Shown piece after piece: positions 1 through 56,696 of a stretch of DNA of 56,696 nucleotides (position 1 is its first letter; each line of letters opens with the position of its first letter). Source of the stretch: a virus. Location: the IMG/VR virus record IMGVR_UViG_3300025326_000036, positions 1 to 56,696 of that record. One strand, written 5' to 3'. Position numbers and translations under genes: made by a program. The notes beneath the pieces were generated by a model. The model was given only the letters and a program-made list of their open reading frames with translations. It was not told the origin of the DNA and ran no database searches.

Positions 1-132
1 CCCGAACAGACCGCCGACCGCCCCGACCGCAGCAGCTCCAGCGATCACACGCCAGTCCATACACCCCACCGAGGGAGGCAACGAGCCGGTTGCCACGGCT
101 CCACCGAGACAGCTTGCTAGTCGCTTTTTCAT
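1..132 (-). CDS. Truncated small membrane protein (N-terminal 44 residues)
   Basis: Only the first 44 codons lie in the window; the gene runs off the left edge. It begins MKKRLASCLGG and later has a Gly/Ala-rich hydrophobic stretch (VIAGAAAVGAVGGLFG). The start is fixed by an ATGA overlap with the DUF1353 stop and by GGAGG just upstream. A second in-frame ATG at 60 also has a GGTGGGGTGT leader and could be the true start. Its place beside the lysis genes would suit a holin or other membrane protein, but that is inference because the rest is missing. Confidence 0.5.
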   Translation of the reverse strand, partial: MKKRLASCLGGAVATGSLPPSVGCMDWRVIAGAAAVGAVGGLFG

Positions 133-527
133 GGTGCCTCCAATACCTTGTCTTCCTGCCACGCTGCCGATCCTTCCCCGCCGAGTCGGACGCCTCTGAG
201 TACCCACCATCGGCGTATCCCCCACATTCCGTCTTCCTTGCACCAGCGGTCAAGCTCCTGGTCGGCGGTCGGTCGCCAGCCGCAATCGAGTAGCCGCATA
301 CGCATGAGTTGGTAGAGAGCGTCATGCCCGAACGCTCCGCGTATGAAGTTCTTTGTATCTATCGTGGGTCCACTCGGTCCGTCGCTGGCGTAGCCTGCAC
401 GTAGGGTCAGCAGACCGGATGCAGTCAGGGTGATGAACGGGGTGATGATGTCGGCGGGGGGTCGGATGGCGGTCTGCACCGCGTAATCCTCGGCCAACCG
501 GTACTTGTAGCCGGCGCAATATTTCAT
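129..527 (-). CDS. DUF1353 family phage protein
   Basis: A 132-residue protein with the DUF1353 signature: ASDGPSGPT near residue 50, then FIRGAFGHDALYQLMR. The family is widespread in tailed phages near lysis and tail genes, and its biochemical role is not established. The start MKYCAGYKYRL was chosen because GAGGTG lies just upstream and the ATG overlaps the stop of the preceding lipoprotein gene (ATGA). No signal peptide or membrane segment is visible. The family call is fairly safe; function is unknown. Confidence 0.8.
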   Translation of the reverse strand: MKYCAGYKYRLAEDYAVQTAIRPPADIITPFITLTASGLLTLRAGYASDGPSGPTIDTKNFIRGAFGHDALYQLMRMRLLDCGWRPTADQELDRWCKEDGMWGIRRWWVLRGVRLGGEGSAAWQEDKVLEAP

Positions 528-748
528 CGCTTCACCTCGTACCGGAACTCGGCGCCGGCTTGCCAATTGGTCGTGCCATCATGGAACATCTCGCTGGTGG
601 CCCTGCCTACCTGGGCACGGTAGGTAACTCCGGTGAGGGTGTGACCACATCCAGTGAGCAGGAGGACCGCCGCAGCAAGCACAGCCGATCCGTAGCGGCG
701 TACAGTTTGGCAAGCGTCCGGTCGGCGCTGGTCCTGAGTTCCTTGCAT
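524..748 (-). CDS. Small predicted lipoprotein (o-spanin candidate)
   Basis: A 74-residue protein with a basic N-terminus, a hydrophobic run AVLAAAVLLLTG and a lipobox-like LLTG|C at about residues 31-34, so the mature form would be about 40 residues on the outer membrane. AGGAGA precedes the ATG, and its stop overlaps the next start. The first 142 nt overlap another small ORF in a different frame, which recalls Rz/Rz1 nesting. However, the proline-rich character of Rz1 is missing and the partner has no convincing membrane anchor. Outer-membrane lipoprotein is well supported; spanin is a guess. Confidence 0.6.
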   Translation of the reverse strand: MQGTQDQRRPDACQTVRRYGSAVLAAAVLLLTGCGHTLTGVTYRAQVGRATSEMFHDGTTNWQAGAEFRYEVKR

Positions 749-816
749 AATGTCTCCTGGCTCACCAGAGCGGCGAGGTTCGTGGCGGCAACGAGTGCTT
801 CCACGATGGCTCTCAC
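607..816 (-). CDS. Small ORF overlapping the lipoprotein gene
   Basis: A 69-residue ORF starting with GTG that overlaps the stop of the preceding gene (GTGA). The first 20 residues (RAIVEALVAATNLAALV) are weakly hydrophobic or amphipathic and the C-terminus is Pro/Ser-rich. It shares about 140 nt with the lipoprotein gene in another frame. Translational coupling and the need to fill the gap support it. No family was recognised. It might be an i-spanin-like partner, but no clear transmembrane helix is present. Confidence 0.4.
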   Translation of the reverse strand: MRAIVEALVAATNLAALVSQETLCKELRTSADRTLAKLYAATDRLCLLRRSSCSLDVVTPSPELPTVPR

Positions 817-995
817 TGGGCGGCCTGCTGTGCGGCTTCATTCCGCTGACGGCAGTTACGGCACTCGACCGGGTTTCTCTTGGCACAGGCTTGGACGTTA
901 TTGCCATGGATGCAGTGACCCATGGCGTAGGAACAATACGCTCCACCCCGGGTGCCGTATGACTCCAGCATCTTGATACGGGCTGCGTCTTCCAT
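813..995 (-). CDS. Small Cys-rich protein
   Basis: A 60-residue protein with five cysteines, including a C-terminal CRNC pair, and a run of Ala/Gln at the end. GAGGGGGTGAGCC lies directly before the ATG and the stop overlaps the next GTG (GTGA). It sits directly downstream of the endolysin gene. Metal binding is possible from the cysteines, but no family was recognised. Confidence 0.5.
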   Translation of the reverse strand: MEDAARIKMLESYGTRGGAYCSYAMGHCIHGNNVQACAKRNPVECRNCRQRNEAAQQAAQ

Positions 996-1006
996 GGCTC
1001 ACCCCC

Positions 1007-1429
1007 TCAGACTATTTCAATCTCCCCCGCCTGCCATCTGGCCTGTTGCTTCTTCCACTTTGCCATCTCGACGTGGGGTAAATCCAATATGCTCTTAAAG
1101 TGCCCACCCCACGTTAAACCTAGTTCTTCGGCAATAGCACCCATCTTTTCAAAAAGGGATCGTGCGGCCCCCCAATCGAAATCGTTGTCTGCCTTGAGCG
1201 GCCACACGTCCACGGCGTAGCCGAAGTTGTGGGCTGACTGCCCGGGCTTGGCGTTGCTGACCACCTTGCCTGGAGCGGTGCGCCCCTGAGCGTATATCGT
1301 GCGCTGCTGTGCCATCGTGCGGCGGGCATCGCTGATTGCCCACTGACGGTTGGTGGCTGCCTCGGTGCGCTTGATCAGTTCTTCGACCAGCGGTCTGAAA
1401 TCAGGTTCCAACGTATCTATACGACTCAC
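1007..1429 (-). CDS. Endolysin, M15 family L-Ala-D-Glu/D-Ala-D-Ala peptidase
   Basis: A 140-residue zinc peptidase of the VanY/T5-endolysin type, expected to cleave peptidoglycan stem peptides at lysis. The M15 zinc site is visible: SAHNFGYAVDV (H67, D74) and LPHVE (H119), with typical length for a single-domain phage enzyme. There is no signal peptide, so it needs a holin to reach the wall. Two in-frame GTG codons compete at the start; I chose the second (MSRIDTLEPD) because GAGGTG sits at normal spacing before it, while the first overlaps that site. Confidence 0.9.
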   Translation of the reverse strand: MSRIDTLEPDFRPLVEELIKRTEAATNRQWAISDARRTMAQQRTIYAQGRTAPGKVVSNAKPGQSAHNFGYAVDVWPLKADNDFDWGAARSLFEKMGAIAEELGLTWGGHFKSILDLPHVEMAKWKKQQARWQAGEIEIV

Positions 1430-1441
1430 GGTCACACCTCA

Positions 1442-3145
1442 CTATAATCTCATTGTTATCCCGTCAAGATATGCAGCCGCTGACGCTAGCGTCAGAACGA
1501 CTACCTCACCGTTGGTGTCTACCCTGATCGAACCCGGTACTCCACCTGTTCCAACGGTGAGATACCGTGCGGCGGTTGGACGCAACCCAACCGGCAGGGT
1601 CGCAATCACGGTACCAGTAGTTGCTGTACCACTTACAAATGCCCCTCTAAATGAAACGGTACCGTCTTCTTTCAAAACATAAGTCATTGTTGCCGTTGCA
1701 CTCCATCCGTTGACGAATGTTATGCCCGTAGCACTGTAGGCAACCCCGTAATTCAAAGAACTGGCCGAGCTAAAGACTTCTCCGTCTGCAGGAACCCCAC
1801 CGAATAAATTTTTATCGCCTAGATAATTATTGCTGCTGTATGCACCTGTAGCGAAATTCACAAACGTGGAAGTAGTAACACCTGGAAATATGTTCTTGTC
1901 TATGCTGGCAAGTGAGCAGTTGAGCACCATTATTCCATGCGCTACATTGGACCCACCACCTATGTTGTTGTCTTCAATAGTGACTCCGACGCTTTGATAA
2001 TCCGCTCCGTTAGTTCCACCAGCTTCACCGACTGTTATTTGTGCCGCGTATGGGCTGTCATTGACACCATATCCAGGGTATTGCTCAAACTGGTTGTAGA
2101 CTATCTTTATTTGCGATCCGTTTAATATCCTGATTTGACCCTTTTTTGTGGTAATGACGTTCCCTTGCACTAAGTGTGAGTATGAACCAAACTCGATATC
2201 AAAGACAATTCCAGTCTGCATAGAACCGAAAATATTATTGTAAAGAACCCTTTGTCCATCTGCACACTTGTGCAGGAATCCGACACCGTTTTCTAGCGTA
2301 TTACCTACTATATTTGAGAATGCCGCAGTGCTGTGGAATACAACAGCGTGCGCCCAAACCCCCTGTAGACTACAATCGGAGACGGTAAATTCAAATTGAG
2401 GGAGTACACCAGTACCGACGCCCTCTACATATACGGAACTCGCCCCGAGAGTGGAACCGGCAAAATACGCACCGATACCTGTCACACTCTGTCCTCGCAC
2501 ATCCCCGTTGCCGTTGTTCGATGTGACTGAGAAATTGAATATATTGTTGGCTGTATCGGTCACATACCCGACAATGGTTGTGGCATTCCGGGTGCCGGCC
2601 AATGATATATTTTTTGTGATCGTGAATATGTCGGTCCCGGTACTCGACACTTTGTAAGTAGTTGGTCTGAACCTGAGAACAGAGCCAGAGGGTAGCGCGG
2701 CAATCGCCTTGGTGACACCCGCTGTCATATCTGTCGTACCGGGGGTAGTATTGGTCTGGAAATAGTCAGGATAGCCATCGGACGTAGCGCCGAGTGTGAC
2801 CGCCCCCGTGCCAGCGAATACTTGCTGCAACGGCCACTGTGACGTGTCGCCCGTGTACCTGAAGGTGGTCGTGTTACCTATCGACCCGCCAGGCGCAACG
2901 CGCAACGTCCGGTCAGCCGGCCAGGCGTGCAGGGTGGCGCTGGAGATGTTCGACTGCACGGCGCTGAGGGCTGATGTGACCACCACCGTCTTGCCAGCAG
3001 CATCCGGCGCCACGGCAGCAGCAGCGAGGGTGGTCTTGACGGCGTAGGTGCCGTTGGCCCCTTGGACCAAGATGGCAGCGGGGGATGGTGAGCCGCAGCC
3101 ACACAGCAGGGTGACGGCGAGTAGTAATACGGTCAGGTGTCTCAT
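1442..3145 (-). CDS. Beta-helix tailspike-like protein with lipoprotein-type signal
   Basis: A 567-residue protein. Residues 1-17 form a Sec-type leader ending LLCGC, a near-lipobox, which is unusual for a virion protein. Residues about 130-450 are Gly/Asn-rich with repeating short turns, typical of a right-handed parallel beta-helix (pectate-lyase fold) as in polysaccharide-degrading tailspikes. The C-terminus (GLRPTAARYL, then DTNGEVVVL) resembles the knob seen at many phage fibre ends. The stop lies just upstream of the endolysin and the start overlaps the neighbouring TM-gene stop (ATGA). Receptor binding or capsule depolymerisation is likely; whether it is exported is open. Confidence 0.65.
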   Translation of the reverse strand: MRHLTVLLLAVTLLCGCGSPSPAAILVQGANGTYAVKTTLAAAAVAPDAAGKTVVVTSALSAVQSNISSATLHAWPADRTLRVAPGGSIGNTTTFRYTGDTSQWPLQQVFAGTGAVTLGATSDGYPDYFQTNTTPGTTDMTAGVTKAIAALPSGSVLRFRPTTYKVSSTGTDIFTITKNISLAGTRNATTIVGYVTDTANNIFNFSVTSNNGNGDVRGQSVTGIGAYFAGSTLGASSVYVEGVGTGVLPQFEFTVSDCSLQGVWAHAVVFHSTAAFSNIVGNTLENGVGFLHKCADGQRVLYNNIFGSMQTGIVFDIEFGSYSHLVQGNVITTKKGQIRILNGSQIKIVYNQFEQYPGYGVNDSPYAAQITVGEAGGTNGADYQSVGVTIEDNNIGGGSNVAHGIMVLNCSLASIDKNIFPGVTTSTFVNFATGAYSSNNYLGDKNLFGGVPADGEVFSSASSLNYGVAYSATGITFVNGWSATATMTYVLKEDGTVSFRGAFVSGTATTGTVIATLPVGLRPTAARYLTVGTGGVPGSIRVDTNGEVVVLTLASAAAYLDGITMRL

Positions 3146-3405
3146 TTACCCTCCAGCGCACTGATCCTGAGACCCATGCGTTCTATGTCAGATTGTATTG
3201 AGCGGTCGCTGTTGTCCAACCGGTTGATTTCTTTTGCCATCTCAGCCCTGATCGTGGGCGCTTGCCAGAACACCGAGTAACTGAGTAACCCCACCGCTAT
3301 ACCGCACAGTATCAAGACACCGCTCAATTTAGCCGATAACACGGACTCCTTGACCATCCGGTCGGTGAGGCAATTGGGCGTGAGGCAGGATTGGTTGTCA
3401 GGCAT
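3142..3405 (-). CDS. Single-pass membrane protein with C-terminal coiled coil
   Basis: An 87-residue protein. Residues about 27-48 (LSGVLILCGIAVGLLSYSVF) form one transmembrane helix, followed by a heptad-like helix (AEMAKEINRLDNSDRSIQSD). GGGAGAACCTACT precedes the ATG and the stop overlaps the tailspike start. The topology resembles an i-spanin, whose periplasmic coiled coil pairs with a lipoprotein; the lipoprotein at 524-748 would be a possible partner. That pairing is inference. Confidence 0.6.
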   Translation of the reverse strand: MPDNQSCLTPNCLTDRMVKESVLSAKLSGVLILCGIAVGLLSYSVFWQAPTIRAEMAKEINRLDNSDRSIQSDIERMGLRISALEGK

Positions 3406-3490
3406 AGTAGGTTCTCCCTGGACGTGGAGCGGGTGGGGGTTTGGGTTTTGGCTTAGGGCGCTTGACGGGCTTCACTGTGCGCTTGGTCAT
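3398..3490 (-). CDS. 30-residue Lys/Pro-rich peptide
   Basis: A short ORF (MTKRTVKPVKRPKPKPKPPP and ten more residues), strongly basic and proline-rich. It is supported by a GGAGGGGGC leader, an ATGA overlap with the upstream gene stop and an 8-nt overlap with the next start. It looks like the basic proline-rich tails seen elsewhere in this genome (for example the protein at 22825-23172). Nucleic-acid or surface binding is possible; the function is unknown. Confidence 0.45.
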   Translation of the reverse strand: MTKRTVKPVKRPKPKPKPPPAPRPGRTYYA

Positions 3491-3681
3491 GCCCCCTCCG
3501 TGAGTAACTTATCGCAGAAATGCTTTGAAAATTCGTCAGCACTATCGTAGGAACACCCTTTCACCCAACGACCATCCCATGCGAGATAGCACTGGTCAGC
3601 CAAATGGTCAGGCGAGTCTACGTGGTCACACACCGCTGTGTTTGTCGTTGACCCGCATTTTCTACACGTCTTGATACCCAT
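3487..3681 (-). CDS. Small Cys-rich (zinc-ribbon-like) protein
   Basis: A 64-residue protein with CRKCG at residues 6-10 and further Cys/His residues (CDHVDSPDH, CYLAW, CSYD, HFCD) that could coordinate zinc. AAGGAGG sits at good spacing before the ATG; the preceding in-frame GTG is less likely. The stop overlaps the start of the Lys/Pro-rich peptide. No family was recognised. Confidence 0.6.
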   Translation of the reverse strand: MGIKTCRKCGSTTNTAVCDHVDSPDHLADQCYLAWDGRWVKGCSYDSADEFSKHFCDKLLTEGA

Positions 3682-3699
3682 CACACCCCTCCTTGCATC

Positions 3700-4251
3700 C
3701 TATGCCCTATACCAGTTGTTATCCGTAACGGAGCGAACCAGCCTGGTGCCCACACCCTGCACATCGAGGTCCACGTACTCCTGACCCTGCACGGTGCCGG
3801 TTGCCGGTGTGATCCTGACCGGATTGGCCGATGAGTCGGTTTTGAATATTTCGTAGTAGGCGGGTGCCAGGGGATCGTCTGCGGATAGGATGTTGGCGTT
3901 GAACGTGGCGGCTGCGGCATCACCGAATATCTGGAGGGTTGCCCCGATGCTGCCGGTGTCGATGCCGGCTACCGTGTCTGCCGTGTAGATCATCAGACCG
4001 TCCTCATCGTAGAGCGCCATTGCATAGCTGCCGGATAGCCACACATCGGCTCGGCCACCGGCATCAAGTATGACGGGGTTGCTGTTGGGCGTCTGACCGG
4101 TGGCGTCGGTGTATGTTGATTTGGGGAAGCTTTGCCCGGGGCCAGCGACAGTGGTCGGTTGGGCGGTGTAGAGTAGAGCGCCGGCAGCCGGCATACCTGA
4201 CGACAGGAACTCGGCAAAGCGCGGCATGGGACAGAGGACTGTCAGAGACAT
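3700..4251 (-). CDS. Tail fibre/tailspike N-terminal-type protein
   Basis: A 183-residue protein whose N-terminal half carries a motif common in phage tail proteins: GALLYTAQPTT, KSTYTDATGQTPNSNPV, LDAGGRADVWLSGSY, ALYDEDGLMIYT. This domain normally attaches tail fibres or spikes to the virion. The C-terminal half is a small beta-rich region ending RLVRSVTDNNWYRA. It has no beta-helix, so it probably acts as an adaptor or a short appendage. It is the first gene after a promoter at 4309-4337. The ribosome site (GCGGGTACCCC) is weak. Confidence 0.65.
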   Translation of the reverse strand: MSLTVLCPMPRFAEFLSSGMPAAGALLYTAQPTTVAGPGQSFPKSTYTDATGQTPNSNPVILDAGGRADVWLSGSYAMALYDEDGLMIYTADTVAGIDTGSIGATLQIFGDAAAATFNANILSADDPLAPAYYEIFKTDSSANPVRITPATGTVQGQEYVDLDVQGVGTRLVRSVTDNNWYRA

Positions 4252-4308
4252 GGGGTACCCGCCTGTATGGGTTGAGAGCCGCTGGCCCGTTGCCGAGCGG
4301 CTGTGTGG

Positions 4309-4337
4309 ATATGAGCATATTACGTGGCGTATGTCAA
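4309..4337 (-). promoter_or_regulatory. Sigma70-type promoter for the tail/lysis genes
   Basis: On the minus strand TTGACA (4332-4337) is followed after 17 nt by TCATAT (4309-4314). It lies in the 87-nt gap just upstream of the fibre-like gene and overlaps the end of the ejection-protein gene by a few bases. It would drive the tail and lysis genes leftwards. The -10 is a weak match. Confidence 0.5.
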
Positions 4338-4338
4338 G

Positions 4339-7300
4339 CTATTTACCGCCTGTGACCGCGCTCAACGCTCCAGCGGCACCCTCAACCACTGCACCGCCTG
4401 CCGCCGCTGTGCCCTCGGGATCGGCCAGCATCTGGATGAAATACGGCTTGAGTGTGGTGGCTGCACGCTGGCTGATGTCCGAGTAGCGTTTGGCGCGGTA
4501 GATTTCCATCAGCGAGGCGGCTACGTTGCCGTCCAGCAAACCGTCCTGGATGATCTGGTCAACTCGCCCCTCGGCTGCTTTCATGGGGTTCTTGACCACC
4601 GCGCCGACCGCCCCCTTGACCGAGTTCATCAGCCAGCCGGCCTTGGCTAGTACGGCGCCGAACATGGATACCTTGTCGCCGAGCGCCAACAGGTCCAGCT
4701 TCTCAGCGGTGTTACTACCCCTGAGTGTGGCTACCACGTTACTGCGCTCCGATATTTCCAGAGTATGCGCCCAATCCATCACCGCCCGGGTGCTGCCGAA
4801 ATACTTACCGATGCTCGGACCAAACTGCTTCTTGGCGAATTTGATAGCCATGCGAGCCGACATGGTGGGATTACGCAGGGAGTCCACACCCAAGCCGTCA
4901 AGGTGGGCGCGTATCGCCTTGGGTAGTTGACCCTTGATGATCTGCTCCACGTCGCGTGTCAGACCGAGAGTATTCAGCACCTCGGCATTGTCTCCCAGGA
5001 ACCGCTCGGCTGCCGGTACGCTCATCACGCCGGTTGACGGCTCGATAGCGGCCTTGGTGAACCGTGTGACTACGTGCGGGTAGACTAGCTCGCCGGCTGC
5101 CTGCCGACCGGCTGTCATGCGGGCAGCCTGGTCAACGGGTCCGGTGGCCGGCACATACGGCATCTTGGCCCTGACCAGTTCAAACGCGCCACGGGGTGTG
5201 AACACCTTGTCGGGTATCTGCTCCAGCGGGGTATTCAGACCGCCGTACTGATCGCCCTTCTTGAGTATGCCAGCGATGGTGTCCCGGGCGAAGCGGTCTT
5301 TTTGTTCCTCGCGGGTGTACCGGCGTGCGCTGGCATAGCTGGCTGCCACATCCTCGGCTGGTTGGGCGGCTGTCAGGGTGTCGGTGAGTGTCTGGCGACG
5401 GGCGGTCAGTTCGGTGAGTGCGGGTGACTGTGGTGGTTTGTCCGTTGCATTTTTGAACTTACTAGGGTCACTGATATAATATACTGTGCTGTCTGCCTTT
5501 CCACCGGGGGTGTCTTTTACGTTTGTAAAGATTATCCCGTCATGACCCCCCGCTTTCATTTGTTCAATGTACTCTACAAGGGCTTTAGAGCGTATCTTTC
5601 CCTTATCATCAGTGTAATGTTTTGCCCCGTAGTCATAGCCGGTAGTATCTACTTTAAGCGGGTTTTTCAAATTAAGACGCCCGTGTAACAACGTGGTTCT
5701 GCCCTCAATTTTTTTTACGTCAGGTTCACCAAACATTTTTACAAGTTCTTCTCTTGAAAGTCCTGAATATCTATATTTTTCTGCCACGTCCTTGGTGCTG
5801 AACACAAAGCCGTTATTGGTTAAGTCTCCTGCTTGTTCCCCCGCACGGTCCAAAGATAAACCACCCTCATGAAGATGTCGGCTCCCGTGCCATACCTCTA
5901 TCCCCTCATCAGCCCCCGCGCCACCGACTGTCGGCACAGGTTTACCAGCCTTCTCATACGCCGCTGTCAACCGAGCCTGGTACATGGCGTCCGACTCGCC
6001 GGTCATCTTCATCATGCCCGGTTGAGTGCCCATGTCAGCACGCATAGCGACCAAGTCGGGCTTGGCGCCGGCTGCTTGCTCTGCTGCAATGCGCTCATCG
6101 AGTGTGGCCATCTGGCTGCGCACCTTGCTCGGGTATATGATACGCCCCTCATGGATAGCCACATCCCCCGCCTCGGCAGACTTGCCCATTGCCTCAAACG
6201 AATCCCACACACCCTGTTTGACGCGTTGCAATGCCGATGCAGCGGCCCGGTCGCCTGACTGTATCGCCTGACTGATCCTGCCGTCAATGGTCTCCTTGAT
6301 CGACTTGAGACCCCCTGCCGTCTTGTCAGCATTCTTGGCGAACGTAGCCACACCCTCTACGGCCTTGCGTGCGGTCTCGTCCAGGTTGCTATCGAGCGTG
6401 GTCTGTAAGGCGTCGTCAAACTCGGCTCGGGGCATCTCATACTTGAACTCGGGCTGGTTGAATAGCCGCTTGACCTCCGGTGCCACCTGAGCTTCCGACT
6501 CCTGCACCGACTTGACGATCCGCTCACCGGTCGTGCTGGCGTACTCGCTGGCTGGCATAGCCTCACCGCGACCTACCTGGCGGCCTACGCGGGTCAGAGC
6601 GGCATCGGCGTTGACGGCTGAGTTGAGGTTCACCCGCTCATCGAACGGCATGGCACCGTCGCTGGTACCCCGGGTCTTGTACTTGAGCCGCTGCTTCTGC
6701 TCCAGGGCGAGTAGTTTACCACCCTCACGCTGGCCGGCGCTCGACTGGAGGGGTCGCTGACCCGGGCGGTCGGCGTTCAGACGGTTGAACAGCGCGTCGT
6801 CGCGGTTGCGGGTGGCCTGCTTGACCTGAGCCAGCCGGTTACTGTCGGTGACGGTGGTGCGCTCAGCAAATCCCGGGTCGGTCGTCTTCCAGTTGCCATT
6901 GACACCTGTGGCTGCGTCACCGAACTCTTGGGCCGCGTTGATACGGTTACGGACGGGACTGAGCGGGGCGCCCCGCTGGATGAGGTTCTTGCCGCCCTGT
7001 ACCAGTGCGCCGGCACCCTTGGCAAGTAGCGCACCGCCCATCTCCAGACCGGCGCCTGTCGCAAGCTGGTTGACGGTCTTGCCTACCTGTTGTGTGGCTG
7101 TACGGTTCGGTACTCCCTCGATCATGTCGGCAAGCTGGTTGCCTGTCGCATAGCCGAGAGCCGAGCCGGCTACCGTGCCAGCCGTTGCACCCGGTATCGC
7201 GCCGACCAGCGGGATGGTCACACCTCCTGTCAGGCCGCCGACCGCCGCACCGCCGATGCCGCCTGCAACCGCTCCACCACCCTCAAGGATGGGTCGCACG

Positions 7301-7536
7301 GCGTCAGCTACACCCTTGCGTGTCGGGGTGCCGAGTGACTGACCCTTAGCTTTACCCCAATTGCGTACCCGGGTGCCAGCCGTACCCTCGTCGGCCAGGA
7401 AGTCGCTGGCTGTCTTGCGTGGGCCTGCGGGCGCCGTGCCACCGTGCTGCGCGGCAAGCTGATCGAGTATCCCACCGCTGCTGGCTGCTGGAGGCGCTGC
7501 GGCGTGCTTGGCTGCCAGGTCGTCAAGGATTCCCAT
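4339..7536 (-). CDS. DNA-ejection (internal virion) protein with ADP-ribosyltransferase-like insert
   Basis: A 1065-residue protein in the position of P22 gp16. The N-terminus holds a duplicated motif, GILDDLAAKH then GILDQLAAQH. Residues about 85-135 are a Gly/Ala zipper (membrane-inserting type) and the rest is largely helical and charged, as in ejection proteins. Residues about 545-700 match the ART-PolyVal type of ADP-ribosyltransferase fold: IEVWHGS, NNGFVFSTKDVAEKY, then AGGHDGIIF and SDPSKFKNAT. That stretch (about 5440-5900) is clearly more AT-rich than its flanks, suggesting a late insertion. The family of the insert is recognised by pattern; activity is not proven. If active it would be delivered into the cell with the DNA. 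Confidence 0.75.
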   Translation of the reverse strand: MGILDDLAAKHAAAPPAASSGGILDQLAAQHGGTAPAGPRKTASDFLADEGTAGTRVRNWGKAKGQSLGTPTRKGVADAVRPILEGGGAVAGGIGGAAVGGLTGGVTIPLVGAIPGATAGTVAGSALGYATGNQLADMIEGVPNRTATQQVGKTVNQLATGAGLEMGGALLAKGAGALVQGGKNLIQRGAPLSPVRNRINAAQEFGDAATGVNGNWKTTDPGFAERTTVTDSNRLAQVKQATRNRDDALFNRLNADRPGQRPLQSSAGQREGGKLLALEQKQRLKYKTRGTSDGAMPFDERVNLNSAVNADAALTRVGRQVGRGEAMPASEYASTTGERIVKSVQESEAQVAPEVKRLFNQPEFKYEMPRAEFDDALQTTLDSNLDETARKAVEGVATFAKNADKTAGGLKSIKETIDGRISQAIQSGDRAAASALQRVKQGVWDSFEAMGKSAEAGDVAIHEGRIIYPSKVRSQMATLDERIAAEQAAGAKPDLVAMRADMGTQPGMMKMTGESDAMYQARLTAAYEKAGKPVPTVGGAGADEGIEVWHGSRHLHEGGLSLDRAGEQAGDLTNNGFVFSTKDVAEKYRYSGLSREELVKMFGEPDVKKIEGRTTLLHGRLNLKNPLKVDTTGYDYGAKHYTDDKGKIRSKALVEYIEQMKAGGHDGIIFTNVKDTPGGKADSTVYYISDPSKFKNATDKPPQSPALTELTARRQTLTDTLTAAQPAEDVAASYASARRYTREEQKDRFARDTIAGILKKGDQYGGLNTPLEQIPDKVFTPRGAFELVRAKMPYVPATGPVDQAARMTAGRQAAGELVYPHVVTRFTKAAIEPSTGVMSVPAAERFLGDNAEVLNTLGLTRDVEQIIKGQLPKAIRAHLDGLGVDSLRNPTMSARMAIKFAKKQFGPSIGKYFGSTRAVMDWAHTLEISERSNVVATLRGSNTAEKLDLLALGDKVSMFGAVLAKAGWLMNSVKGAVGAVVKNPMKAAEGRVDQIIQDGLLDGNVAASLMEIYRAKRYSDISQRAATTLKPYFIQMLADPEGTAAAGGAVVEGAAGALSAVTGGK

Positions 7537-7547
7537 GTGTCACCACC

Positions 7548-8264
7548 TCAAATGCTTATTAACTCGCAGAGTATCCCGCAATCGCCCATAATCATTGGTT
7601 CGTGTCGCCCGCGTTCGGGGTCAAGTTCATCAAGCCATATATTTTTTTTGATTATCGGGAAACCGATGTCTCTTTCCATTTTTGCGCGGGATGCAAATAC
7701 TTCTGGAAAATCAACCCTGATTTTATTCCAATAACCCATACCACCCTTCACGCAACCGATACAGTTGTTGTTGTGGTAGCCTAGATCATACATTGCTGGT
7801 CGTCTGATTCCGCTTGCAGCGAGAACAGCGTGAGCGTGTTCCTTTGTCATTTCTCTATCAATGAGGGGGAATAGATGTTCATGATTCGGCATATTCGACA
7901 CTATGTCGGATGCTCTATCTTTCTCATCGAAATCTAGACCCCACACTATACGCAGATTGCCTTCATTCTCGTATTCAAACTGTTTACGTACTGTTCGTTT
8001 CAAATGTTTAGTGCATACTGCACCAGTTTGACGCGACCTAATGAATGAGTTATACCGGCATACTGAATCAACACTCTTAAATGGCGACTGCCATATCTCA
8101 ACCTCTTTCCCAAACCATTGTTCACAGTCTTTGACGAATCGCATGGAATCAGGATGTTGGTCGTCAATATGTGTGTACATGACACGCTGTATCTGGTCTA
8201 TGGCTAGCTTAATCGCAACTGCAGATGACCCACCCGCGCTAAAATAACCTACTGTTTGATCCAT
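7548..8264 (-). CDS. PAPS-reductase / N-type ATP pyrophosphatase-like protein
   Basis: A 238-residue protein of the adenine-nucleotide alpha-hydrolase fold. The pyrophosphate loop near the N-terminus is FSAGGSSAV rather than the usual SGGKDS. CTKHLK lies at residues 84-89, and NNNCIGCVKGGMGYWNKIR at about 166-183 matches the Cys pair of phage PAPS-reductase-like proteins. Known relatives include PAPS reductase and DndC; the substrate here is unknown. The gene is AT-rich compared with its neighbours and sits between two ejection genes, so it looks like an inserted accessory gene. GGAGGGGTGAA precedes the ATG. Confidence 0.8.
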   Translation of the reverse strand: MDQTVGYFSAGGSSAVAIKLAIDQIQRVMYTHIDDQHPDSMRFVKDCEQWFGKEVEIWQSPFKSVDSVCRYNSFIRSRQTGAVCTKHLKRTVRKQFEYENEGNLRIVWGLDFDEKDRASDIVSNMPNHEHLFPLIDREMTKEHAHAVLAASGIRRPAMYDLGYHNNNCIGCVKGGMGYWNKIRVDFPEVFASRAKMERDIGFPIIKKNIWLDELDPERGRHEPMIMGDCGILCELISI

Positions 8265-8278
8265 TTCACCCCTCCAGG

Positions 8279-8461
8279 TTAGTGTTGTGCTAGACCTCTC
8301 ATAAACCAGTAGTATGCCTGACTGTCGATCTCACCTTGGCAGTGGTTACAGCGGTATTTCTTGTTCAGCGGCTTGTCGGGCGTGATGTCATGGAAGCTGT
8401 GATATTCACACTCAGCCAGCCGGCGATGGTTCTCTTTGACTGCATCGGCAGCGTGCGTCAT
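8279..8461 (-). CDS. Small protein with CxxC motif
   Basis: A 60-residue protein containing YRCNHCQGEID and the C-terminal YYWFMRGLAQH. CEYH plus CNHC could form a zinc site. The start overlaps the stop of the upstream ejection gene (ATGA) with AAGGGA before it. No family was recognised. Being coupled to a virion gene does not by itself make it a virion component. Confidence 0.5.
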   Translation of the reverse strand: MTHAADAVKENHRRLAECEYHSFHDITPDKPLNKKYRCNHCQGEIDSQAYYWFMRGLAQH

Positions 8462-10371
8462 AGTCCCTTGGCCCTCTGGAATGCCTGGCCTATCTCGGCA
8501 TCGTCGTACCCGCGACGTTTGAGGTTCTTGTAGACAGCCTCCTGGCGACCAGCATCACTCCACCGTCCGTGCATGTCGCTGGTGATCCACTTGGCCGCTT
8601 GACCGATATGCGGGGGTGCGGCTGGCTCCTTGCCGCCTGCCATGCGCTGCTTAATCTCGGCGCCGGTATCCTTGAGTGCCTTGATGCGGTTGCCACCCTC
8701 CTGCCTTGTGGCTGCCATCAGCTTCATCATCTCGCTCAGGGGCAGGTTCTTGTCGTGTATCTTGTCCATATCCACACGGGCACCTTCCGACACCTGTGCG
8801 ACCGAGCCAGCGCCACCGGCCTGCAGCTTGGCGTTCTCCGTGCTGATAGCCGATACCAACATGTCGTAGATGTTGATGTTGGCTACGCCGACCAGCTTCT
8901 TGTTGAAATCCCGGGTGCCCATGTTCAGTATGCGGTTGCGGTCCAGATTGAGCGTCTTGGACATCGTGGTGATGTGCTTCTCAAGCTGGTCGATGTTATT
9001 GTCAATGGTCCTAACGAAACTGCTGGATGCGTCGAGCTGCTTGGTGTTGAATTTGAGCGACCCGGCGTCAGCCTTGAACGATTGGGTGTCGGCGCCGGCC
9101 TCCGCACCGGATATACCTTTACCCTGCGCCCATTGCGAATACTCCTTGGCGAATTGAGTACGGCTCCTGCCGGCTTCCTTGCCCCATCCGAAGTCGGGCT
9201 TCTCACCGGTAGCCTTCTTGTTCTCAAACCACCACTGCTTGTCTTCCTTGCTCCAGGCGGTGAATGAGTCGGGCGGCTGAGTGCCGCTGTTCTTGAGATC
9301 GAATGTGAACTTCTTGTTGTCCTTGAGTGCAGCGGCGTTCTCGGCGCGTACCTGCTTGGCCGCTTCAAACTCGACCTGCTTAGGTGACCATTTGGGGTTC
9401 TTGGCGGCTAACTGAGCCTTGAGACCATCGAGGTACGCGCCCTCCGTGCTGATCGGGTCACGCGGCTCCTTGGGTTCCCATCCGACCACCTTACCGCCTT
9501 TCATTGTCATCTTGAACAGGCCGGGTACCTCGGGGTTGATGCCGAGTGTCGGGTTGGCTGCGGCGACGTTGGCAAGCTCCTGGGTGGTGAACGGGCGTGT
9601 GACCTCGGTCTGACCCTTGCCGGTGATCGTGATGTCACCGATATTCGGTATCATGCCCTTGACATCGGGATCGTCCTGGGCCTGCTTGAACAGCGCCTGG
9701 AAACCCTCGTTGTTCCCCTCGGCTACCAGTTTGCCAGCCAGTTCCTTGTACATCGCCATCTTGGGTTCGGTGCGGGTGGCACGCTGTGCTGTCTCGGCAG
9801 CGGTGATCTGCTGGTCGTAGGTGTGAGCATCCTGAGCGGTGATCTGACCGGAGTTGTACAGGTCGCGCAGCCTGACACGCTGTTCCGTGTAGTCGGTCGC
9901 CGCTGCGGTGGGTCCAACCTTGCCACCCTTGGCTGCTGCGGGACTACCGGGGAATTGGACAGGGTTCATACCCCCCGGTGTGACTGCCTGAGCCGGGGCC
10001 GCTGGCGCAAGCTGGTTGACTGGCGCCGTACCACCCGGCACCTGAGCCATCTCACCCATCAGCGCAGCGGCCTGCGGATCGCCTTGACGCTGGAACGCTA
10101 CCAGCGGGTCCATGCCGCTCGGTGCCTGCTGCGGTGTGGCTGCCAACTGGTTGACCGGCTGCTGTGGGGTGGTCACACCGCCTTGCTGCTGTGGACCATA
10201 CAACGCACCGGCAACCAGACCGGCAACCGTCTTCTTGCGCTGGTCCTCGGCGGCGGCCATACCGGCCAGTCGGTTCTGCAGCCGGTTGGCCTGCATCGCG
10301 TCACCGTAGGCGGCTGCCTGCATGGCTTGCAGCGGGGCGTTCGATATGGGGGTGAAGTCAAGTGGTTGCAT
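8458..10371 (-). CDS. DNA-ejection (internal virion) protein, P22 gp20-like position
   Basis: A 637-residue protein. The first 160 residues are rich in Gln, Pro and Ala with low complexity. The middle is helical and charged, with a coiled-coil-like region around residues 455-480 (TIDNNIDQLEKHITTMSKTL). The C-terminus (WSDAGRQEAVYKNLKRRGYD) is a small helical unit. There is no catalytic motif. Position between the other two ejection proteins, length and composition support the call; sequence similarity in this group is generally low. Confidence 0.65.
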   Translation of the reverse strand: MQPLDFTPISNAPLQAMQAAAYGDAMQANRLQNRLAGMAAAEDQRKKTVAGLVAGALYGPQQQGGVTTPQQPVNQLAATPQQAPSGMDPLVAFQRQGDPQAAALMGEMAQVPGGTAPVNQLAPAAPAQAVTPGGMNPVQFPGSPAAAKGGKVGPTAAATDYTEQRVRLRDLYNSGQITAQDAHTYDQQITAAETAQRATRTEPKMAMYKELAGKLVAEGNNEGFQALFKQAQDDPDVKGMIPNIGDITITGKGQTEVTRPFTTQELANVAAANPTLGINPEVPGLFKMTMKGGKVVGWEPKEPRDPISTEGAYLDGLKAQLAAKNPKWSPKQVEFEAAKQVRAENAAALKDNKKFTFDLKNSGTQPPDSFTAWSKEDKQWWFENKKATGEKPDFGWGKEAGRSRTQFAKEYSQWAQGKGISGAEAGADTQSFKADAGSLKFNTKQLDASSSFVRTIDNNIDQLEKHITTMSKTLNLDRNRILNMGTRDFNKKLVGVANINIYDMLVSAISTENAKLQAGGAGSVAQVSEGARVDMDKIHDKNLPLSEMMKLMAATRQEGGNRIKALKDTGAEIKQRMAGGKEPAAPPHIGQAAKWITSDMHGRWSDAGRQEAVYKNLKRRGYDDAEIGQAFQRAKGL

Positions 10372-10384
10372 ACTGTGCGGCCTC

Positions 10385-11443
10385 CTACCAGCTCATCGAG
10401 GACGTATCCCCGAAGCTGCCGAAGTCTACGTTATTGATATTTCCACCAGCCTGACCGTAGGTCTGACCGTTTGCCCCACCGTTCAAGTAGTTCTGGTACA
10501 ACTGGTTCTGGTTGTAGGCACCGTAGGCGTTGACGCCGGTCTGGAGCACGTTACCCACCATGTTGCCCTGCTGCTGCGCGTTCTGCATCTCGATCTGTCC
10601 GTTCATGCCGGCTGTCTGAGTGGCAATCTGCCCCACGTTGTTTGCCATCCCCATGCCGGCTGCACCGATCTGACCGGCTGCGGTCTGCCCCGTGCCGGCT
10701 ACCCCGCTCAGGCGGTTGAACAGGGTATTCTGAGCGTTCAGACCGGAGTTGTACTGGTCCATCTGGCTCCCGTAGGCCCGCTGGTAAGCTGCGCCGTACT
10801 CCTGGCTACCGAGTTCCTGACCGTAGTTCTGGAGGGCTACGCCAAGGTTGCCCGAGCCGAGGTTGCCGCCCGCCGCTCCTGCTGCGGTGATCGCGTTCAC
10901 ACCCTGCTTCATTCGGAATGCGTACCCGGGGTCCGTCTGCACCTTGCTCTGGTCGAATTGGAAGGTGGGTGTGTTGAGCAGGTTGCCCGGGTCCGATACA
11001 CTCATACCGGGGGTTGTGACCATGGTTGCCGGTTTATCAACAATGGAGCCATCCGGTCCACGATACCATTCCTTGCTCAGATCGTACTTGAGTAGGGTAC
11101 CCGGGTCGTAGTACGACTCCGTGGAATACGACCCACGGTTGTTGAGGGTGTCTATCTCAGCGGTCGTAAGTCTCTGGTACGCTGTATTGAGTGATTGGGT
11201 ATCTACACCCATGCGGTTGGCTAGCTGGTTGACCGCCCCTGTGCCGGCTGTGAGCCAGGGGCGCATGTTGTCCTGCTGAACGTCGAACTGGTATTTCTGG
11301 AGGGCGGTGGCGTCACCGGCTGCCGCTTTATTGCCGGCTGTCGCATTGGCTGCTGCGGCACTGGACTGATTGGACGAATATACCGCAGCACCAGCACCCA
11401 CGACTGCCGCACCCGCTACTGCTGCCGCTACCCAACCTGACAT
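10385..11443 (-). CDS. DNA transfer/ejection protein, P22 gp7-like
   Basis: A 352-residue protein beginning with an Ala/Gly hydrophobic helix (AAAVAGAAVVGAGAAVY), then FDQSKVQTDPGYAFRMKQG around residues 164-182 and NYGQELGSQEYGAAYQRA near 207-224, a recurrent pattern in podovirus DNA-transfer proteins. The C-terminal third is Gln/Gly/Asn-rich. It is expected to be packaged in the capsid and released to help DNA cross the envelope. GGGAGGACACC precedes the ATG. The start overlaps the cupin-SET gene by 16 nt. Confidence 0.8.
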   Translation of the reverse strand: MSGWVAAAVAGAAVVGAGAAVYSSNQSSAAAANATAGNKAAAGDATALQKYQFDVQQDNMRPWLTAGTGAVNQLANRMGVDTQSLNTAYQRLTTAEIDTLNNRGSYSTESYYDPGTLLKYDLSKEWYRGPDGSIVDKPATMVTTPGMSVSDPGNLLNTPTFQFDQSKVQTDPGYAFRMKQGVNAITAAGAAGGNLGSGNLGVALQNYGQELGSQEYGAAYQRAYGSQMDQYNSGLNAQNTLFNRLSGVAGTGQTAAGQIGAAGMGMANNVGQIATQTAGMNGQIEMQNAQQQGNMVGNVLQTGVNAYGAYNQNQLYQNYLNGGANGQTYGQAGGNINNVDFGSFGDTSSMSW

Positions 11444-12240
11444 GGTGTCCTCCCTAGGAGCCTAAGCGTCTCTCTATAGTTCGTGGTAATTTCTTCACCG
11501 TCATTTCCACCCATGCACCCCTGTATGTTGCGAGTCGCCATGAGGTAATTATCACCATTGGGTGCCTTGATCACTACAGCGTTAGGGTTACCGGAATGGT
11601 TCATGTAACGACCAATTGGAGTACGTAAACCGTCCATGAACACAGGGGCGATCAACTCACCGTCCGATATGTTCGCTGTCGCAAAAACACCCTTACCGTG
11701 CAATTTGGAATCGGACACCTTGCATTTATGGATACCGTATGGCATCGGTGCGACGTTATCAACTTGGGTTTCGGCTTGTACATCATCCTCGGTAAGACCC
11801 CATTCGATAAGCATCTGCTGGTAATCATCACTTGACGTATTGTCGGGCAACTCCTTGATACGATCCGGTGCGTCCGACCAGTCGTAAAGTAGTTGCTCCA
11901 TTGTCTCAACATCCGTGCATGGTGCAGCGTGGATGTTAACCCATACTACCTCATCGTGAGAATAAGCACATTTCTTGCCGGGGGAACTGATCATGGTAAA
12001 CGGTGCTACGAGTTCGGTCAGGCTACCGTCATTGTTCAGTACGGTGATACGACCCTTGGTCAGCATACTGATGTGATTGTAGCGGTGATTATGACCAACA
12101 CTCACTACGCCTGCCGGTATGGTGAGTTCCCGCATGTAGATACCAGGCATGAAAATATGTCGCACGGACCCCTCGGCCTGCGGCATCTTAAGTATCTCAT
12201 CCTGTAACTGTTTCACTCGCTCATCGGTCATACGGGGCAT
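11428..12240 (-). CDS. Cupin-SET domain fusion, putative protein lysine methyltransferase
   Basis: A 270-residue protein with two recognisable parts. Residues about 35-105 look like a cupin barrel (GHNHRYNHISMLTKG as metal motif 1, then SHDEVVW). Residues about 170-256 carry SET motifs: HGKGVFA (181-187), RYMNHSGNPN (211-220) and GEEITTNY (248-255), which in known enzymes bind S-adenosylmethionine and complete the active site. The start MPRMTDER was chosen because AAGGAGCC directly precedes it. It has its own promoter (12259-12287). The target could be a virion or host protein; this is inference. No pre/post-SET cysteines are seen. Confidence 0.75.
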   Translation of the reverse strand: MPRMTDERVKQLQDEILKMPQAEGSVRHIFMPGIYMRELTIPAGVVSVGHNHRYNHISMLTKGRITVLNNDGSLTELVAPFTMISSPGKKCAYSHDEVVWVNIHAAPCTDVETMEQLLYDWSDAPDRIKELPDNTSSDDYQQMLIEWGLTEDDVQAETQVDNVAPMPYGIHKCKVSDSKLHGKGVFATANISDGELIAPVFMDGLRTPIGRYMNHSGNPNAVVIKAPNGDNYLMATRNIQGCMGGNDGEEITTNYRETLRLLGRTPCQVG

Positions 12241-12258
12241 GGCTCCTTGTCGCACGGC

Positions 12259-12287
12259 ATTGTACACCGTGTGACAGCGTGTGGCAA
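12259..12287 (-). promoter_or_regulatory. Sigma70-type promoter for the cupin-SET and ejection genes
   Basis: On the minus strand TTGCCA (12282-12287), 17 nt, TACAAT (12259-12264). The spacer contains GTCACACGG, like other promoters in this genome. It lies between the needle-like gene end and the cupin-SET ribosome site. Confidence 0.55.
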
Positions 12288-12291
12288 GCTA

Positions 12292-12750
12292 TTAATACAC
12301 CACCATCAGCACGCCGGTTGCCGTCCGGTATGGCACACTGGCAATCAGCCCACCGGCCAGAGCAGCAGCGTTGTCGGCATGGACCGGCAGCGCGGTAAAA
12401 TCCGGTGCGGCGTCCAGTACCGCTCGGTTTGTATGGGCGATGTCATCGTGCTGGTATGCCCCGAGGTGAGCTGCCACCGCGCCGGCAGCCTCACCGCCCA
12501 CGTCAGCGAGTGTGACGGTCACATCGGCTGTGAGAGCATGGCCGTTGACCGTGCGTGTATCCGGTACGGCGCCGGTCACCTGGTCGGCAGAGTAGTCGCC
12601 GGCCTGCGGCATCACGGCGCCAAACCGACCGTTGAACCCCGTGACAGCCCGGTCGAACGTCTGCTGAAACCATTGCAGCCATCGGGGGCTGGTCACCGTG
12701 CTGGCGGGGTCCATGTGTCTCAGGGGTGCCTCTACCGGTGCGCGGCTCAT
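12292..12750 (-). CDS. Small tail/needle-type structural protein
   Basis: A 152-residue protein following the gp10-like gene, the place of the P22 tail needle. It contains TRTVNGHALTADVTVTLADV, a motif common in phage tail fibres, and ends with ALPVHADNAAALAGGL followed by PYRTATGVLMVVY, a frequent terminus of virion-associated proteins. The start MSRAPVEAPLR was chosen for its ATGA overlap with the gp10-like stop. Whether it is the needle or a fibre attachment protein cannot be decided by eye. Confidence 0.6.
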   Translation of the reverse strand: MSRAPVEAPLRHMDPASTVTSPRWLQWFQQTFDRAVTGFNGRFGAVMPQAGDYSADQVTGAVPDTRTVNGHALTADVTVTLADVGGEAAGAVAAHLGAYQHDDIAHTNRAVLDAAPDFTALPVHADNAAALAGGLIASVPYRTATGVLMVVY

Positions 12751-14417
12751 ACTGGTTGTACCACGTACCCGAGGACCACCCGCTTGCATGGGCTGGAGCA
12801 GCGTAATTGGAACACCCTGTCTCGCGCTCGACCAAGGGACCGCCATACCAGCCGTTGCCGGTAGTCGCCCGGGCCACCCATGCTGCGCGGATACTCGCTG
12901 CTCCAGGTGTGCCCGCTGTCACGGCTGATGCTCAGTGCCATCACGGGGGCAACCGGTTGACCGAGGATAGTGACCGATGGTGGTAGGGTGTACCCGCTAC
13001 CCGGGTCGGTCACCGTGATACCTGTCACGCTGCCGTGGGTCAGTGTAGCCGATGCCGTTGCGCCCGATCCGTTGCCGTCCACCGATTGCATCAGCACTGT
13101 GACCGACATACCCGCGATATAGTCTGCGCCACCCTGCAGGATGGTCACACCGGCCACGGCGCCTGCCGGGTCCAGCACGGCCTGAGCGGTTGCCGGGGTG
13201 GCTGGCCCGTCCAGACCTACACCCGACTCGATGGCTACCTGCAATTCGCCAATGAATATGTCACCCAAGTCGGCATCAGCGAGATGCTGAGTACGCTGCA
13301 GCGAGGTGATCGGCTGACCAGCATCCGTATGGTACTGGCTGCCCATATCGTACAGCCGACCGCTCTGGTAGTCACCAATCAGGTGCATCCCGTAGGCTCG
13401 GACGTAGCAGTTACCCCTGTGCCTGCCGACCGTGCCACCGCTGACCCTCTCATGCCACATCTGCGTGGTCAGGTCGTAGACCCATGTCCAATTGTCAACC
13501 GGGTTGGTGATGACGTAGAACGTATGCCCCTCGTCGCTATAGCAGTAACCGAAGCATTGGCTGAGGTCCGTTGACTGGCTCATGTGCCAGATGACAGCGG
13601 GCGGGCTGACCACGGTCGGCATGTAGCCGTTCAGCATGACGACGCCGATGAAGCAATCCCGTTCATGCGCTAGAAACAGGACCGACGACCCGCCGAGAGC
13701 GACCGACCAGGGGGCGGGGGTGCCGTAGTTGATCACCGCGCCGGCCATGCGGCTGTAGGGGAATCCGACACTGGTGGCCGTACCGTTATTGTAGTAAATC
13801 TCGGTGCTGAACTCCTTGATGAAAAATAGCTGCTGGTACAGGCTCAGGACCGTTTGCACCGAGTCGGGTTGTGCCTGGATGGGGGATGTCGCCAAGGGGT
13901 TCCATGTCAGCCCGTCATAGATATTGCTGGCGTAGGCTGACATGGTGCCGTCTACCCCGATGAAATAGCTGTCGATGAACGTCAGGTGGGTGAATGGCAT
14001 GGCGACGGTACTGAACGCCTCTGTGACCGTGTTATAGATGTAGGTAGCCGCGCCGTCTGCGATGGCTATCTGGTTGCCGCCGATCCCGTCAGCCAGCAGA
14101 CCGTTCTGAGCCATGCTAACCCTGCCGGTGGAGGTGGTCAGGCTGCCGAGTGCCGCTGATACCTCGCCCGTGGCGCTGACACGTATCAATGCGTTGCTCT
14201 GGACAGCGTACAGCAAGCCATCCGGCCCGGTGATCACACCTCGCACGGGGCTGGCTATGCCACCGCTGAACAGACGTAGGCCGGGGGTGCCGATGAGCAT
14301 GGCTATGCTGGTGGACCCCGGGGCGTTGGTCAGCTCGGGGTACCAGTTGATCAGCCTGGCTGACTCCTGGTTGATCGAGCGGCCCTGATAGGCGCTCGGG
14401 ATGGATGGTAGACGCAT
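12747..14417 (-). CDS. P22 gp10-like packaged-DNA stabilisation protein (tail hub)
   Basis: A 556-residue protein with hallmarks of the phage stabilisation family: SAYQGRSINQESARLINWYP and IGTPGLRLF at the N-terminus, VGRHRGNCYVRAYGMHLIGD and SGRLYDMGSQYHTDAGQPI in the middle, and RLVWRSLGRARDRVFQLR at the end. It closes the portal after packaging and forms the tail hub. Residues about 405-485 (GVTILQGGADYIAG, TVTDPGSGYTLPP) are a repetitive beta-rich stretch within the usual strand order, probably an inserted decoration. Confidence 0.85.
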   Translation of the reverse strand: MRLPSIPSAYQGRSINQESARLINWYPELTNAPGSTSIAMLIGTPGLRLFSGGIASPVRGVITGPDGLLYAVQSNALIRVSATGEVSAALGSLTTSTGRVSMAQNGLLADGIGGNQIAIADGAATYIYNTVTEAFSTVAMPFTHLTFIDSYFIGVDGTMSAYASNIYDGLTWNPLATSPIQAQPDSVQTVLSLYQQLFFIKEFSTEIYYNNGTATSVGFPYSRMAGAVINYGTPAPWSVALGGSSVLFLAHERDCFIGVVMLNGYMPTVVSPPAVIWHMSQSTDLSQCFGYCYSDEGHTFYVITNPVDNWTWVYDLTTQMWHERVSGGTVGRHRGNCYVRAYGMHLIGDYQSGRLYDMGSQYHTDAGQPITSLQRTQHLADADLGDIFIGELQVAIESGVGLDGPATPATAQAVLDPAGAVAGVTILQGGADYIAGMSVTVLMQSVDGNGSGATASATLTHGSVTGITVTDPGSGYTLPPSVTILGQPVAPVMALSISRDSGHTWSSEYPRSMGGPGDYRQRLVWRSLGRARDRVFQLRCSSPCKRVVLGYVVQPV

Positions 14418-14448
14418 GTGGTCGGCTCCTATGCTGGTGTCTGCGCTG

Positions 14449-14889
14449 TTACGGGTCAGGTATCTGGAAATTATCAGCGAGATACCATGCTGCCCCGATG
14501 TTCGTCGCTCGCACTTGGAATTTGTTACTTGAACTGGCGGTGACCGGGAATGTCAGCGCCTCGGTCTTATCCTCGCCAGGGCCGCACGTCACGCTGTCAC
14601 GAACAGTCACACCCCATATCAGCTCGATTGTGACTGTCCCTGTCCCCCCGCTGCACCTTGCGTCAGCGGTAAAGTTGCCGGTTCCGTTGGGAATGATGAT
14701 GTTGGTGCCGGTGTCTGAGATGCCCCTGCACGACACGCTGGTGTAGCCGTTAATCGCGTCACCTTCAGTTATTGCGGGGATGCTGCACTGCCTGCCTGTC
14801 ACCATCAGCAGCATCTCCGGACCTCCCGCCCACGATAGCGAGGCGGTTAGCAGGAGGGCAAGGGCGGTTAGGAGTGTTCTGAGTTTCAT
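14449..14889 (-). CDS. Small exported beta-rich protein
   Basis: A 146-residue protein with a textbook Sec signal peptide (MKLRTLLTALALLLTASLSW, cleavage after AWA near residue 21). The mature part has four cysteines (C35, C54, C78, C102), suggesting two disulfides in the periplasm or outside, and is Gly/Thr-rich and probably beta. No family was recognised. It starts the signal-peptide island lying between the gp10-like and gp4-like genes. Confidence 0.65.
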   Translation of the reverse strand: MKLRTLLTALALLLTASLSWAGGPEMLLMVTGRQCSIPAITEGDAINGYTSVSCRGISDTGTNIIIPNGTGNFTADARCSGGTGTVTIELIWGVTVRDSVTCGPGEDKTEALTFPVTASSSNKFQVRATNIGAAWYLADNFQIPDP

Positions 14890-15002
14890 GCTGGCTCCCG
14901 AGTTTCAGGGTTGGATTGTTTCACATCACAGCCTTTTTGGTACCCAAGCATAAATGCCGCCGCTATGGACGCATACCATGCAAAAATAATCAGATAATTC
15001 AT
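14886..15002 (-). CDS. 38-residue single-pass membrane protein
   Basis: MNYLIIFAWYASIAAAFMLG forms one transmembrane helix, followed by a polar tail QKGCDVKQSNPETREPA. AAGGGAGGATTT precedes the ATG and the stop overlaps the next start (ATGA). The very short anchor-plus-tail layout is like small phage membrane peptides such as holin-like or spanin-like proteins. Function unknown. Confidence 0.5.
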   Translation of the reverse strand: MNYLIIFAWYASIAAAFMLGYQKGCDVKQSNPETREPA

Positions 15003-15031
15003 AAATCCTCCCTTCGGACATCCCTAAGTTA

Positions 15032-15053
15032 TTTGCGGCAAACTAGCCGCAAA
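15032..15053. terminator. Hairpin after the large tailspike gene
   Basis: An 8-bp perfect stem, TTTGCGGC / GCCGCAAA, with a 6-nt loop sits 7 nt beyond the stop of the 1099-residue gene. There is no U-run on either strand, so it may pause transcription or protect the mRNA 3' end instead of acting as a full terminator. Confidence 0.4.
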
Positions 15054-15059
15054 CAGTGA

Positions 15060-18000
15060 TCATGGCGTGTACCCCTCTCCCGCGATGCCGCACTCTGTTT
15101 TTGTTGGTCCTACTTCGCAAACGTACTTGTAGCGCTTCGATGCCGTGAGCGCCCCAGAGAAGCCGGTAGTTCCCATCCAGCCGAATGTGCTGCCTACTGT
15201 CGGCCATGCCAGCGTAGTCACTCCTGAAGCCGCTGTGTCGATCTGGATGGTGACGTAGCGCACCTTGCCGGATGAAGGGTTGCCAGAGAAAACGACTGAC
15301 TGCGTCGTCGTGCCTGTCGGGGCAAACTCGTATTTCCCCTTGGCACTGGCGTCTACTGCGAGGTTGCCGGTGGTGGAGGGTGCGGCGGTGCCTGTGGAGT
15401 AGTCGGTGTTGGCTGTGGCTGAAATCGTCGTCCCTGTAATCGCCCCCGCAGTAACTGCCCCCGTATTTGTCACTTTGAACTTTGTCGCACCCTGCTTTAT
15501 CAGCTCTAGCAAATCTCCAGCACTCGCCGTAATGTCCTCGCCCTTGATGATCGGGTAATTGGAGTTGTATGCACCGAGGGTCTGAGCGCGTCGGACATAC
15601 AGTGTGGGGTGCCATATCGAGGCAACGAGTACCCCCGTCTGAGAAACTTCCATGCCTACCCCTAGCTCTGAGGTAGCCAAACCCCCCTTCCCTGTCGTAG
15701 ACGCTCCGCTAAACCCTAAACCTGCCGGGCTATATGCATACACCCCATTAGCGGTCCCGGCGGCCCATACACCTGTTCCCGCAGTCCCGGTGTTATTTAC
15801 ATAAATTCCCTCGTTACTGTTCAGTGCACCAGTAAAGTCATACTTACCAGATGCGGATATTGCAGGAAACTTACCCGAGGCGTCGCGCTTAACAATCTGA
15901 TTATTTCCTGTTCCGCTGTTTAGCGTGAGAGAAGGAGTGGGGGTTGACTGTGAAACCGTAATGTCTCCGTTGGCCGAAGACACTCCTGTCACCGATCCTG
16001 TCCCTGGAGTGAATCCCAGAGCTGTTGTTACGTCGGACGATGTCAGAGTATGCCCGCTGACGGCTGTACCTTCTGATGGGTACGTGGCGAACTGCCCCGC
16101 TGCGCCACTATTAACAGTGCCAGTGCCACCTTCGGTTGTTCCCGTATCTGCCGTGCAGGTGTACGCCCCTGTTGAAGCTACGAATGCGCTGACATGATTG
16201 CCTGATGCGCAAGAAACATCGGATGGTAGGACCGGCTTATTCGCAATACTGGACCCACCTGATGACGCAGCCCAATCAATGTAAGCCGCTGAAAGCCCCG
16301 ACGCTGTTCCACTCACATTGTCCAGTGGCGGGTTATTCCCTGCATGGGTTATGTTTATCATCCTATTGTGAAGCGTTTTAACTAGGGCAGGGTCGGCGGT
16401 AAAACCATTCCCGTCCACGACTAATGGAGTATCTGCGGCTACGGCTGTGATCGTGTTGTTGGTTATATCCAGATCCACCAAGTCTGCATCTTGAACCTTG
16501 AATATGGAACTTTTATTCCCTGTATTATTCCAAAAGTGAATTGTATTACCGTAGAACTTCACGCCATCTCCACCACCACGGATACTGACAGCCCCGTAAT
16601 CGCTGGCCCCGATGATGGTAGTTCCGTGAACGTAGACTTCAGAAATATTGTTGTGCATGTCAAGAGCCATCATGTAAAGAGGGCCAGCGGTACCTGCTCC
16701 TGGCACGCCGTACAGTGCTGGGTCTTGAGTTATGAAACTGTTTGAAATTTCAATCCCACTGGAAGTAAACTCTCCAAGGGATAAAGACAGTGAGTGTTTG
16801 GAGTCAGCAAATGTGGAGTGGTCTATGGTGACGGCATGGCCGTACACAGTCATTCCGTAGCCGCATGGCCTGCCGCCGTCGCCGCCATTAGTTATACAGT
16901 ACGGCGCCTGTCCGATGTAACCAGTTGACTGCACGTTGCTGATTAGGCCACGCATGGCGGTTACTCTCATCCCCGCATTAGCGTAATAGGAACCTTGAGC
17001 TTCAATATTGTCTATTTCTATGTCTTTACCCTGTACCCACATGCCCGAGGATGCTAGCGTGGTTGCACTGTTGTCGAAGATTAAATCGTGGACCTCTAGC
17101 CCATCGACTCTATAAAGAACTTGGAACGTATCAGCGGTAAAAGTGGTCTTTGCTGGCACACTTATACTTGCCAAGTTTCCTACAATCTTTGTTATTTCGG
17201 TAAAAACCCCACGTTGGTACGAGCTACCGCTAGTACTGTACGGCGTGCTATTGGCGGATACAACTAAGTCTCCGACCACTGCGCCGTGACCAGCGGGAAG
17301 GGTGAAGGTGTTGACTCCTGCTGTCCACTCGACAGCTTGGCCTGTAAGAGTGGTCTTGCCCCCTCCAAAACTTAAAGACACAGATTCTGCGTTATTTACG
17401 ATGGTGGCTCCATTACCCCACAATTTTATGGAGCTGACAGAGTAGCAAGTGTCGGAAACATTATATTTCTTGCTCCCATTAAGATATACATTGGCCCCTG
17501 GAGACCCTGCATTGATGATTGAGCAGATAGGCGCTGAGTCATTTACTGTACCGTCTCCTACAGCATCAGACCAATCAGCATAGATTTGAGTAACTTTGCT
17601 GCCAAGCTTGAGTCTGTTTGCCGTAAACCCTTTCAGCCATGTTTCCTGTCTCACTTCCAGTGGCCCGTTTATTGTCAAGTCGCCTGATGTCCTCACGATT
17701 GCGGCCCCATGCATGACCCTAAGAGTAATGTTGGCTGGTATGGTGACGCTTGTAGACATGGCCCAGTCACCAGGGGACAAGACGAGGGTTTTGGTCGCGC
17801 TACCGATACCCGTTATTGCTGCAATGATAGTTGCTGAGTTGAGCGCCCCGCCGTTGTAACTGGCTGCGTAAACCTCGTTGTCCGGCTGCAGCGCCGTAGC
17901 CCCCTTAGCCGCACCATCCAGTACCGTAGCCGCATCCTCGCCGCCGAGTTGGAGACTGTTGGCTGCTGTGCCGGTGGTGGAGAGCTTGCCGGCGAGAGCC

Positions 18001-18359
18001 ACAGCCTGTGCCGCCGAGTACGAGTCGAACGCCGCCTGCGTTACTCCGCCAGCAGGTATGCCCGTCGCTGATATCGTACTGCCTGTAAAAGCAATACCAT
18101 CACCAGCCACCAGTGCTTTTGGTCCCTTGGTAAACGGGTCCATGACGGCTATGCTGGCTGCGTATGTCGTGGAGGATATGAGCAGGAACACCAACAGCAA
18201 CAATTTCCTGACTGGCATCCTGGATATCGGGTCATACTGATGCGCGGCGGGTGCCGGTGTGACTGCATCGGGTGCCGGTGTGACTGCATCGGGCACCGTA
18301 TACCACAGCAGCCGACCGATAACCAGCCCGATGATCACACCGCATAAAAGATATAACAT
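15060..18359 (-). CDS. Large beta-helix tailspike with two N-terminal hydrophobic segments
   Basis: A 1099-residue protein. Residues 1-20 are a membrane helix, then a heptapeptide repeat (PDAVTPA twice), then a second leader starting MPVRKLLLLVFLLISSTTYA at residue 48. TAGGAGGCGAC supports the first ATG; the internal one has only a weak site. Residues about 255-720 are a pectate-lyase-like parallel beta-helix (YADWSDAVGDGTVNDSAP is a typical entry motif). The C-terminal third is Ser/Thr/Gly-rich and ends in a cysteine-bearing beta domain. It is probably a polysaccharide-binding or degrading spike; export signals are unusual for one. Confidence 0.65.
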   Translation of the reverse strand: MLYLLCGVIIGLVIGRLLWYTVPDAVTPAPDAVTPAPAAHQYDPISRMPVRKLLLLVFLLISSTTYAASIAVMDPFTKGPKALVAGDGIAFTGSTISATGIPAGGVTQAAFDSYSAAQAVALAGKLSTTGTAANSLQLGGEDAATVLDGAAKGATALQPDNEVYAASYNGGALNSATIIAAITGIGSATKTLVLSPGDWAMSTSVTIPANITLRVMHGAAIVRTSGDLTINGPLEVRQETWLKGFTANRLKLGSKVTQIYADWSDAVGDGTVNDSAPICSIINAGSPGANVYLNGSKKYNVSDTCYSVSSIKLWGNGATIVNNAESVSLSFGGGKTTLTGQAVEWTAGVNTFTLPAGHGAVVGDLVVSANSTPYSTSGSSYQRGVFTEITKIVGNLASISVPAKTTFTADTFQVLYRVDGLEVHDLIFDNSATTLASSGMWVQGKDIEIDNIEAQGSYYANAGMRVTAMRGLISNVQSTGYIGQAPYCITNGGDGGRPCGYGMTVYGHAVTIDHSTFADSKHSLSLSLGEFTSSGIEISNSFITQDPALYGVPGAGTAGPLYMMALDMHNNISEVYVHGTTIIGASDYGAVSIRGGGDGVKFYGNTIHFWNNTGNKSSIFKVQDADLVDLDITNNTITAVAADTPLVVDGNGFTADPALVKTLHNRMINITHAGNNPPLDNVSGTASGLSAAYIDWAASSGGSSIANKPVLPSDVSCASGNHVSAFVASTGAYTCTADTGTTEGGTGTVNSGAAGQFATYPSEGTAVSGHTLTSSDVTTALGFTPGTGSVTGVSSANGDITVSQSTPTPSLTLNSGTGNNQIVKRDASGKFPAISASGKYDFTGALNSNEGIYVNNTGTAGTGVWAAGTANGVYAYSPAGLGFSGASTTGKGGLATSELGVGMEVSQTGVLVASIWHPTLYVRRAQTLGAYNSNYPIIKGEDITASAGDLLELIKQGATKFKVTNTGAVTAGAITGTTISATANTDYSTGTAAPSTTGNLAVDASAKGKYEFAPTGTTTQSVVFSGNPSSGKVRYVTIQIDTAASGVTTLAWPTVGSTFGWMGTTGFSGALTASKRYKYVCEVGPTKTECGIAGEGYTP

Positions 18360-18367
18360 GTCGCCTC

Positions 18368-18649
18368 CTACTCTAAGATAACGTCGTCATACTCGACGTA
18401 GGTGACCGACGCTCTATCCGCCCACTTGGTCGCCAGCGTTTCGCCCGGGGCGCCGAGGTAGAATACAATGTGCTCGTCACCGTCCGTGGTGCTGTGTTTG
18501 CGAATGATGAACATGCCGTCAGAGTGCAGACCGCCGTAGTACTTCGGCTCGCTCTGCATGTCCATCCTGACCACTTCAAAGGCATCCGGCCACTTGGCTA
18601 CCGATCTATCCAATCGGTCGGCATGGAACAGGAATGGTAAAGGACTCAT
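18368..18649 (-). CDS. Hypothetical protein, 93 aa
   Basis: A 93-residue acidic protein (MSPLPFLFHADRLDRSVAKW at the start, YVEYDDVILE at the end) with no signal peptide, unlike its neighbours. AGGAGAATACCA precedes the ATG, the same leader that precedes the secreted protein at 22127. No family was recognised. Confidence 0.55.
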   Translation of the reverse strand: MSPLPFLFHADRLDRSVAKWPDAFEVVRMDMQSEPKYYGGLHSDGMFIIRKHSTTDGDEHIVFYLGAPGETLATKWADRASVTYVEYDDVILE

Positions 18650-18675
18650 TGGTATTCTCCTATGGTACGGGCCAT
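18646..18675 (-). CDS. Nine-codon minigene MARTIGEYQ
   Basis: An ATG preceded by GGAGGCGATAAC opens a nine-codon frame ending GEYQ-stop, with the TGA overlapping the next ATG. The same GEYQ-stop/ATG junction ends the gp4-like gene at 22124. It could be a coupling leader, or the remnant left when a gene was cut out or a junction was duplicated. Confidence 0.25.
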   Translation of the reverse strand: MARTIGEYQ

Positions 18676-18676
18676 G

Positions 18677-20401
18677 TTATCGCCTCCGTTGTTTCGTCAG
18701 AATCACACACCTGGTCGCCTCAGCGTTCAGCGCGGCATCGGTGCTGGCATAGCAGTAGGTCTGCCGCGCCAGGTTTTGCAATACTTTGAACGGTGCCGAG
18801 TATGTGACCGAGGGGGTGCAGCCTGCGCCGAAGCAGTAGCGCGTGGTTGCCGTCTCGCTGGCTGACAGGGTGACCGTCTGCGTTGCGGCGTAGCGGCCTG
18901 CGGGTTTGTTGGCGGTGGTTGTGGGTACTACAAGGTCTGCGGGGTTAGCCGAACCGTCCAGTGTTATCATATAAGCATTGATTGGACCTTCTGCGGTGTT
19001 CCAGTTCGATCCCCACAGTACTTTAGTCCAGTCACGGTTGACCGTAGCATGTGGTTCGGCGTTGTAAGTGGTATTCCTGATTGACATGGTTCTACCGATG
19101 CGATGCCATGTGGTGCTGTTTGCTACAGTCGAATCTATTTTTACTGCAAATAATTCATTCGCTCCCCAACCTCTGCCGGTAGAGTCAACTGGTCTGTACG
19201 ATGACCAAAGCGCCCACCCTTTTGTTGTGCTATTTACGTCCTGCGATGCTCGCATGGAAATATGGCCTTGGTTGTACTGTCCTGATCCGCCGCCACACGT
19301 CGAAGTAAGATAGGAGTATGTACATGGGAACGTGACAAGCTTTGGCGCAACGTAAGTTGGAGCGATATCGCTTAGTTTATGGATATAGCCAAGCCGTTCC
19401 TTTGTGACCTCACTTGTGCTCTCCCACATTCCGACAAGAACCTCAACACCGTTAACATCATATCCAATATCCTGATGTTCGTGGTTGTTAGTAATGTACC
19501 CGATATAATTTAACTCTTTGTCAAAAAGTTCTGTGCCTGTCCCTCTGACATGTCCAAGTGAATCGTTACCATTACCAATAACAGTATAGTTAACAATCAC
19601 GTAATCACCTGAAGGGCTAAAACCCATCCAGTCCACAAATTTGTTATTTGCCGCCGAAGGGCATGTTCCGCCGCATAGATCGTCAGGCGTTTTGTCTGCC
19701 AAAATCGTATCTGTTTGTGCATCATACGTGAAATATTTAAGCTGTTTCCCGCTTGCGGGTGCAGCAGCTTTATAACATCTTAATGCCCAATACCTGTCGC
19801 TGTAGGACGAATTTCCTTCATCACCGTTATCAACTCTATCCCCATTGTCTGTTCCATCTGTGCATGTAAAGTTGTGCAGCGCAGTCAGGGTATCAGTGCT
19901 TGGTACGTATGAAGATATAGTGAGAAGTTTCGCCACATATAATAAATCAGGATCACTATTTGACCATTTTAAATCTTTTTGCGCGTGTGACTGCAATTTT
20001 GGTATAGCTTGTACGGCTGCATCAGTAGCAGAACTGTACAGTATAGGGTTACTATACTGGTCAGTCAGGACATACTTAGTTCCATCAGCGTTCCATGCCT
20101 GCTGTTTTGGATAGTTCGGCATAAACTGGCGTTCTTCGCAGGGTAACCACCCCCCTACTCCTGGGTCGCAAACAGTTGGGGCATTGATGCGTTTTATGGT
20201 CGTCCCGAACAGCGGGTCAACATAGGTCGATCCAAACGCAGGTTGCGCCGGCAATGGCCATGTTGTACAGGGGGTCACCCCTGTACTCACGCAGGTGTAG
20301 TCCACCGAGTCCGTGAGCAGCCCTGTGAACTGAGCAGGATCGGCGTGAGCAAAAGACGCCCACAAGATAGATACCGCCGTCAGCACTATATATCCCATCA
20401 T
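18677..20401 (-). CDS. Secreted beta-propeller-like protein with chitobiase C-terminal-type domain
   Basis: A 574-residue protein with a Sec leader ending ASFAHA near residue 21. The body has repeating blade-like units (WNADGTKYVLTDQYSNPILY, GFSPSGDYVIVNY, DRYWALRCYK, RDWTKVLWGSNW), as in WD40/TolB/oligogalacturonate-lyase-type propellers. Residues about 500-555 (AATQTVTLSASETATTRYCF and KVLQNLARQTYCYA) match the chitobiase/beta-hexosaminidase C-terminal-type beta domain. Many cysteines suit an oxidising compartment. The start overlaps the upstream stop (ATGA). A carbohydrate-related role outside the cell is plausible; such a protein is unexpected in a phage late operon. Confidence 0.55.
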   Translation of the reverse strand: MMGYIVLTAVSILWASFAHADPAQFTGLLTDSVDYTCVSTGVTPCTTWPLPAQPAFGSTYVDPLFGTTIKRINAPTVCDPGVGGWLPCEERQFMPNYPKQQAWNADGTKYVLTDQYSNPILYSSATDAAVQAIPKLQSHAQKDLKWSNSDPDLLYVAKLLTISSYVPSTDTLTALHNFTCTDGTDNGDRVDNGDEGNSSYSDRYWALRCYKAAAPASGKQLKYFTYDAQTDTILADKTPDDLCGGTCPSAANNKFVDWMGFSPSGDYVIVNYTVIGNGNDSLGHVRGTGTELFDKELNYIGYITNNHEHQDIGYDVNGVEVLVGMWESTSEVTKERLGYIHKLSDIAPTYVAPKLVTFPCTYSYLTSTCGGGSGQYNQGHISMRASQDVNSTTKGWALWSSYRPVDSTGRGWGANELFAVKIDSTVANSTTWHRIGRTMSIRNTTYNAEPHATVNRDWTKVLWGSNWNTAEGPINAYMITLDGSANPADLVVPTTTANKPAGRYAATQTVTLSASETATTRYCFGAGCTPSVTYSAPFKVLQNLARQTYCYASTDAALNAEATRCVILTKQRRR

Positions 20402-21777
20402 TTATACCCCACTGAAAGGTTGTCAAAAGTAATAATGTTGGTCGTCGCCCCTGACTGTAGCTGTACACCGAATGTTGCAGCGTTGAGCGTAACCCCTGCT
20501 GTTTTGATCGCTGTTTCAGGAATAATATCGGCACCATTTATTGTCAGACTGTAGTAACCATCAGTGGTTGCTGTGTCGGTACTCCCTTTTATCATCATTG
20601 CGATTGTATAGGTAATTCCGGCCTGGAACGCATAGGGGTAGTTGGCCGATGTGTGCTGTGTCAGGTCGCCATCTTGATACTTGATCCGTATACCGGCTAT
20701 CACCCCTCCAGAGGTGTAAACTTCCGGCATGGCGGTCATGCTGTTGATGGGACCGGACACTCTGCCAAGTTGGCTGAAATTGCCGGTTGCAGTGACGCTT
20801 CCGAATTTTACATCTGCTTGCCACCGGACATCCTGATGTGCCGTCATCGCGGTTTTGTTGGCTGTCGCAGTTGTGGACGACGCACTCATGGTGACTACTA
20901 GAGCGTTACCGTTGACGCTCATTTGGGCTAGCGAATCAGTCATCGAACTAAAGGCATTGGTTGTGGTGCAGGCACCAACTACGGTAGAACTTACGCCGTC
21001 TGCACAGGTCACAGAGTTAGCCCAATAGATAGTGTAGGGATCGACTGCCAGCGTCGTACTGCTGAACGTACCGCTTACGCCCCCGATGGTCACAACGGTG
21101 TCGGTAGCCGCGGAGTTGCTGGCCGAACTGGTATGTTGCGCCCTCACAGTGTCGCCGTTGCTGACTGTGCCGCTGCTGGCAGTGAAGCTCCCACTGGCGT
21201 TAACGTCATACGTGCCGCCCGTCACGCTGATTACCGATGCCGTGTCGATACCGGTAACGGTAATAGTGGCAGAGGTGATGGTGGATGAAAGGGCTACGTC
21301 TGTCTGATCCGTAAAGATGAAGGCATCCGGCGTTGAATCGACCCCTTCAGGGGCTACCCCCGTCCCACTCAACGCAGCTCCCACCCTAGCTATGTTCGGC
21401 GCAGAGTAGCTCAAGAACCCGCTGTATGCCACCCCTGCCACCGGCTCAAATGCCACCTTTGCCGTGCGGCTGCGGCCCGATGAGATGTTGCCGAATGTGG
21501 TTGAGCTGTAGAGCCTGAACCCGGCACCAGTGACGCTGGTTGTCACATCCTCGGCGGTGTCGTTGCCTGAGTTCGACAGGGTGAACGTGGCACTGGTCAG
21601 CGTGCCGGTGGAGTGATTACTGAATGCGAGGGACGATGGTGACCACGATAGCGACGGCACCAAATCGACCCATTGCGACCCCACTGACCGACCGCCTATA
21701 CCCCCGAGCGGCCAACTGATCGCTGCAGCCGAGCCGCACAGCGTCAGCAGTATGACCACACACGCTGCCCGTTTCAT
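20398..21777 (-). CDS. Secreted Ig-like / LamG-like multidomain protein
   Basis: A 459-residue protein starting MKRAACVVILLTLCGSAAA, a Sec leader; this start overlaps the upstream stop (ATGA), so longer in-frame starts were dropped. Residues about 40-125 look like an ASPM/SPD-2/Hydin-type Ig domain (LAFSNHSTGTLTSATFTLSN). Residues about 150-245 form a second beta sandwich (ITVTGIDTASVISVTGGTYD). The C-terminal 190 residues resemble a concanavalin/LamG jelly roll (YSLTINGADI, FDNLSVGYK). These are adhesion or glycan-binding folds. Domain names are by pattern, not search. Confidence 0.55.
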   Translation of the reverse strand: MKRAACVVILLTLCGSAAAISWPLGGIGGRSVGSQWVDLVPSLSWSPSSLAFSNHSTGTLTSATFTLSNSGNDTAEDVTTSVTGAGFRLYSSTTFGNISSGRSRTAKVAFEPVAGVAYSGFLSYSAPNIARVGAALSGTGVAPEGVDSTPDAFIFTDQTDVALSSTITSATITVTGIDTASVISVTGGTYDVNASGSFTASSGTVSNGDTVRAQHTSSASNSAATDTVVTIGGVSGTFSSTTLAVDPYTIYWANSVTCADGVSSTVVGACTTTNAFSSMTDSLAQMSVNGNALVVTMSASSTTATANKTAMTAHQDVRWQADVKFGSVTATGNFSQLGRVSGPINSMTAMPEVYTSGGVIAGIRIKYQDGDLTQHTSANYPYAFQAGITYTIAMMIKGSTDTATTDGYYSLTINGADIIPETAIKTAGVTLNAATFGVQLQSGATTNIITFDNLSVGYK

Positions 21778-22127
21778 TGCTGCTGCCACTGGTGGGCGCC
21801 AGAGACGTTCATGAACGGTGTGGCTATGTTCTTGACCCCCACATACCACGATCCCCCGGGTATGGTGAATTGTGGGTAGGTACCCTTGGCGCTGGTTGAC
21901 ATGAGCCTGGCCGAGCAATCCGACGCGCAGTAGATGCCATACGCCAGAAAATTGGTCAGATCATAGGTCGCGCTGGCGGTCGCCGTCGCTGAGTACAACC
22001 CATTGGGTGACCAGCCCTGTACGTAGGTACCTCGGTAGAGTAACGACCCGTCGCCCTGGTTCTCGGCTATGGCAGCGGTGACGGTCAGGGTGAGCAGCAC
22101 GGTCAGGGTGAGTAGGATACGTGTCAT
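21774..22127 (-). CDS. Small secreted protein
   Basis: A 117-residue protein with a clear Sec leader (MTRILLTLTVLLTLTVTAAI, cleavage after IAE or AIA). The mature part is Tyr/Ser/Ala-rich with one close Cys pair (YCASDC) and probably beta-structured. AGGAGAATACCA precedes the ATG, which overlaps the gp4-like stop. No family was recognised. It opens the secreted island from the capsid side. Confidence 0.6.
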   Translation of the reverse strand: MTRILLTLTVLLTLTVTAAIAENQGDGSLLYRGTYVQGWSPNGLYSATATASATYDLTNFLAYGIYCASDCSARLMSTSAKGTYPQFTIPGGSWYVGVKNIATPFMNVSGAHQWQQQ

Positions 22128-22810
22128 TGGTATTCTCCTGTCAGTATGTTATACCTACCGCCCGTGACGCTCGGCACATCGGTCCTCATGATCATGGGTC
22201 GGGCGTTCATGTTCTCGATGACCTTCATGGTCCTCTCAGCCATCATCCGTATGTCGGGTGGCGGGGGGCCGGTGCGTCCGAGCGGTCTCCAGCAAGCCAT
22301 TGCGCCGTTGTAGGTCAACATGGCAAGATAGGCGTCGGGGAAAGTCACCGTGTCGGTCAGGGCGCTGAACGAGGTCAGGTATTTGAGACTGTCGATGGTC
22401 AGGGTGTCGGCGGCATCGGGCGTGGGGTTGATGTGGATGATACCCGGGGCGGCTGACTGAGTGGCGCCGGCATCGTAATAGAGTTCGCGTGTGGGTGACG
22501 GCCATACGCTGTACTCGCCCTGGGTCGCTAGGTCGAGTGGTAGACCGTTGATATGGGCAGCGAGGATGCTAATCGGCTTGGCGGTGTTCAGGTCGGCTGA
22601 TGGGCCGATGGTGTAGGCGGCCACACCGGCTGTCAGGGTGAACGACTCGGTGGTGGGGGTGAGTTGGACCAGGTGCCGAGCTGATAGGCTGCCAAGTAGC
22701 AGGTTGACGTGGCGACGGACTTTCTGCATATCACTGGCTTCCGGTTGCTCGTCAAGGGTCACGACGCCTACGACCTCAAGGATCGCTATGAATAGTTCTC
22801 GTACCTGCAT
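22124..22810 (-). CDS. P22 gp4-like head-tail adaptor / tail accessory factor
   Basis: A 228-residue protein. VRRHVNLLLGSLSARHLVQL near residue 30, the FTLTAGVAAYTIGP strand pair and PDAYLAMLTYNGAMACWRP near residue 160 match the gp4 tail-accessory family, which binds the portal after packaging and may have muramidase activity in P22. The start MQVREL follows GAGGTGTGACC; an upstream GTG lies inside that ribosome site. It ends GEYQ-stop overlapping the next start. Confidence 0.8.
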   Translation of the reverse strand: MQVRELFIAILEVVGVVTLDEQPEASDMQKVRRHVNLLLGSLSARHLVQLTPTTESFTLTAGVAAYTIGPSADLNTAKPISILAAHINGLPLDLATQGEYSVWPSPTRELYYDAGATQSAAPGIIHINPTPDAADTLTIDSLKYLTSFSALTDTVTFPDAYLAMLTYNGAMACWRPLGRTGPPPPDIRMMAERTMKVIENMNARPMIMRTDVPSVTGGRYNILTGEYQ

Positions 22811-22824
22811 GGTCACACCTCACG

Positions 22825-23172
22825 TCACAGCTTCTTCTTGGGTCGCGGCTTGTACGGTCTCGGCTTGTATGGCCGCTTGGGTTTGGCAGGTGCGGCTACG
22901 GGCGGCTCGGGTGCCAACTGCTCAATCAGACCGATCACAGGCGCCATAGACACGTCACGATGCTCTGTCAGCGGTGTGACCGGCTCGGCGGCTTGCTGCT
23001 CGGCGGCCTGCTGCTCGGCGGCGGCCTGTGCCAGTATCTCAGCCAGATTGGGTCGGAACTCGCGTATCTGGTTGACCTCGGGTGCAGGCTCCACCTCGCT
23101 GAATACCGATATGGTCTTGAATATCCCGTTGGGATCGGTGAAAATTCTCTTGCCTACGTTTACCCTCGCCAT
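22825..23172 (-). CDS. Hypothetical protein with basic Pro-rich tail
   Basis: A 115-residue protein in three parts: an ordered N-terminus (MARVNVGKRIFTDPNGIFKT), an AEQQ repeat helix near residues 50-62, and a basic tail rich in PYKPRP repeats ending KKKL. GGAGGGGTAG precedes the ATG. It lies between the glycosyltransferase and the gp4-like gene. Such tails often bind nucleic acid or a partner surface. Function unknown. Confidence 0.55.
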   Translation of the reverse strand: MARVNVGKRIFTDPNGIFKTISVFSEVEPAPEVNQIREFRPNLAEILAQAAAEQQAAEQQAAEPVTPLTEHRDVSMAPVIGLIEQLAPEPPVAAPAKPKRPYKPRPYKPRPKKKL

Positions 23173-24012
23173 CTACCCCTCCGCATTCAACGGCACTTTC
23201 GTACCATCGATACCATAACTACAGCCCTTCTGCTCACGATTACCCACAAACGAGCACCATATGTGTTTGCCGTCACTGATCAGTGACGAGCCACAGCGAG
23301 GGCATCGTTTATCTTGTAACCAGAAACAGGTCTGTTGTACCGGTACACTGTCCATACCGTCACCCCCCCCCATCAGATAGTCATGGAAGTTACCACTCTG
23401 TGAGCCGTGTGTAAATGAAATATTGCACACTACCCACATCTCCCCACCTATTTCCCTCCACAGGCGGCAGAATGCGTAATCCTCACCGACCCATCGGCCA
23501 CCGCTCACCCCTTGGGGGAACAGGTCGTACATCTCACCGTTCTCATCGCACACGTACCGCTGACCCGGGTACGCTGCCACCATACGCTCCAGGGCGCTCC
23601 GGTGGATGCACAGGAAGCCGGTGGGCACCGCTGCGGCAGCCACACAGCCGTCAGCACGCTGCACAGGGCAGTCGTTGGGCGTGGTGTGGATGACGACCGG
23701 GAAGCGTAGCGGCTCGGTCTTGAGCGGGTAGATGCCGGCGACCACTTCGCCCGGGGTCTCGATCACCTTGAGCGCGGCGGTCGCCGGCCAGGATATGTCG
23801 TCATCCAAGAAGAACAGCACGTCGGCGCCTGAGTCGAGGAAATGCTTGACAATCTGGTTACGGGCCGTCTGCACGTAGCAGCAACCCGTCACCATGTAAA
23901 ACTCGGTTGTGTGGCCGCGCTCAGTACACAGGGCAATGGTCTGCTCCAGCGAGTCGAGAAACGGCGCGTAGGTGATACCTCGGTATGATGGGGTGGCGAA
24001 TAGGATGTGCAT
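23173..24012 (-). CDS. GT-A fold glycosyltransferase with C-terminal zinc ribbon
   Basis: A 279-residue protein. The N-terminus MHILFATPSYRGITY and FFLDDDISWP near residue 68 (the DxD metal/sugar-nucleotide motif) mark a GT2-like glycosyltransferase; GEDYAFCRLWREIGGEMWV around residues 177-195 is the usual acceptor-side helix. The last about 45 residues hold CPRCGSSLIS and a later WCSF/GCSYG pair, a zinc ribbon. It probably glycosylates a virion or host surface component. The ribosome site is weak. A hairpin lies just upstream (24031-24061). Confidence 0.75.
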   Translation of the reverse strand: MHILFATPSYRGITYAPFLDSLEQTIALCTERGHTTEFYMVTGCCYVQTARNQIVKHFLDSGADVLFFLDDDISWPATAALKVIETPGEVVAGIYPLKTEPLRFPVVIHTTPNDCPVQRADGCVAAAAVPTGFLCIHRSALERMVAAYPGQRYVCDENGEMYDLFPQGVSGGRWVGEDYAFCRLWREIGGEMWVVCNISFTHGSQSGNFHDYLMGGGDGMDSVPVQQTCFWLQDKRCPRCGSSLISDGKHIWCSFVGNREQKGCSYGIDGTKVPLNAEG

Positions 24013-24030
24013 GGTGGCTCACATGTAGCG

Positions 24031-24061
24031 AGGGCCGGTGGTAGATAGTCACACCGGCCCT
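24031..24061. terminator. Strong hairpin between the capsid-side genes and the glycosyltransferase
   Basis: A 10-bp perfect stem AGGGCCGGTG / CACCGGCCCT with an 11-nt loop, between the small 39-residue gene and the glycosyltransferase. No U-run follows on the minus strand. It may dampen transcription from the highly expressed coat genes into the tail genes. Confidence 0.5.
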
Positions 24062-24068
24062 CTGGTTA

Positions 24069-24188
24069 TCAGCAGTTCTTCATCTTCATGCCGGCCATCG
24101 GCTTGCCGACCGTGATGGTCATGCCGCCTGATGGCTTGGCCTTGACCTTGGGTTTGCGGTTCTGGATCGTCGGAAGTTTAGGCGGCAT
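24069..24188 (-). CDS. 39-residue basic peptide
   Basis: MPPKLPTIQNRKPKVKAKPS followed by a Gly/Met/Lys-rich end (KPMAGMKMKNC). GAGGCGTAGT precedes the ATG, which starts 2 nt after the upstream stop. Strongly basic; it could be a capsid-associated or nucleic-acid-binding peptide. No family was recognised. Confidence 0.45.
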   Translation of the reverse strand: MPPKLPTIQNRKPKVKAKPSGGMTITVGKPMAGMKMKNC

Positions 24189-24189
24189 A

Positions 24190-24414
24190 CTACGCCTCGC
24201 CTTTCATCAGACCCGCCGCAACCAGGGTTGCTCTCATCTCATTGCACAGTGCGACGATTGCGTCGGCTTGGGCCGCTGCACCGAACCCGAACGGCGTGGT
24301 CGAGGTGGCTGCGGTCGTGGTGACGGCTGCCTGATCAGCACCAGCACGCATACCGATGGGCAGGGTGCCCGACAGCGGGCCGTATTGTACGAATGTGGTA
24401 GAATCGAGAGACAT
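24190..24414 (-). CDS. Small capsid-adjacent protein, 74 aa
   Basis: A 74-residue protein with a Thr/Ala-rich middle followed by TPFGFGAAAQADAIVALCNE and MRATLVAAGLMKG, a helix pattern I have seen in small proteins next to phage structural genes. GGAGAAATAACC precedes the ATG. It would naturally follow the coat gene in the transcript, but the plus-strand HNH gene now lies between. A decoration or head-fibre role is possible. Confidence 0.5.
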   Translation of the reverse strand: MSLDSTTFVQYGPLSGTLPIGMRAGADQAAVTTTAATSTTPFGFGAAAQADAIVALCNEMRATLVAAGLMKGEA

Positions 24415-24464
24415 GGTTATTTCTCCTTATTGTGTGGTCAATCGGTTAGAGTGACGAAAAGGTG

Positions 24465-24493
24465 TTGCAAGTTAACTTACTGTGTGGTACAAA
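24465..24493 (+). promoter_or_regulatory. Promoter for the plus-strand HNH gene
   Basis: TTGCAA (24465-24470), 17 nt, TACAAA (24488-24493), about 35 nt before the HNH start. The spacer ends CTGTGTGG, reminiscent of other spacers here. It would allow early expression of the homing gene independent of, and antisense to, the late transcript. Confidence 0.5.
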
Positions 24494-24528
24494 ACATTCG
24501 CACCACACACCCCAAAGGAGGATTGAAA

Positions 24529-25218
24529 ATGAAACTTAAACCAGACCAGAGACTTGTCCAGAAGGATTTTGACTGCATCAAACCCGGTGAAGTGTACGGC
24601 GGTCTCACTGTCCGAGAGACTTACGTTATTGAGGGGACGTACAACTACATCGCCCGGTGCGATTGCAAATGTGGTGTGACTGGTTTTATCACCCGTGTCA
24701 ATCAGTTGAGGACCAAAAACCGACCCGCTATCAGTTGTGGCTGCTCCCGTAAAAAACACGGTCGGTGGGGCGAACCCCTGTTTATAGTGTGGCGAAACAT
24801 GATGAACCGATGCTACGATCCTACAAACAAGAGATACACCCGGTACGGCGGTAGGGGCATATCTGTGTGCCCAGACTGGCACGATATGGATAAATTTCTT
24901 GAGGATATGCATTACGGCCACGCTGTTGGTCTCCAGATCGACCGAATCGACAACGATGGGGATTATGGGCCTTTTAACTGTCGATGGGTGACCCATTCTG
25001 AAAACTCCCGAAATAAATCCACTAACACTCTTCTTACTTACAACGGGGAGACAAAGTGTCTCACGGAATGGGCGGAGATAGTCGGACTTACCGTTGGCAC
25101 CCTATGGGACCGTATTAAGGTCCGAAAATGGGATGTTACTAAAAGTCTGACTACCCCACCCATGACCAATGCTGAAACCATGAAACTGGCGTGTGCTGCT
25201 CGGAGAAAACCTAAGTAA
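24529..25218 (+). CDS. HNH homing endonuclease, antisense next to the coat gene
   Basis: A 229-residue protein with the phage HNH pattern: WRNMMNRCYD, YTRYGGRGISVCPDWH, LQIDRIDNDGDYGPFNCRWV and then HSENSRNKS. The N-terminal domain has CDCKCG and CGCSRKK, a likely zinc-binding unit. The C-terminal 55 residues (YNGETKCLTEWAEIVGLTVG) resemble a NUMOD-type DNA-recognition module. AAAGGAGG with good spacing fixes the start. It lies 13 nt from the coat stop and on the opposite strand to all neighbours, so it is a selfish insertion, not part of the structural operon. Confidence 0.9.
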   Translation: MKLKPDQRLVQKDFDCIKPGEVYGGLTVRETYVIEGTYNYIARCDCKCGVTGFITRVNQLRTKNRPAISCGCSRKKHGRWGEPLFIVWRNMMNRCYDPTNKRYTRYGGRGISVCPDWHDMDKFLEDMHYGHAVGLQIDRIDNDGDYGPFNCRWVTHSENSRNKSTNTLLTYNGETKCLTEWAEIVGLTVGTLWDRIKVRKWDVTKSLTTPPMTNAETMKLACAARRKPK

Positions 25219-25231
25219 ATCAACTACTTAC

Positions 25232-26566
25232 TCATGAGGCAAGTCTAACGGCCCATTCTGGCCGATGTACAGCAAATCCGCCCAAAACATCCAATCTCGT
25301 TATCGTAGCCGAACTCATGATGTCATAACCCGTAACGATTCGCATCGAGATTCCTTCCTCGCTGACGCGGGTTGCGCGGCAGTTCGGCATGTCGATGGGG
25401 AGGTCGGCGGTACCGAGTGTGAATGCCGATTCGTGGAAAGCCATGTTCTGCGGGCTGACCGTGGATGCCGCGCCGGTCGTGAACACCACGGCTGCGGTGG
25501 CGCTGGTTGCCACAACGGCTACGGTGCCGTATGCGGTAGTCGGGCCGACTACCTTGGGCGGGTTGCTGACGACCACGTTGTTGGCGCCGGTTGCCAGGGT
25601 GACCGCTTCGGCCACGACGAACTGGTACAGGATGCCGGTGTTCTGCTGGTTGTCGGGGTTGACCGCGTAGACGTTGGCGACAGTGAACGCGTCGCCCGGG
25701 ACCAGGGTTTTGGTGTTGTCGCCGGAAGCCGCCGTGAAGACCATGGTTGCCGAGGGTGTTGCACCGGCTGTCCATGCGACCGTGGTGGTGGTCTCGGCAC
25801 CGGAGATGGCGCGGGTACCGCTGGTGAAGGAGTAGACGTTCTGATCCTTGGCGAACTGGAAGCCGAGAGCATCACCCAGGTATCCTTTGCGGTACTGCTC
25901 GGCCATCAGACCCTGCGGGTTGAACAGGCCCGACAGGCTGGCGACCGAGCTGGCGTGTGCAGCCGAGTTGAGGACCATGTGACGGTTGCCGTCGTTCGGG
26001 GCACACTGGTTGTCCAGCAGCAGGCCGGCGTTCAGGAATGCGGTCGGCGCATTGTACTGCAAGAGACCCGCAGCCGATCCGCCCGCCGTGCCGATGGTGG
26101 TACCGGGGGTGCCGATGACGGTGTTGATCGGGCCGGCGCCCGGGCAGGCGTAGGAGCCGAGGCTGTTGGCGGTCGGGTAGAGACCGGTGCAGGCAGCCAC
26201 ATGGCACTCCAGGTCCATCTGCGATGCCATCTTGCTGATCGCCGGCACGATGTACTGCTTACGGAACTCTTCGATGTGCAGTGTGCGCTCGACATCGCTG
26301 AAAGACATCGGGATGGTCCAGAAGCGGTTGAGGGTCAGGGGTACCGTCTCGTCGGTCTGACCCTGCGGTACGATGGCCGGTCCCTGCTGGACGGTCCAGC
26401 GTTTCGGTTTCTTGACGTTGATCGTGTTGCCGATCTGAGCGCCGGAACGAGCGAACTCGCTGGAATACTGCTTGCGAACGCCTTTCAGGAAGCCGATGGT
26501 GTTCTGAAACTCCATCATGGCCTCTTTCGCGATCACCGCGTCCGTTAAAATTACGTTACTACCCAT
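25232..26566 (-). CDS. Major capsid (coat) protein, P22 gp5-like
   Basis: A 444-residue protein with HK97-type coat features of the P22 kind: FQNTIGFLKGVRKQYSSEFA, GNTINVKKPKRW, the conserved FWTIPMSFSDVERT and the C-terminal IMSSATITRLDVLGGFAVHR. A large beta-rich middle (about residues 255-370, many Val/Thr/Gly) corresponds to the inserted domain of P22-like coats. AAAGGAGAAATACC precedes the ATG. It follows the scaffold gene directly, as in P22. Confidence 0.9.
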   Translation of the reverse strand: MGSNVILTDAVIAKEAMMEFQNTIGFLKGVRKQYSSEFARSGAQIGNTINVKKPKRWTVQQGPAIVPQGQTDETVPLTLNRFWTIPMSFSDVERTLHIEEFRKQYIVPAISKMASQMDLECHVAACTGLYPTANSLGSYACPGAGPINTVIGTPGTTIGTAGGSAAGLLQYNAPTAFLNAGLLLDNQCAPNDGNRHMVLNSAAHASSVASLSGLFNPQGLMAEQYRKGYLGDALGFQFAKDQNVYSFTSGTRAISGAETTTTVAWTAGATPSATMVFTAASGDNTKTLVPGDAFTVANVYAVNPDNQQNTGILYQFVVAEAVTLATGANNVVVSNPPKVVGPTTAYGTVAVVATSATAAVVFTTGAASTVSPQNMAFHESAFTLGTADLPIDMPNCRATRVSEEGISMRIVTGYDIMSSATITRLDVLGGFAVHRPEWAVRLAS

Positions 26567-26584
26567 GGTATTTCTCCTTTTATT

Positions 26585-27445
26585 TTACCTGCGTAGAGGT
26601 CTCATTGATGCTTGGCGGTGTGCGACATACTCCTTGTAGCTAGCCGTCTCAGGGTCAAACGGTTGTGGGCTTACACCCAATGGCACCGTGGCAATCGGCT
26701 CGGGTGCCTGGGATACTGCGCGGGGCGGTGCCGGTGCCGGTTTGTTGGCGAGGGTGGCGGCGATCTGCCCGAGTGCCATTGCAGCCTGGATCGGCGGCAG
26801 GGCGTTGATGCGGTTGCATTCAGCCAGGTTGGTCCCGAGGTAGTACGCCACGTCGGCGCCGTTCTCGCTGGACTTGATGACCTCGGCAACGGTGGCTGAC
26901 TGACCGAATGCCGGATTGCTGATCACCTCTTGGAAGTCGGGGTAGCGTGTGACCGCTGTGACCCGCTGCTTCTCCCACTTGGTGTCCGTCTCCTGTTGAG
27001 TGCGCTGTTGCACCAGGTGCTGGTCGCGCTGCTCGATGCGCTGTAGGACGTTGTGTTCGGCCAGTTTGACGATGTACTGACGGTCGGCTGCCTGAAAATC
27101 ATCCCATGACTCGTAGTCATCGGACTTGGGTGCGACCGGTGGACCTGACGGTGCGACCGGCTCGGCGGGCGGTGCCGGTGTGGCTGCGGCAAGTTGCCCA
27201 CGGAGAAATGCCGCTTCCTCGCGTGCCTGTCGTAGCTGCTCGTCGCGCTCCTGTCGTTTTCGCCGTTCCGCTGCCGCCGCTGCCTTGAGTCCCGTTGTGC
27301 TATCAGGCTCAGCGGGTGGCTCGACCGGTGCCGGGGGGTCGGTGAGCGCAGGGTCGGTCGGTGGCTCGGCTGGTGCCGGGGTTACCGGCTCGACAGGTGC
27401 TACAGGCTCCGTGGTGGTGGTCACACTCCCGTCAGTAACTTCCAT
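26585..27445 (-). CDS. Scaffolding protein
   Basis: A 286-residue protein immediately upstream of the coat gene. The N-terminal 50 residues are Pro/Glu/Val-rich and disordered, residues about 58-88 are a charged coiled coil (AAAERRKRQERDEQLRQARE), the middle is helical, and the C-terminus is basic (HRQASMRPLRR), as in P22 gp8 whose C-terminus binds coat. Position, length and composition agree; no direct sequence motif is decisive. Confidence 0.75.
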   Translation of the reverse strand: MEVTDGSVTTTTEPVAPVEPVTPAPAEPPTDPALTDPPAPVEPPAEPDSTTGLKAAAAAERRKRQERDEQLRQAREEAAFLRGQLAAATPAPPAEPVAPSGPPVAPKSDDYESWDDFQAADRQYIVKLAEHNVLQRIEQRDQHLVQQRTQQETDTKWEKQRVTAVTRYPDFQEVISNPAFGQSATVAEVIKSSENGADVAYYLGTNLAECNRINALPPIQAAMALGQIAATLANKPAPAPPRAVSQAPEPIATVPLGVSPQPFDPETASYKEYVAHRQASMRPLRR

Positions 27446-27481
27446 TTTCCTCTCCTTGCTTGCCCGATAGGCGGCATCCCT

Positions 27482-29725
27482 TTAGAATGGTGATACTTGC
27501 CCGTTGGCCGGCACCGCCTGCTGCTGTGCTGCTGCCTGTGGTGTGTGACCATGTAACTCGGCCAGCACGCTCAGTATCTCTTGTCTCAGGCTCGACATCT
27601 CGCCCTGTGCCTCTTTGCCAACCCTCAGTTTCTCAACCTCGACCTTGGCGGCTTGCAACTTAACCTTCTCCTGCTCCAGTTTGACCTTCTCCATTTGCAT
27701 CTGTGCCATGGGGTTGGGTGGCTGCGGAGGCATCGGCTCTTCACCCGGGGTCGGTTTGGCGATGCCCGGCGGCAGGGTCTTCTTGATCCGCTCGGCCAGC
27801 ACATCGGCGCCCACCACACCCGAGTTGCCCACGATCAGGTCGGCACCGAGACCCATCTGCTTGGGCAGCGCCGAGACTAGACGCAGCATGTACTCGCTGC
27901 TCTCCTGGCGCTGTGTAGCGTACGATGGGCCGACTGTCACCTTGACCGCGTACCGACCGGCTGTGATGTCGTTGAATTTGGCGTCCCACCCGCCACGCTG
28001 GCCGGCTGCGACCAGACGGGTCGTGTTCATCCCCTTGTAGCGTTCGGGGTGCGCCTGTATGGCGTTATAGGCGTCCCTGACCGTCATGTTGACAGGCAGG
28101 TAGGTCTCGGTGTCATCCAGGCCACGTAGTCGCACGTCGCGGGGCGTATCGTATAGTTCGGGGATCATCTCGTTCTTGATCTTGGCACCGTGCGCGATGC
28201 CCCGGGCCAGGTTGTCGATGTAGCTGAACGTCCGAACGTCACCGGGCTTCTGGCGGGCGGTCACAGCGGCTCCGGTGCGCTCAGGGCCGGCTTGGCCGAG
28301 GTCGGCGCCGTGCATCCCTATGGTGCTCTCAAACATGCCCATGGCGGTCTGGAGTTGGCTGAACAGAGCGGCTGGCAGCGGCCCCGGGCCTTGGCGCATG
28401 GGCGGGGGGAGTGGGTTACCCTGCTCGGTCTGGTCGGCGTTGTACTTCAGGAACGGCAAGTTCTTCCTGTTGGCGTTCTGGTAGTCATCCTCGTAGCCTT
28501 CAAACTGGCGAGCCGTACCGACCCAAGGGGCTTTCGGCTCCAGGGCGATCCGCTCGGCAAGCGCACTGGCTGAGTAATTGACGTACTTGGCTGAGTCCTT
28601 GGCGTTCCGTACCAGACCGGAGATGTACGTCTTGCCCTCGATATTGGTCCGGTGGCCGGTCAGCAGGATGATCGGGATGTACGACCCGGGCACGTCCTCG
28701 CCTTCCAGACCATTCTTGGACAGGATGTCGGACGCGGTGATGATGTACTGCTTGACGGTGGTGTACTCGGCGTCGGCCTCACGGATGATGGTGGGTGCCT
28801 GCGGCTGTGGGGGTAGTACCGGTGCCGTCTGAGGAATTGCGGGTAGCTCATTGGGAGGGGCAAGGGGCTGTTCCGAACTCAACTCAGGCGGCACCGATGC
28901 GGTGGCCGCTGGTGCGGTCAGTGATGCGGTGGCAGGGGGCAGCGCCGGCACATCGGCCTTAGCGATCACACTGCCGTCAGACATCAGGCACATGGTTCGC
29001 TTGTGTTTCTTACGGACGAAATACTCGGCAACTGTGACGGTCTCAGTGTCGAACCAGTTCTGGTAGCTCAGACCCTCGCCAACGGGCATGGAGTCACCCG
29101 GCACATTCTTGCCCGGGTACTTGGCCTTGAAGTCGTCAACGGGTATCTTGCTGATTATCCAGCCGCGCTCGGCGTCGGAATAGATGGGGCAGACGGCGTG
29201 CCGGTCCATGACCACCGTGAACGGGTTGGGGATCAGTTCGTCGTAGAACTCCTGAATGAAGGGGTTTTCTTCGGTGTAGCGGGTGCGTATGCGCCATGCG
29301 CCATAGCCACACGTCACGTTGCTGGTCGCCGCCTCGACGTAGATGTAGTCGCTGTTCGACTGGTACTCGGAGTCAGCGATGATACCTTCACGGATGCGGG
29401 CGATCTGAACGTCTGCTGTGGAGTCACCGGGGGTGATACGGGCACGGGGGCGGTTATGGCGTATGTCGCCGGTCACCTGGTTGATAAATTGGGGGAACAG
29501 GTTTACTTCAAGGGATGGCCGACCGTCTTCCTTGCGCTCGTCAAGCACCGTGGAGTCCCACATGGCACCCGGGACCGTAGCGAACTTCAGGTCCTCGACG
29601 GCTGCTAGGCGATTATGCTGATCGGCTAACAGGTCGGCGTCGAGTTCCTTCACACGGGCTGATAGGAACTTTTGCACGGCTGTGCGCGGCGTATTGGATG
29701 CAGTGGTGGATCGGGGTTTTGCCAT
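27482..29725 (-). CDS. Portal protein, P22 gp1-like
   Basis: A 747-residue portal of the P22 type. The N-terminus has VNLFPQFINQVTGDIRHNRP, a hallmark of this family, followed by GYGAWRIRTRY and NPFTVVMDRHA. Residues about 260-310 are a Pro/Ala-rich insertion. MHGADLGQAGPERTGAAVTA near residue 480 lies in the crown-to-wing region. Residues about 670-715 form the C-terminal barrel/coiled coil (MEKVKLEQEKVKLQ). It forms the dodecameric packaging vertex. Confidence 0.9.
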   Translation of the reverse strand: MAKPRSTTASNTPRTAVQKFLSARVKELDADLLADQHNRLAAVEDLKFATVPGAMWDSTVLDERKEDGRPSLEVNLFPQFINQVTGDIRHNRPRARITPGDSTADVQIARIREGIIADSEYQSNSDYIYVEAATSNVTCGYGAWRIRTRYTEENPFIQEFYDELIPNPFTVVMDRHAVCPIYSDAERGWIISKIPVDDFKAKYPGKNVPGDSMPVGEGLSYQNWFDTETVTVAEYFVRKKHKRTMCLMSDGSVIAKADVPALPPATASLTAPAATASVPPELSSEQPLAPPNELPAIPQTAPVLPPQPQAPTIIREADAEYTTVKQYIITASDILSKNGLEGEDVPGSYIPIILLTGHRTNIEGKTYISGLVRNAKDSAKYVNYSASALAERIALEPKAPWVGTARQFEGYEDDYQNANRKNLPFLKYNADQTEQGNPLPPPMRQGPGPLPAALFSQLQTAMGMFESTIGMHGADLGQAGPERTGAAVTARQKPGDVRTFSYIDNLARGIAHGAKIKNEMIPELYDTPRDVRLRGLDDTETYLPVNMTVRDAYNAIQAHPERYKGMNTTRLVAAGQRGGWDAKFNDITAGRYAVKVTVGPSYATQRQESSEYMLRLVSALPKQMGLGADLIVGNSGVVGADVLAERIKKTLPPGIAKPTPGEEPMPPQPPNPMAQMQMEKVKLEQEKVKLQAAKVEVEKLRVGKEAQGEMSSLRQEILSVLAELHGHTPQAAAQQQAVPANGQVSPF

Positions 29726-29811
29726 CGTGCGGTATCCGTCCCTTTTGGTTTACCGGCTGGCACACAACCCCCAATATGCGGTCGTGTGGTGTGTATGGTA
29801 CTGTCGCGGGT

Positions 29812-29840
29812 AGCCTATGCTTGTGTGTGACGGTTGTCAA
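29812..29840 (-). promoter_or_regulatory. Promoter upstream of the portal gene
   Basis: On the minus strand TTGACA (29835-29840), 17 nt, TAGGCT (29812-29817). The spacer is ACCGTCACACACAAGCA. It overlaps the last codons of the upstream gene and lies about 90 nt before the portal start, so it could drive portal-scaffold-coat expression. Confidence 0.5.
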
Positions 29841-30213
29841 GGGTTTTTATTATGTCCTCAACGGTTATTCTCACACCGTCGTAGCCGCCGTCTCTCGGAC
29901 TCCACTCACCAACTTTGACACTCTTACCGTAGTCGTTCTCAATTTCTACAAAACACCACTCAGGCTTTGCCATATCAACCTGGTTGAGGATGATATTGAT
30001 CGCACAACCGGCATAGGATTCCAGTAATCCCACGCGTTCCTCTGCTCGATTGCACTCACCTCGACAGTCTTCATAGTTTGCCTGTTTTTCAGCCACCTCG
30101 GCACGCAACCTCTCTACCTCGGCACGTAAAACCGATGAACAACTGTGCTGACCATCCTGCCCGCGTTTCCATTCATACCCGCAATTGCAGCATTTGCATG
30201 TCTCGTCGCCCAT
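29815..30213 (-). CDS. Hypothetical protein with N-terminal zinc motif and coiled coil
   Basis: A 132-residue protein: CKCCNCGYEW at residues 6-15 with a later CSSV suggests a zinc ribbon, then a coiled coil (EVERLRAEVAEKQANYED) and a C-terminal WCFVEIENDYGKSVK region. GTAGGGGCG precedes the ATG. No family was recognised. It lies between the portal and RNA-ligase genes. Confidence 0.55.
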   Translation of the reverse strand: MGDETCKCCNCGYEWKRGQDGQHSCSSVLRAEVERLRAEVAEKQANYEDCRGECNRAEERVGLLESYAGCAINIILNQVDMAKPEWCFVEIENDYGKSVKVGEWSPRDGGYDGVRITVEDIIKTLDNRHTQA

Positions 30214-30218
30214 CGCCC

Positions 30219-30376
30219 CTACCCCCTCTGTTGACTAGTTATGTGGAAATCCCGACACACTGGGCACTTGTACGCGTACAGCGGCACTGCATTGTGAAAC
30301 TGGCTGATGTCAGAGCGGCTTTGCGTGTGGCCCATCGGGTTTTTCCACTGATGCAATGCTTGGTCTGACATCGCAT
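30219..30376 (-). pseudogene. Small zinc-finger-type protein, apparently frameshifted
   Basis: Two overlapping frames each hold half of what looks like one small phage protein. From 30376 a frame reads MRCQTKHCISGKTRWATRKA, a typical N-terminus of the small M-x-C-x-T-K family. From 30371 the other frame ends PLYAYKCPVCRDFHITSQQ, its typical C-terminus (Y-K-C-P-x-C-x-x-x-H). A one-base shift would join them. The first frame has the usual GGTGTGACC leader. Either a sequencing error, a mutation or, less likely, the 50-residue downstream frame alone is functional. Confidence 0.4.
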
Positions 30377-30520
30377 GGTCACACCCGCCCGTCCACCGTC
30401 TGCCGCGTGTAGCGTATGCGACCATCGCCGCCCACCGGGTGCGCCCCTTGCCAACATGCCCTTGTGGGCCTTTGCAGGTCCACTTGCCTGCTCGGTTGGT
30501 TACTCGTACCCTGGCGGCGG

Positions 30521-31105
30521 TCACGACAGACCTACGAGTGATTTGGGTGATTCGTCTTTGTCCAGGGTCTTCTTGAACCCGATACCAGCCGCCGTGTGAT
30601 ACACGATCACTCCTTCCGGTTTCATAAAACCCGGGGCGGCCACACTGCCTTTGGACCTTAGATCGTTTACACACTCGTCCACCATCTCGGTGGTGAAGAT
30701 ACCCTTGTAAAGCGTCGGTACTACCCCGCAGCAAGCTGGTCGGTCTTCACCCCACCGGCTTACGTTGAACAGGCTGAATCGCTTGTCCAGCAATCCATAT
30801 TTGCGTTGGATACCCTGGCCCCACCACTCGCCGAAATGTTGACCGATTCCGAGATTCATCAGGTCTTCTGCGTTGGTCTGGCACCATTTGGCAAACCCGT
30901 AGTTGTCATCCTCGGGGGTGACCCACCGTGTACGGCTGCCGGCGAATAGACCGATGTTGTTGCTTTTGAAAATCAGTTGTTCAGGGTCGTAATCCCACTC
31001 GGAAAGGTCCGAGATAAACACCTGAGCGTTGGTACCGTCGATCTTTTCGGTAATGATTACTTCGCGTGAAAGCCTTGCCATCTTTGGAAATCCTACGAAT
31101 TGCAT
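30521..31105 (-). CDS. T4 Rnl2-like RNA ligase family protein
   Basis: A 194-residue nucleotidyltransferase. Motif I is EKIDGTN with the adenylated lysine at residue 21, motif III is FGEWWG (91-96), motif IV EGVIVYH (164-170) and motif V FKKTL (177-181). It lacks room for the C-terminal domain of T4 Rnl2 (334 aa), so it is a minimal ligase. The start MQFVGFPKMARL was chosen because GGGGGTTAT precedes it and the longer N-terminus is the terminase region in another frame. It is expected to seal RNA nicks. Confidence 0.85.
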   Translation of the reverse strand: MQFVGFPKMARLSREVIITEKIDGTNAQVFISDLSEWDYDPEQLIFKSNNIGLFAGSRTRWVTPEDDNYGFAKWCQTNAEDLMNLGIGQHFGEWWGQGIQRKYGLLDKRFSLFNVSRWGEDRPACCGVVPTLYKGIFTTEMVDECVNDLRSKGSVAAPGFMKPEGVIVYHTAAGIGFKKTLDKDESPKSLVGLS

Positions 31106-31137
31106 ATAACCCCCTTGACCCCTCCGGGCCTGTGTAC

Positions 31138-32958
31138 CTACCCCCATTCGCCTCTGGGTCGCTGCCCGATGCCGCTCCCCTGTGCCATCAGTGATGTGAC
31201 GCTCTGTACCTTGCGCTTCGCGTAGCGGTGAAACGGGAACACTCGGAACATGTCGTAGGCATAACTCCACATGTTGAGAATATCGCTATGAGCGAAGCCG
31301 AATTGGTCCATTTCAGCCTTCATCTTGTCGATATATTCCTTTGCTATGCCAGTCGAATAGTACAGCTTCGAATTATTCAACGGCCATTCCAACGCGCTCG
31401 ATATGCGGTTCTCCAGTTTGCGGCCAGCGGGCCGCAGCAGGAACAGGCTGCCGTTGATCACACTCAGCTTGCGGCCCTTGGCGGCCAGTGCATCGGCTAC
31501 GTGGACCTCCGTGGTGCTCAGACCGACCTTTTCCACGCCCATCTGCATGATCATACCGTGCTTCAGGTACATCCTGACGATGGTATCCACTGCCTGGCTG
31601 TGGGTCATCTGGTCGGCCACCACGTCCTCCAGGCACACGTCGCTGATACCCAGGTCATCGTCGGTTGCTTCGTCGCCTAAACGCCTGGCGAGGCTGTCGC
31701 TCGGCACGATGCTGACCACGCCAATGGACCACAGGTCACCCGGGCCGGTGATGTTCGTGTCCGTGCCACCCGCCTGGTCGATGACCATCATCTTAAACCG
31801 ATCAGCCCACTTGCCGACCCGCAGGAACTCAGGTGCGATGGGTTGCAGCATCCCTTTGTCGAGCGTGATGTCCTCGCGGGGCGACGGGTCGCAGAGCTGC
31901 TGGCTGTTTACGTGCTTGGTACGCTTGATGCGCTCCCAGGTGTCGGGATCGAGCAGTACAGGCTTGCCGTTGATCGTACCGTCATCGGTCGCCGGCACCA
32001 CGCGCAATTGCCACATCGGGCGCCCCGGGACTACGTTACCCTCGGCGTCCTTGGTTTCCTCAAATTTCATGTCACCGATGCGTTTTACAGGTCCTACCCA
32101 TGAGTAGTAGGTGCCTATGACCCTGCGTTTGTCGTTGTCGGACCCTGTGCCGAGGTTGTAGACGCACATCTGGAACTTGCTGAACACTTCCTCCAGCATT
32201 TTCGGGCTGCCGGCGATGTCCTCGGTCTCAATATCGTCAAAAATGATGCGTTCGTAGTGCCTTCCTGTCGGGCTTCCTTCCGTCAGACCGTATGCCTCCA
32301 CGGTGCTCTCACCACGGCTGGCGGCCTTACGTCGGAACACAATTCCGTCGTCCTCACTCCATTTCGGGGCATCCTGCGCCGGATTCGGCCACAGAACGTC
32401 CTCAAACGCCCATTTGAGCAGCACGGATTGTTCGCACAGGGTTTTGATGGCGCGTAGGAACTTCTTGGCGACCGGACGGGCGTAACCGAGGATGCAGGTA
32501 CATTCCTCGGGGTACTTGAGGTGGTACTGGAGCGTTTCGGCTATGGTAATTGTTAATGATTTGTAATGAAAACGTGCCCATACGTCCAGTGTGTCGGATT
32601 GAGGACCGTCCTGCAGCATCCGGCACTGTGTGACCACAAACGGATGGTTGGCCTTCTCGATCCCCATGACCCAAATCAGGATGTAGAAGATGTCGTTGGT
32701 GATGAGCATCCGTTGGGCGCCCTTGGCCCGGGCCTCACGGTCGTGGTCCTCCCCGCCGGCTATGTCACGGAAGATGTCCTCGTAGCGGTAGCGATACCAC
32801 GTCCTGTAAGGGAAATCAGGGTGCTTGGCGAGGGTGTGGATGTCGTCACCCTGCAGCTTGTGACTGAGGCCGAGGGTCTTACGCAACTCCAGCAATGCGG
32901 CGTCGTAGACGCTTTTGCAGGATGCGATCTGAGGGTGCGGTGTGAACTTGACAGCCAT
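31138..32958 (-). CDS. terL: Terminase large subunit
   Basis: A 606-residue packaging ATPase-nuclease. The P-loop position is WARFHYKSLTIT (127-138), a variant keeping K-S but lacking the usual GK glycine. The Walker B motif is RIIFDDIETED (237-247). A C-terminal RNase H-type nuclease begins around FKMMVIDQAGG and includes MGVEKVGLSTTE. Length is normal. It sits between the two RNA-ligase genes and upstream of the portal, on the same strand. Confidence 0.9.
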   Translation of the reverse strand: MAVKFTPHPQIASCKSVYDAALLELRKTLGLSHKLQGDDIHTLAKHPDFPYRTWYRYRYEDIFRDIAGGEDHDREARAKGAQRMLITNDIFYILIWVMGIEKANHPFVVTQCRMLQDGPQSDTLDVWARFHYKSLTITIAETLQYHLKYPEECTCILGYARPVAKKFLRAIKTLCEQSVLLKWAFEDVLWPNPAQDAPKWSEDDGIVFRRKAASRGESTVEAYGLTEGSPTGRHYERIIFDDIETEDIAGSPKMLEEVFSKFQMCVYNLGTGSDNDKRRVIGTYYSWVGPVKRIGDMKFEETKDAEGNVVPGRPMWQLRVVPATDDGTINGKPVLLDPDTWERIKRTKHVNSQQLCDPSPREDITLDKGMLQPIAPEFLRVGKWADRFKMMVIDQAGGTDTNITGPGDLWSIGVVSIVPSDSLARRLGDEATDDDLGISDVCLEDVVADQMTHSQAVDTIVRMYLKHGMIMQMGVEKVGLSTTEVHVADALAAKGRKLSVINGSLFLLRPAGRKLENRISSALEWPLNNSKLYYSTGIAKEYIDKMKAEMDQFGFAHSDILNMWSYAYDMFRVFPFHRYAKRKVQSVTSLMAQGSGIGQRPRGEWG

Positions 32959-32961
32959 CGG

Positions 32962-34050
32962 TTACCCTTTGATGTTGATCAGCGGTTTGATGTGGTGAAC
33001 CACTCGGACCATCTCAGACTGCTGACGCATTACGTCGAAGATGTCCTTGTAAGCCAACGGCGATTCGTCCAGCGTATCATTGCCCACCTTGGCTGTCACA
33101 CCACACATGGTCGCCCTGAAATCATCCACGTTCAGTTTGCGTTGAGCCTCTTTACGACCCATCACCCTGCCTGCCCCATGTGAACTGGACCACAGCGCAT
33201 CGGGGTTGCCTTTGCCCTCAACGATGAAAGAGCCGTCCCGCATGTTGCCTGGGATAACACCCATCATGCCCACCTCGGCGTGGGTAGCCCCCTTACGATG
33301 AACCCACAGCCCGTCTTTCCACTCGGCGTGGTTGTGATTGCGGTTGATCAGTTGCTGCCAATCGGCGGAGCCGTCACAGTAGTGGGTCATTTCCCGCACG
33401 ACTCGTTGAATGATCTGGTGCCGGTTTTCCAGGGCGAATGCAAGGCAAAAAGCAAGATCGGTGATGTACGCCCGACCCTCGGACGATCTTGTATGGAATC
33501 CGAAATGACCCTCCCTTGCCCTACCGTCGCAGGATGCCATTTTCATGTAGTGGGTGGCGACGGCGTGCCCGATCCCTCTGGACCCCGAGTGAACGATGAT
33601 CCACACCCTGTCGGTCTCGTCATACCCAATTTCGATGAAATGGTTGCCGCTGCCGAGCGACCCGAGTTGGCGCAGACCGTTTTTACTGAAAATTGCAGCG
33701 GTGGCAGGTGTACACTCCGGTCCTTGCCATGCCGTATCCTTCTGGTTGTGGTTGAACCCGACCGGCACAGCACTGTAAACGCTGTTGAAAATTCCCACCG
33801 CATATTTAGCCACAGGTGCCTTGTTAAACGTGGTCGGAACAGCGCACATGCCGCAGCCGATGTCGTAGCCGACCCATGACGGGATGATCACACCGTCTGT
33901 GGCTATTACCGCGCCGATGGGCAGGGTGTAGCCTGTGTGGGCATCCGGCATGAGAGCGCCTTTGACGGCGAAATCCTGCTCCATTGCGCTGTTGAATTGG
34001 TCGATTGCGGATTGTTCGAGGATTTCTGCGAAAATGTGAGTCTCTTTCAT
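32962..34050 (-). CDS. rtcB: RtcB-type RNA-splicing ligase
   Basis: A 362-residue ligase, somewhat shorter than cellular RtcB (about 400-480). Visible motifs: MPDAHTGYTLPIGAVIAT, GYDIGCGM (metal-binding Cys 66), GSLGSGNHFIEIG, HSGSRGIGH and SSSHGAGRVMGRKEA, which contains the guanylylated-histidine region. RtcB joins 2',3'-cyclic phosphate and 5'-OH ends, as left by anticodon nucleases. AAAGGATACTACCT precedes the ATG. Next to it lie a tRNA fragment and tRNA-Pro, which fits an RNA-repair role during infection. Confidence 0.92.
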   Translation of the reverse strand: MKETHIFAEILEQSAIDQFNSAMEQDFAVKGALMPDAHTGYTLPIGAVIATDGVIIPSWVGYDIGCGMCAVPTTFNKAPVAKYAVGIFNSVYSAVPVGFNHNQKDTAWQGPECTPATAAIFSKNGLRQLGSLGSGNHFIEIGYDETDRVWIIVHSGSRGIGHAVATHYMKMASCDGRAREGHFGFHTRSSEGRAYITDLAFCLAFALENRHQIIQRVVREMTHYCDGSADWQQLINRNHNHAEWKDGLWVHRKGATHAEVGMMGVIPGNMRDGSFIVEGKGNPDALWSSSHGAGRVMGRKEAQRKLNVDDFRATMCGVTAKVGNDTLDESPLAYKDIFDVMRQQSEMVRVVHHIKPLINIKG

Positions 34051-34080
34051 AGGTAGTATCCTTTTGAAGAGTTATTTTTG

Positions 34081-34112
34081 TGGTCGGAGCGGTTGGATTT
34101 GAACCAACGGTT
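34081..34112 (-). pseudogene. 3' fragment of a tRNA gene (T-arm to CCA)
   Basis: The minus strand carries a T-arm GTTGG/TTCAAAT/CCAAC, then CGCTCCG, A and CCA, i.e. the last third of a tRNA. No matching 5' half, D-arm or anticodon arm lies within tRNA distance; the space upstream is the HNH gene, whose stop is 1 nt away. A G72/A73 end implies C1-G72, characteristic of bacterial tRNA-Pro. It may be a relic broken by the HNH gene or an attachment-site core copied from a host tRNA. Confidence 0.55.
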
Positions 34113-34431
34113 AAACTAGATTATGCTCTTTTCTGTGGCAATTTGCACATAACACATCACATTTGCTAATTTCTGCTAAGATACGTTTTCTACCTAGAGT
34201 TAGGTTATTTGCAATAACAAAATCTTTTTGTGCTGCATCTCTGTGGTGAAAGTCTAAGCAAGCAGGATGTGACTCACCACAACGAACACAACTTAAGGTC
34301 TGTTTATACTCACGAAGCCATTGTTGTTGGTTTTGTCTTCGTTGTTTACGTTGCTCCACAATCTCTGCTCGTTTAGATTGGTATCGTTTTTGATCGTACT
34401 CAATTCTATACTCAGGTGTCCATTGACTCAT
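34111..34431 (-). CDS. Small HNH endonuclease
   Basis: A 106-residue protein with CVRCGESHPACLDFHHRD and a later CANCHRKEH: the zinc-ribbon HNH type common as free-standing homing nucleases. The N-terminal part is a charged helix rich in Arg/Gln. The start MSQWTPEYRIEY was chosen because TAGGAG lies upstream and longer forms would read into the tRNA-Pro gene. It is wedged between tRNA-Pro and a tRNA fragment and is AT-richer than neighbouring genes. Confidence 0.85.
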   Translation of the reverse strand: MSQWTPEYRIEYDQKRYQSKRAEIVEQRKQRRQNQQQWLREYKQTLSCVRCGESHPACLDFHHRDAAQKDFVIANNLTLGRKRILAEISKCDVLCANCHRKEHNLV

Positions 34432-34501
34432 TGATAGTCTCCTAAACATAAGATGATGCGTTTGTAACATATGTTTTGAACAACTGTCAACAAGTTCAAA
34501 T

Positions 34502-34578
34502 TGGTCTGCTATAAATGACTTGAACATTTAACCTCTCCGTCCCAAACGGAGTGCTCTACCAAATTGAGCTAATAGCAG
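34502..34578 (-). tRNA. tRNA-Pro (anticodon UGG)
   Basis: A complete 77-nt cloverleaf on the minus strand: acceptor CTGCTAT/ATAGCAG, D-stem GCTC/GAGC, anticodon stem CTCCG/CGGAG with loop TTTGGGA (anticodon TGG), variable AGGTT, T-stem AAATG/CATTT with loop TTCAAGT, discriminator A and encoded CCA. All arms pair perfectly, and C1-G72 with A73 is typical for bacterial tRNA-Pro. It is read from the promoter at 34648-34676. Confidence 0.95.
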
Positions 34579-34591
34579 TTTTATAAACTTC

Positions 34592-34643
34592 GCGCTCCGG
34601 TCTGGTGTGGTGCCAGATTTTCCCCCGCTAAAGGTAGGAGCGC
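34592..34643 (-). other. 5' leader hairpin upstream of tRNA-Pro
   Basis: On the minus strand a 7-bp outer stem GCGCTCC / GGAGCGC encloses an inner hairpin TCTGG-CACCACA-CCAGA. The structure begins almost exactly where transcription from the adjacent promoter should start and ends 14 nt before the tRNA. It may protect or guide processing of the tRNA precursor. It does not form a tRNA itself. Confidence 0.4.
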
Positions 34644-34647
34644 AAAC

Positions 34648-34676
34648 ACATTAACGCTGTGTGGTGCGTATGTCAA
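34648..34676 (-). promoter_or_regulatory. Promoter for tRNA-Pro and the HNH/rtcB genes
   Basis: On the minus strand TTGACA (34671-34676), 17 nt, TAATGT (34648-34653); the spacer contains CACCACACAGCG. It overlaps the stop of a small upstream ORF and directly precedes the leader hairpin and tRNA-Pro. Confidence 0.6.
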
Positions 34677-34804
34677 GCGGTATTGTCACACGGGGTCTCA
34701 TCCAGTATGTTCAACACTTCCTCGACAATGATGCGCCGGACGAATGGGCATACCGTCGTGATGGCTAGTGTGATGATCGACTCTATGGCATCGCGGTATG
34801 TCAC
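34673..34804 (-). CDS. 43-residue small protein
   Basis: A GTG-start ORF whose start overlaps the upstream stop (GTGA): MTYRDAIESIITLAITTVCP then FVRRIIVEEVLNILDE. It is an amphipathic helix with a partly hydrophobic middle. Coupling and continuous packing of this cluster support it. No family was recognised. Confidence 0.4.
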   Translation of the reverse strand: MTYRDAIESIITLAITTVCPFVRRIIVEEVLNILDETPCDNTA

Positions 34805-34923
34805 TGTACAGCAACCTCGTCGCTGTCGTACACGAAATCGGCGGGATGGTAAACGTCATCGTGGACAACTAACCCATCGACACACTGTATCTCGCGGTTA
34901 CACCAGACGCACCAGTATCCCAT
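34801..34923 (-). CDS. 40-residue protein with CxxC
   Basis: MGYWCVWCNREIQCVDGLVV then HDDVYHPADFVYD. The CVWC...C...H pattern suggests a single zinc knuckle. GGGGAGGTAGC precedes the ATG and the upstream stop is 1 nt away. Acidic C-terminus. No family was recognised. Confidence 0.5.
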   Translation of the reverse strand: MGYWCVWCNREIQCVDGLVVHDDVYHPADFVYDSDEVAVQ

Positions 34924-34924
34924 G

Positions 34925-35197
34925 CTACCTCCCCGTGTCCAGTCGTTCAATCAGCCCGATCAGCAGGCGTTCCATGTGGGTGCTGCGGCACTGCTCCACG
35001 TCGATCCAGGGGCAGAAAAATATCTGGCTGAGGGTTATCTCGACCTCATGCACCCCGCAGCGTTCCTCGATGTCCGACACACTGGCCGCGAATGCTTTGA
35101 AGCACTCAAGCGACTTGATCTGGATGCCGTGGAAGCGGAGTTGAGTGATGGGAGCGGGTGGTCGCTTAGCCACGGCGCTGAGTGAGGTCCAACCCAT
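34925..35197 (-). CDS. Hypothetical protein, 90 aa
   Basis: MGWTSLSAVAKRPPAPITQL with a helical middle (LECFKAFAASVSDIEERCG) and a C-terminal amphipathic helix (MERLLIGLIERLDTGR). AAGGTGGCCG precedes the ATG. It overlaps the upstream gene by 32 nt. No family was recognised. Confidence 0.5.
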   Translation of the reverse strand: MGWTSLSAVAKRPPAPITQLRFHGIQIKSLECFKAFAASVSDIEERCGVHEVEITLSQIFFCPWIDVEQCRSTHMERLLIGLIERLDTGR

Positions 35198-35315
35198 CGG
35201 CCACCTTGGCGGCTTTGCTGGACTGACGGTCGTGCAGCACCTGAGCTACAGCCCTACACACTGTGGTGATGGGGATCGTGCCCCGCTTGGCTGGTGACTT
35301 CACCTGTTGCTTCAT
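35166..35315 (-). CDS. 49-residue basic protein
   Basis: MKQQVKSPAKRGTIPITTVC, then RAVAQVLHDRQSSKAAKVAD. Preceded by the recurrent GGAGGTGTGACC leader. Basic and helical; it may bind nucleic acid. No family was recognised. Confidence 0.5.
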   Translation of the reverse strand: MKQQVKSPAKRGTIPITTVCRAVAQVLHDRQSSKAAKVADGLDLTQRRG

Positions 35316-35317
35316 GG

Positions 35318-35455
35318 TCACACCTCCGCTGGCCGCCATACGGCGGTGAACGGTTTGTCGAAATCCACTGGTATAGCGCGATGGGGTGCTAGATACCAGC
35401 ACGGGATCGTGAACAACCTGCTGAGTGTTATCATTCGCTGCTGTCGCTGTGTCAT
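35318..35455 (-). CDS. 45-residue hypothetical protein ending -EV
   Basis: MTQRQQRMITLSRLFTIPCW, then YLAPHRAIPVDFD. It starts after GGAGGTGTGACC and ends -AEV-stop because its last codons are the same GGAGGTGTGA leader used by the next gene. No family was recognised. Confidence 0.45.
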   Translation of the reverse strand: MTQRQQRMITLSRLFTIPCWYLAPHRAIPVDFDKPFTAVWRPAEV

Positions 35456-35492
35456 GGTCACACCTCCGTGTGCTGTTGCCCTGCGCGGCAAT

Positions 35493-35521
35493 ACTATGCC
35501 CGTGTGTGAGGGCTATGTCAA
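35493..35521 (-). promoter_or_regulatory. Promoter for the small-ORF cluster
   Basis: On the minus strand TTGACA (35516-35521), 17 nt, CATAGT (35493-35498). The spacer TAGCCCTCACACACGGG shares TCACACAC with the portal promoter. It lies just downstream of the sigma-like gene and 38 nt before the next small ORF. Confidence 0.55.
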
Positions 35522-35543
35522 GGGGTTATTGCACCCTGCCTGG

Positions 35544-35729
35544 TCAAGCGTAAATCACCGGGTCCAGGCGCGACTCATCGGGGATCAGGTCCATACCGGC
35601 CAACCCCCGCCGTATCTTGCCAATAGCCTCCCGCTCGATCTGCTGGATGCGGGTGTGAGAGACGCCCATGACGTGGGTCATGCCGCCAGTGGCCTTGGCG
35701 GTCGTGTAGGTGGGTTTACGTGGGGGCAT
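35544..35729 (-). CDS. Sigma-70 region-4-like small DNA-binding protein
   Basis: A 61-residue protein whose core MGVSHTRIQQIEREAIGKIR matches the recognition helix of sigma-70 region 4 (V-S-x-x-R-I-x-Q-I-E). In sigma factors this part reads the -35 box. Here there is no region 2, so it is probably a transcription regulator or an anti-sigma-like decoy. AAGGGAGCCACC precedes the ATG, which overlaps the upstream gene by 14 nt. Confidence 0.65.
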   Translation of the reverse strand: MPPRKPTYTTAKATGGMTHVMGVSHTRIQQIEREAIGKIRRGLAGMDLIPDESRLDPVIYA

Positions 35730-36474
35730 TGGTGGCTCCCTTCAACGCAGTGTATACGGACGTTAGGCTGATACCAAGCAAAATGGCGGTATCTTTCCTC
35801 GACACACCAGCATCCAACATCGCTCTGATCGCGTCGAGTTGCACCCTTCTAGGTTTACGTGGCTTATTCGGTCGCATCCAACCATCTGGTCGAACGATTT
35901 TTGGGCGACCCATGACTTTTGATCCTGTGGGTTTACCCATCTTCGGTGTAGCAATGCATTCATCGAGTGCAATCAACCCGGCTGGATCAAACAAATCGTT
36001 CAATTTAGCAAATTCACCATGTAGTCGGATAGCAGCGTCGTTGTACACTTTGGCTGCTTCAACTACATCAGTAAAATAACCCAATCTATGCTCTACCCCA
36101 CCAGCATATATACGTGCCTCCCATTTTTTGTCTCTTTTACGCCACCATACACCTTTGTAACCTGACGATGTTGGCTTCTGATTGGGTCGTCTGTTCTGGC
36201 TATTACCTGAATAAGTACTCAACCGCAGGTTACAACGTCTGTTGTCCAGTCCGTTTCCGTTAATGTGGTCAACCGGACCATCAGGAAAACCCATTATCTC
36301 TCTGTGCATAGCCACATGCTTCTTATCAGCCATTTTTCCAAGCGACACCCGGCGGGCGTATGCTGATCTACTCTCCCGATGGTCGTAGACGTACCATCTG
36401 AACTGTGACAACCGCTCATAATCCTCATCGTCAACCAGAGCGGTGTACCCTCTACCTAGTGGTATCTCTCTCAT
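35716..36474 (-). CDS. HNH-AP2 endonuclease fused to a resolvase-like HTH
   Basis: A 252-residue protein. Residues about 15-95 hold the HNH part (KKHVAMHREIMGFPDGPVDH then INGNGLDNRRCNLR), residues about 105-160 an AP2-type DNA-binding domain (GYKGVWWRKRDKKWEARIYA, LGYFTDVVEAAKVYNDAA). The C-terminal about 40 residues (LDAGVSRKDTAILLGISLTS) closely resemble the HTH ending serine resolvases. It directly follows the serine recombinase (ATGA overlap). The fusion suggests the gene picked up or was inserted next to a recombinase tail. Confidence 0.85.
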   Translation of the reverse strand: MREIPLGRGYTALVDDEDYERLSQFRWYVYDHRESRSAYARRVSLGKMADKKHVAMHREIMGFPDGPVDHINGNGLDNRRCNLRLSTYSGNSQNRRPNQKPTSSGYKGVWWRKRDKKWEARIYAGGVEHRLGYFTDVVEAAKVYNDAAIRLHGEFAKLNDLFDPAGLIALDECIATPKMGKPTGSKVMGRPKIVRPDGWMRPNKPRKPRRVQLDAIRAMLDAGVSRKDTAILLGISLTSVYTALKGATNAPT

Positions 36475-37034
36475 TTCACACCAGCCTTCTGCTGGCGCAG
36501 TATCCGGTACACCGACGCCGATCCGATACCCAACTGGCGTGCTGCGGCCAGCCGTGTAAATCCCATGTCGAGTAGAGCCATCACCTGTTCGGTTTGGTTC
36601 CTGGCGCTCGGGTGGCGGCCTTTGTACCGCTTCTCGGATTGTGCCCGAATGATACCGTCACGCTGCCGCTCCAGCATCATCTCCCGCTCAAATTGGGCGA
36701 TGGCACCGAGTACCGTCAGCATCACCTTACCTGTGGGGGTGCTGGTGTCGATATTCACATTGAGAATGCGGAAGGTCACACCTCGCTTGGTCAAGTCCTC
36801 TACGATGGTCAGTAGGTGCTGTGTGCTGCGAGCTATGCGGTCAATCTTGCAGATGACCAGTACATCGCCCTTGGTGAGCCTGCCCATGAGTGTGGTCAGT
36901 TCGGGTCGGTCATCCTTGGCCCCGCTGACCTTCTCCTTGTAGATGTGTTGACATCCTGCCGCTGTGAGCTGTTCGATCTGTGCGTCAAGGTGCTGTGCTG
37001 CGGTTGAGACCCTTCCATACCCGTAGACTGTCAT
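36471..37034 (-). CDS. Small serine recombinase (resolvase/invertase family)
   Basis: A 187-residue recombinase of normal length. The catalytic serine is in YGYGRVST (S10); KIDRIARS and GAIAQFEREMMLERQRDG are the expected motifs, and the end (GFTRLAAARQLGIGSASVYR) is the DNA-binding HTH. This type resolves multimers or inverts short segments; it is not a large phage integrase. AGGAGGACACACCG precedes the ATG, with a good promoter 30-60 nt upstream. No obvious inverted crossover sites were found nearby by eye. Confidence 0.9.
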   Translation of the reverse strand: MTVYGYGRVSTAAQHLDAQIEQLTAAGCQHIYKEKVSGAKDDRPELTTLMGRLTKGDVLVICKIDRIARSTQHLLTIVEDLTKRGVTFRILNVNIDTSTPTGKVMLTVLGAIAQFEREMMLERQRDGIIRAQSEKRYKGRHPSARNQTEQVMALLDMGFTRLAAARQLGIGSASVYRILRQQKAGVK

Positions 37035-37064
37035 CGGTGTGTCCTCCTGTGATTTGATACCAGG

Positions 37065-37094
37065 AGAATACTATATCATTGATACGCCTGTCAA
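37065..37094 (-). promoter_or_regulatory. Promoter for the recombinase
   Basis: On the minus strand TTGACA (37089-37094), 18 nt, TATTCT (37065-37070), 30 nt upstream of the recombinase start. The surrounding sequence ATTGACAGGCGTATCAATGA has partial dyad character and could host an operator. Confidence 0.6.
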
Positions 37095-37391
37095 TGACTC
37101 ATTTAACCGATTTGTAAATTTTTGTACGCACCCTGTCAGGTGGGTGGCGGCCTTTACTCAACGAGCCGCAAAAGGGGTCATGGCTCCCCCTCCCTGGCGG
37201 AATGCACAGAATTTCCAGCCTGGCTCCCCGGTTGCTGGAGCTAGATCGCCTATCCATGCGGGTTCACGATACCAAACACAACATACGGTAGATCAATGGG
37301 CGATGGTTCATTGATACAATGCCTTGTAAAATGCCCCTAAGTTATTGATCTACTTACCAATCGCCCCCTCGATCACCTGGCCAGATGCCCG
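37095..37391. other. Non-coding gap upstream of the recombinase
   Basis: About 300 nt without a supported gene on either strand. It contains several short G/C blocks (GGGTGGCGGCC, CTGGCTCCCCGGTTGCTGGAG) and a stretch rich in TTGAT (ATTGATACAATG, TTATTGATCTAC). A crossover or operator site for the recombinase could lie here, but no clear inverted repeat of 10 bp or more was found. Confidence 0.3.
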
Positions 37392-37961
37392 TCATTTATA
37401 CCGATCCAGCTCAAACGGAAGGTAATCGGCCAAATTTCCGTTCAAATTAATGTTCTGCCTGACTATTGGGTCAACTCGATCCTGGACCATTGAGGCGGCG
37501 GCTAGCATGTTCGTGTGACTGGGGTAGACCTTCTCAATGTATTCAAGGGGTTGCGTCGGGTCGTCTTCCCTCATGACTGGCCGTCCGGTCGCTTTGTCGA
37601 TGATCAGGCGGCTCGTTTTGAGGGGTTTTCCCTTGAGTGCATTTTTGACCACGGACCCGGCCAGACGCTGCATTTCGACCGTGTGCAAGGAGTATTCTGA
37701 ACAATGAGCCTTTAGAATAGATACCGCTGCTGCGGATGGCTCTTTGTTATGTACCAGATTATAGGCGTCTTTCGGCTCAACTCCATGATCTACCACAAGT
37801 TTGATCGCCTTTCTAGTCCTATGCGTCAATGTTCCCTTGGGTTTGCCTGGTACCGTGGCGGTGTTCCCGCGCTTCGTGATATACGTCCTTGCTGTGGGTG
37901 TGGCTGTCACACTCGGCGCTGCCGCTGCTGCAAAAATCCCTTCTGGATCAAAGTCTTCCAT
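37392..37961 (-). CDS. Putative terminase small subunit or DNA-binding protein
   Basis: A 189-residue protein. After a disordered N-terminus comes an HTH-like stretch (THRTRKAIKLVVDHGVEPKD), a helical middle and the motif TNMLAAASMVQDRVDPIVRQ, which I associate with phage small terminase-type proteins that recognise packaging DNA. It is upstream on the same strand but about 4.4 kb from terL. It has its own promoter (38027-38056). The assignment is by pattern only. Confidence 0.45.
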   Translation of the reverse strand: MEDFDPEGIFAAAAAPSVTATPTARTYITKRGNTATVPGKPKGTLTHRTRKAIKLVVDHGVEPKDAYNLVHNKEPSAAAVSILKAHCSEYSLHTVEMQRLAGSVVKNALKGKPLKTSRLIIDKATGRPVMREDDPTQPLEYIEKVYPSHTNMLAAASMVQDRVDPIVRQNINLNGNLADYLPFELDRYK

Positions 37962-38026
37962 AACTGAGTATTCCTTTTACTCACTGGTGTGTTGAAAATG
38001 TACTCACTGACTATTTGCCTCGCGGG

Positions 38027-38056
38027 ATAATAACGCATGGGTGTGCCGTGTGTCAA
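38027..38056 (-). promoter_or_regulatory. Promoter for the minus-strand block at 38 kb
   Basis: On the minus strand TTGACA (38051-38056), 18 nt, TATTAT (38027-38032); the spacer starts CACGGCACACCC. It lies 66 nt before the possible small-terminase start. Confidence 0.6.
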
Positions 38057-38215
38057 GAGGCATGATCACATGCGGCGCTGCCTGGCCGTGTGACGAGGTG
38101 AGCGGTGGCCAGAACTCCCAATGGCTGTATTTTCCTGTAATCGTTCTGGGGTTGTTGATTTCATTGAATAAATCTGAATCCCAGTGGCGCGCTCCATATC
38201 GCCTATGTAATTAGT

Positions 38216-38288
38216 GATAAAAGATAAATATTGAATCTATTATTCTATTATATAATACAGTAATAACATCACATATTTATCTTTTATC
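38216..38288. repeat. 16-bp perfect inverted repeat around an AT-rich core
   Basis: GATAAAAGATAAATAT (38216-38231) is repeated inverted at 38273-38288, with a 41-nt AT-rich spacer including ATTATATAATA. Both arms are flanked by GTGAT-type ends. It lies in the roughly 500-nt gap between divergent genes, a place expected for operators, divergent promoters or an origin. The rest of the gap (38057-38562) shows no supported gene. Confidence 0.7.
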
Positions 38289-38562
38289 ATCACCACTATA
38301 CATTAACTAATAGAAAGTAAAGGGATTAAAATAGAGAAGGGTTAAGTGACTGAAATTATTGATTTCCCGCTACTCTATCATGGTTGGAATAGCATATGGA
38401 GTAACGGGGTGGCCGGTGACGTAATTACAGGTAGTTACAGCGTCGGCTGCTGGCCGCTGTGAGGCGTGTGAAAATAAATGCTTGTTGCTGTTGTAGTCAG
38501 TAGAAATCTGTGTTACTACGTCGTATCAGAGTTTCATAATAACTACGGTAAAGGGGTACCAC

Positions 38563-39279
38563 ATGGCAACTCAGTCATACAAGTGTTTAAAGTGCGGGAT
38601 GGAGTGGAATAGTAATAAACCGGGACATCCTGTCCAGTGCAAAAGGTGCAAGCGGAAAGATTGGGACGGGCTACATAATAGCACGGGGCGGCTGCTGTCT
38701 GCCCCGGTGGTGCGGGTTGCTGCAGCGGCGGTGCCGAGTGTGACGGTTGGCGTGCCGTGTACCTGTGCATGGTGCGGCGGTTCTTGGGTGTCGCGGTCTG
38801 CTGAGACGGTCCCGGTGCAATGCCCCAAGTGCAAGCGGGTGAAGTGGGGTGGTGTCGATCCATTCGACCCTGAGGGGTTGCTAGAGCCTGGCCGGTGCAA
38901 GTGTGACAAGTGCGGTAATGATTGGATAAGCAAGGTTGCTGGATTGCCTAAGGCTTGCCCATCGTGCCGGGCAACGAATTGGAGTAAGGCTGCTGTTGAT
39001 GCTTGGGTACATGAGCGGAAAAACCCTGAGTTGGCCGATTGCGCTATTAAATGGTTCTATGCGTCAACGGGTCCACGTGGCGCGAAAGAGTTGCAAGGTG
39101 ACCCGGTAACAGGGACACACCAATGGCATGTGAATATAACCGGCCTATGTAATATCTGCGGTTGGAATAATCTTACCGGTGTGCAAGTCGGCAACAATAA
39201 CCCTACACCGATAACGGAAGCTGAACGTGAGCGGCGTATAACGCAATGGGAGATGGAAAACCCTGGGGAGAAATGGTAA
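38563..39279 (+). CDS. Tandem zinc-ribbon protein
   Basis: A 238-residue protein with three similar zinc ribbons: YKCLKCGMEW...CKRCKRKDW (residues 6-34), CTCAWCGGSW...CPKCKRVKW (67-95) and CKCDKCGNDW...CPSCRATNW (113-140). Each has C-x2-C, a Trp, then C-x2-C, x5, W. A fourth CNIC lies near residue 197 after a helical segment. Such arrays bind nucleic acid or protein partners. AAAGGGGTACCAC precedes the ATG. It is the first gene of a short plus-strand unit. Function unknown. Confidence 0.65.
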   Translation: MATQSYKCLKCGMEWNSNKPGHPVQCKRCKRKDWDGLHNSTGRLLSAPVVRVAAAAVPSVTVGVPCTCAWCGGSWVSRSAETVPVQCPKCKRVKWGGVDPFDPEGLLEPGRCKCDKCGNDWISKVAGLPKACPSCRATNWSKAAVDAWVHERKNPELADCAIKWFYASTGPRGAKELQGDPVTGTHQWHVNITGLCNICGWNNLTGVQVGNNNPTPITEAERERRITQWEMENPGEKW

Positions 39280-39560
39280 TGACAAAGCGAAAAGCGACGA
39301 AAGCGGAACGATTGGAAACAAAGCGGCTATCTAGCGAAAAATGGTACGATTGGCACGTCAAGCATTACCCGGCTGTAGTGATGCTGCCTGACGCAAAGCC
39401 TGACGGGTTACTGAGTAAGGCGGCGGCTATCGCTGGCGGGGTGCGGTGGTATCGTACCGGTGAGAGGTTGCCGTGTGGCCATGCAAGTTGGCAATTCGTG
39501 AGCAATGATAAGTGCCGGGCGTGCGGTCTGGTTGCTGCGGTTGCGGGTATGGAGCGATAA
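39279..39560 (+). CDS. Small zinc-binding-type protein, 93 aa
   Basis: MTKRKATKAERLETKRLSSE gives a basic N-terminus; the C-terminal LPCGHASWQFVSNDKCRACG suggests a CxH...CxxC zinc site. The start was set at the ATG overlapping the upstream TAA (TAATG), with GGGGAG before it. No family was recognised. Confidence 0.55.
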   Translation: MTKRKATKAERLETKRLSSEKWYDWHVKHYPAVVMLPDAKPDGLLSKAAAIAGGVRWYRTGERLPCGHASWQFVSNDKCRACGLVAAVAGMER

Positions 39561-39611
39561 GCGGTGCCGGTACGTGAGCCGGTGTGAATGTATAACAAGG
39601 GGATTAAGACA

Positions 39612-39941
39612 ATGGAGATCTATGTATTAAGCTCGATGGTTGGCCGGTACGATTCGACGGATATTGATGATCGTACCGTTGTAATTGTGGGGCGGGAACG
39701 TGCGGAATACTGGTATGATTACCGGCTAAAAGACATCCTGACAAGGGTAGGTGATAGCAGGGATTACAACATCGTGGTTGAACTGATTGAACCGTTCGTA
39801 TCCCATGCGACGGGGTGTCTTGTCGCGGAAAGAGATAAACCTGCCGTTAGGAGGTACGTCAGAATGTCGGATGCTCACGCTCACACGGGTGAGATTGCTG
39901 TTGGGGTGCTATGCAACTCCTGGGTGTCTGCGGGTCTGTAG
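39612..39941 (+). CDS. Hypothetical protein, 109 aa
   Basis: MEIYVLSSMVGRYDSTDIDD, then TVVIVGRERAEYWYDYRLKD. Mixed alpha/beta and acidic. AAGGGGATTAAGACA precedes the ATG; an upstream in-frame ATG lacks a site. It is the last gene of the plus unit before a strong hairpin. Confidence 0.5.
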   Translation: MEIYVLSSMVGRYDSTDIDDRTVVIVGRERAEYWYDYRLKDILTRVGDSRDYNIVVELIEPFVSHATGCLVAERDKPAVRRYVRMSDAHAHTGEIAVGVLCNSWVSAGL

Positions 39942-39963
39942 CACTGGTTGTGCAGGGTAGCAG

Positions 39964-40001
39964 ATAGGCCCGGTGCCGTGTTGAGCGGTCACCGGGCCTA
40001 T
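39964..40001. terminator. Bidirectional hairpin terminator between convergent genes
   Basis: A 12-bp perfect stem ATAGGCCCGGTG / CACCGGGCCTAT with a 14-nt loop, between the plus gene ending at 39941 and the minus gene ending at 40006. The location between convergent ends and the stem strength support a terminator; U-runs are short. Confidence 0.75.
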
Positions 40002-40005
40002 TGCA

Positions 40006-40419
40006 TCAGCAACAGGTCTCGTCTCCCTCGTCAAGCTGTTCGAGGCAATACGGGCCGGGTTCGGCATCCTGTATGCTCCAACTAGCGCCACAATCCGGGC
40101 AAGATGCGAAGTGTTGTCCGTGCTCATAGAATACCTGCCGCGTGTGCTCCCTCCCCTCGTCTTCTCCTTCTAACCATGCTTCGATATCTGCCGTTGCGTC
40201 GGGGTCCGTTGTGCTCGGCTGCTTTGCCGGTGTGGGTATTCGGTGTCCATATTTAACAAGGTAAACCATCGCTGCGGCTTGCTCCTGCAGTTCGTCAATC
40301 TCAGTGTTCCCAGCGTCTACGGTCTCGATGAAGGAAGTAAGTTCGTTAACGAGTTCTTTCAGGTCGTTAATCTGATCGTCGTTGCTTGTGTAATCATCAT
40401 CGTTCATTGGGTTGCTCAT
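40006..40419 (-). CDS. Acidic protein with C-terminal zinc motif
   Basis: A 137-residue very acidic protein: a helical coiled-coil-like N-terminus (INDLKELVNELTSFIETVDA), a middle with EAWLEGEDEGREH, and ASCPDCGASW plus terminal CC as a likely zinc ribbon. AAGGGAGAGTAGAGC precedes the ATG. No family was recognised. Confidence 0.55.
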   Translation of the reverse strand: MSNPMNDDDYTSNDDQINDLKELVNELTSFIETVDAGNTEIDELQEQAAAMVYLVKYGHRIPTPAKQPSTTDPDATADIEAWLEGEDEGREHTRQVFYEHGQHFASCPDCGASWSIQDAEPGPYCLEQLDEGDETCC

Positions 40420-40445
40420 GCTCTACTCTCCCTTGCCTCTCGGCG

Positions 40446-40511
40446 CTATCCCCGATACCAAATTATCAACAAGTAAATGCCTATACTGACGGCGGCTAAT
40501 AGTTCAGTCAT
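40446..40511 (-). CDS. 21-residue transmembrane microprotein
   Basis: MTELLAAVSIGIYLLIIWYR plus one Gly: almost entirely one membrane helix with a basic end. It overlaps the upstream stop by 8 nt and fills the gap before the next gene. The ribosome site is poor. Plausible but weakly supported. Confidence 0.35.
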   Translation of the reverse strand: MTELLAAVSIGIYLLIIWYRG

Positions 40512-40767
40512 GGCTGCACCGTGGTTGCGGTGTGCACCGGTCCGCTATATCCAGCAATGCGGCGGCTACCTGGCGAAGTGTCACGGGGTCCGATGGTATC
40601 TCGATGCTGCATCTGCCCGTTGTGTCGCGGGTCGTGGTTGGCTGCAGGATGACTATGTGGCTGGTGCCGGTGTGGTATATCTCAAGGCCGGATGACTTGA
40701 AATAACCGTTACGGCCTATGAAATGGGTGGTTGTTGGGTATGGTATGTCTTGGCGCTGTGTGCTCAT
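40504..40767 (-). CDS. Hypothetical protein, 87 aa
   Basis: MSTQRQDIPYPTTTHFIGRN, then beta-like LEIYHTGTSHIVILQPTTT and a helix LRQVAAALLDIADRC. The start overlaps the upstream stop (ATGA). No family was recognised. Its neighbours are all small early-type genes. Confidence 0.55.
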   Translation of the reverse strand: MSTQRQDIPYPTTTHFIGRNGYFKSSGLEIYHTGTSHIVILQPTTTRDTTGRCSIEIPSDPVTLRQVAAALLDIADRCTPQPRCSHD

Positions 40768-41066
40768 GGCTGCACCTCGTCAATATACATTCCGTTTATG
40801 CCGGTGTGATATTTCCATCGGATCGGTTTAACATCCGCATTGCGTGTTGCAAGATACAGAAGGTTTTTGTTGTCCTTCCATGCGTAAAAATAGCATTCGG
40901 ACTGTGCAAGTTGAAAACCGGCGATAAATGCCTTGATATCTGCCGGGGTTCTCATGCCGAGTTTGACGGCTAATAATTCGGCTTCGTCTACTCGGTAAAA
41001 TCGGGGTGCCCCTTCCAACATACCTTTTTCAAATGCGTATGTCTGAGTAATTTTCAGTTTGATCAC
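40764..41066 (-). CDS. Hypothetical protein, 100 aa
   Basis: GTG start overlapping the upstream stop (GTGA) with AAAGGAGG before it. MIKLKITQTYAFEKGMLEGA, then a helical part and QSECYFYAWKDNKNLLYLAT near the end. Mixed alpha/beta. No family was recognised. Confidence 0.55.
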   Translation of the reverse strand: MIKLKITQTYAFEKGMLEGAPRFYRVDEAELLAVKLGMRTPADIKAFIAGFQLAQSECYFYAWKDNKNLLYLATRNADVKPIRWKYHTGINGMYIDEVQP

Positions 41067-41179
41067 GGCTTGCCTCCTTTAATGCTTCGAGTAGGCCCGG
41101 CGCTGCCTGGCCGTGTGACGGCTAACAGTCGGGCGGTTGCTGCGGTGGCCTGGTTGGCCGGTGGTGGTGTGGGTTGCAT
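41063..41179 (-). CDS. 38-residue Pro/Ala/Thr-rich peptide
   Basis: MQPTPPPANQATAATARLLA, then VTRPGSAGPTRSIKGGKP. CAGGAGGCACCAGTC precedes the ATG and its last codons contain the next gene's ribosome site (AAAGGAGG). Disordered; function unknown. Confidence 0.4.
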   Translation of the reverse strand: MQPTPPPANQATAATARLLAVTRPGSAGPTRSIKGGKP

Positions 41180-41203
41180 GACTGGTGCCTCCTGGCGGTG
41201 TGA

Positions 41204-41482
41204 TTACCTGCGTTGCGGGTGGTCTTCCGATATGTGGCCGGCTGCAATCCATGTAATCCGCTGTTCGTTCTGCTCGCGGTCCTGTAGCTCCTCGTCGTCC
41301 CAATCGCCATATTCTGCTAGCTCGGCTATCAGGTCGGCGTCCGGTATGGCGGCAAGCTGGCGGCGTATGCGTGGGATGAGGGTGAGGGCTTCCACGTCGC
41401 GGTCACATTGCCCGGCGTGGCTGGCGCTGCGTGCCTGGTCAAGCGTCATGGTTATGGTGAAGCGGTTAAATAGGGCTTCCAT
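41204..41482 (-). CDS. Hypothetical protein, 92 aa
   Basis: MEALFNRFTITMTLDQARSA, then LTLIPRIRRQLAAIPDADLI and an acidic YGDWDDEELQDREQ. Helical. GGAGGCACCCAC precedes the ATG. No family was recognised. Confidence 0.55.
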   Translation of the reverse strand: MEALFNRFTITMTLDQARSASHAGQCDRDVEALTLIPRIRRQLAAIPDADLIAELAEYGDWDDEELQDREQNEQRITWIAAGHISEDHPQRR

Positions 41483-41495
41483 GTGGGTGCCTCCG

Positions 41496-41849
41496 TTACG
41501 GGTAGTCGTTCATGTGGCGCTCTACAATATCGCCCCATGATGAGATGGTAAGCGTGCCGGTCTTGTGGTTGTAACAAATGGTTGGTATGTAGGTGTCTCC
41601 GGTGTTCAGGTAGGTGATACCGTAATGCCCGTATTGGTCGTCGTCGCGGTGCGTTATGTACTCGATGCCGTGGGTCTGGAGCAAGGTGTTCAGGGCGCTG
41701 AAACGGTATTGCAAGCGGTTCTCTGTGACGGGTCGATCTGCGAGCGGTAACAGCTCAGCGCGGATCTGCTTAGCAAGGGTCGCGGGGTCTCCTACCTTAT
41801 CGAGCCAATTGAGGCGTGCGGCGATTGTCTTAACGGTTGGTATGTTCAT
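41496..41849 (-). CDS. Hypothetical protein, 117 aa
   Basis: MNIPTVKTIAARLNWLDKVG, a long amphipathic helix region, then a beta-rich end (HYGITYLNTGDTYIPTICYN). CAGGAGGCACCAGCC precedes the ATG, which overlaps the upstream stop (ATGA); longer in-frame extension was rejected. No family was recognised. Confidence 0.6.
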   Translation of the reverse strand: MNIPTVKTIAARLNWLDKVGDPATLAKQIRAELLPLADRPVTENRLQYRFSALNTLLQTHGIEYITHRDDDQYGHYGITYLNTGDTYIPTICYNHKTGTLTISSWGDIVERHMNDYP

Positions 41850-42043
41850 TGGCTGGTGCCTCCTGGTAATGTGGGTTGCATCCATCCGGCAAGTCGGGCG
41901 CTGCGTTCCTCGGCGTGTCGCTCCTGGGCGGCTGCGGCCTGGGGGCGGGTGTGGTGTGACGATATGAATTCGCCGTGATAGGTCAGGGTGTATGGGCGCT
42001 GCTGCGTCGGGTCGCGGGTTATGGTGTATCTGCGGTCTCTCAT
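41846..42043 (-). CDS. Hypothetical protein, 65 aa
   Basis: MRDRRYTITRDPTQQRPYTL, then a helix AAAQERHAEERSARLAG. The N-terminal ITRDPTQQRPYTLTYHGEFI could be a three-stranded sheet. CGGGAGCCGCC precedes the ATG. No family was recognised. Confidence 0.5.
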   Translation of the reverse strand: MRDRRYTITRDPTQQRPYTLTYHGEFISSHHTRPQAAAAQERHAEERSARLAGWMQPTLPGGTSQ

Positions 42044-42067
42044 GGCGGCTCCCGTGGGGCGATGCGG

Positions 42068-42751
42068 CTACTCCCCGAAATAGAATACCCTGCAGTATGC
42101 CAGCAAAGCGCGGTTGTCTTCTCCGGTAGTTACCAGTTCCCCCCACGAAGTAAACCAGTCCTGAAATTCGATCCATGCTCTATCCGGCTCGTTGTACTGG
42201 CCCAATTCGCCTACAATCTTGCAAGCGGGGCCTCCGGTGCAAAGCAATATCTCAAATTCGGTGTCTTCTGCCGTCTCGCCGGGGCTGTGCCAGTCGCTGC
42301 GGACCTGCACGCTGAGGGCGTCCTCCTCGATGCGGCGGCGGGCGTCGTCGGCGTCGGTGCAATCTCCTGCCTCGGCTATCAGGTCGTCAAGTTCCTCCTG
42401 GTTTTCTTCTTTCCATGCTTCAAGGGCGGCGGCGGCTGCTTCTTTGCGTTCTTTCTTGGTGGTGGCGTCGGTTACTGCCTCGGTGAGTTCGGTCAACTCG
42501 TCCCTCAGTTCCTCAATTCGATCATAGTCACACTCGAGGGCGGCTACCATTTCGATGATGCTGGCAAGTTGCGCTTTGGCATGGTTGCGTGCTGCTTCGT
42601 TCTTGTCGGGCTGCGGTGCGGTTGCCTCGGTGACGGCTCCCCTAAGTGCTGCGAGTGCGTCGGCAAGTTGTAAGCCGTCACGGGTTGCGGGGGTTGCCAG
42701 TGTGAGTGCCAATAGGTTGTTGGCTGCGGTTATAAGTCTGTAGTCGTTCAT
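42068..42751 (-). CDS. Coiled-coil early-type protein, 227 aa
   Basis: A 227-residue acidic protein. Residues about 60-145 are a long charged helix (LECDYDRIEELRDELTELTE, TTKKERKEAAAAALEAWKEE). The C-terminal 80 residues are mixed alpha/beta with aromatic residues (RAWIEFQDWFTSWGELV). GGAGGCATGACCC precedes the ATG. I have seen similar C-terminal patterns in uncharacterised phage proteins, with no known function. Confidence 0.6.
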   Translation of the reverse strand: MNDYRLITAANNLLALTLATPATRDGLQLADALAALRGAVTEATAPQPDKNEAARNHAKAQLASIIEMVAALECDYDRIEELRDELTELTEAVTDATTKKERKEAAAAALEAWKEENQEELDDLIAEAGDCTDADDARRRIEEDALSVQVRSDWHSPGETAEDTEFEILLCTGGPACKIVGELGQYNEPDRAWIEFQDWFTSWGELVTTGEDNRALLAYCRVFYFGE

Positions 42752-42754
42752 GGG

Positions 42755-42919
42755 TCATGCCTCCTTAATGGTGTAGATCGCGGGGCGGTTGTTGTTCAGT
42801 TCCTGATTATTGGCGATGTCAACAAAGTGGGCGGCTTGCTGATATGTCGGGTGGCTTTCCAGCGTGACGCCGGTCACCTTGTTGACTATGATATATTTGT
42901 CCTTGGGATTGATCTGCAT
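42755..42919 (-). CDS. 54-residue hypothetical protein
   Basis: MQINPKDKYIIVNKVTGVTL, then ESHPTYQQAAHFVDIANNQE: a beta hairpin followed by a helix. AGGAGGCAATAGAC precedes the ATG, and its stop codon region carries the next gene's ribosome site. Similar to the 57- and 45-residue proteins further upstream (beta strand then helix with QQAA), perhaps a small paralogous group. Confidence 0.5.
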   Translation of the reverse strand: MQINPKDKYIIVNKVTGVTLESHPTYQQAAHFVDIANNQELNNNRPAIYTIKEA

Positions 42920-43006
42920 GTCTATTGCCTCCTGGCTGCTTGGGCGCCGTGGCGCGTTGGTTACGTGTCGGGGGTGTGGCTATGGGTGCGGCTGCCTCAC
43001 GGCTGG

Positions 43007-43666
43007 CTAATACATCTCGCCGTCTTCCGTAAAGTCATAATCGTTTATTTCAATGGCTTCCTGACAAGCTTCCTCGCCGGTGCGGTAGTCGTATTCGTTT
43101 TCAAGCTGGCTGTAAATCCAGTCGGCAAAGTCGCGCATACATTCTTTAACCGTGTCTTCTGCGTCGTCGGTCATGGGTTTTTCGTCGTAGCGTTCCACGT
43201 CAACAGACATCGTGCCTGAGTGGGAGTAAAGATTAGAATTGTGTCCGCGTCCCATTCTGGAGGTGAGCTGGTAAAAGTTCCGGCGCTGCACTTCCTGCAG
43301 GGTTGTGGCTATCCTCAACAATTCCCGGTCTCCCTTGCTGGCTGTCTCGGCCTTGATTGCTGCCGGTGCGCCTTTGCGGTATGCATAGCGGCCTTCAAAA
43401 CTTGCGCCGTCTCCTTGGCTGCAAAAACCTGAGTAATAAACGGCGGGGTCCTGGCGGGTCGTGTTGTTCATCAGTTTCACGGCGTGCGTGTCAATCTCGA
43501 TCCCGATAAGCGCGGCCATATTTACGGCGTCGTCAATAACACATTCCGCGTCAAATCCCTCACTTGATTCATACTGCGATTGCTTCTCGATGGCGTGTTG
43601 CTTGGCCTGGTCCGACAGTTCGGAAAACTTGTAAACGGTTGTTTGGGTTGTCTCAATTCGTGGCAT
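43007..43666 (-). CDS. Phage protein of the antitoxin-like KFxELSDxAK family
   Basis: A 219-residue protein beginning MPRIETTQTTVYKFSELSDQ, with YYSGFCSQGDGASFEGRYAY near residue 76 and MRDFADWIYSQLENEYDY near 185. These are the conserved blocks of a family common in phages and sometimes annotated as an antitoxin of a stability system; its true role is unproven. GGAGGTGTGACT precedes the ATG; the in-frame GTG lies inside that site. Confidence 0.7.
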   Translation of the reverse strand: MPRIETTQTTVYKFSELSDQAKQHAIEKQSQYESSEGFDAECVIDDAVNMAALIGIEIDTHAVKLMNNTTRQDPAVYYSGFCSQGDGASFEGRYAYRKGAPAAIKAETASKGDRELLRIATTLQEVQRRNFYQLTSRMGRGHNSNLYSHSGTMSVDVERYDEKPMTDDAEDTVKECMRDFADWIYSQLENEYDYRTGEEACQEAIEINDYDFTEDGEMY

Positions 43667-43817
43667 AGTCACACCTCCTAAGTGTAAAATTGACTCGGTA
43701 CCATGCTAAGTCTATCCGGCGTATCATGCTGCAAGCTGTCGCGTTGGCCGGGTTGCGGTGGTTGTAAATGGTTACCTGGTCTCCATCGCGGGTGTAATAT
43801 CGCTGGTCGCGTTGCAT
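43653..43817 (-). CDS. 54-residue hypothetical protein
   Basis: MQRDQRYYTRDGDQVTIYNH, then AWYRVNFTLRRCDYATN. Starts after GGAGGTGTGACC and overlaps the next gene by 14 nt, its last codons covering that gene's ribosome site. Beta-rich. No family was recognised. Confidence 0.45.
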   Translation of the reverse strand: MQRDQRYYTRDGDQVTIYNHRNPANATACSMIRRIDLAWYRVNFTLRRCDYATN

Positions 43818-43819
43818 GG

Positions 43820-44023
43820 TCACACCTCCTGGTCGTCCGTGCGGCTGCAGCGGGTAACGTCAATCCATGCGGTACCGGTACCCTGGCAGGGGGTTACCTG
43901 CACACGGGGTACTCCGTATGCGGTCTTGGCGTCAAGTACGCGCATGGCTACCTGGAAGCTGTCGAACCGTACTGAGACGGTCTGTCCTATTGCCTGGCTG
44001 AGTGTTGCGGCTGTGTAGGTCAT
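43820..44023 (-). CDS. 67-residue hypothetical protein ending -EV
   Basis: MTYTAATLSQAIGQTVSVRF, then VAMRVLDAKTAYGVPRVQVT, probably a small beta barrel. CAGGAG precedes the ATG, which overlaps the upstream stop (ATGA). Ends -QEV-stop because the final codons double as the GGAGGTGTGA leader of the next gene. Confidence 0.5.
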   Translation of the reverse strand: MTYTAATLSQAIGQTVSVRFDSFQVAMRVLDAKTAYGVPRVQVTPCQGTGTAWIDVTRCSRTDDQEV

Positions 44024-44157
44024 GGGGTCGGCTCCTGTGCTGTGGGTTGGTAGTCGATCAGCTCGGCGGCTGCTTGTTCGGCTGTAAGTTGCGGTTGCCA
44101 TAATGTGGCGCGGATGGTGGTGCGGCCATTGATCCGGCTGTAAATGTAGACTAGCAT
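44020..44157 (-). CDS. 45-residue hypothetical protein
   Basis: MLVYIYSRINGRTTIRATLW, then a helix LTAEQAAAELIDYQ. GGGAGGCACGCCACAC precedes the ATG; coupled by overlaps on both sides. No family was recognised. Confidence 0.45.
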   Translation of the reverse strand: MLVYIYSRINGRTTIRATLWQPQLTAEQAAAELIDYQPTAQEPTP

Positions 44158-44324
44158 GTGTGGCGTGCCTCCCTTGCTATTACCAGTTGGATAAAATCAG
44201 CGGCTTGCTGCTCCCCTCGAAACGTGCTTACATGCTCGTATGCCTGGTGCCGGTTGCTCCAGCGTTTGACGGCGTACCATCCGATACCTGTAAGCGGTGC
44301 GGGGGTGGTGATGTATTTTTGCAT
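44151..44324 (-). CDS. 57-residue hypothetical protein
   Basis: MQKYITTPAPLTGIGWYAVK, then RWSNRHQAYEHVSTFRGEQQ: strand-strand-helix with YAVKRW and QQAADF. AAGGAATCAGGCC precedes the ATG. The layout resembles the 54-residue protein at 42755-42919. No family was recognised. Confidence 0.45.
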   Translation of the reverse strand: MQKYITTPAPLTGIGWYAVKRWSNRHQAYEHVSTFRGEQQAADFIQLVIAREARHTC

Positions 44325-44335
44325 GGCCTGATTCC

Positions 44336-44521
44336 TTAGAAGTATACGACGTTGGATTTTTTCACCTGGGCGGCAAGGGTGTCGGCTCCCTTGCGGGTTG
44401 CGCGGGTTCCAAAGTGGTGAACCGTTCCCATTTTGTTGAGTTCGTGCCCCAATACCATAAAGCCGGGTTTATCGCTGAACTGCATTTCACGAACCACGAT
44501 TTTCTCAAAGATTGCTTTCAT
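44336..44521 (-). CDS. 61-residue hypothetical protein, first gene of the early block
   Basis: MKAIFEKIVVREMQFSDKPG, then GHELNKMGTVHHFGTRATRK. Small and basic. GGGGGCCAACC precedes the ATG. It lies 40 nt after a near-consensus promoter (44561-44589) and is the first of a long chain of overlapping small genes. Confidence 0.5.
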   Translation of the reverse strand: MKAIFEKIVVREMQFSDKPGFMVLGHELNKMGTVHHFGTRATRKGADTLAAQVKKSNVVYF

Positions 44522-44560
44522 TGGTTGGCCCCCTATGTCTGTAATGGATAACTGTCATAA

Positions 44561-44589
44561 TTTATATCAGGCTTCCAATTACCTGTCAA
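44561..44589 (-). promoter_or_regulatory. Near-consensus early promoter
   Basis: On the minus strand TTGACA (44584-44589), exactly 17 nt, TATAAA (44561-44566). It drives the block of small genes running left to about 40 kb. This is one of the best sigma70 matches in the window. Confidence 0.75.
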
Positions 44590-44690
44590 TCATTTATTTA
44601 CAATTTATTTTTAGGGGGTGCTGCGGGGGTGCGGATCGCGGCGAGCTGGCGCGGGAATGGTGTGGCTATATAGTATAGTGCGCCGTGGAG

Positions 44691-44853
44691 GTCCAGGCCG
44701 TCGCCGGTCTCCCGGTAGGGTCCAGGCCGTCGCCGGTCTCCCGGTAGGGGTCCAGGCCGTCGCCGGTCTCCCGGTAGGGTCCAGGCCGTCGCCGGTCTCC
44801 CGGTAGGGTCCAGGCCGTCGCCGGTCTCCCGGAAGGGTCCAGGCCGTCGCCGG
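44691..44853. repeat. 29-bp GC-rich tandem repeat, five full copies plus a partial
   Basis: Unit GTCCAGGCCGTCGCCGGTCT followed by CCCGGTAGG, starting at 44691, 44720 (30 bp, one extra G), 44750, 44779, 44808 (one A for T) and 44837 (partial). Units abut directly with no spacers, so it is not a CRISPR array. Each unit has a CCGG-TCTC-CCGG mini-dyad. It lies in a non-coding block (44590-45119). Confidence 0.95.
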
Positions 44854-44912
44854 GGGTGCTAGTCTTAATGAGAATTTGTTAATGAGAAGGGTTGGTGGGG
44901 CCAGGTAGGTTT

Positions 44913-45111
44913 TCGGAATGGGTCAAACTGGATATTTCTATGTTTGCTCGGTGGCGGTTTTACTTCTGGTGGGACGGTTTGGGAACGAGTCAAAGGCCAA
45001 AAGTTTAGAATCAGCCGGTGGCACTTTTACTTCTAGCGGAACGGTTTGGGAATGGTTCAAACTGGATAAAAATAAGAACGCTCCGTGGCACTTTTACTTC
45101 TAGCCTGACGG
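44913..45111. repeat. 67-bp imperfect direct repeats
   Basis: Three staggered copies at a 67-nt period: GGTGGC-xx-TTTTACTTCT at 44950 and 45017 and CGTGGCACTTTTACTTCT at 45084, each followed by ACGG; the GGAAxGxxTCAAA part occurs near 44915, 44981 and 45048. Just before lies a duplicated TTAATGAGAA (44865 and 44879). With the 29-bp array this makes a 420-nt repeat-rich non-coding region, a candidate replication origin or protein-binding locus. Confidence 0.85.
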
Positions 45112-45119
45112 TGCGGCAG

Positions 45120-45272
45120 TCACACCCATCCGGCCCGTATCAGGTCAGCCGCAATAGCCATCCTATAGTGCTGTCTGAGGCTCGGCGGCAACCGACGCAA
45201 TACCCACTCGGTCGCGTCTTCCATCGTCGTACCGTGGGTCATCATGTGGGCGATCCTGACTGCTGCTGTCAT
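45120..45272 (-). CDS. 50-residue hypothetical protein
   Basis: MTAAVRIAHMMTHGTTMEDA, then TEWVLRRLPPSLRQHYRMAI: helical, basic. AAGAGGCATAGG precedes the ATG. It ends next to the repeat block. No family was recognised. Confidence 0.45.
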   Translation of the reverse strand: MTAAVRIAHMMTHGTTMEDATEWVLRRLPPSLRQHYRMAIAADLIRAGWV

Positions 45273-45429
45273 CCTATGCCTCTTGGGTGGTATGGGTCAG
45301 CGGTCAGAGCTGCACGATTGCAGATGACCGCTGCCGTGTGGAGCCGTGAGGACGACAGCGAGGTGTTTTCCTTCTGCCGGGACCGGGTGAACTGTCAATG
45401 ATCCACCCGGGCGCTGTACCTCGCGTGCC

Positions 45430-45855
45430 CTATGCCGCTCGCCTCTGCGCCGTGCCGGTGTGGCTACGCATCAGGTCGAGTTCGTGTTTGAGAGCGGTCA
45501 CCTCGTCGGCTACCAGCGTCCCGTCGCTGCACTGCCAGCCGCTCACCGGTCTAGGCCAGTCGGTGCTGGCCGGCCGCTGCGGGGGCGTGGCTACCTTGCC
45601 CCGGGCGCCGGCAAACAGTTCGATATATCCCTTCTTCTCGGCTACCTTGGTCTCGATGCTGGTAGTCACACCCGCCTGGTGGGCGGCCAGTACCCGGCGC
45701 ATGGTAGCCATGTCGCTGGCTGAGGTAGGTTTGCCGTTCAGTATCTTATCTGCTACGCCGGCCACGCGATGGCATACCGAGCATTCTTTTTCGACCGCTG
45801 AAATCAAGGTTACGTTCTTGCGGCCACACGTCTTGCAAGTTCCTGTCGTTCTCAT
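45430..45855 (-). CDS. Hypothetical protein with N-terminal zinc ribbon
   Basis: A 141-residue protein: CKTCGRKN at residues 7-14 and CSVCHRVAG at 25-33 make a zinc ribbon, then a helical region (MATMRRVLAAHQAGVTTSIE) and a C-terminal helix (DEVTALKHELDLMRSHTG). GGAGGGGATC precedes the ATG. No function is recognised; nucleic-acid binding is plausible. Confidence 0.6.
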   Translation of the reverse strand: MRTTGTCKTCGRKNVTLISAVEKECSVCHRVAGVADKILNGKPTSASDMATMRRVLAAHQAGVTTSIETKVAEKKGYIELFAGARGKVATPPQRPASTDWPRPVSGWQCSDGTLVADEVTALKHELDLMRSHTGTAQRRAA

Positions 45856-45994
45856 GATCCCCTCCTACGCTGGTGTGCCGCAGATACCGGCTGGTCTGCA
45901 GGTAGATTGCCTGTATTACCGTGTCTGCCGGGTGGATATTGTCGGAGCCGGTGGCAGAGTGTATGGTGTGCAGTAGGTCAGTGGCAGTGTTCAC
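45746..45994 (-). CDS. Small ORF overlapping the zinc-ribbon gene
   Basis: GTG start with GGAGG at normal spacing: the N-terminal 45 residues (MNTATDLLHTIHSATGSDNI, ADTVIQAIYLQTSRYLRH) look like protein, but the last about 37 residues are a frame overlapping the next gene by 110 nt and look like shadow. The upstream part may have lost its own stop. Low confidence in the C-terminus. Confidence 0.35.
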   Translation of the reverse strand: MNTATDLLHTIHSATGSDNIHPADTVIQAIYLQTSRYLRHTSVGGDHENDRNLQDVWPQERNLDFSGRKRMLGMPSRGRRSR

Positions 45995-46056
45995 GGTAGT
46001 TGCCTCCATATTATGCCGCGCTAATTTAGAGTGTCAATACATGGGGTGTAAAATAA

Positions 46057-46440
46057 TTACGGTGTGTGGCTGCCTGCGCGGTGGTGCCGGATGGGCCGCT
46101 TACAGAATGGACAAATGTCAACCAGCGTATCAGCCGATTCGTCCACGTACTCCTGATTACAGGATGTCCGGTGAGTACACGACCCTCTGTAATCCCATTC
46201 GCAGAACTCGTTGCTGTATCGGTGAATGGTTGCCAGTGCCTGTTCCAACTCAGGTGTGATGATCAGCGGTCGATTATGGCAGTTGGTCTCTTCGTAATTG
46301 ATACTCGCCAGCAGAGCCGCCTCGCGCATCTCGGAGGGGGTGAAGTCGCATCGGTGGATGCAAGCGGTCATCGTGTCAACCAACTGGTGAAACATTGGAT
46401 CGTTGCGGTAACGCTCGCGTGCTGTGGGTCGGTTGGTCAC
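46057..46440 (-). CDS. Phage hypothetical protein, 127 aa
   Basis: MTNRPTARERYRNDPMFHQL, then TACIHRCDFTPSEMREAALL and LASINYEETNC, a pattern common in uncharacterised phage proteins, followed by a C-terminal CPFCKRPI pair. GTG start overlapping the upstream stop (GTGA) with AGGTGG before it. Function unknown. Confidence 0.6.
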   Translation of the reverse strand: MTNRPTARERYRNDPMFHQLVDTMTACIHRCDFTPSEMREAALLASINYEETNCHNRPLIITPELEQALATIHRYSNEFCEWDYRGSCTHRTSCNQEYVDESADTLVDICPFCKRPIRHHRAGSHTP

Positions 46441-46685
46441 GGCACCACCTCCGTGGCGTACTCCCCCATCTCAACCATGACCGCCCGACCCTCGGGTGTG
46501 AGGAATGCACTATCACAGATGGCGTGTAACTGAAAACAGAATGGTGTCTTCCATTTTCCAGTCAGGTATGCGACCCTGCTAAAGAACTCGGCCTGTTGGT
46601 GTTCGTCGCAATCGCAGAACAATTCCGCCAACCGTTGGGGTGTGACTTCTATGGAGTGGTCGATCTGTACATTTAATTTGGGCAT
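46437..46685 (-). CDS. Hypothetical protein, 82 aa
   Basis: MPKLNVQIDHSIEVTPQRLA, then ELFCDCDEHQQAEFFSRVAY: alpha-helical, acidic, with a CDCDEH group. GGAGGTGTGACCGCC precedes the ATG; an in-frame GTG lies within that leader. Similar small proteins occur in other phage early regions. Function unknown. Confidence 0.6.
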   Translation of the reverse strand: MPKLNVQIDHSIEVTPQRLAELFCDCDEHQQAEFFSRVAYLTGKWKTPFCFQLHAICDSAFLTPEGRAVMVEMGEYATEVVP

Positions 46686-46690
46686 GGCGG

Positions 46691-46873
46691 TCACACCTCC
46701 CGTCGGTAAGCAGCCACGGCGGCTCGTACCACCGTGCTGACGTTCTCGCCAATAGCCAGGGCACGCTGCTCCAGCCAGGCGGTTGTCTCGTCATCGAATC
46801 GGACGGCTTTCTGGCGGGTCTTGCTGGCAGGTGACGCCGTGCCGGGTGGTCTGCCTGGTTGTCTGATGCTCAT
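46691..46873 (-). CDS. Ribbon-helix-helix (CopG/Arc-like) DNA-binding protein
   Basis: A 60-residue protein with a basic N-terminal arm and the RHH pattern KAVRFDDETTAWLEQRALAI, then GENVSTVVRAAVAAYRREV. This fold usually forms dimers that repress promoters. TAGGAGGTACAC precedes the ATG. It ends -REV-stop on the GGAGGTGTGA leader of the next gene. A likely early regulator. Confidence 0.75.
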   Translation of the reverse strand: MSIRQPGRPPGTASPASKTRQKAVRFDDETTAWLEQRALAIGENVSTVVRAAVAAYRREV

Positions 46874-46882
46874 GTGTACCTC

Positions 46883-47131
46883 CTATGCAGCGTGAAAGTC
46901 TCTGATGATTACTTCGGGTTTACCTGTTGCGGTTAGCAAGACACATATAGATTGCTGGTCAGACAACCATGGTGATCCGTTACGGTCCTCATCGCCAGCC
47001 TGCTCTTGGGCCATCTGGCGTGCTTGGTTTTCATTCTTCGCTCGCACGACAAATCCAAACGCCTTGTCGTACCACGGCTCCCACGGGTTTGGTGTGATGT
47101 TGTCAATCGGTTTCAGCAGATAAAGTTTCAT
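46883..47131 (-). CDS. Hypothetical protein, 82 aa
   Basis: MKLYLLKPIDNITPNPWEPW, then YDKAFGFVVRAKNENQARQM and a C-terminal strand KPEVIIRDFHA. The pattern (first strand, VVRAKNENQARQMA helix) is seen in small phage proteins of unknown function. GGAGGGGGTAACG precedes the ATG, and a strong promoter lies just upstream. Confidence 0.6.
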   Translation of the reverse strand: MKLYLLKPIDNITPNPWEPWYDKAFGFVVRAKNENQARQMAQEQAGDEDRNGSPWLSDQQSICVLLTATGKPEVIIRDFHAA

Positions 47132-47160
47132 CGTTACCCCCTCCTTATTTGGTTGTCGTA

Positions 47161-47189
47161 ATAATATATTGCTTGTAAATAGATGTCAA
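47161..47189 (-). promoter_or_regulatory. Near-consensus promoter upstream of the small early genes
   Basis: On the minus strand TTGACA (47184-47189), 17 nt, TATTAT (47161-47166), 30 nt before the gene at 46883-47131 and immediately after the primase-helicase stop. Confidence 0.75.
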
Positions 47190-47194
47190 GTAAT

Positions 47195-49543
47195 TTAATT
47201 GCCCTGTGCGGCAACCTGAGCGAACGGGTTGCTTGCCCCCTGCGTCCCACCACCCGTCTGATCGTCACAGTACCGCTTGACCACGGTCGCCTGATCCCGC
47301 AACTGTGACAGCAAGCTGCCCCGCAACACGTACAGGACCGGCTTGCCATTGTCGAACGGTATCACGCCGGCACATCGGCCACCGACCATGGCGGGATGGG
47401 TGATGTAGCCCATCTTATATAGCATCTCCTGGCGCTTGTTACGCGGCAGCTTGCCGGCTACCCGCTTCTCATCCAGCATCCGACCGAGAGCCAGCGAGCT
47501 GATCCAGCCGCCAGCGAACCCGGGCCGCCCCTCGGCAACCGCTTCCATTACCTCCTGCTCGATGCCACCCAGGCTATTAGCCAGCGCCTCGGCTGTGCTG
47601 CTGGTCTCCGGTGCCCGGTGTGACTGCCCACCCGCCATCACGGCAGGGTTCAACTCGACCGGTATCTGGTATTCACGCAGCCAGTGGTTGACTATCTCGT
47701 AACCCTCGGCACGGAGCCAGTTGTACAGGTCGGGGAAATACCCACCCGTCATGCCGTCGCGTTCCATGTCACCCGGTTCCTGTTGGGCGGTGAAGAATAC
47801 GGCATACCGGCGGTCGGTGCCGGTCTTCCTGATGGCGTCCTTATGGTTTGAGAATAGGATGAAATTGGCCCGGTTGTCGCCGGTCCTCTGGTCTTGACCC
47901 TTGGACTGTATCTCCACACGGTCATTGGTGATGAGCGGTTTAAGCACCTCGATCAGATTGGCGCGGTCGGCGGTATAGACTTCCTCCAGGCAGATGAACA
48001 GTTTACCCTGTAGCCAGCCGTTGAATTTGTTGTCGATGTCCTGCGCGTTGGGCTTATGGCTGTAGCGGCTGCCGACAGCGTGTTCTATGACCGTGCCGAG
48101 CAGCGACTTGCCGTTGCCCTCCATGCCCACCAGCAGCGGTGCCCACTGGAACTTGACGCCCGGGTGCTGGACCAGTGCTGCCATGTACGCCAGCAAAATG
48201 GCTTGGTCACCCGGGTCAGGCAGCATCCTGGTCACATGGTCAATGAACCTGCTGGCATCGCCCTGACGGGACGGTGTGGTGATCGGCACGTAGGTATTGA
48301 CCAGTTGCCGACCTTCCTCTTGGATAGTCACGCCTGGCTCACACTCGGGCCGGAAGCAGATATCGTGGACCTTGGGAAATGTTGCCCCTCGGTTCTTGGT
48401 GAACGCTTCCCATGCTGACTTGCTCGGTTTGGTATTCTGCGGGTCCATCATAAATTCATGTCCACCGTGCATGTTGTCGAACCGGCTCTGGTCCATGAGG
48501 TTGCCGTCAGGGCACAGGATCTGGTTGGGTGCCATGACGTAGGTCATGCCCTTGAAGAAGTCAAGGAGACCGGTGGAAGTGATTAGCTGAGTGCCGGTGC
48601 GTAGCTGCGGGCTGGTGTCGAGCGGGGCTGGCTGGTCGGGGGCGGCGGGGGCCGGTTGGCTGTAGACCGACCGGGTGAGAGAGCAAGCCTTGGCGATGGT
48701 CAGTTGACCGTATGTCCTGCCACCTCCCGCCGAGCGATCCCATTTCTCCCGCATGAGGCCGCTGTCACGGAACAGGCGGTCCATGCGTTCACAGTTGCGA
48801 CCGGTCCAGAACGCCAGATGGCAGCAGAGCGCCGAGTCAGCGGCTGAGGCATCATCACCGTAGCAGCCCGTCTCGCCGTCAAGGAGCTGGCTGAGGGTGG
48901 CTTTACCAAGGAAGGCACCTTGCACTGAGGTGGTACGCCTCATGCGCTCGATCAGTTCGGTATCGTCCTCGGGTCCGGTATATTCGGGTGCTGCCGTGGA
49001 CGACCAATCTGACGGTGTGACTGTCGCGGTGGTGCTGGACCAACCGGGCAGGGTGAACAGGTTGTCGAGTGCCGCTTGAGCATTGTGGGTGCTGGAGCCG
49101 GTGGCGCCTGTGCCGGTCAAGGCTACAAAACGGCGCCGGCTGTAGCATTCCAAGTGAAGCTCAGTGTTGCGGGTTGGGTGGCCGGCTGGCAAGGTGCCGC
49201 TGCCGATGATGTGGAGGCCCGTGCCGGATTGGCTTACCTCGACCATGCACCCGGCAAATTGGGCGCATAGTTGGGTGGCGAGCGGTGACCAGCCGGTAGG
49301 AGTCATCGCGTCGTCTACGTCCAGGAAGAACAGCCCCTGCCCCTCGGTGAAGGTAAACCCGATTGCTGCACCGGGGATACGGGCGGCTGCCTCCTGTGCG
49401 GCTTGTTGACTGAGCCAAATACTGCTGTCATGCGCGTCATGTTTGCGACCGGTGACCGGATGAACGGGGTACTTTTCCGTGCGGCCAACTCTGGTGGGCG
49501 ATGGCTGACTTACCCACAGGATGAACTGGTTATACCTGTGCAT
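47195..49543 (-). CDS. Primase-polymerase / SF3 helicase
   Basis: A 782-residue replication protein. The N-terminal 180 residues are a prim-pol-like domain: FFLDVDDAM near residue 73 (catalytic acidic pair) and VSQSGTGLHIIGSG near 105. The C-terminal half is an SF3 helicase with Walker A GMEGNGKSLLG near residue 474, Walker B KLFICLEEVY near 518 and then SNHKDAIRK. Such two-domain proteins prime and unwind at phage origins. GGGAGTGTGACTAT precedes the ATG. Catalytic residue assignment is by pattern. Confidence 0.85.
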   Translation of the reverse strand: MHRYNQFILWVSQPSPTRVGRTEKYPVHPVTGRKHDAHDSSIWLSQQAAQEAAARIPGAAIGFTFTEGQGLFFLDVDDAMTPTGWSPLATQLCAQFAGCMVEVSQSGTGLHIIGSGTLPAGHPTRNTELHLECYSRRRFVALTGTGATGSSTHNAQAALDNLFTLPGWSSTTATVTPSDWSSTAAPEYTGPEDDTELIERMRRTTSVQGAFLGKATLSQLLDGETGCYGDDASAADSALCCHLAFWTGRNCERMDRLFRDSGLMREKWDRSAGGGRTYGQLTIAKACSLTRSVYSQPAPAAPDQPAPLDTSPQLRTGTQLITSTGLLDFFKGMTYVMAPNQILCPDGNLMDQSRFDNMHGGHEFMMDPQNTKPSKSAWEAFTKNRGATFPKVHDICFRPECEPGVTIQEEGRQLVNTYVPITTPSRQGDASRFIDHVTRMLPDPGDQAILLAYMAALVQHPGVKFQWAPLLVGMEGNGKSLLGTVIEHAVGSRYSHKPNAQDIDNKFNGWLQGKLFICLEEVYTADRANLIEVLKPLITNDRVEIQSKGQDQRTGDNRANFILFSNHKDAIRKTGTDRRYAVFFTAQQEPGDMERDGMTGGYFPDLYNWLRAEGYEIVNHWLREYQIPVELNPAVMAGGQSHRAPETSSTAEALANSLGGIEQEVMEAVAEGRPGFAGGWISSLALGRMLDEKRVAGKLPRNKRQEMLYKMGYITHPAMVGGRCAGVIPFDNGKPVLYVLRGSLLSQLRDQATVVKRYCDDQTGGGTQGASNPFAQVAAQGN

Positions 49544-49547
49544 ATAG

Positions 49548-49892
49548 TCACACTCCCTCGGTAGCCTCGGTGGGTATCATAGCATCAGCGGCAGCCTGTC
49601 TGAGTGACAGCGGGGCAGCCAGCGCCTGGGGGTCACGGAGCGCGATACCACCGGCCACGATCACCGCGTCACCGATCCGCACGGCCTCGGTCATGACGGC
49701 CTCGCGCATCAGCCCCACGCTCAGGAAGCGGAATGTGACCAGCCCGGGCGACACCTCGGCCACCTCGGCCACGCGGTTACGGGTCACGGCAAGCAGCCCC
49801 TCGGTGCGGGCGATGTGCAGGGCGACCGTCAACAGGTCGGCTTTGCGGGTGTCGGGCGCCAGGCGGCGGGGTGTGGCGGGGGTGGTGGTCAT
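49548..49892 (-). CDS. TetR-like HTH protein, DNA-binding domain only
   Basis: A 114-residue protein matching a TetR N-terminal domain: RKADLLTVALHIARTEGLLA, VTRNRVAEVAEVSPGLVTFR. The ligand-binding C-terminal domain of TetR regulators (about 200 aa in total) is absent, so it may act as a small repressor or regulate replication genes. GGGAGACCCTGAG precedes the ATG; longer in-frame starts were rejected. Confidence 0.7.
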   Translation of the reverse strand: MTTTPATPRRLAPDTRKADLLTVALHIARTEGLLAVTRNRVAEVAEVSPGLVTFRFLSVGLMREAVMTEAVRIGDAVIVAGGIALRDPQALAAPLSLRQAAADAMIPTEATEGV

Positions 49893-50005
49893 CTCAGGGT
49901 CTCCCTTGCTATCAGACATTTGGAGCAACTGCACAGTGGGCTGTTGCTCATGGGTAGGTATCGGTTATGGGCGCGTATTTGCTTGAGTGCTTGGGTGGTG
50001 GTCAT
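49889..50005 (-). CDS. 38-residue peptide with CSCSKC motif
   Basis: MTTTQALKQIRAHNRYLPMS, then NSPLCSCSKCLIARETLR. Three cysteines in CSCSKC could bind one metal. TAGGAGACGCGCG precedes the ATG, and ATGA overlaps occur on both sides. No family was recognised. Confidence 0.45.
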   Translation of the reverse strand: MTTTQALKQIRAHNRYLPMSNSPLCSCSKCLIARETLR

Positions 50006-50811
50006 CGCGCGTCTCCTATAAATTCGGTCGGCCTGAAAAGTGACTGGATCATCTTTTCTTCCTCGATGGTTCTACCTATTGATCGGTTGTTTTTAATATT
50101 GTTGCATCGAAAATGAGTACACTGTGTATTTGACATCTCATGTGTACCACCTTTTGACAAGGGTATTATGTGGTCGAGAGTCGGGAATAACGGATGTGGA
50201 TGTGTTGCTGTTCTATCGACAGGCAGACCACATAATTGACAAACCCAATTATCCCGTTCAAATACGACCCCGCGATCCACATGCTCAACAAACGCGTTCT
50301 TGCGTCTAGCACGACGTGTCTGGTGCCATTTGTTTACTTTATCAGGGTTAGTCTGTCTGTATATTCTATGACGGTGCTTATCGTATTCCACATTTTCACT
50401 TAGCCACTTCTTCATCCGTTCAGCTATCATTGGTTTATTTGAAATACGGTAGACAACACCCCACTTCTTCATGCGCTCTGCTGTCTCAGTTTTATGAGTC
50501 TCACGGTATATTTTACATAGTGTGTTATGATGTTCTTTGTTATTGATATATCTGTCTTTGTAATACTCTTTCTTATTCGGGTAATTGGATTTAGCTTTTG
50601 CTAAAATAGCGGCTCTGTTTTTGTCATACCGAATCTTGTTCTTTATGAGTATTTCGCCCCTGTGTATTTTATTGTATTCTTTAGCTTTTGCACACTGCTC
50701 TTTTCTATGCTTCTCGTTATACCGTTTAGTATTGGCGTTACCCTTTTCTCTACATTTTTGGCAACGAGACATGCCCTCGATAGCGTCAGCACTGCAACTC
50801 AAGCATTTCAT
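50002..50811 (-). CDS. HNH endonuclease with basic repeat region
   Basis: A 269-residue protein. MKCLSCSADAIEGMSRCQKC gives a zinc-binding N-terminus; residues about 25-190 are strongly basic with repeated Tyr/Lys/Asn helices. The C-terminal HNH reads CQLCGLPVDRT, LDHIIPLSKGGTHEMSN and CNNIKNNR. The start was chosen because AGGAACTGGATAT precedes it and the next gene's stop overlaps (ATGA). The gene is far more AT-rich than its neighbours, so it is a recent mobile arrival. Confidence 0.85.
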   Translation of the reverse strand: MKCLSCSADAIEGMSRCQKCREKGNANTKRYNEKHRKEQCAKAKEYNKIHRGEILIKNKIRYDKNRAAILAKAKSNYPNKKEYYKDRYINNKEHHNTLCKIYRETHKTETAERMKKWGVVYRISNKPMIAERMKKWLSENVEYDKHRHRIYRQTNPDKVNKWHQTRRARRKNAFVEHVDRGVVFERDNWVCQLCGLPVDRTATHPHPLFPTLDHIIPLSKGGTHEMSNTQCTHFRCNNIKNNRSIGRTIEEEKMIQSLFRPTEFIGDAR

Positions 50812-51254
50812 ATATCCAGTTCCTGTACGGACGTAATGAATTTTGCCCGACCGCCGAGCGACACGATCAAATTTAAAAAGTTCTGCTGCGCTACCTCGCG
50901 AGGTGTGGCGGTGAAATGCCAACCAGGTCGCTTGACCTCGTAGGCGAGGAATTGACCGATATTGCTGATGCCGATCAAGTCGCTGCTCTTACATACTGAA
51001 TTGACGGACTTACTCTCGTTCATTAAACCATATCTAATGAAGTTTCCCCGTTCATCCTGGTATGCGCCGGAATTGTTGCGAAACAGTCGAGCACCACGCC
51101 GAGCGGCCTCCAGGCGTATGGCATTTTGCACCGATGCCTCCGATCCCTCGGCTGTCGGTCCTAGCTGCGGCGTGGCCGCCACACCCATCATGGCACGTAG
51201 CTCCGCGACCGCTGCCGGCGAGATACCCCACCTGTTGGCCCATGTGGTCAGCAT
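50808..51254 (-). CDS. VRR-NUC domain nuclease
   Basis: A 148-residue protein: SEASVQNAIRLEAARRGARL, FRNNSGAYQDE, SSDLIGI then FLAYEVKRPGWHF match the VRR-NUC fold (PD-(D/E)XK type; E-x-K in YEVKRPGW). Phage versions act on DNA in replication or recombination. A short unrelated N-terminal extension precedes the domain. The start follows the end of a Cys-rich ORF. Confidence 0.85.
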   Translation of the reverse strand: MLTTWANRWGISPAAVAELRAMMGVAATPQLGPTAEGSEASVQNAIRLEAARRGARLFRNNSGAYQDERGNFIRYGLMNESKSVNSVCKSSDLIGISNIGQFLAYEVKRPGWHFTATPREVAQQNFLNLIVSLGGRAKFITSVQELDI

Positions 51255-51403
51255 GGCTGCACCGGGTCGGATGGCAGCGGCTCACCCGTGGAGGTCAGAC
51301 TCTCTGCGCTGCAGCGACCGCACAGGAGACATTTGATATCCGCCGCTTGGGGGTCACACTCTCTCTCACCTGTGTATCGGCATACGTGGCACGCGCTAGC
51401 CAT
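51248..51403 (-). CDS. 51-residue Cys-rich protein
   Basis: MASACHVCRYTGERECDPQA, ADIKCLLCGRC, and a tail ending PSDPVQPC: seven cysteines, likely two zinc sites. GGAGGTGACAC precedes the ATG, and it overlaps neighbours on both sides. No family was recognised. Confidence 0.5.
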   Translation of the reverse strand: MASACHVCRYTGERECDPQAADIKCLLCGRCSAESLTSTGEPLPSDPVQPC

Positions 51404-51608
51404 GTGTCACCTCCTTCTCAGCCAGTTTGCAGGCTTCAGCATAGGAAATTGAATCAGTGGGGCATCCTTTCAATCGCCCGACGCCGAACCGGTTACATGC
51501 GTCAACCATCCATTGCACCGGTTGATTGCCATCCGCATCGGTAAAAGGGCAGTGTTCACACCAGACTCGGCCTCCTATCTGCCCGTATTGAGGGTTATCT
51601 ACCTGCAT
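51396..51608 (-). CDS. Hypothetical protein, 70 aa
   Basis: MQVDNPQYGQIGGRVWCEHC, then PFTDADGNQPVQWMVDACNR and FGVGRLKGC. CEHC with later cysteines suggests metal binding; the C-terminal EACKLAEKEV is a helix. GGGAGGTGGCAC precedes the ATG. No family was recognised. Confidence 0.5.
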   Translation of the reverse strand: MQVDNPQYGQIGGRVWCEHCPFTDADGNQPVQWMVDACNRFGVGRLKGCPTDSISYAEACKLAEKEVTHG

Positions 51609-51774
51609 GTGCCACCTCCCCGCGCTGTGTGACTACCCGCCCATCGTCAAGAGCGCAACTGTACGCCGTCAGACAGAGGACCACAAGAAAAATGAACCGT
51701 GTGACGGTGGAGCGGCGGTCGGCTCGGCGTGCGGCTGCTCGGTAGCGGGTCATGTCGTCAAGTAGCTGTTGCAT
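51595..51774 (-). CDS. 59-residue single-pass membrane protein
   Basis: A basic N-terminus (MQQLLDDMTRYRAAARRADR), then a membrane helix FIFLVVLCLTAYSCALDD around residues 28-42 and a polar tail. Preceded by GGAGGTGTGACCA. A lipobox is not convincing. It sits directly after the helicase gene. Function unknown. Confidence 0.5.
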   Translation of the reverse strand: MQQLLDDMTRYRAAARRADRRSTVTRFIFLVVLCLTAYSCALDDGRVVTQRGEVAHAGR

Positions 51775-51777
51775 TGG

Positions 51778-53493
51778 TCACACCTCCTGTACGCGCCCGA
51801 TGACGCGGTTGACCTTCTCAGTAAGCACCTCAGCGTCGGCCCGACCCAGCGCCTGGGCACCGAGTACATCGACACCGAACTGATGGTAGAACTTGCGCTG
51901 TGCCTCCCGGTCGCTGAGGCCGATATGAGCGGCCAGGCCCCCATACCACGCCATAGCATCCCTCAGCACAGCCTGCGCCTCCTGCTTCTCGCGTTGCCGC
52001 TTGGCTGCAGCGTATGCCACCATGTCAGGGTGGCCGGCGCGTTGCATCCAGGCACGCACGGCGTCAGGATGTTCATCGGTCTTGGCAACTTCACCGCGCA
52101 TCGCGGCCAACACGGCGGCGTCTAATTCAAACAGGTCGCCTTCGACTTGCTCGGGGCTGCTGCGTCCTAAGACCTTCGGGGCGGTGTGACAGAACGGGCA
52201 TTTGTCGCGGAATGCTTCGTAAGGCGACATGCACAGCGGATTGCAGCAGATTTTCATCGGTATGGCGTTGGGGTCTTTGTCCTTCTTGGCTGATTTCTCG
52301 CGGCGGTCAAGGGTCCACTCAATACCCTCACGGTCGGGTAGCAGGTGCCGTGCCACATTGCTCACATGGTCAATGATTATCGCCGTTTTGCCCTCCATCC
52401 ATCGGCAGGGGCGCCCAAACATCTGGACATACAGGCCATACGACTCAGTTTTGCGGGCCATGATTGCAACCTCGATGGCTGGTAAATCGTACCCTTCAGA
52501 AATCAGATCAACCGTTACAAGCATCAGTATTTCGCCAGCTTCCAGCCGTCGAGCAAACTCAAATCGGATATGGGTAGGTGTCTCAGCCGTCATTATTTCA
52601 GCCGGCACACCGCCCACGTTGAACAGTCTGCTGAACTCTATGGCCGTTTCTATGTCCGGTGCGAATATCACACCTCGTTTGCCTGCGGCGAACTGCATGT
52701 ACGTGCTGACCACGTTGCCCATGATCGTACTGGAGCGGGTTTTCTTGGCGAGTTTCCCCCTCACATAGTCGCCATCGGCGCCGATTGGCACGTCAGATAC
52801 GTCCAGGTCGTTCGGTGGGCAGATGATCCGGTAGTCACTCAGGTATGATCTGATCTTGCCGGTTTCGTCGGGTAGACCATTGATCAACTGGCGCATCCTC
52901 GGACCTTCCACGATGGTGTCAAACACCCCGTCAGCGTGCCTACCGAGACCCTTGCCATCAGCTCTGACGGGTGTGGCTGTCACACCGAGTCCTTTGGCAT
53001 TGGTGAACAGGTCGATCACCTTTCCCCACTTGTTACCTTTTCCGCGTTGGTTTCCTGTAATGTGATGACTCTCATCAACTATCCACAACGAGACCTGTTG
53101 GCACCATCGCATGAAAGCGTGGTGATTTTTACTCTCAGGTTTCGCCCATGAAATCATTGTGTCCACACCGCCTACGGCACACGGGGATGAAGGATCGTAG
53201 AAATCCTTACCGTAGAGCCGGATATGCAACTGGATGATCGCGTTCACCACACTCTTGGGGGCGAATATTCTATGCTTGACGCCGGTCTGAGCCAGATGGC
53301 ATGATAGCTGACTGACCAGCTTCTCCCTGTGAGCTATGACCGCGCTGTATCCTATATGGTGATGAATCCGGTTGGCGCTGACGTAGGACTTACCCCCGCC
53401 GCAGGGAAGCACATACAGGACGTTCTGGTGGCCGGCAGCCCATGCGTCTAGTATGCTCTGGTCGTCTTCTGCCTGGTAGGGGCGCGGTTGCAA
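51778..53493 (-). CDS. DEAD-like SF2 helicase
   Basis: A 571-residue helicase. Walker A CGGGKSYVSA near residue 33, DESHH (motif II), GVTATPVRADGKGLG (motif III), GVIFAPDIETAIEF and EGYDLPAIEVAIMARKT (motifs IV-V), and QMFGRPCRW (motif VI). A four-Cys finger CCNPLCMSP...CPFC follows near residue 420. I chose a TTG start (LQPRPYQAEDD) because GGAGGT stands at good spacing and the upstream promoter would not transcribe the longer N-terminus. Ends -QEV-stop on the GGAGGTGTGA leader. Confidence 0.85.
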   Translation of the reverse strand: MQPRPYQAEDDQSILDAWAAGHQNVLYVLPCGGGKSYVSANRIHHHIGYSAVIAHREKLVSQLSCHLAQTGVKHRIFAPKSVVNAIIQLHIRLYGKDFYDPSSPCAVGGVDTMISWAKPESKNHHAFMRWCQQVSLWIVDESHHITGNQRGKGNKWGKVIDLFTNAKGLGVTATPVRADGKGLGRHADGVFDTIVEGPRMRQLINGLPDETGKIRSYLSDYRIICPPNDLDVSDVPIGADGDYVRGKLAKKTRSSTIMGNVVSTYMQFAAGKRGVIFAPDIETAIEFSRLFNVGGVPAEIMTAETPTHIRFEFARRLEAGEILMLVTVDLISEGYDLPAIEVAIMARKTESYGLYVQMFGRPCRWMEGKTAIIIDHVSNVARHLLPDREGIEWTLDRREKSAKKDKDPNAIPMKICCNPLCMSPYEAFRDKCPFCHTAPKVLGRSSPEQVEGDLFELDAAVLAAMRGEVAKTDEHPDAVRAWMQRAGHPDMVAYAAAKRQREKQEAQAVLRDAMAWYGGLAAHIGLSDREAQRKFYHQFGVDVLGAQALGRADAEVLTEKVNRVIGRVQEV

Positions 53494-53529
53494 GGTGTGT
53501 GACCTCCGTGTGTCTGTGTGCCGAGAGAC

Positions 53530-53556
53530 GGTATACCTAATTGCCTTCGATGTCAA
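53530..53556 (-). promoter_or_regulatory. Promoter for the helicase operon
   Basis: On the minus strand TTGACA (53551-53556), 15 nt, TATACC (53530-53535). The first 20 nt (TTGACATCGAAGGCAATTAG) are nearly the same as those of the divergent promoter at 53642. The short spacer suggests a need for an activator or a repressor-shared site. Confidence 0.5.
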
Positions 53557-53641
53557 CAGTTCATGTGCAAATAAATTATGGGTCGGTAACAGGTAGTAAT
53601 TATTAGCGTGGATTTATTTTGCATGGGGCTATTTATTTTAA

Positions 53642-53669
53642 TTGACATTGATGGCAATTAGCGTATTGT
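53642..53669 (+). promoter_or_regulatory. Promoter for the rightward operon
   Basis: TTGACA (53642-53647), 16 nt, TATTGT (53664-53669), 68 nt before the first rightward gene. Its TTGACATTGATGGCAATTAG matches the divergent promoter at 17 of 20 positions or better. Confidence 0.6.
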
Positions 53670-53736
53670 TGCTCGGCACACAGCGTCACACTATCATTAA
53701 GGGGTGTCGCACACACCAACAAGGGAGGGTTACGGG

Positions 53737-53961
53737 ATGCGTAGAGAACATATTGCACAGGGTCAGGAACTCGTGGGTAAGATAGAAATGCTCGAAGCGA
53801 GACTTGAGCGTATCGAGCGCGGGGCCAAGATCAACGTCTCGATGTCGGCTGGCGAATATGTCCAGTTGTCACCGGCTGTAGAGAATGTCGTCAGAATGCT
53901 GGCTGTTTCGGAAATGAGGGAACACCTTGCTGAGTACATCAAGCGGCTTGCCGCACTGTAA
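53737..53961 (+). CDS. Small coiled-coil protein, 74 aa
   Basis: MRREHIAQGQELVGKIEMLE, then ARLERIERGAKINVSMSAGE and a helix VVRMLAVSEMREHLAEYIKR. First gene of the rightward operon. AAGGGAGGGTTACGGG precedes the ATG. No family was recognised. Confidence 0.55.
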   Translation: MRREHIAQGQELVGKIEMLEARLERIERGAKINVSMSAGEYVQLSPAVENVVRMLAVSEMREHLAEYIKRLAAL

Positions 53962-53987
53962 CACCACCAACAAGGGAGGGTACACGG

Positions 53988-54173
53988 ATGCGAGGAACAG
54001 TAGCTAAGGCACTCAGGAAATCAATCTACGGGGATGGTGGCAGTCACAGGCAACGTGAGTATTTCAAGGGCCATGAGCCTGCTGCGATGGTACCGAATAA
54101 TCGCGGTGGATTCTGGCGCAACCCGACATGCATCTGCACCGGCAAACGTCGCGCATACCAGAACGCCAAGTAG
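53988..54173 (+). CDS. 61-residue basic protein
   Basis: MRGTVAKALRKSIYGDGGSH, then NPTCICTGKRRAYQNAK. Strongly basic with a CIC pair. AAGGGAGGGTACACGG precedes the ATG. I have seen similar small proteins (KALRK...Y near the start, R-x-YQ-x-x-K at the end) in phage recombination operons; function unknown. Confidence 0.5.
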   Translation: MRGTVAKALRKSIYGDGGSHRQREYFKGHEPAAMVPNNRGGFWRNPTCICTGKRRAYQNAK

Positions 54174-54200
54174 CAACACACCAACAAGGGAGGGTATCAA

Positions 54201-55376
54201 ATGCACATTACAATGGAAATCCCACTGACTGCCGCAATACTGCGGGCCATGCTGAGTGACATGGAGGATACGGCTGCAGCCAGCGAGTGCTGTGCGGGTA
54301 GCCAGTGTCGGGATGCCGGCGGACTGGATGCCGCTATCGCCAAGTATGCCGAGCCGACCATGGACCAGCGTATGGCTGATGCCGAGACGGTATACGCCAA
54401 CGCACCGTTTGTCGAGCCACTGACCAGCGGCATCGTGGGGCAGGGCAACCCGTTCGTGGCTGCGGCTGATTACTTCGCCAATCTGACACCGACTCTGCCG
54501 AGTGTGGCCGCCGACGAGGCGCTGCTTGCTGCATGTCAGGAGCCGAGCAGCGGTCTGCCTCCTGTGCCAACGCCCTCTGTGACCGCTGGCACCATACCTG
54601 GTACTGGTGGCGTTGTAGGTTCTTTCCCCACGCTTCCGGTCAACCTGACCCCCGGTCCAGTATCACAGGTCACTCAGGCACCCCCACCCCCCGCCCCGCC
54701 GACCGGCGTCAAGGTGGACGGTGAAGGTCTGCCTTGGGACCAGCGTATCCACGCATCCACTCGCACGTTCCGGCAGTCCGACAACACCTGGAAGCTCCGC
54801 AAGGGCGCCGATCCCGCGCTGGTCGAGACGGTCAAAGCCGAACTGCGTACCTGCATGGCTGTGCCTGCTCCGGTGGCCCCGGTGGTCACACCACCCGTGC
54901 CGCAGCCGCCCGTTGTCGCCGCTCTGTCCGGTAGCTGGACACCCGAGACCGCCCATGTGATCGGTATCCCTGTACCGCCTGCCCCGCCTGCCGATGAGCC
55001 GCGTAACTATTCCGGCGCTCAGTCCGGTGGCTACACCCCGCAACCGCCACCCGTGCCAGCACCCCCTGTGACCATCATCATGGAGCAGGAAGCACCCACC
55101 ACCATGACGCCTACTCTTGACAGGTACCCCGATGTTCCCGGCTCAGTGGTCACCCTGTCTCCCGCACCCGGCGCCATGTCCTTCACCGACTTCGTGACCT
55201 GGGCCACCGGTAAGATGGTCGCCAAGGAAATCAGCCGGACGCAGCTTGAGGAAGCCTGCAAGAGCGAGGGGATCAGCAGTATGCCCATGCTCCAGAACCG
55301 TCCCGACCTGATACCGGCTATCCATAAATTCCTGGCGAGCATCTGCATACCGGCCAGCAGCGTGGGAGGTGCGTAG
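54201..55376 (+). CDS. Pro-rich phage protein with LPWDxRIHAST motif
   Basis: A 391-residue protein. The N-terminus MHITMEIPLTAAILRAMLSD is helical, most of the rest is Pro/Val/Thr-rich and disordered, and residues about 174-215 hold VDGEGLPWDQRIHASTRTFR then WKLRKGADPALVETVKAEL, a motif recurrent in uncharacterised phage recombination-region proteins. The end (KEISRTQLEEACKSEGISSM) is a small helical domain. AAGGGAGGGTATCAA precedes the ATG. Function unknown. Confidence 0.6.
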   Translation: MHITMEIPLTAAILRAMLSDMEDTAAASECCAGSQCRDAGGLDAAIAKYAEPTMDQRMADAETVYANAPFVEPLTSGIVGQGNPFVAAADYFANLTPTLPSVAADEALLAACQEPSSGLPPVPTPSVTAGTIPGTGGVVGSFPTLPVNLTPGPVSQVTQAPPPPAPPTGVKVDGEGLPWDQRIHASTRTFRQSDNTWKLRKGADPALVETVKAELRTCMAVPAPVAPVVTPPVPQPPVVAALSGSWTPETAHVIGIPVPPAPPADEPRNYSGAQSGGYTPQPPPVPAPPVTIIMEQEAPTTMTPTLDRYPDVPGSVVTLSPAPGAMSFTDFVTWATGKMVAKEISRTQLEEACKSEGISSMPMLQNRPDLIPAIHKFLASICIPASSVGGA

Positions 55377-55669
55377 TGGGTGTGCCCAAGACAGTGGAGC
55401 AATACGAAGAAGAGTTGGAGACCCTACGCATCCAACTCGCCGGCTGCGGTGTGGCTGCGCTATGCAACACCCGCGAGTCGATGGCGGAACAAATCATCCC
55501 CGATGACAATATGTATTACACGGCTTCCTACGGTGATGTGATCAACGCAGTCCGTAGAGAAATTAATTACCGCGAGGCACTGAAACAGATCGCCAAGTCA
55601 CACTCACCGCTCACGATGGCCGGTATGGTGCAGATTGCTCAGGACGCCCTGCTACCGGAGGTGCTGTGA
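55376..55669 (+). CDS. Hypothetical protein, 97 aa
   Basis: GTG start overlapping the upstream TAG with GGAGGTGCGTA before it. MGVPKTVEQYEEELETLRIQ, then IPDDNMYYTASYGDVINAVR and a helical end. Coiled-coil N-terminus. A second GTG six nt later is the alternative start. No function was recognised. It is coupled to the nuclease gene (TGATG overlap). Confidence 0.55.
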   Translation: MGVPKTVEQYEEELETLRIQLAGCGVAALCNTRESMAEQIIPDDNMYYTASYGDVINAVRREINYREALKQIAKSHSPLTMAGMVQIAQDALLPEVL

Positions 55670-56696
55670 TGGCCGCTCACTCCCGCCTCAGCCCCTCGGC
55701 AGCCAGCCGATGGGTCGCTTGCCCGGGGTCCGTTACCCTCAGTGAGCGTTACCCCGAGCCACCTGGGTCCAGCAGCGAATCGGCAGCCGAGGGAACGGCC
55801 AGTCATTGGGTCGGTGAGCAACTGCTCCTGGGCAAGCCGACCCCCACACCCGGTACCCGTTGCCCTGAGAACGGCGTGGTCCTCAGCATGGAGATGATCG
55901 ACGGCGCCCATGAGTACGCTCAGGTTGTCCGTCAGGTGTCCACCCATACCACCGCCGTGCAACTCCATGTCGAGGACAAGCTTGCCGTGCCGCGTATCCA
56001 CGCCGAGTGCTTCGGCACCGTAGACTGCTGGTTCTGGTTACCGTACAGCCAGGAACTGCATATCTTTGATTACAAGTTCGGCTGGACCCCCGTGGAAGCC
56101 CGCCAGAACCACCAGCTCATCTGCTACGCTGCCGGCGCGATGGATCGCATGGGGATTGACGGCATCAAGGACCAGTCGGTAACAGTAGTCCTGCATATCG
56201 TCCAACCGCGACCGCACCACCCGCTCGGCACTCATCGGGAATGGCGGGTGTCAGGTAGCGACCTACGCGCCCACATCAACGCGCTGAACCATGCCGCTAC
56301 CATGGCGCTCGGTCCCGATCCGGTGGCTTGCTCGGGCGAGCATTGCAAATACTGCCGCGCTCGACATGCCTGTCCCGCACTCGGTCAAGCGGCAATGATC
56401 GCCGTGGACTACGTGTGCCAGGCACAACCCGACGACCTGTCGTATGCCGCGATGGCTCTGGAGTACCGGACGCTGGAGCGTGTGGCCGCATTGGTCAAGG
56501 CTCGGCTGTCAGGGCATGAGGCACGCATGATCGGCACCATCCAGTCGGGCGGCAGCATACCCGGTTACTCGGTCGAGTCGGGATACGGCAGGGAGGCGTG
56601 GAACAGACCGGTTGCCGAGGTGCTGGCGCTCGGTGAGATGATGGGTGTATCGGTCGCGGCACCCGCTGCGGCTATCACACCGAGCGCCAGCACCTC
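55669..56696 (+). CDS. Cas4/RecB-like (DUF2800-type) nuclease, cut by the window edge
   Basis: At least 342 residues; the 3' end is missing. SPSAASRWVACPGS at the N-terminus and SESAAEGTASHWVGE are typical of this group. GTVDCWFW, HIFDYKFGWTPVEA and QNHQLICYA give the PD-(D/E)XK core (D...D-x-K...Q). CSGEHCKYCRARHACPAL near residue 225 provides the cysteines of a likely iron-sulfur cluster. It probably serves as a recombination exonuclease. The start overlaps the upstream stop (TGATG). Confidence 0.8.
   Translation, partial: MAAHSRLSPSAASRWVACPGSVTLSERYPEPPGSSSESAAEGTASHWVGEQLLLGKPTPTPGTRCPENGVVLSMEMIDGAHEYAQVVRQVSTHTTAVQLHVEDKLAVPRIHAECFGTVDCWFWLPYSQELHIFDYKFGWTPVEARQNHQLICYAAGAMDRMGIDGIKDQSVTVVLHIVQPRPHHPLGTHREWRVSGSDLRAHINALNHAATMALGPDPVACSGEHCKYCRARHACPALGQAAMIAVDYVCQAQPDDLSYAAMALEYRTLERVAALVKARLSGHEARMIGTIQSGGSIPGYSVESGYGREAWNRPVAEVLALGEMMGVSVAAPAAAITPSAST

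Follow-up and report, generated by a model that had tools for sequence, protein, structure and literature searches.

A putative exchangeable cassette of Sec-exported, fibre-type proteins between the gp4- and gp10-like genes of a P22-like phage

The window analyzed here is the whole 56,696-nt stretch of the IMG/VR virus record IMGVR_UViG_3300025326_000036. Profile matches identified a P22-like structural module on its minus strand, in which the portal, scaffold, coat, gp4-like, gp10-like and ejection genes follow the order of the P22-like (Lederbergvirus-type) module. The window differed from the latter in the addition of an island of predicted exported proteins between the gp4- and gp10-like genes, and in a head-binding-like domain that lies apart from any spike.

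The gp4–gp10 interval contained six larger genes and a small one (Table 1). Five of these late genes started with Sec-type leaders, as did a spike gene, S0, which adjoins the endolysin gene. An earlier note had claimed a leader island at this place and a sixth, lipoprotein-like leader on the spike at 1442. Both were present, with two starts corrected. ATGA overlaps coupled gp4, S1, S2 and S3 to one another, and likewise the small transmembrane ORF to S5. The GC content of the island was 53%, compared with 59% in the flanking late genes. A chimeric contig was considered unlikely, because other IMG/VR contigs carry the same island and a relative, L010, carries its own version.

Table 1. Positions of the leader genes, their neighbors and other genes mentioned in the text (window coordinates unless a locus is named)
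Feature	Position	Strand	Remarks
Portal, scaffold, coat, ejection genes		-	PHROG matches: phrog_156, phrog_8865, phrog_283, phrog_598, respectively
Endolysin, M15 peptidase	1007-1435		No leader
S0, tailspike-type	1442-3145	-	Lipoprotein-like leader (LLCG/CGSP), score 8.2 SPII; adjoins endolysin
g183, stand-alone 183-aa protein	3700-4251	-	Leaderless; 86% homologue in G401
1065-aa protein	4339-7536	-	Possible injected polyvalent protein
PAPS reductase-like	7548-8264	-	In late structural operon
279-aa gene	11428-12267	-	Fibre-type/SET fusion
gp10-like head closure Hc3	12747-14417	-	phrog_578, E 6e-83; right border of slot in reading order
S5, 146 aa	14449-14889	-	SPI leader, score 7.8
38-aa transmembrane ORF	14886-15002	-	GGGAGG upstream; hydrophobic segment; ATGA overlap with S5
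S4, tailspike-like	15060-18359	-	First ATG leads into TM segment, Pro-rich linker and leader
93-aa gene within island	18368-18649	-	No leader, no family match
S3, 574 aa	18677-20401	-	SPI leader; conserved C-terminal domain of ~84 aa
S2, 459 aa	20398-21777	-	SPI leader; ASH/Ig-like N-terminal domain
S1, 117 aa	21774-22127	-	Sec SPI leader, score 8.3; ATGA-coupled to gp4 and S2
gp4-like adaptor	22124-22816	-	SU10_adaptor PF24175, E 3e-11, and phrog_12985; left border of slot in reading order
RNA-repair set	30521-34578	-	RNA ligase 30521-31270; RtcB 32962-34050; tRNA-Pro 34502-34578
Serine DNA invertase	36471-37034	-	phrog_125; adjoins HNH gene
GH66 dextranase/CITase, Sec leader	L153:10083-12008; L133:8083-10008		gp4–gp10 slot, acetic-acid-bacteria (pro)phages
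Second-site fibre, leader-bearing	L146:17714-19551		Acetic-acid prophage
Lysozyme-like gene, Sec-type leader	L192:3849-4499		Reverse-complement coordinates; endolysin-type by eye
Three consecutive leader genes	vir555 (L163, BK063671):2905-7524		Tail region

Several other genes of the window were recorded. The N-terminal half of the 279-aa gene matched PHROG families of tail-fibre type, and the C-terminus of this gene carried a SET domain by Pfam (protein lysine methyltransferase, E 5e-7), an unusual fusion. A gene resembling phosphoadenosine phosphosulfate (PAPS) reductases lies in the late structural operon, and a similar-looking one is found upstream of g183 in the L010 contig (L192). The 1065-aa protein gave a weak, below-cut-off match to PF18760 (ADP-ribosyltransferase-in-polyvalent-protein). 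Further along the same strand lies an RNA-repair set of RNA ligase, RtcB tRNA-splicing ligase and tRNA-Pro.

Leaders were called by inspection together with a simple, calibrated home-made scorer, in place of SignalP. At a score of at least 7, only one of 238 background ORFs of the window was flagged. Among 40 genes of E. coli K-12, the scorer picked out only YaaX and YaaI, both with genuine-looking leaders and DUF-named annotation. Shuffled leaders were flagged in 46 of 4500 cases (about 1%), and leaders were called on 15 of 63 real slot genes versus 0 of 63 shuffled ones. At their corrected starts, S1–S5 scored about 7.2 or higher on this home-made scorer.

The leaders each had an h- and a c-region, and their n-regions were mostly charged. 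The n-region of S3 lacked Lys and Arg, and S3 had the lowest score among S1–S5. The predicted cleavage sites (marked by a slash) were MTRILLTLTVLLTLTVTAAIA/ENQ in S1, MKRAACVVILLTLCGSAAA/ISW in S2, MMGYIVLTAVSILWASFAHA/DPA in S3, MPVRKLLLLVFLLISSTTYA/ASI in S4, MKLRTLLTALALLLTASLSWA/GGP in S5 and MRHLTVLLLAVTLLCG/CGSPSPAA in S0. In sequence, S1–S5 fit the Sec/SPI pattern of positively charged n-region, hydrophobic core and small residues at -3 and -1, with S3 departing from it in the n-region. The lipobox of S0 reads LCGC, compared with the canonical [LVI][ASTVI][GAS]C. Its Cys at -2 lies outside the canonical set, and the LCGC motif is conserved in the L192 relative.

The true start of S2 was the ATG at 21777 (codon 48 of the ORF, in the ATGA overlap with S1), not 21918. 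In S4 the cleavable leader is internal, spanning codons 48–67, and the first ATG of the ORF is preceded by a strong AGGAGG. This arrangement of TM segment, linker and leader was kept in frame in L009/L159, which lacks the inner ATG. A short TM peptide ahead of a leader was therefore seen in two forms, as an in-frame fusion in S4 and L009 and as a separate ATGA-coupled ORF before S5. No small TM ORF with a good ribosome site was found before the leader genes in the islands of relatives.

The earlier note had read beta-helix, propeller, Ig-like, LamG-like and chitobiase-type domains in these proteins. The beta-helix was supported in S4, which aligned to Klebsiella tailspikes at 22–28% identity. 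For the Ig-like domain, what was found was the Pfam ASH match of S2 (E 1.7e-4), under the curated cut-off. Neither the propeller nor the LamG or chitobiase assignment was confirmed, as family matches were not obtained and the AlphaFold model of mature S3 from single sequence was uninterpretable (pLDDT 30). Comparison of S0, S2, S3 and S4 with solved-structure chains gave no sequence match, and Pfam and PHROG searches gave no match of the island proteins to beta-barrel families. The C-terminus of S0 matched phrog_3285.

The same Pfam and PHROG searches gave no family match to a virion-attachment (head-binding) domain in S0–S5, although these proteins could have a docking domain of a type new to such searches. 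A domain of this type was read by eye, as P22-type head-binding, at the N-terminus of the stand-alone g183 protein. Partial matches to it lie inside longer open frames (363–705 aa) in G402, G407, G408 and G409.

P22 itself is not known to carry anything between gp4 and gp10, and the earlier note had extended this to the relatives of P22. Relatives of gp10 were gathered from viral contigs and bacterial genomes and duplicate contigs were removed, giving 118 distinct loci in which both gp4 and gp10 were recognised. The two genes were adjacent in 67 of the 118 and in another order in one. The remaining 50 had an insert between them, so the extension was wrong for the wider group. Most inserts were fibre-like and leaderless, and many began like MATIAISALPVAT...DVLPIVQ. 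The slot itself is common, and the unusual part is the leaders.

Leader genes were found in eight of the 50 insert loci by automatic count, and in nine with L144, which had been dropped by the overlap filter. Leader genes filled the slot of the window species, that of L010 and that of a group of acetic-acid-bacteria prophages, phiAX1 among them. In L009 and L119, leader genes lie just ahead of gp4. In L013, where gp4 was unrecognised, three of them directly precede gp10. Among further relatives, neither DSL-LC05 and PBR31 nor two phages from Manatee Spring showed strong fibre leaders.

Comparison of these loci indicated that the cargo changes and the leaders stay. L010, with 85% coat identity to the window, keeps S1 (mature protein 67% identical, leader intact). 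The rest of its island consists of two unrelated proteins (621- and 583-aa ORFs), each with a leader. About 190 N-terminal residues of S0, leader included, were 54% conserved in the L010 contig, and the C-terminus there differs. The C-terminus of S2 was also found swapped in a relative, with its N-terminal domain conserved. The L010 contig also has a lysozyme-like gene with a Sec-type leader, unlike the endolysin of the window. Phage endolysins with signal peptides are known (PMC6116005).

The exchange reached beyond the P22-like module. In L156, the head module is a different one (phrog_145 portal, phrog_241 head-morphogenesis gene), and an S2-like and an adjacent S3-like gene, each bearing a leader, are flanked by the portal and head-morphogenesis genes. 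Residues 34–140 of S2 were 66% identical in this unrelated phage (L156/L162), in which the leader has diverged yet is intact and of the same type. The C-terminal domain of S3 was 52–54% identical in L156b, of which the N-terminal part is a different protein. Searches of IMG/VR for S2 and S3 homologues returned just the same phage species and this one unrelated phage.

A third setting was seen in vir555, a metagenomic virus assigned to Methanomicrobiales. The third of its leader proteins was 38% identical to the L156 spike. Apart from that gene, vir555 should be taken as a lead, not a tested relative. A wider scan with the L156b/vir555 spike gave one distant homologue, in which no leader was detected.

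By their sequences, S0, S2, S4 and the acetic-acid family (below) combine placement in the tail module with a conserved N-terminal and a variable distal part. In S3 the modularity is reversed, the C-terminus being the conserved part. Conservation of the leader-proximal part with swapping of the distal part fits fibre-type receptor-binding proteins as well as envelope-modifying morons. An invertible fibre cassette, prompted by the DNA invertase of the window, was rejected, since no convincing inverted repeats were found around the island.

A single genome scan supplied the acetic-acid examples together with a single family search, the latter matching 10 of 398 genomes. In this fibre family the leader varies and the Ala-Gln cleavage boundary is invariant. 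It is followed by a conserved module of about 45 aa and then by several C-terminal groups with no detectable similarity to one another. In phiAX1 and Gluconobacter roseus, the module-bearing protein is combined with a GH66 dextranase with its own leader. The phiAX1 dextranase matched solved dextranases over residues 23–630 of 641, which leaves no obvious virion-docking domain.

A second site in the acetic-acid prophages lies downstream of the structural genes and encodes a small leader protein. In L146 this site has a leader-bearing fibre in addition, paralleling S0 beside the endolysin gene in the window. A reading in which phiAX1 would have no spikes other than the leader genes was dropped, as a leaderless 594-aa fibre-like protein (LamG/SGNH-like by eye) was found. 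Receptor binding by phiAX1 therefore need not depend on the exported proteins alone. In a PHAST analysis, the phiAX1 authors judged the prophage to be incomplete (PMC8566455).

Proteins that fold in the periplasm tend to have even numbers of Cys, owing to disulfides. The mature forms of S1–S5 have 2, 2, 14, 8 and 4 Cys, respectively, and S0 has three or four, depending on the cut site. Parity was counted in 25 de-duplicated leader proteins, two of them without Cys, with S0 counted as odd. Even counts outnumbered odd ones by 19 to 4, compared with 244 to 319 in the leaderless proteins of the same loci (Fisher p 1.8e-4). The set was picked by leaders and not by Cys, and it is a small sample with partly non-independent, homologous members. 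Leaderless genes within the same slot gave 8 even to 11 odd. Even counts are expected of disulfide-bonded exported proteins.

The hydrophobic N-termini could also be uncleaved segments for assembly or membrane docking, used in the cytoplasm and not for export. The extra TM segment ahead of the leader in S4 and L009 points in this direction, and ejection proteins likewise have hydrophobic N-termini. Evidence against such segments comes from the mostly charged n-regions, the invariant Ala-Gln boundary, the drift of leader sequence with retention of leader type, and the Cys parity. This explanation appears the least probable of those considered here.

Taken together, late-infection export of the island proteins, as the earlier note had proposed, is well supported on sequence grounds, because leaders persist as cargo changes, the Ala-Gln boundary is invariant in the acetic-acid family, Cys parity fits disulfides and a full-length dextranase in the same slot of another phage bears a leader. 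As possible purposes, the earlier note had named alteration of the host envelope, a block to superinfection and coating of virions. The leaders appear to be kept by selection. The best reading of the proteins is that they are exported, periplasm-folded fibre proteins that would bind or degrade glycans.

Whether they all act free of the virion is a separate matter. On one account, which is the idea of the earlier note, the proteins would never enter virions and would serve as depolymerases and adhesins, either secreted or periplasmic. Their task would be to alter the envelope or matrix, to lessen the re-adsorption of progeny to debris, or to keep other phages out. The full-length, leader-bearing dextranase of phiAX1 and Gluconobacter agrees with this, as do the lipoprotein-like leader of S0, which has no recognised head-binding domain, and the location of the head-binding-like domain on the separate g183. 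Cellular exported adhesins of tail-fibre type, with a conserved domain after the signal peptide, are also on record as the Bdellovibrio MAT proteins (PMC10769870). On the other hand, the genes occupy the fibre slot of the late operon and are coupled to gp4, and a conserved leader-proximal module with swapped tips is the build of virion fibres. Moreover, synthesis shortly before lysis would leave the products scant opportunity to affect the cell that makes them. We regard free effectors only as rather unlikely.

Lysogenic conversion was also considered, in which expression in lysogens would alter the host surface. Lambda Lom, an exported membrane protein whose gene lies between tail genes (PMC12309495), acts in this way. 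Lom and other exported phage morons resemble the window in that a protein with a signal peptide is encoded within the tail region. Points in favor are that the acetic-acid cases belong to prophages, that phiAX1 carries integrases and that the GC content of the island is under that of its flanks. However, Lom is an outer-membrane beta-barrel, whereas the window has several proteins per genome, of fibre or spike type and, as far as visible, not of beta-barrel architecture. The island genes are also co-directional and start/stop-coupled with late structural genes, and the window genes that were searched gave the DNA invertase and no clear lysogeny integrase. This explanation is improbable.

We favor, with a probability of about 0.55, an exchangeable cassette of receptor-binding proteins and depolymerases, of which the members would be exported and mixed in fate. 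Late in infection, Sec would export the island proteins and signal peptidase would trim the leaders, with S0 perhaps lipidated. Folding and disulfide formation would take place in the periplasm. Lysis would then free the proteins, some to act as free glycan-active enzymes or adhesins. Fibre-type members may dock onto emerging virions via the conserved leader-proximal module, for which spikes and virions would need to meet before dilution.

For at least some of the proteins, a free or envelope-bound state is suggested by the free dextranase, by the lipoprotein-like S0 and by the absence of any head-binding domain among the family matches. The leader-proximal module, on the other hand, looks like an anchor, and anchoring to the virion would mean receptor-binding proteins built in the periplasm. 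Export through Sec is a strange choice for proteins due to be freed by lysis in any case, unless its purpose is oxidative folding. A stricter version is split-site virion assembly, in which spikes and adaptors would be Sec-exported, oxidised and assembled in the periplasm, joining the virions only during exit at lysis. We hold this version as tentative, on balance doubtful.

The usual assumption is that both the folding and the attachment of tail fibres and spikes take place inside the host cytoplasm. Phage tailspikes and depolymerases of the pectate-lyase-like type share with the island the modular conserved/variable build and, through S4, the alignment to Klebsiella tailspikes. The island proteins differ from them in predicted cleavable Sec-type leaders, even Cys counts and no recognised head-binding domain. 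The MAT fibres (PMC10769870) share the signal peptide, the conserved domain directly after it and the variable phage-fibre-like tip. They are cellular proteins encoded outside phage late operons. The MAT family is defined by a homologous domain of about 130 aa after the signal peptide, and S0, S2, S3 and S4, compared to solved chains only, gave no match. Pantoea WceF (PMC7949094) is likewise an exported protein of tailspike fold acting on exopolysaccharide; it differs in being a bacterial gene outside phage with a Tat leader. Exported phage proteins and cellular exported fibre-like adhesins are therefore already known. Among the open-access papers searched, none described tail fibres or spikes of tailed phages that are exported through Sec.

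Leader-bearing fibre cassettes were found in a P22-like phage, in a lineage of acetic-acid prophages and in vir555, as well as in a phage whose head module is of another kind. They suggest an overlooked route, in which the Sec and disulfide machinery of the host would be used for phage glycan-active proteins. phiAX1, whose source is the named strain Acetobacter sp. ATCC 21760, opens this route to testing by proteomics of virions and periplasm. Depolymerases with leaders could also be overlooked, or mis-expressed if the leader is included in the clone.
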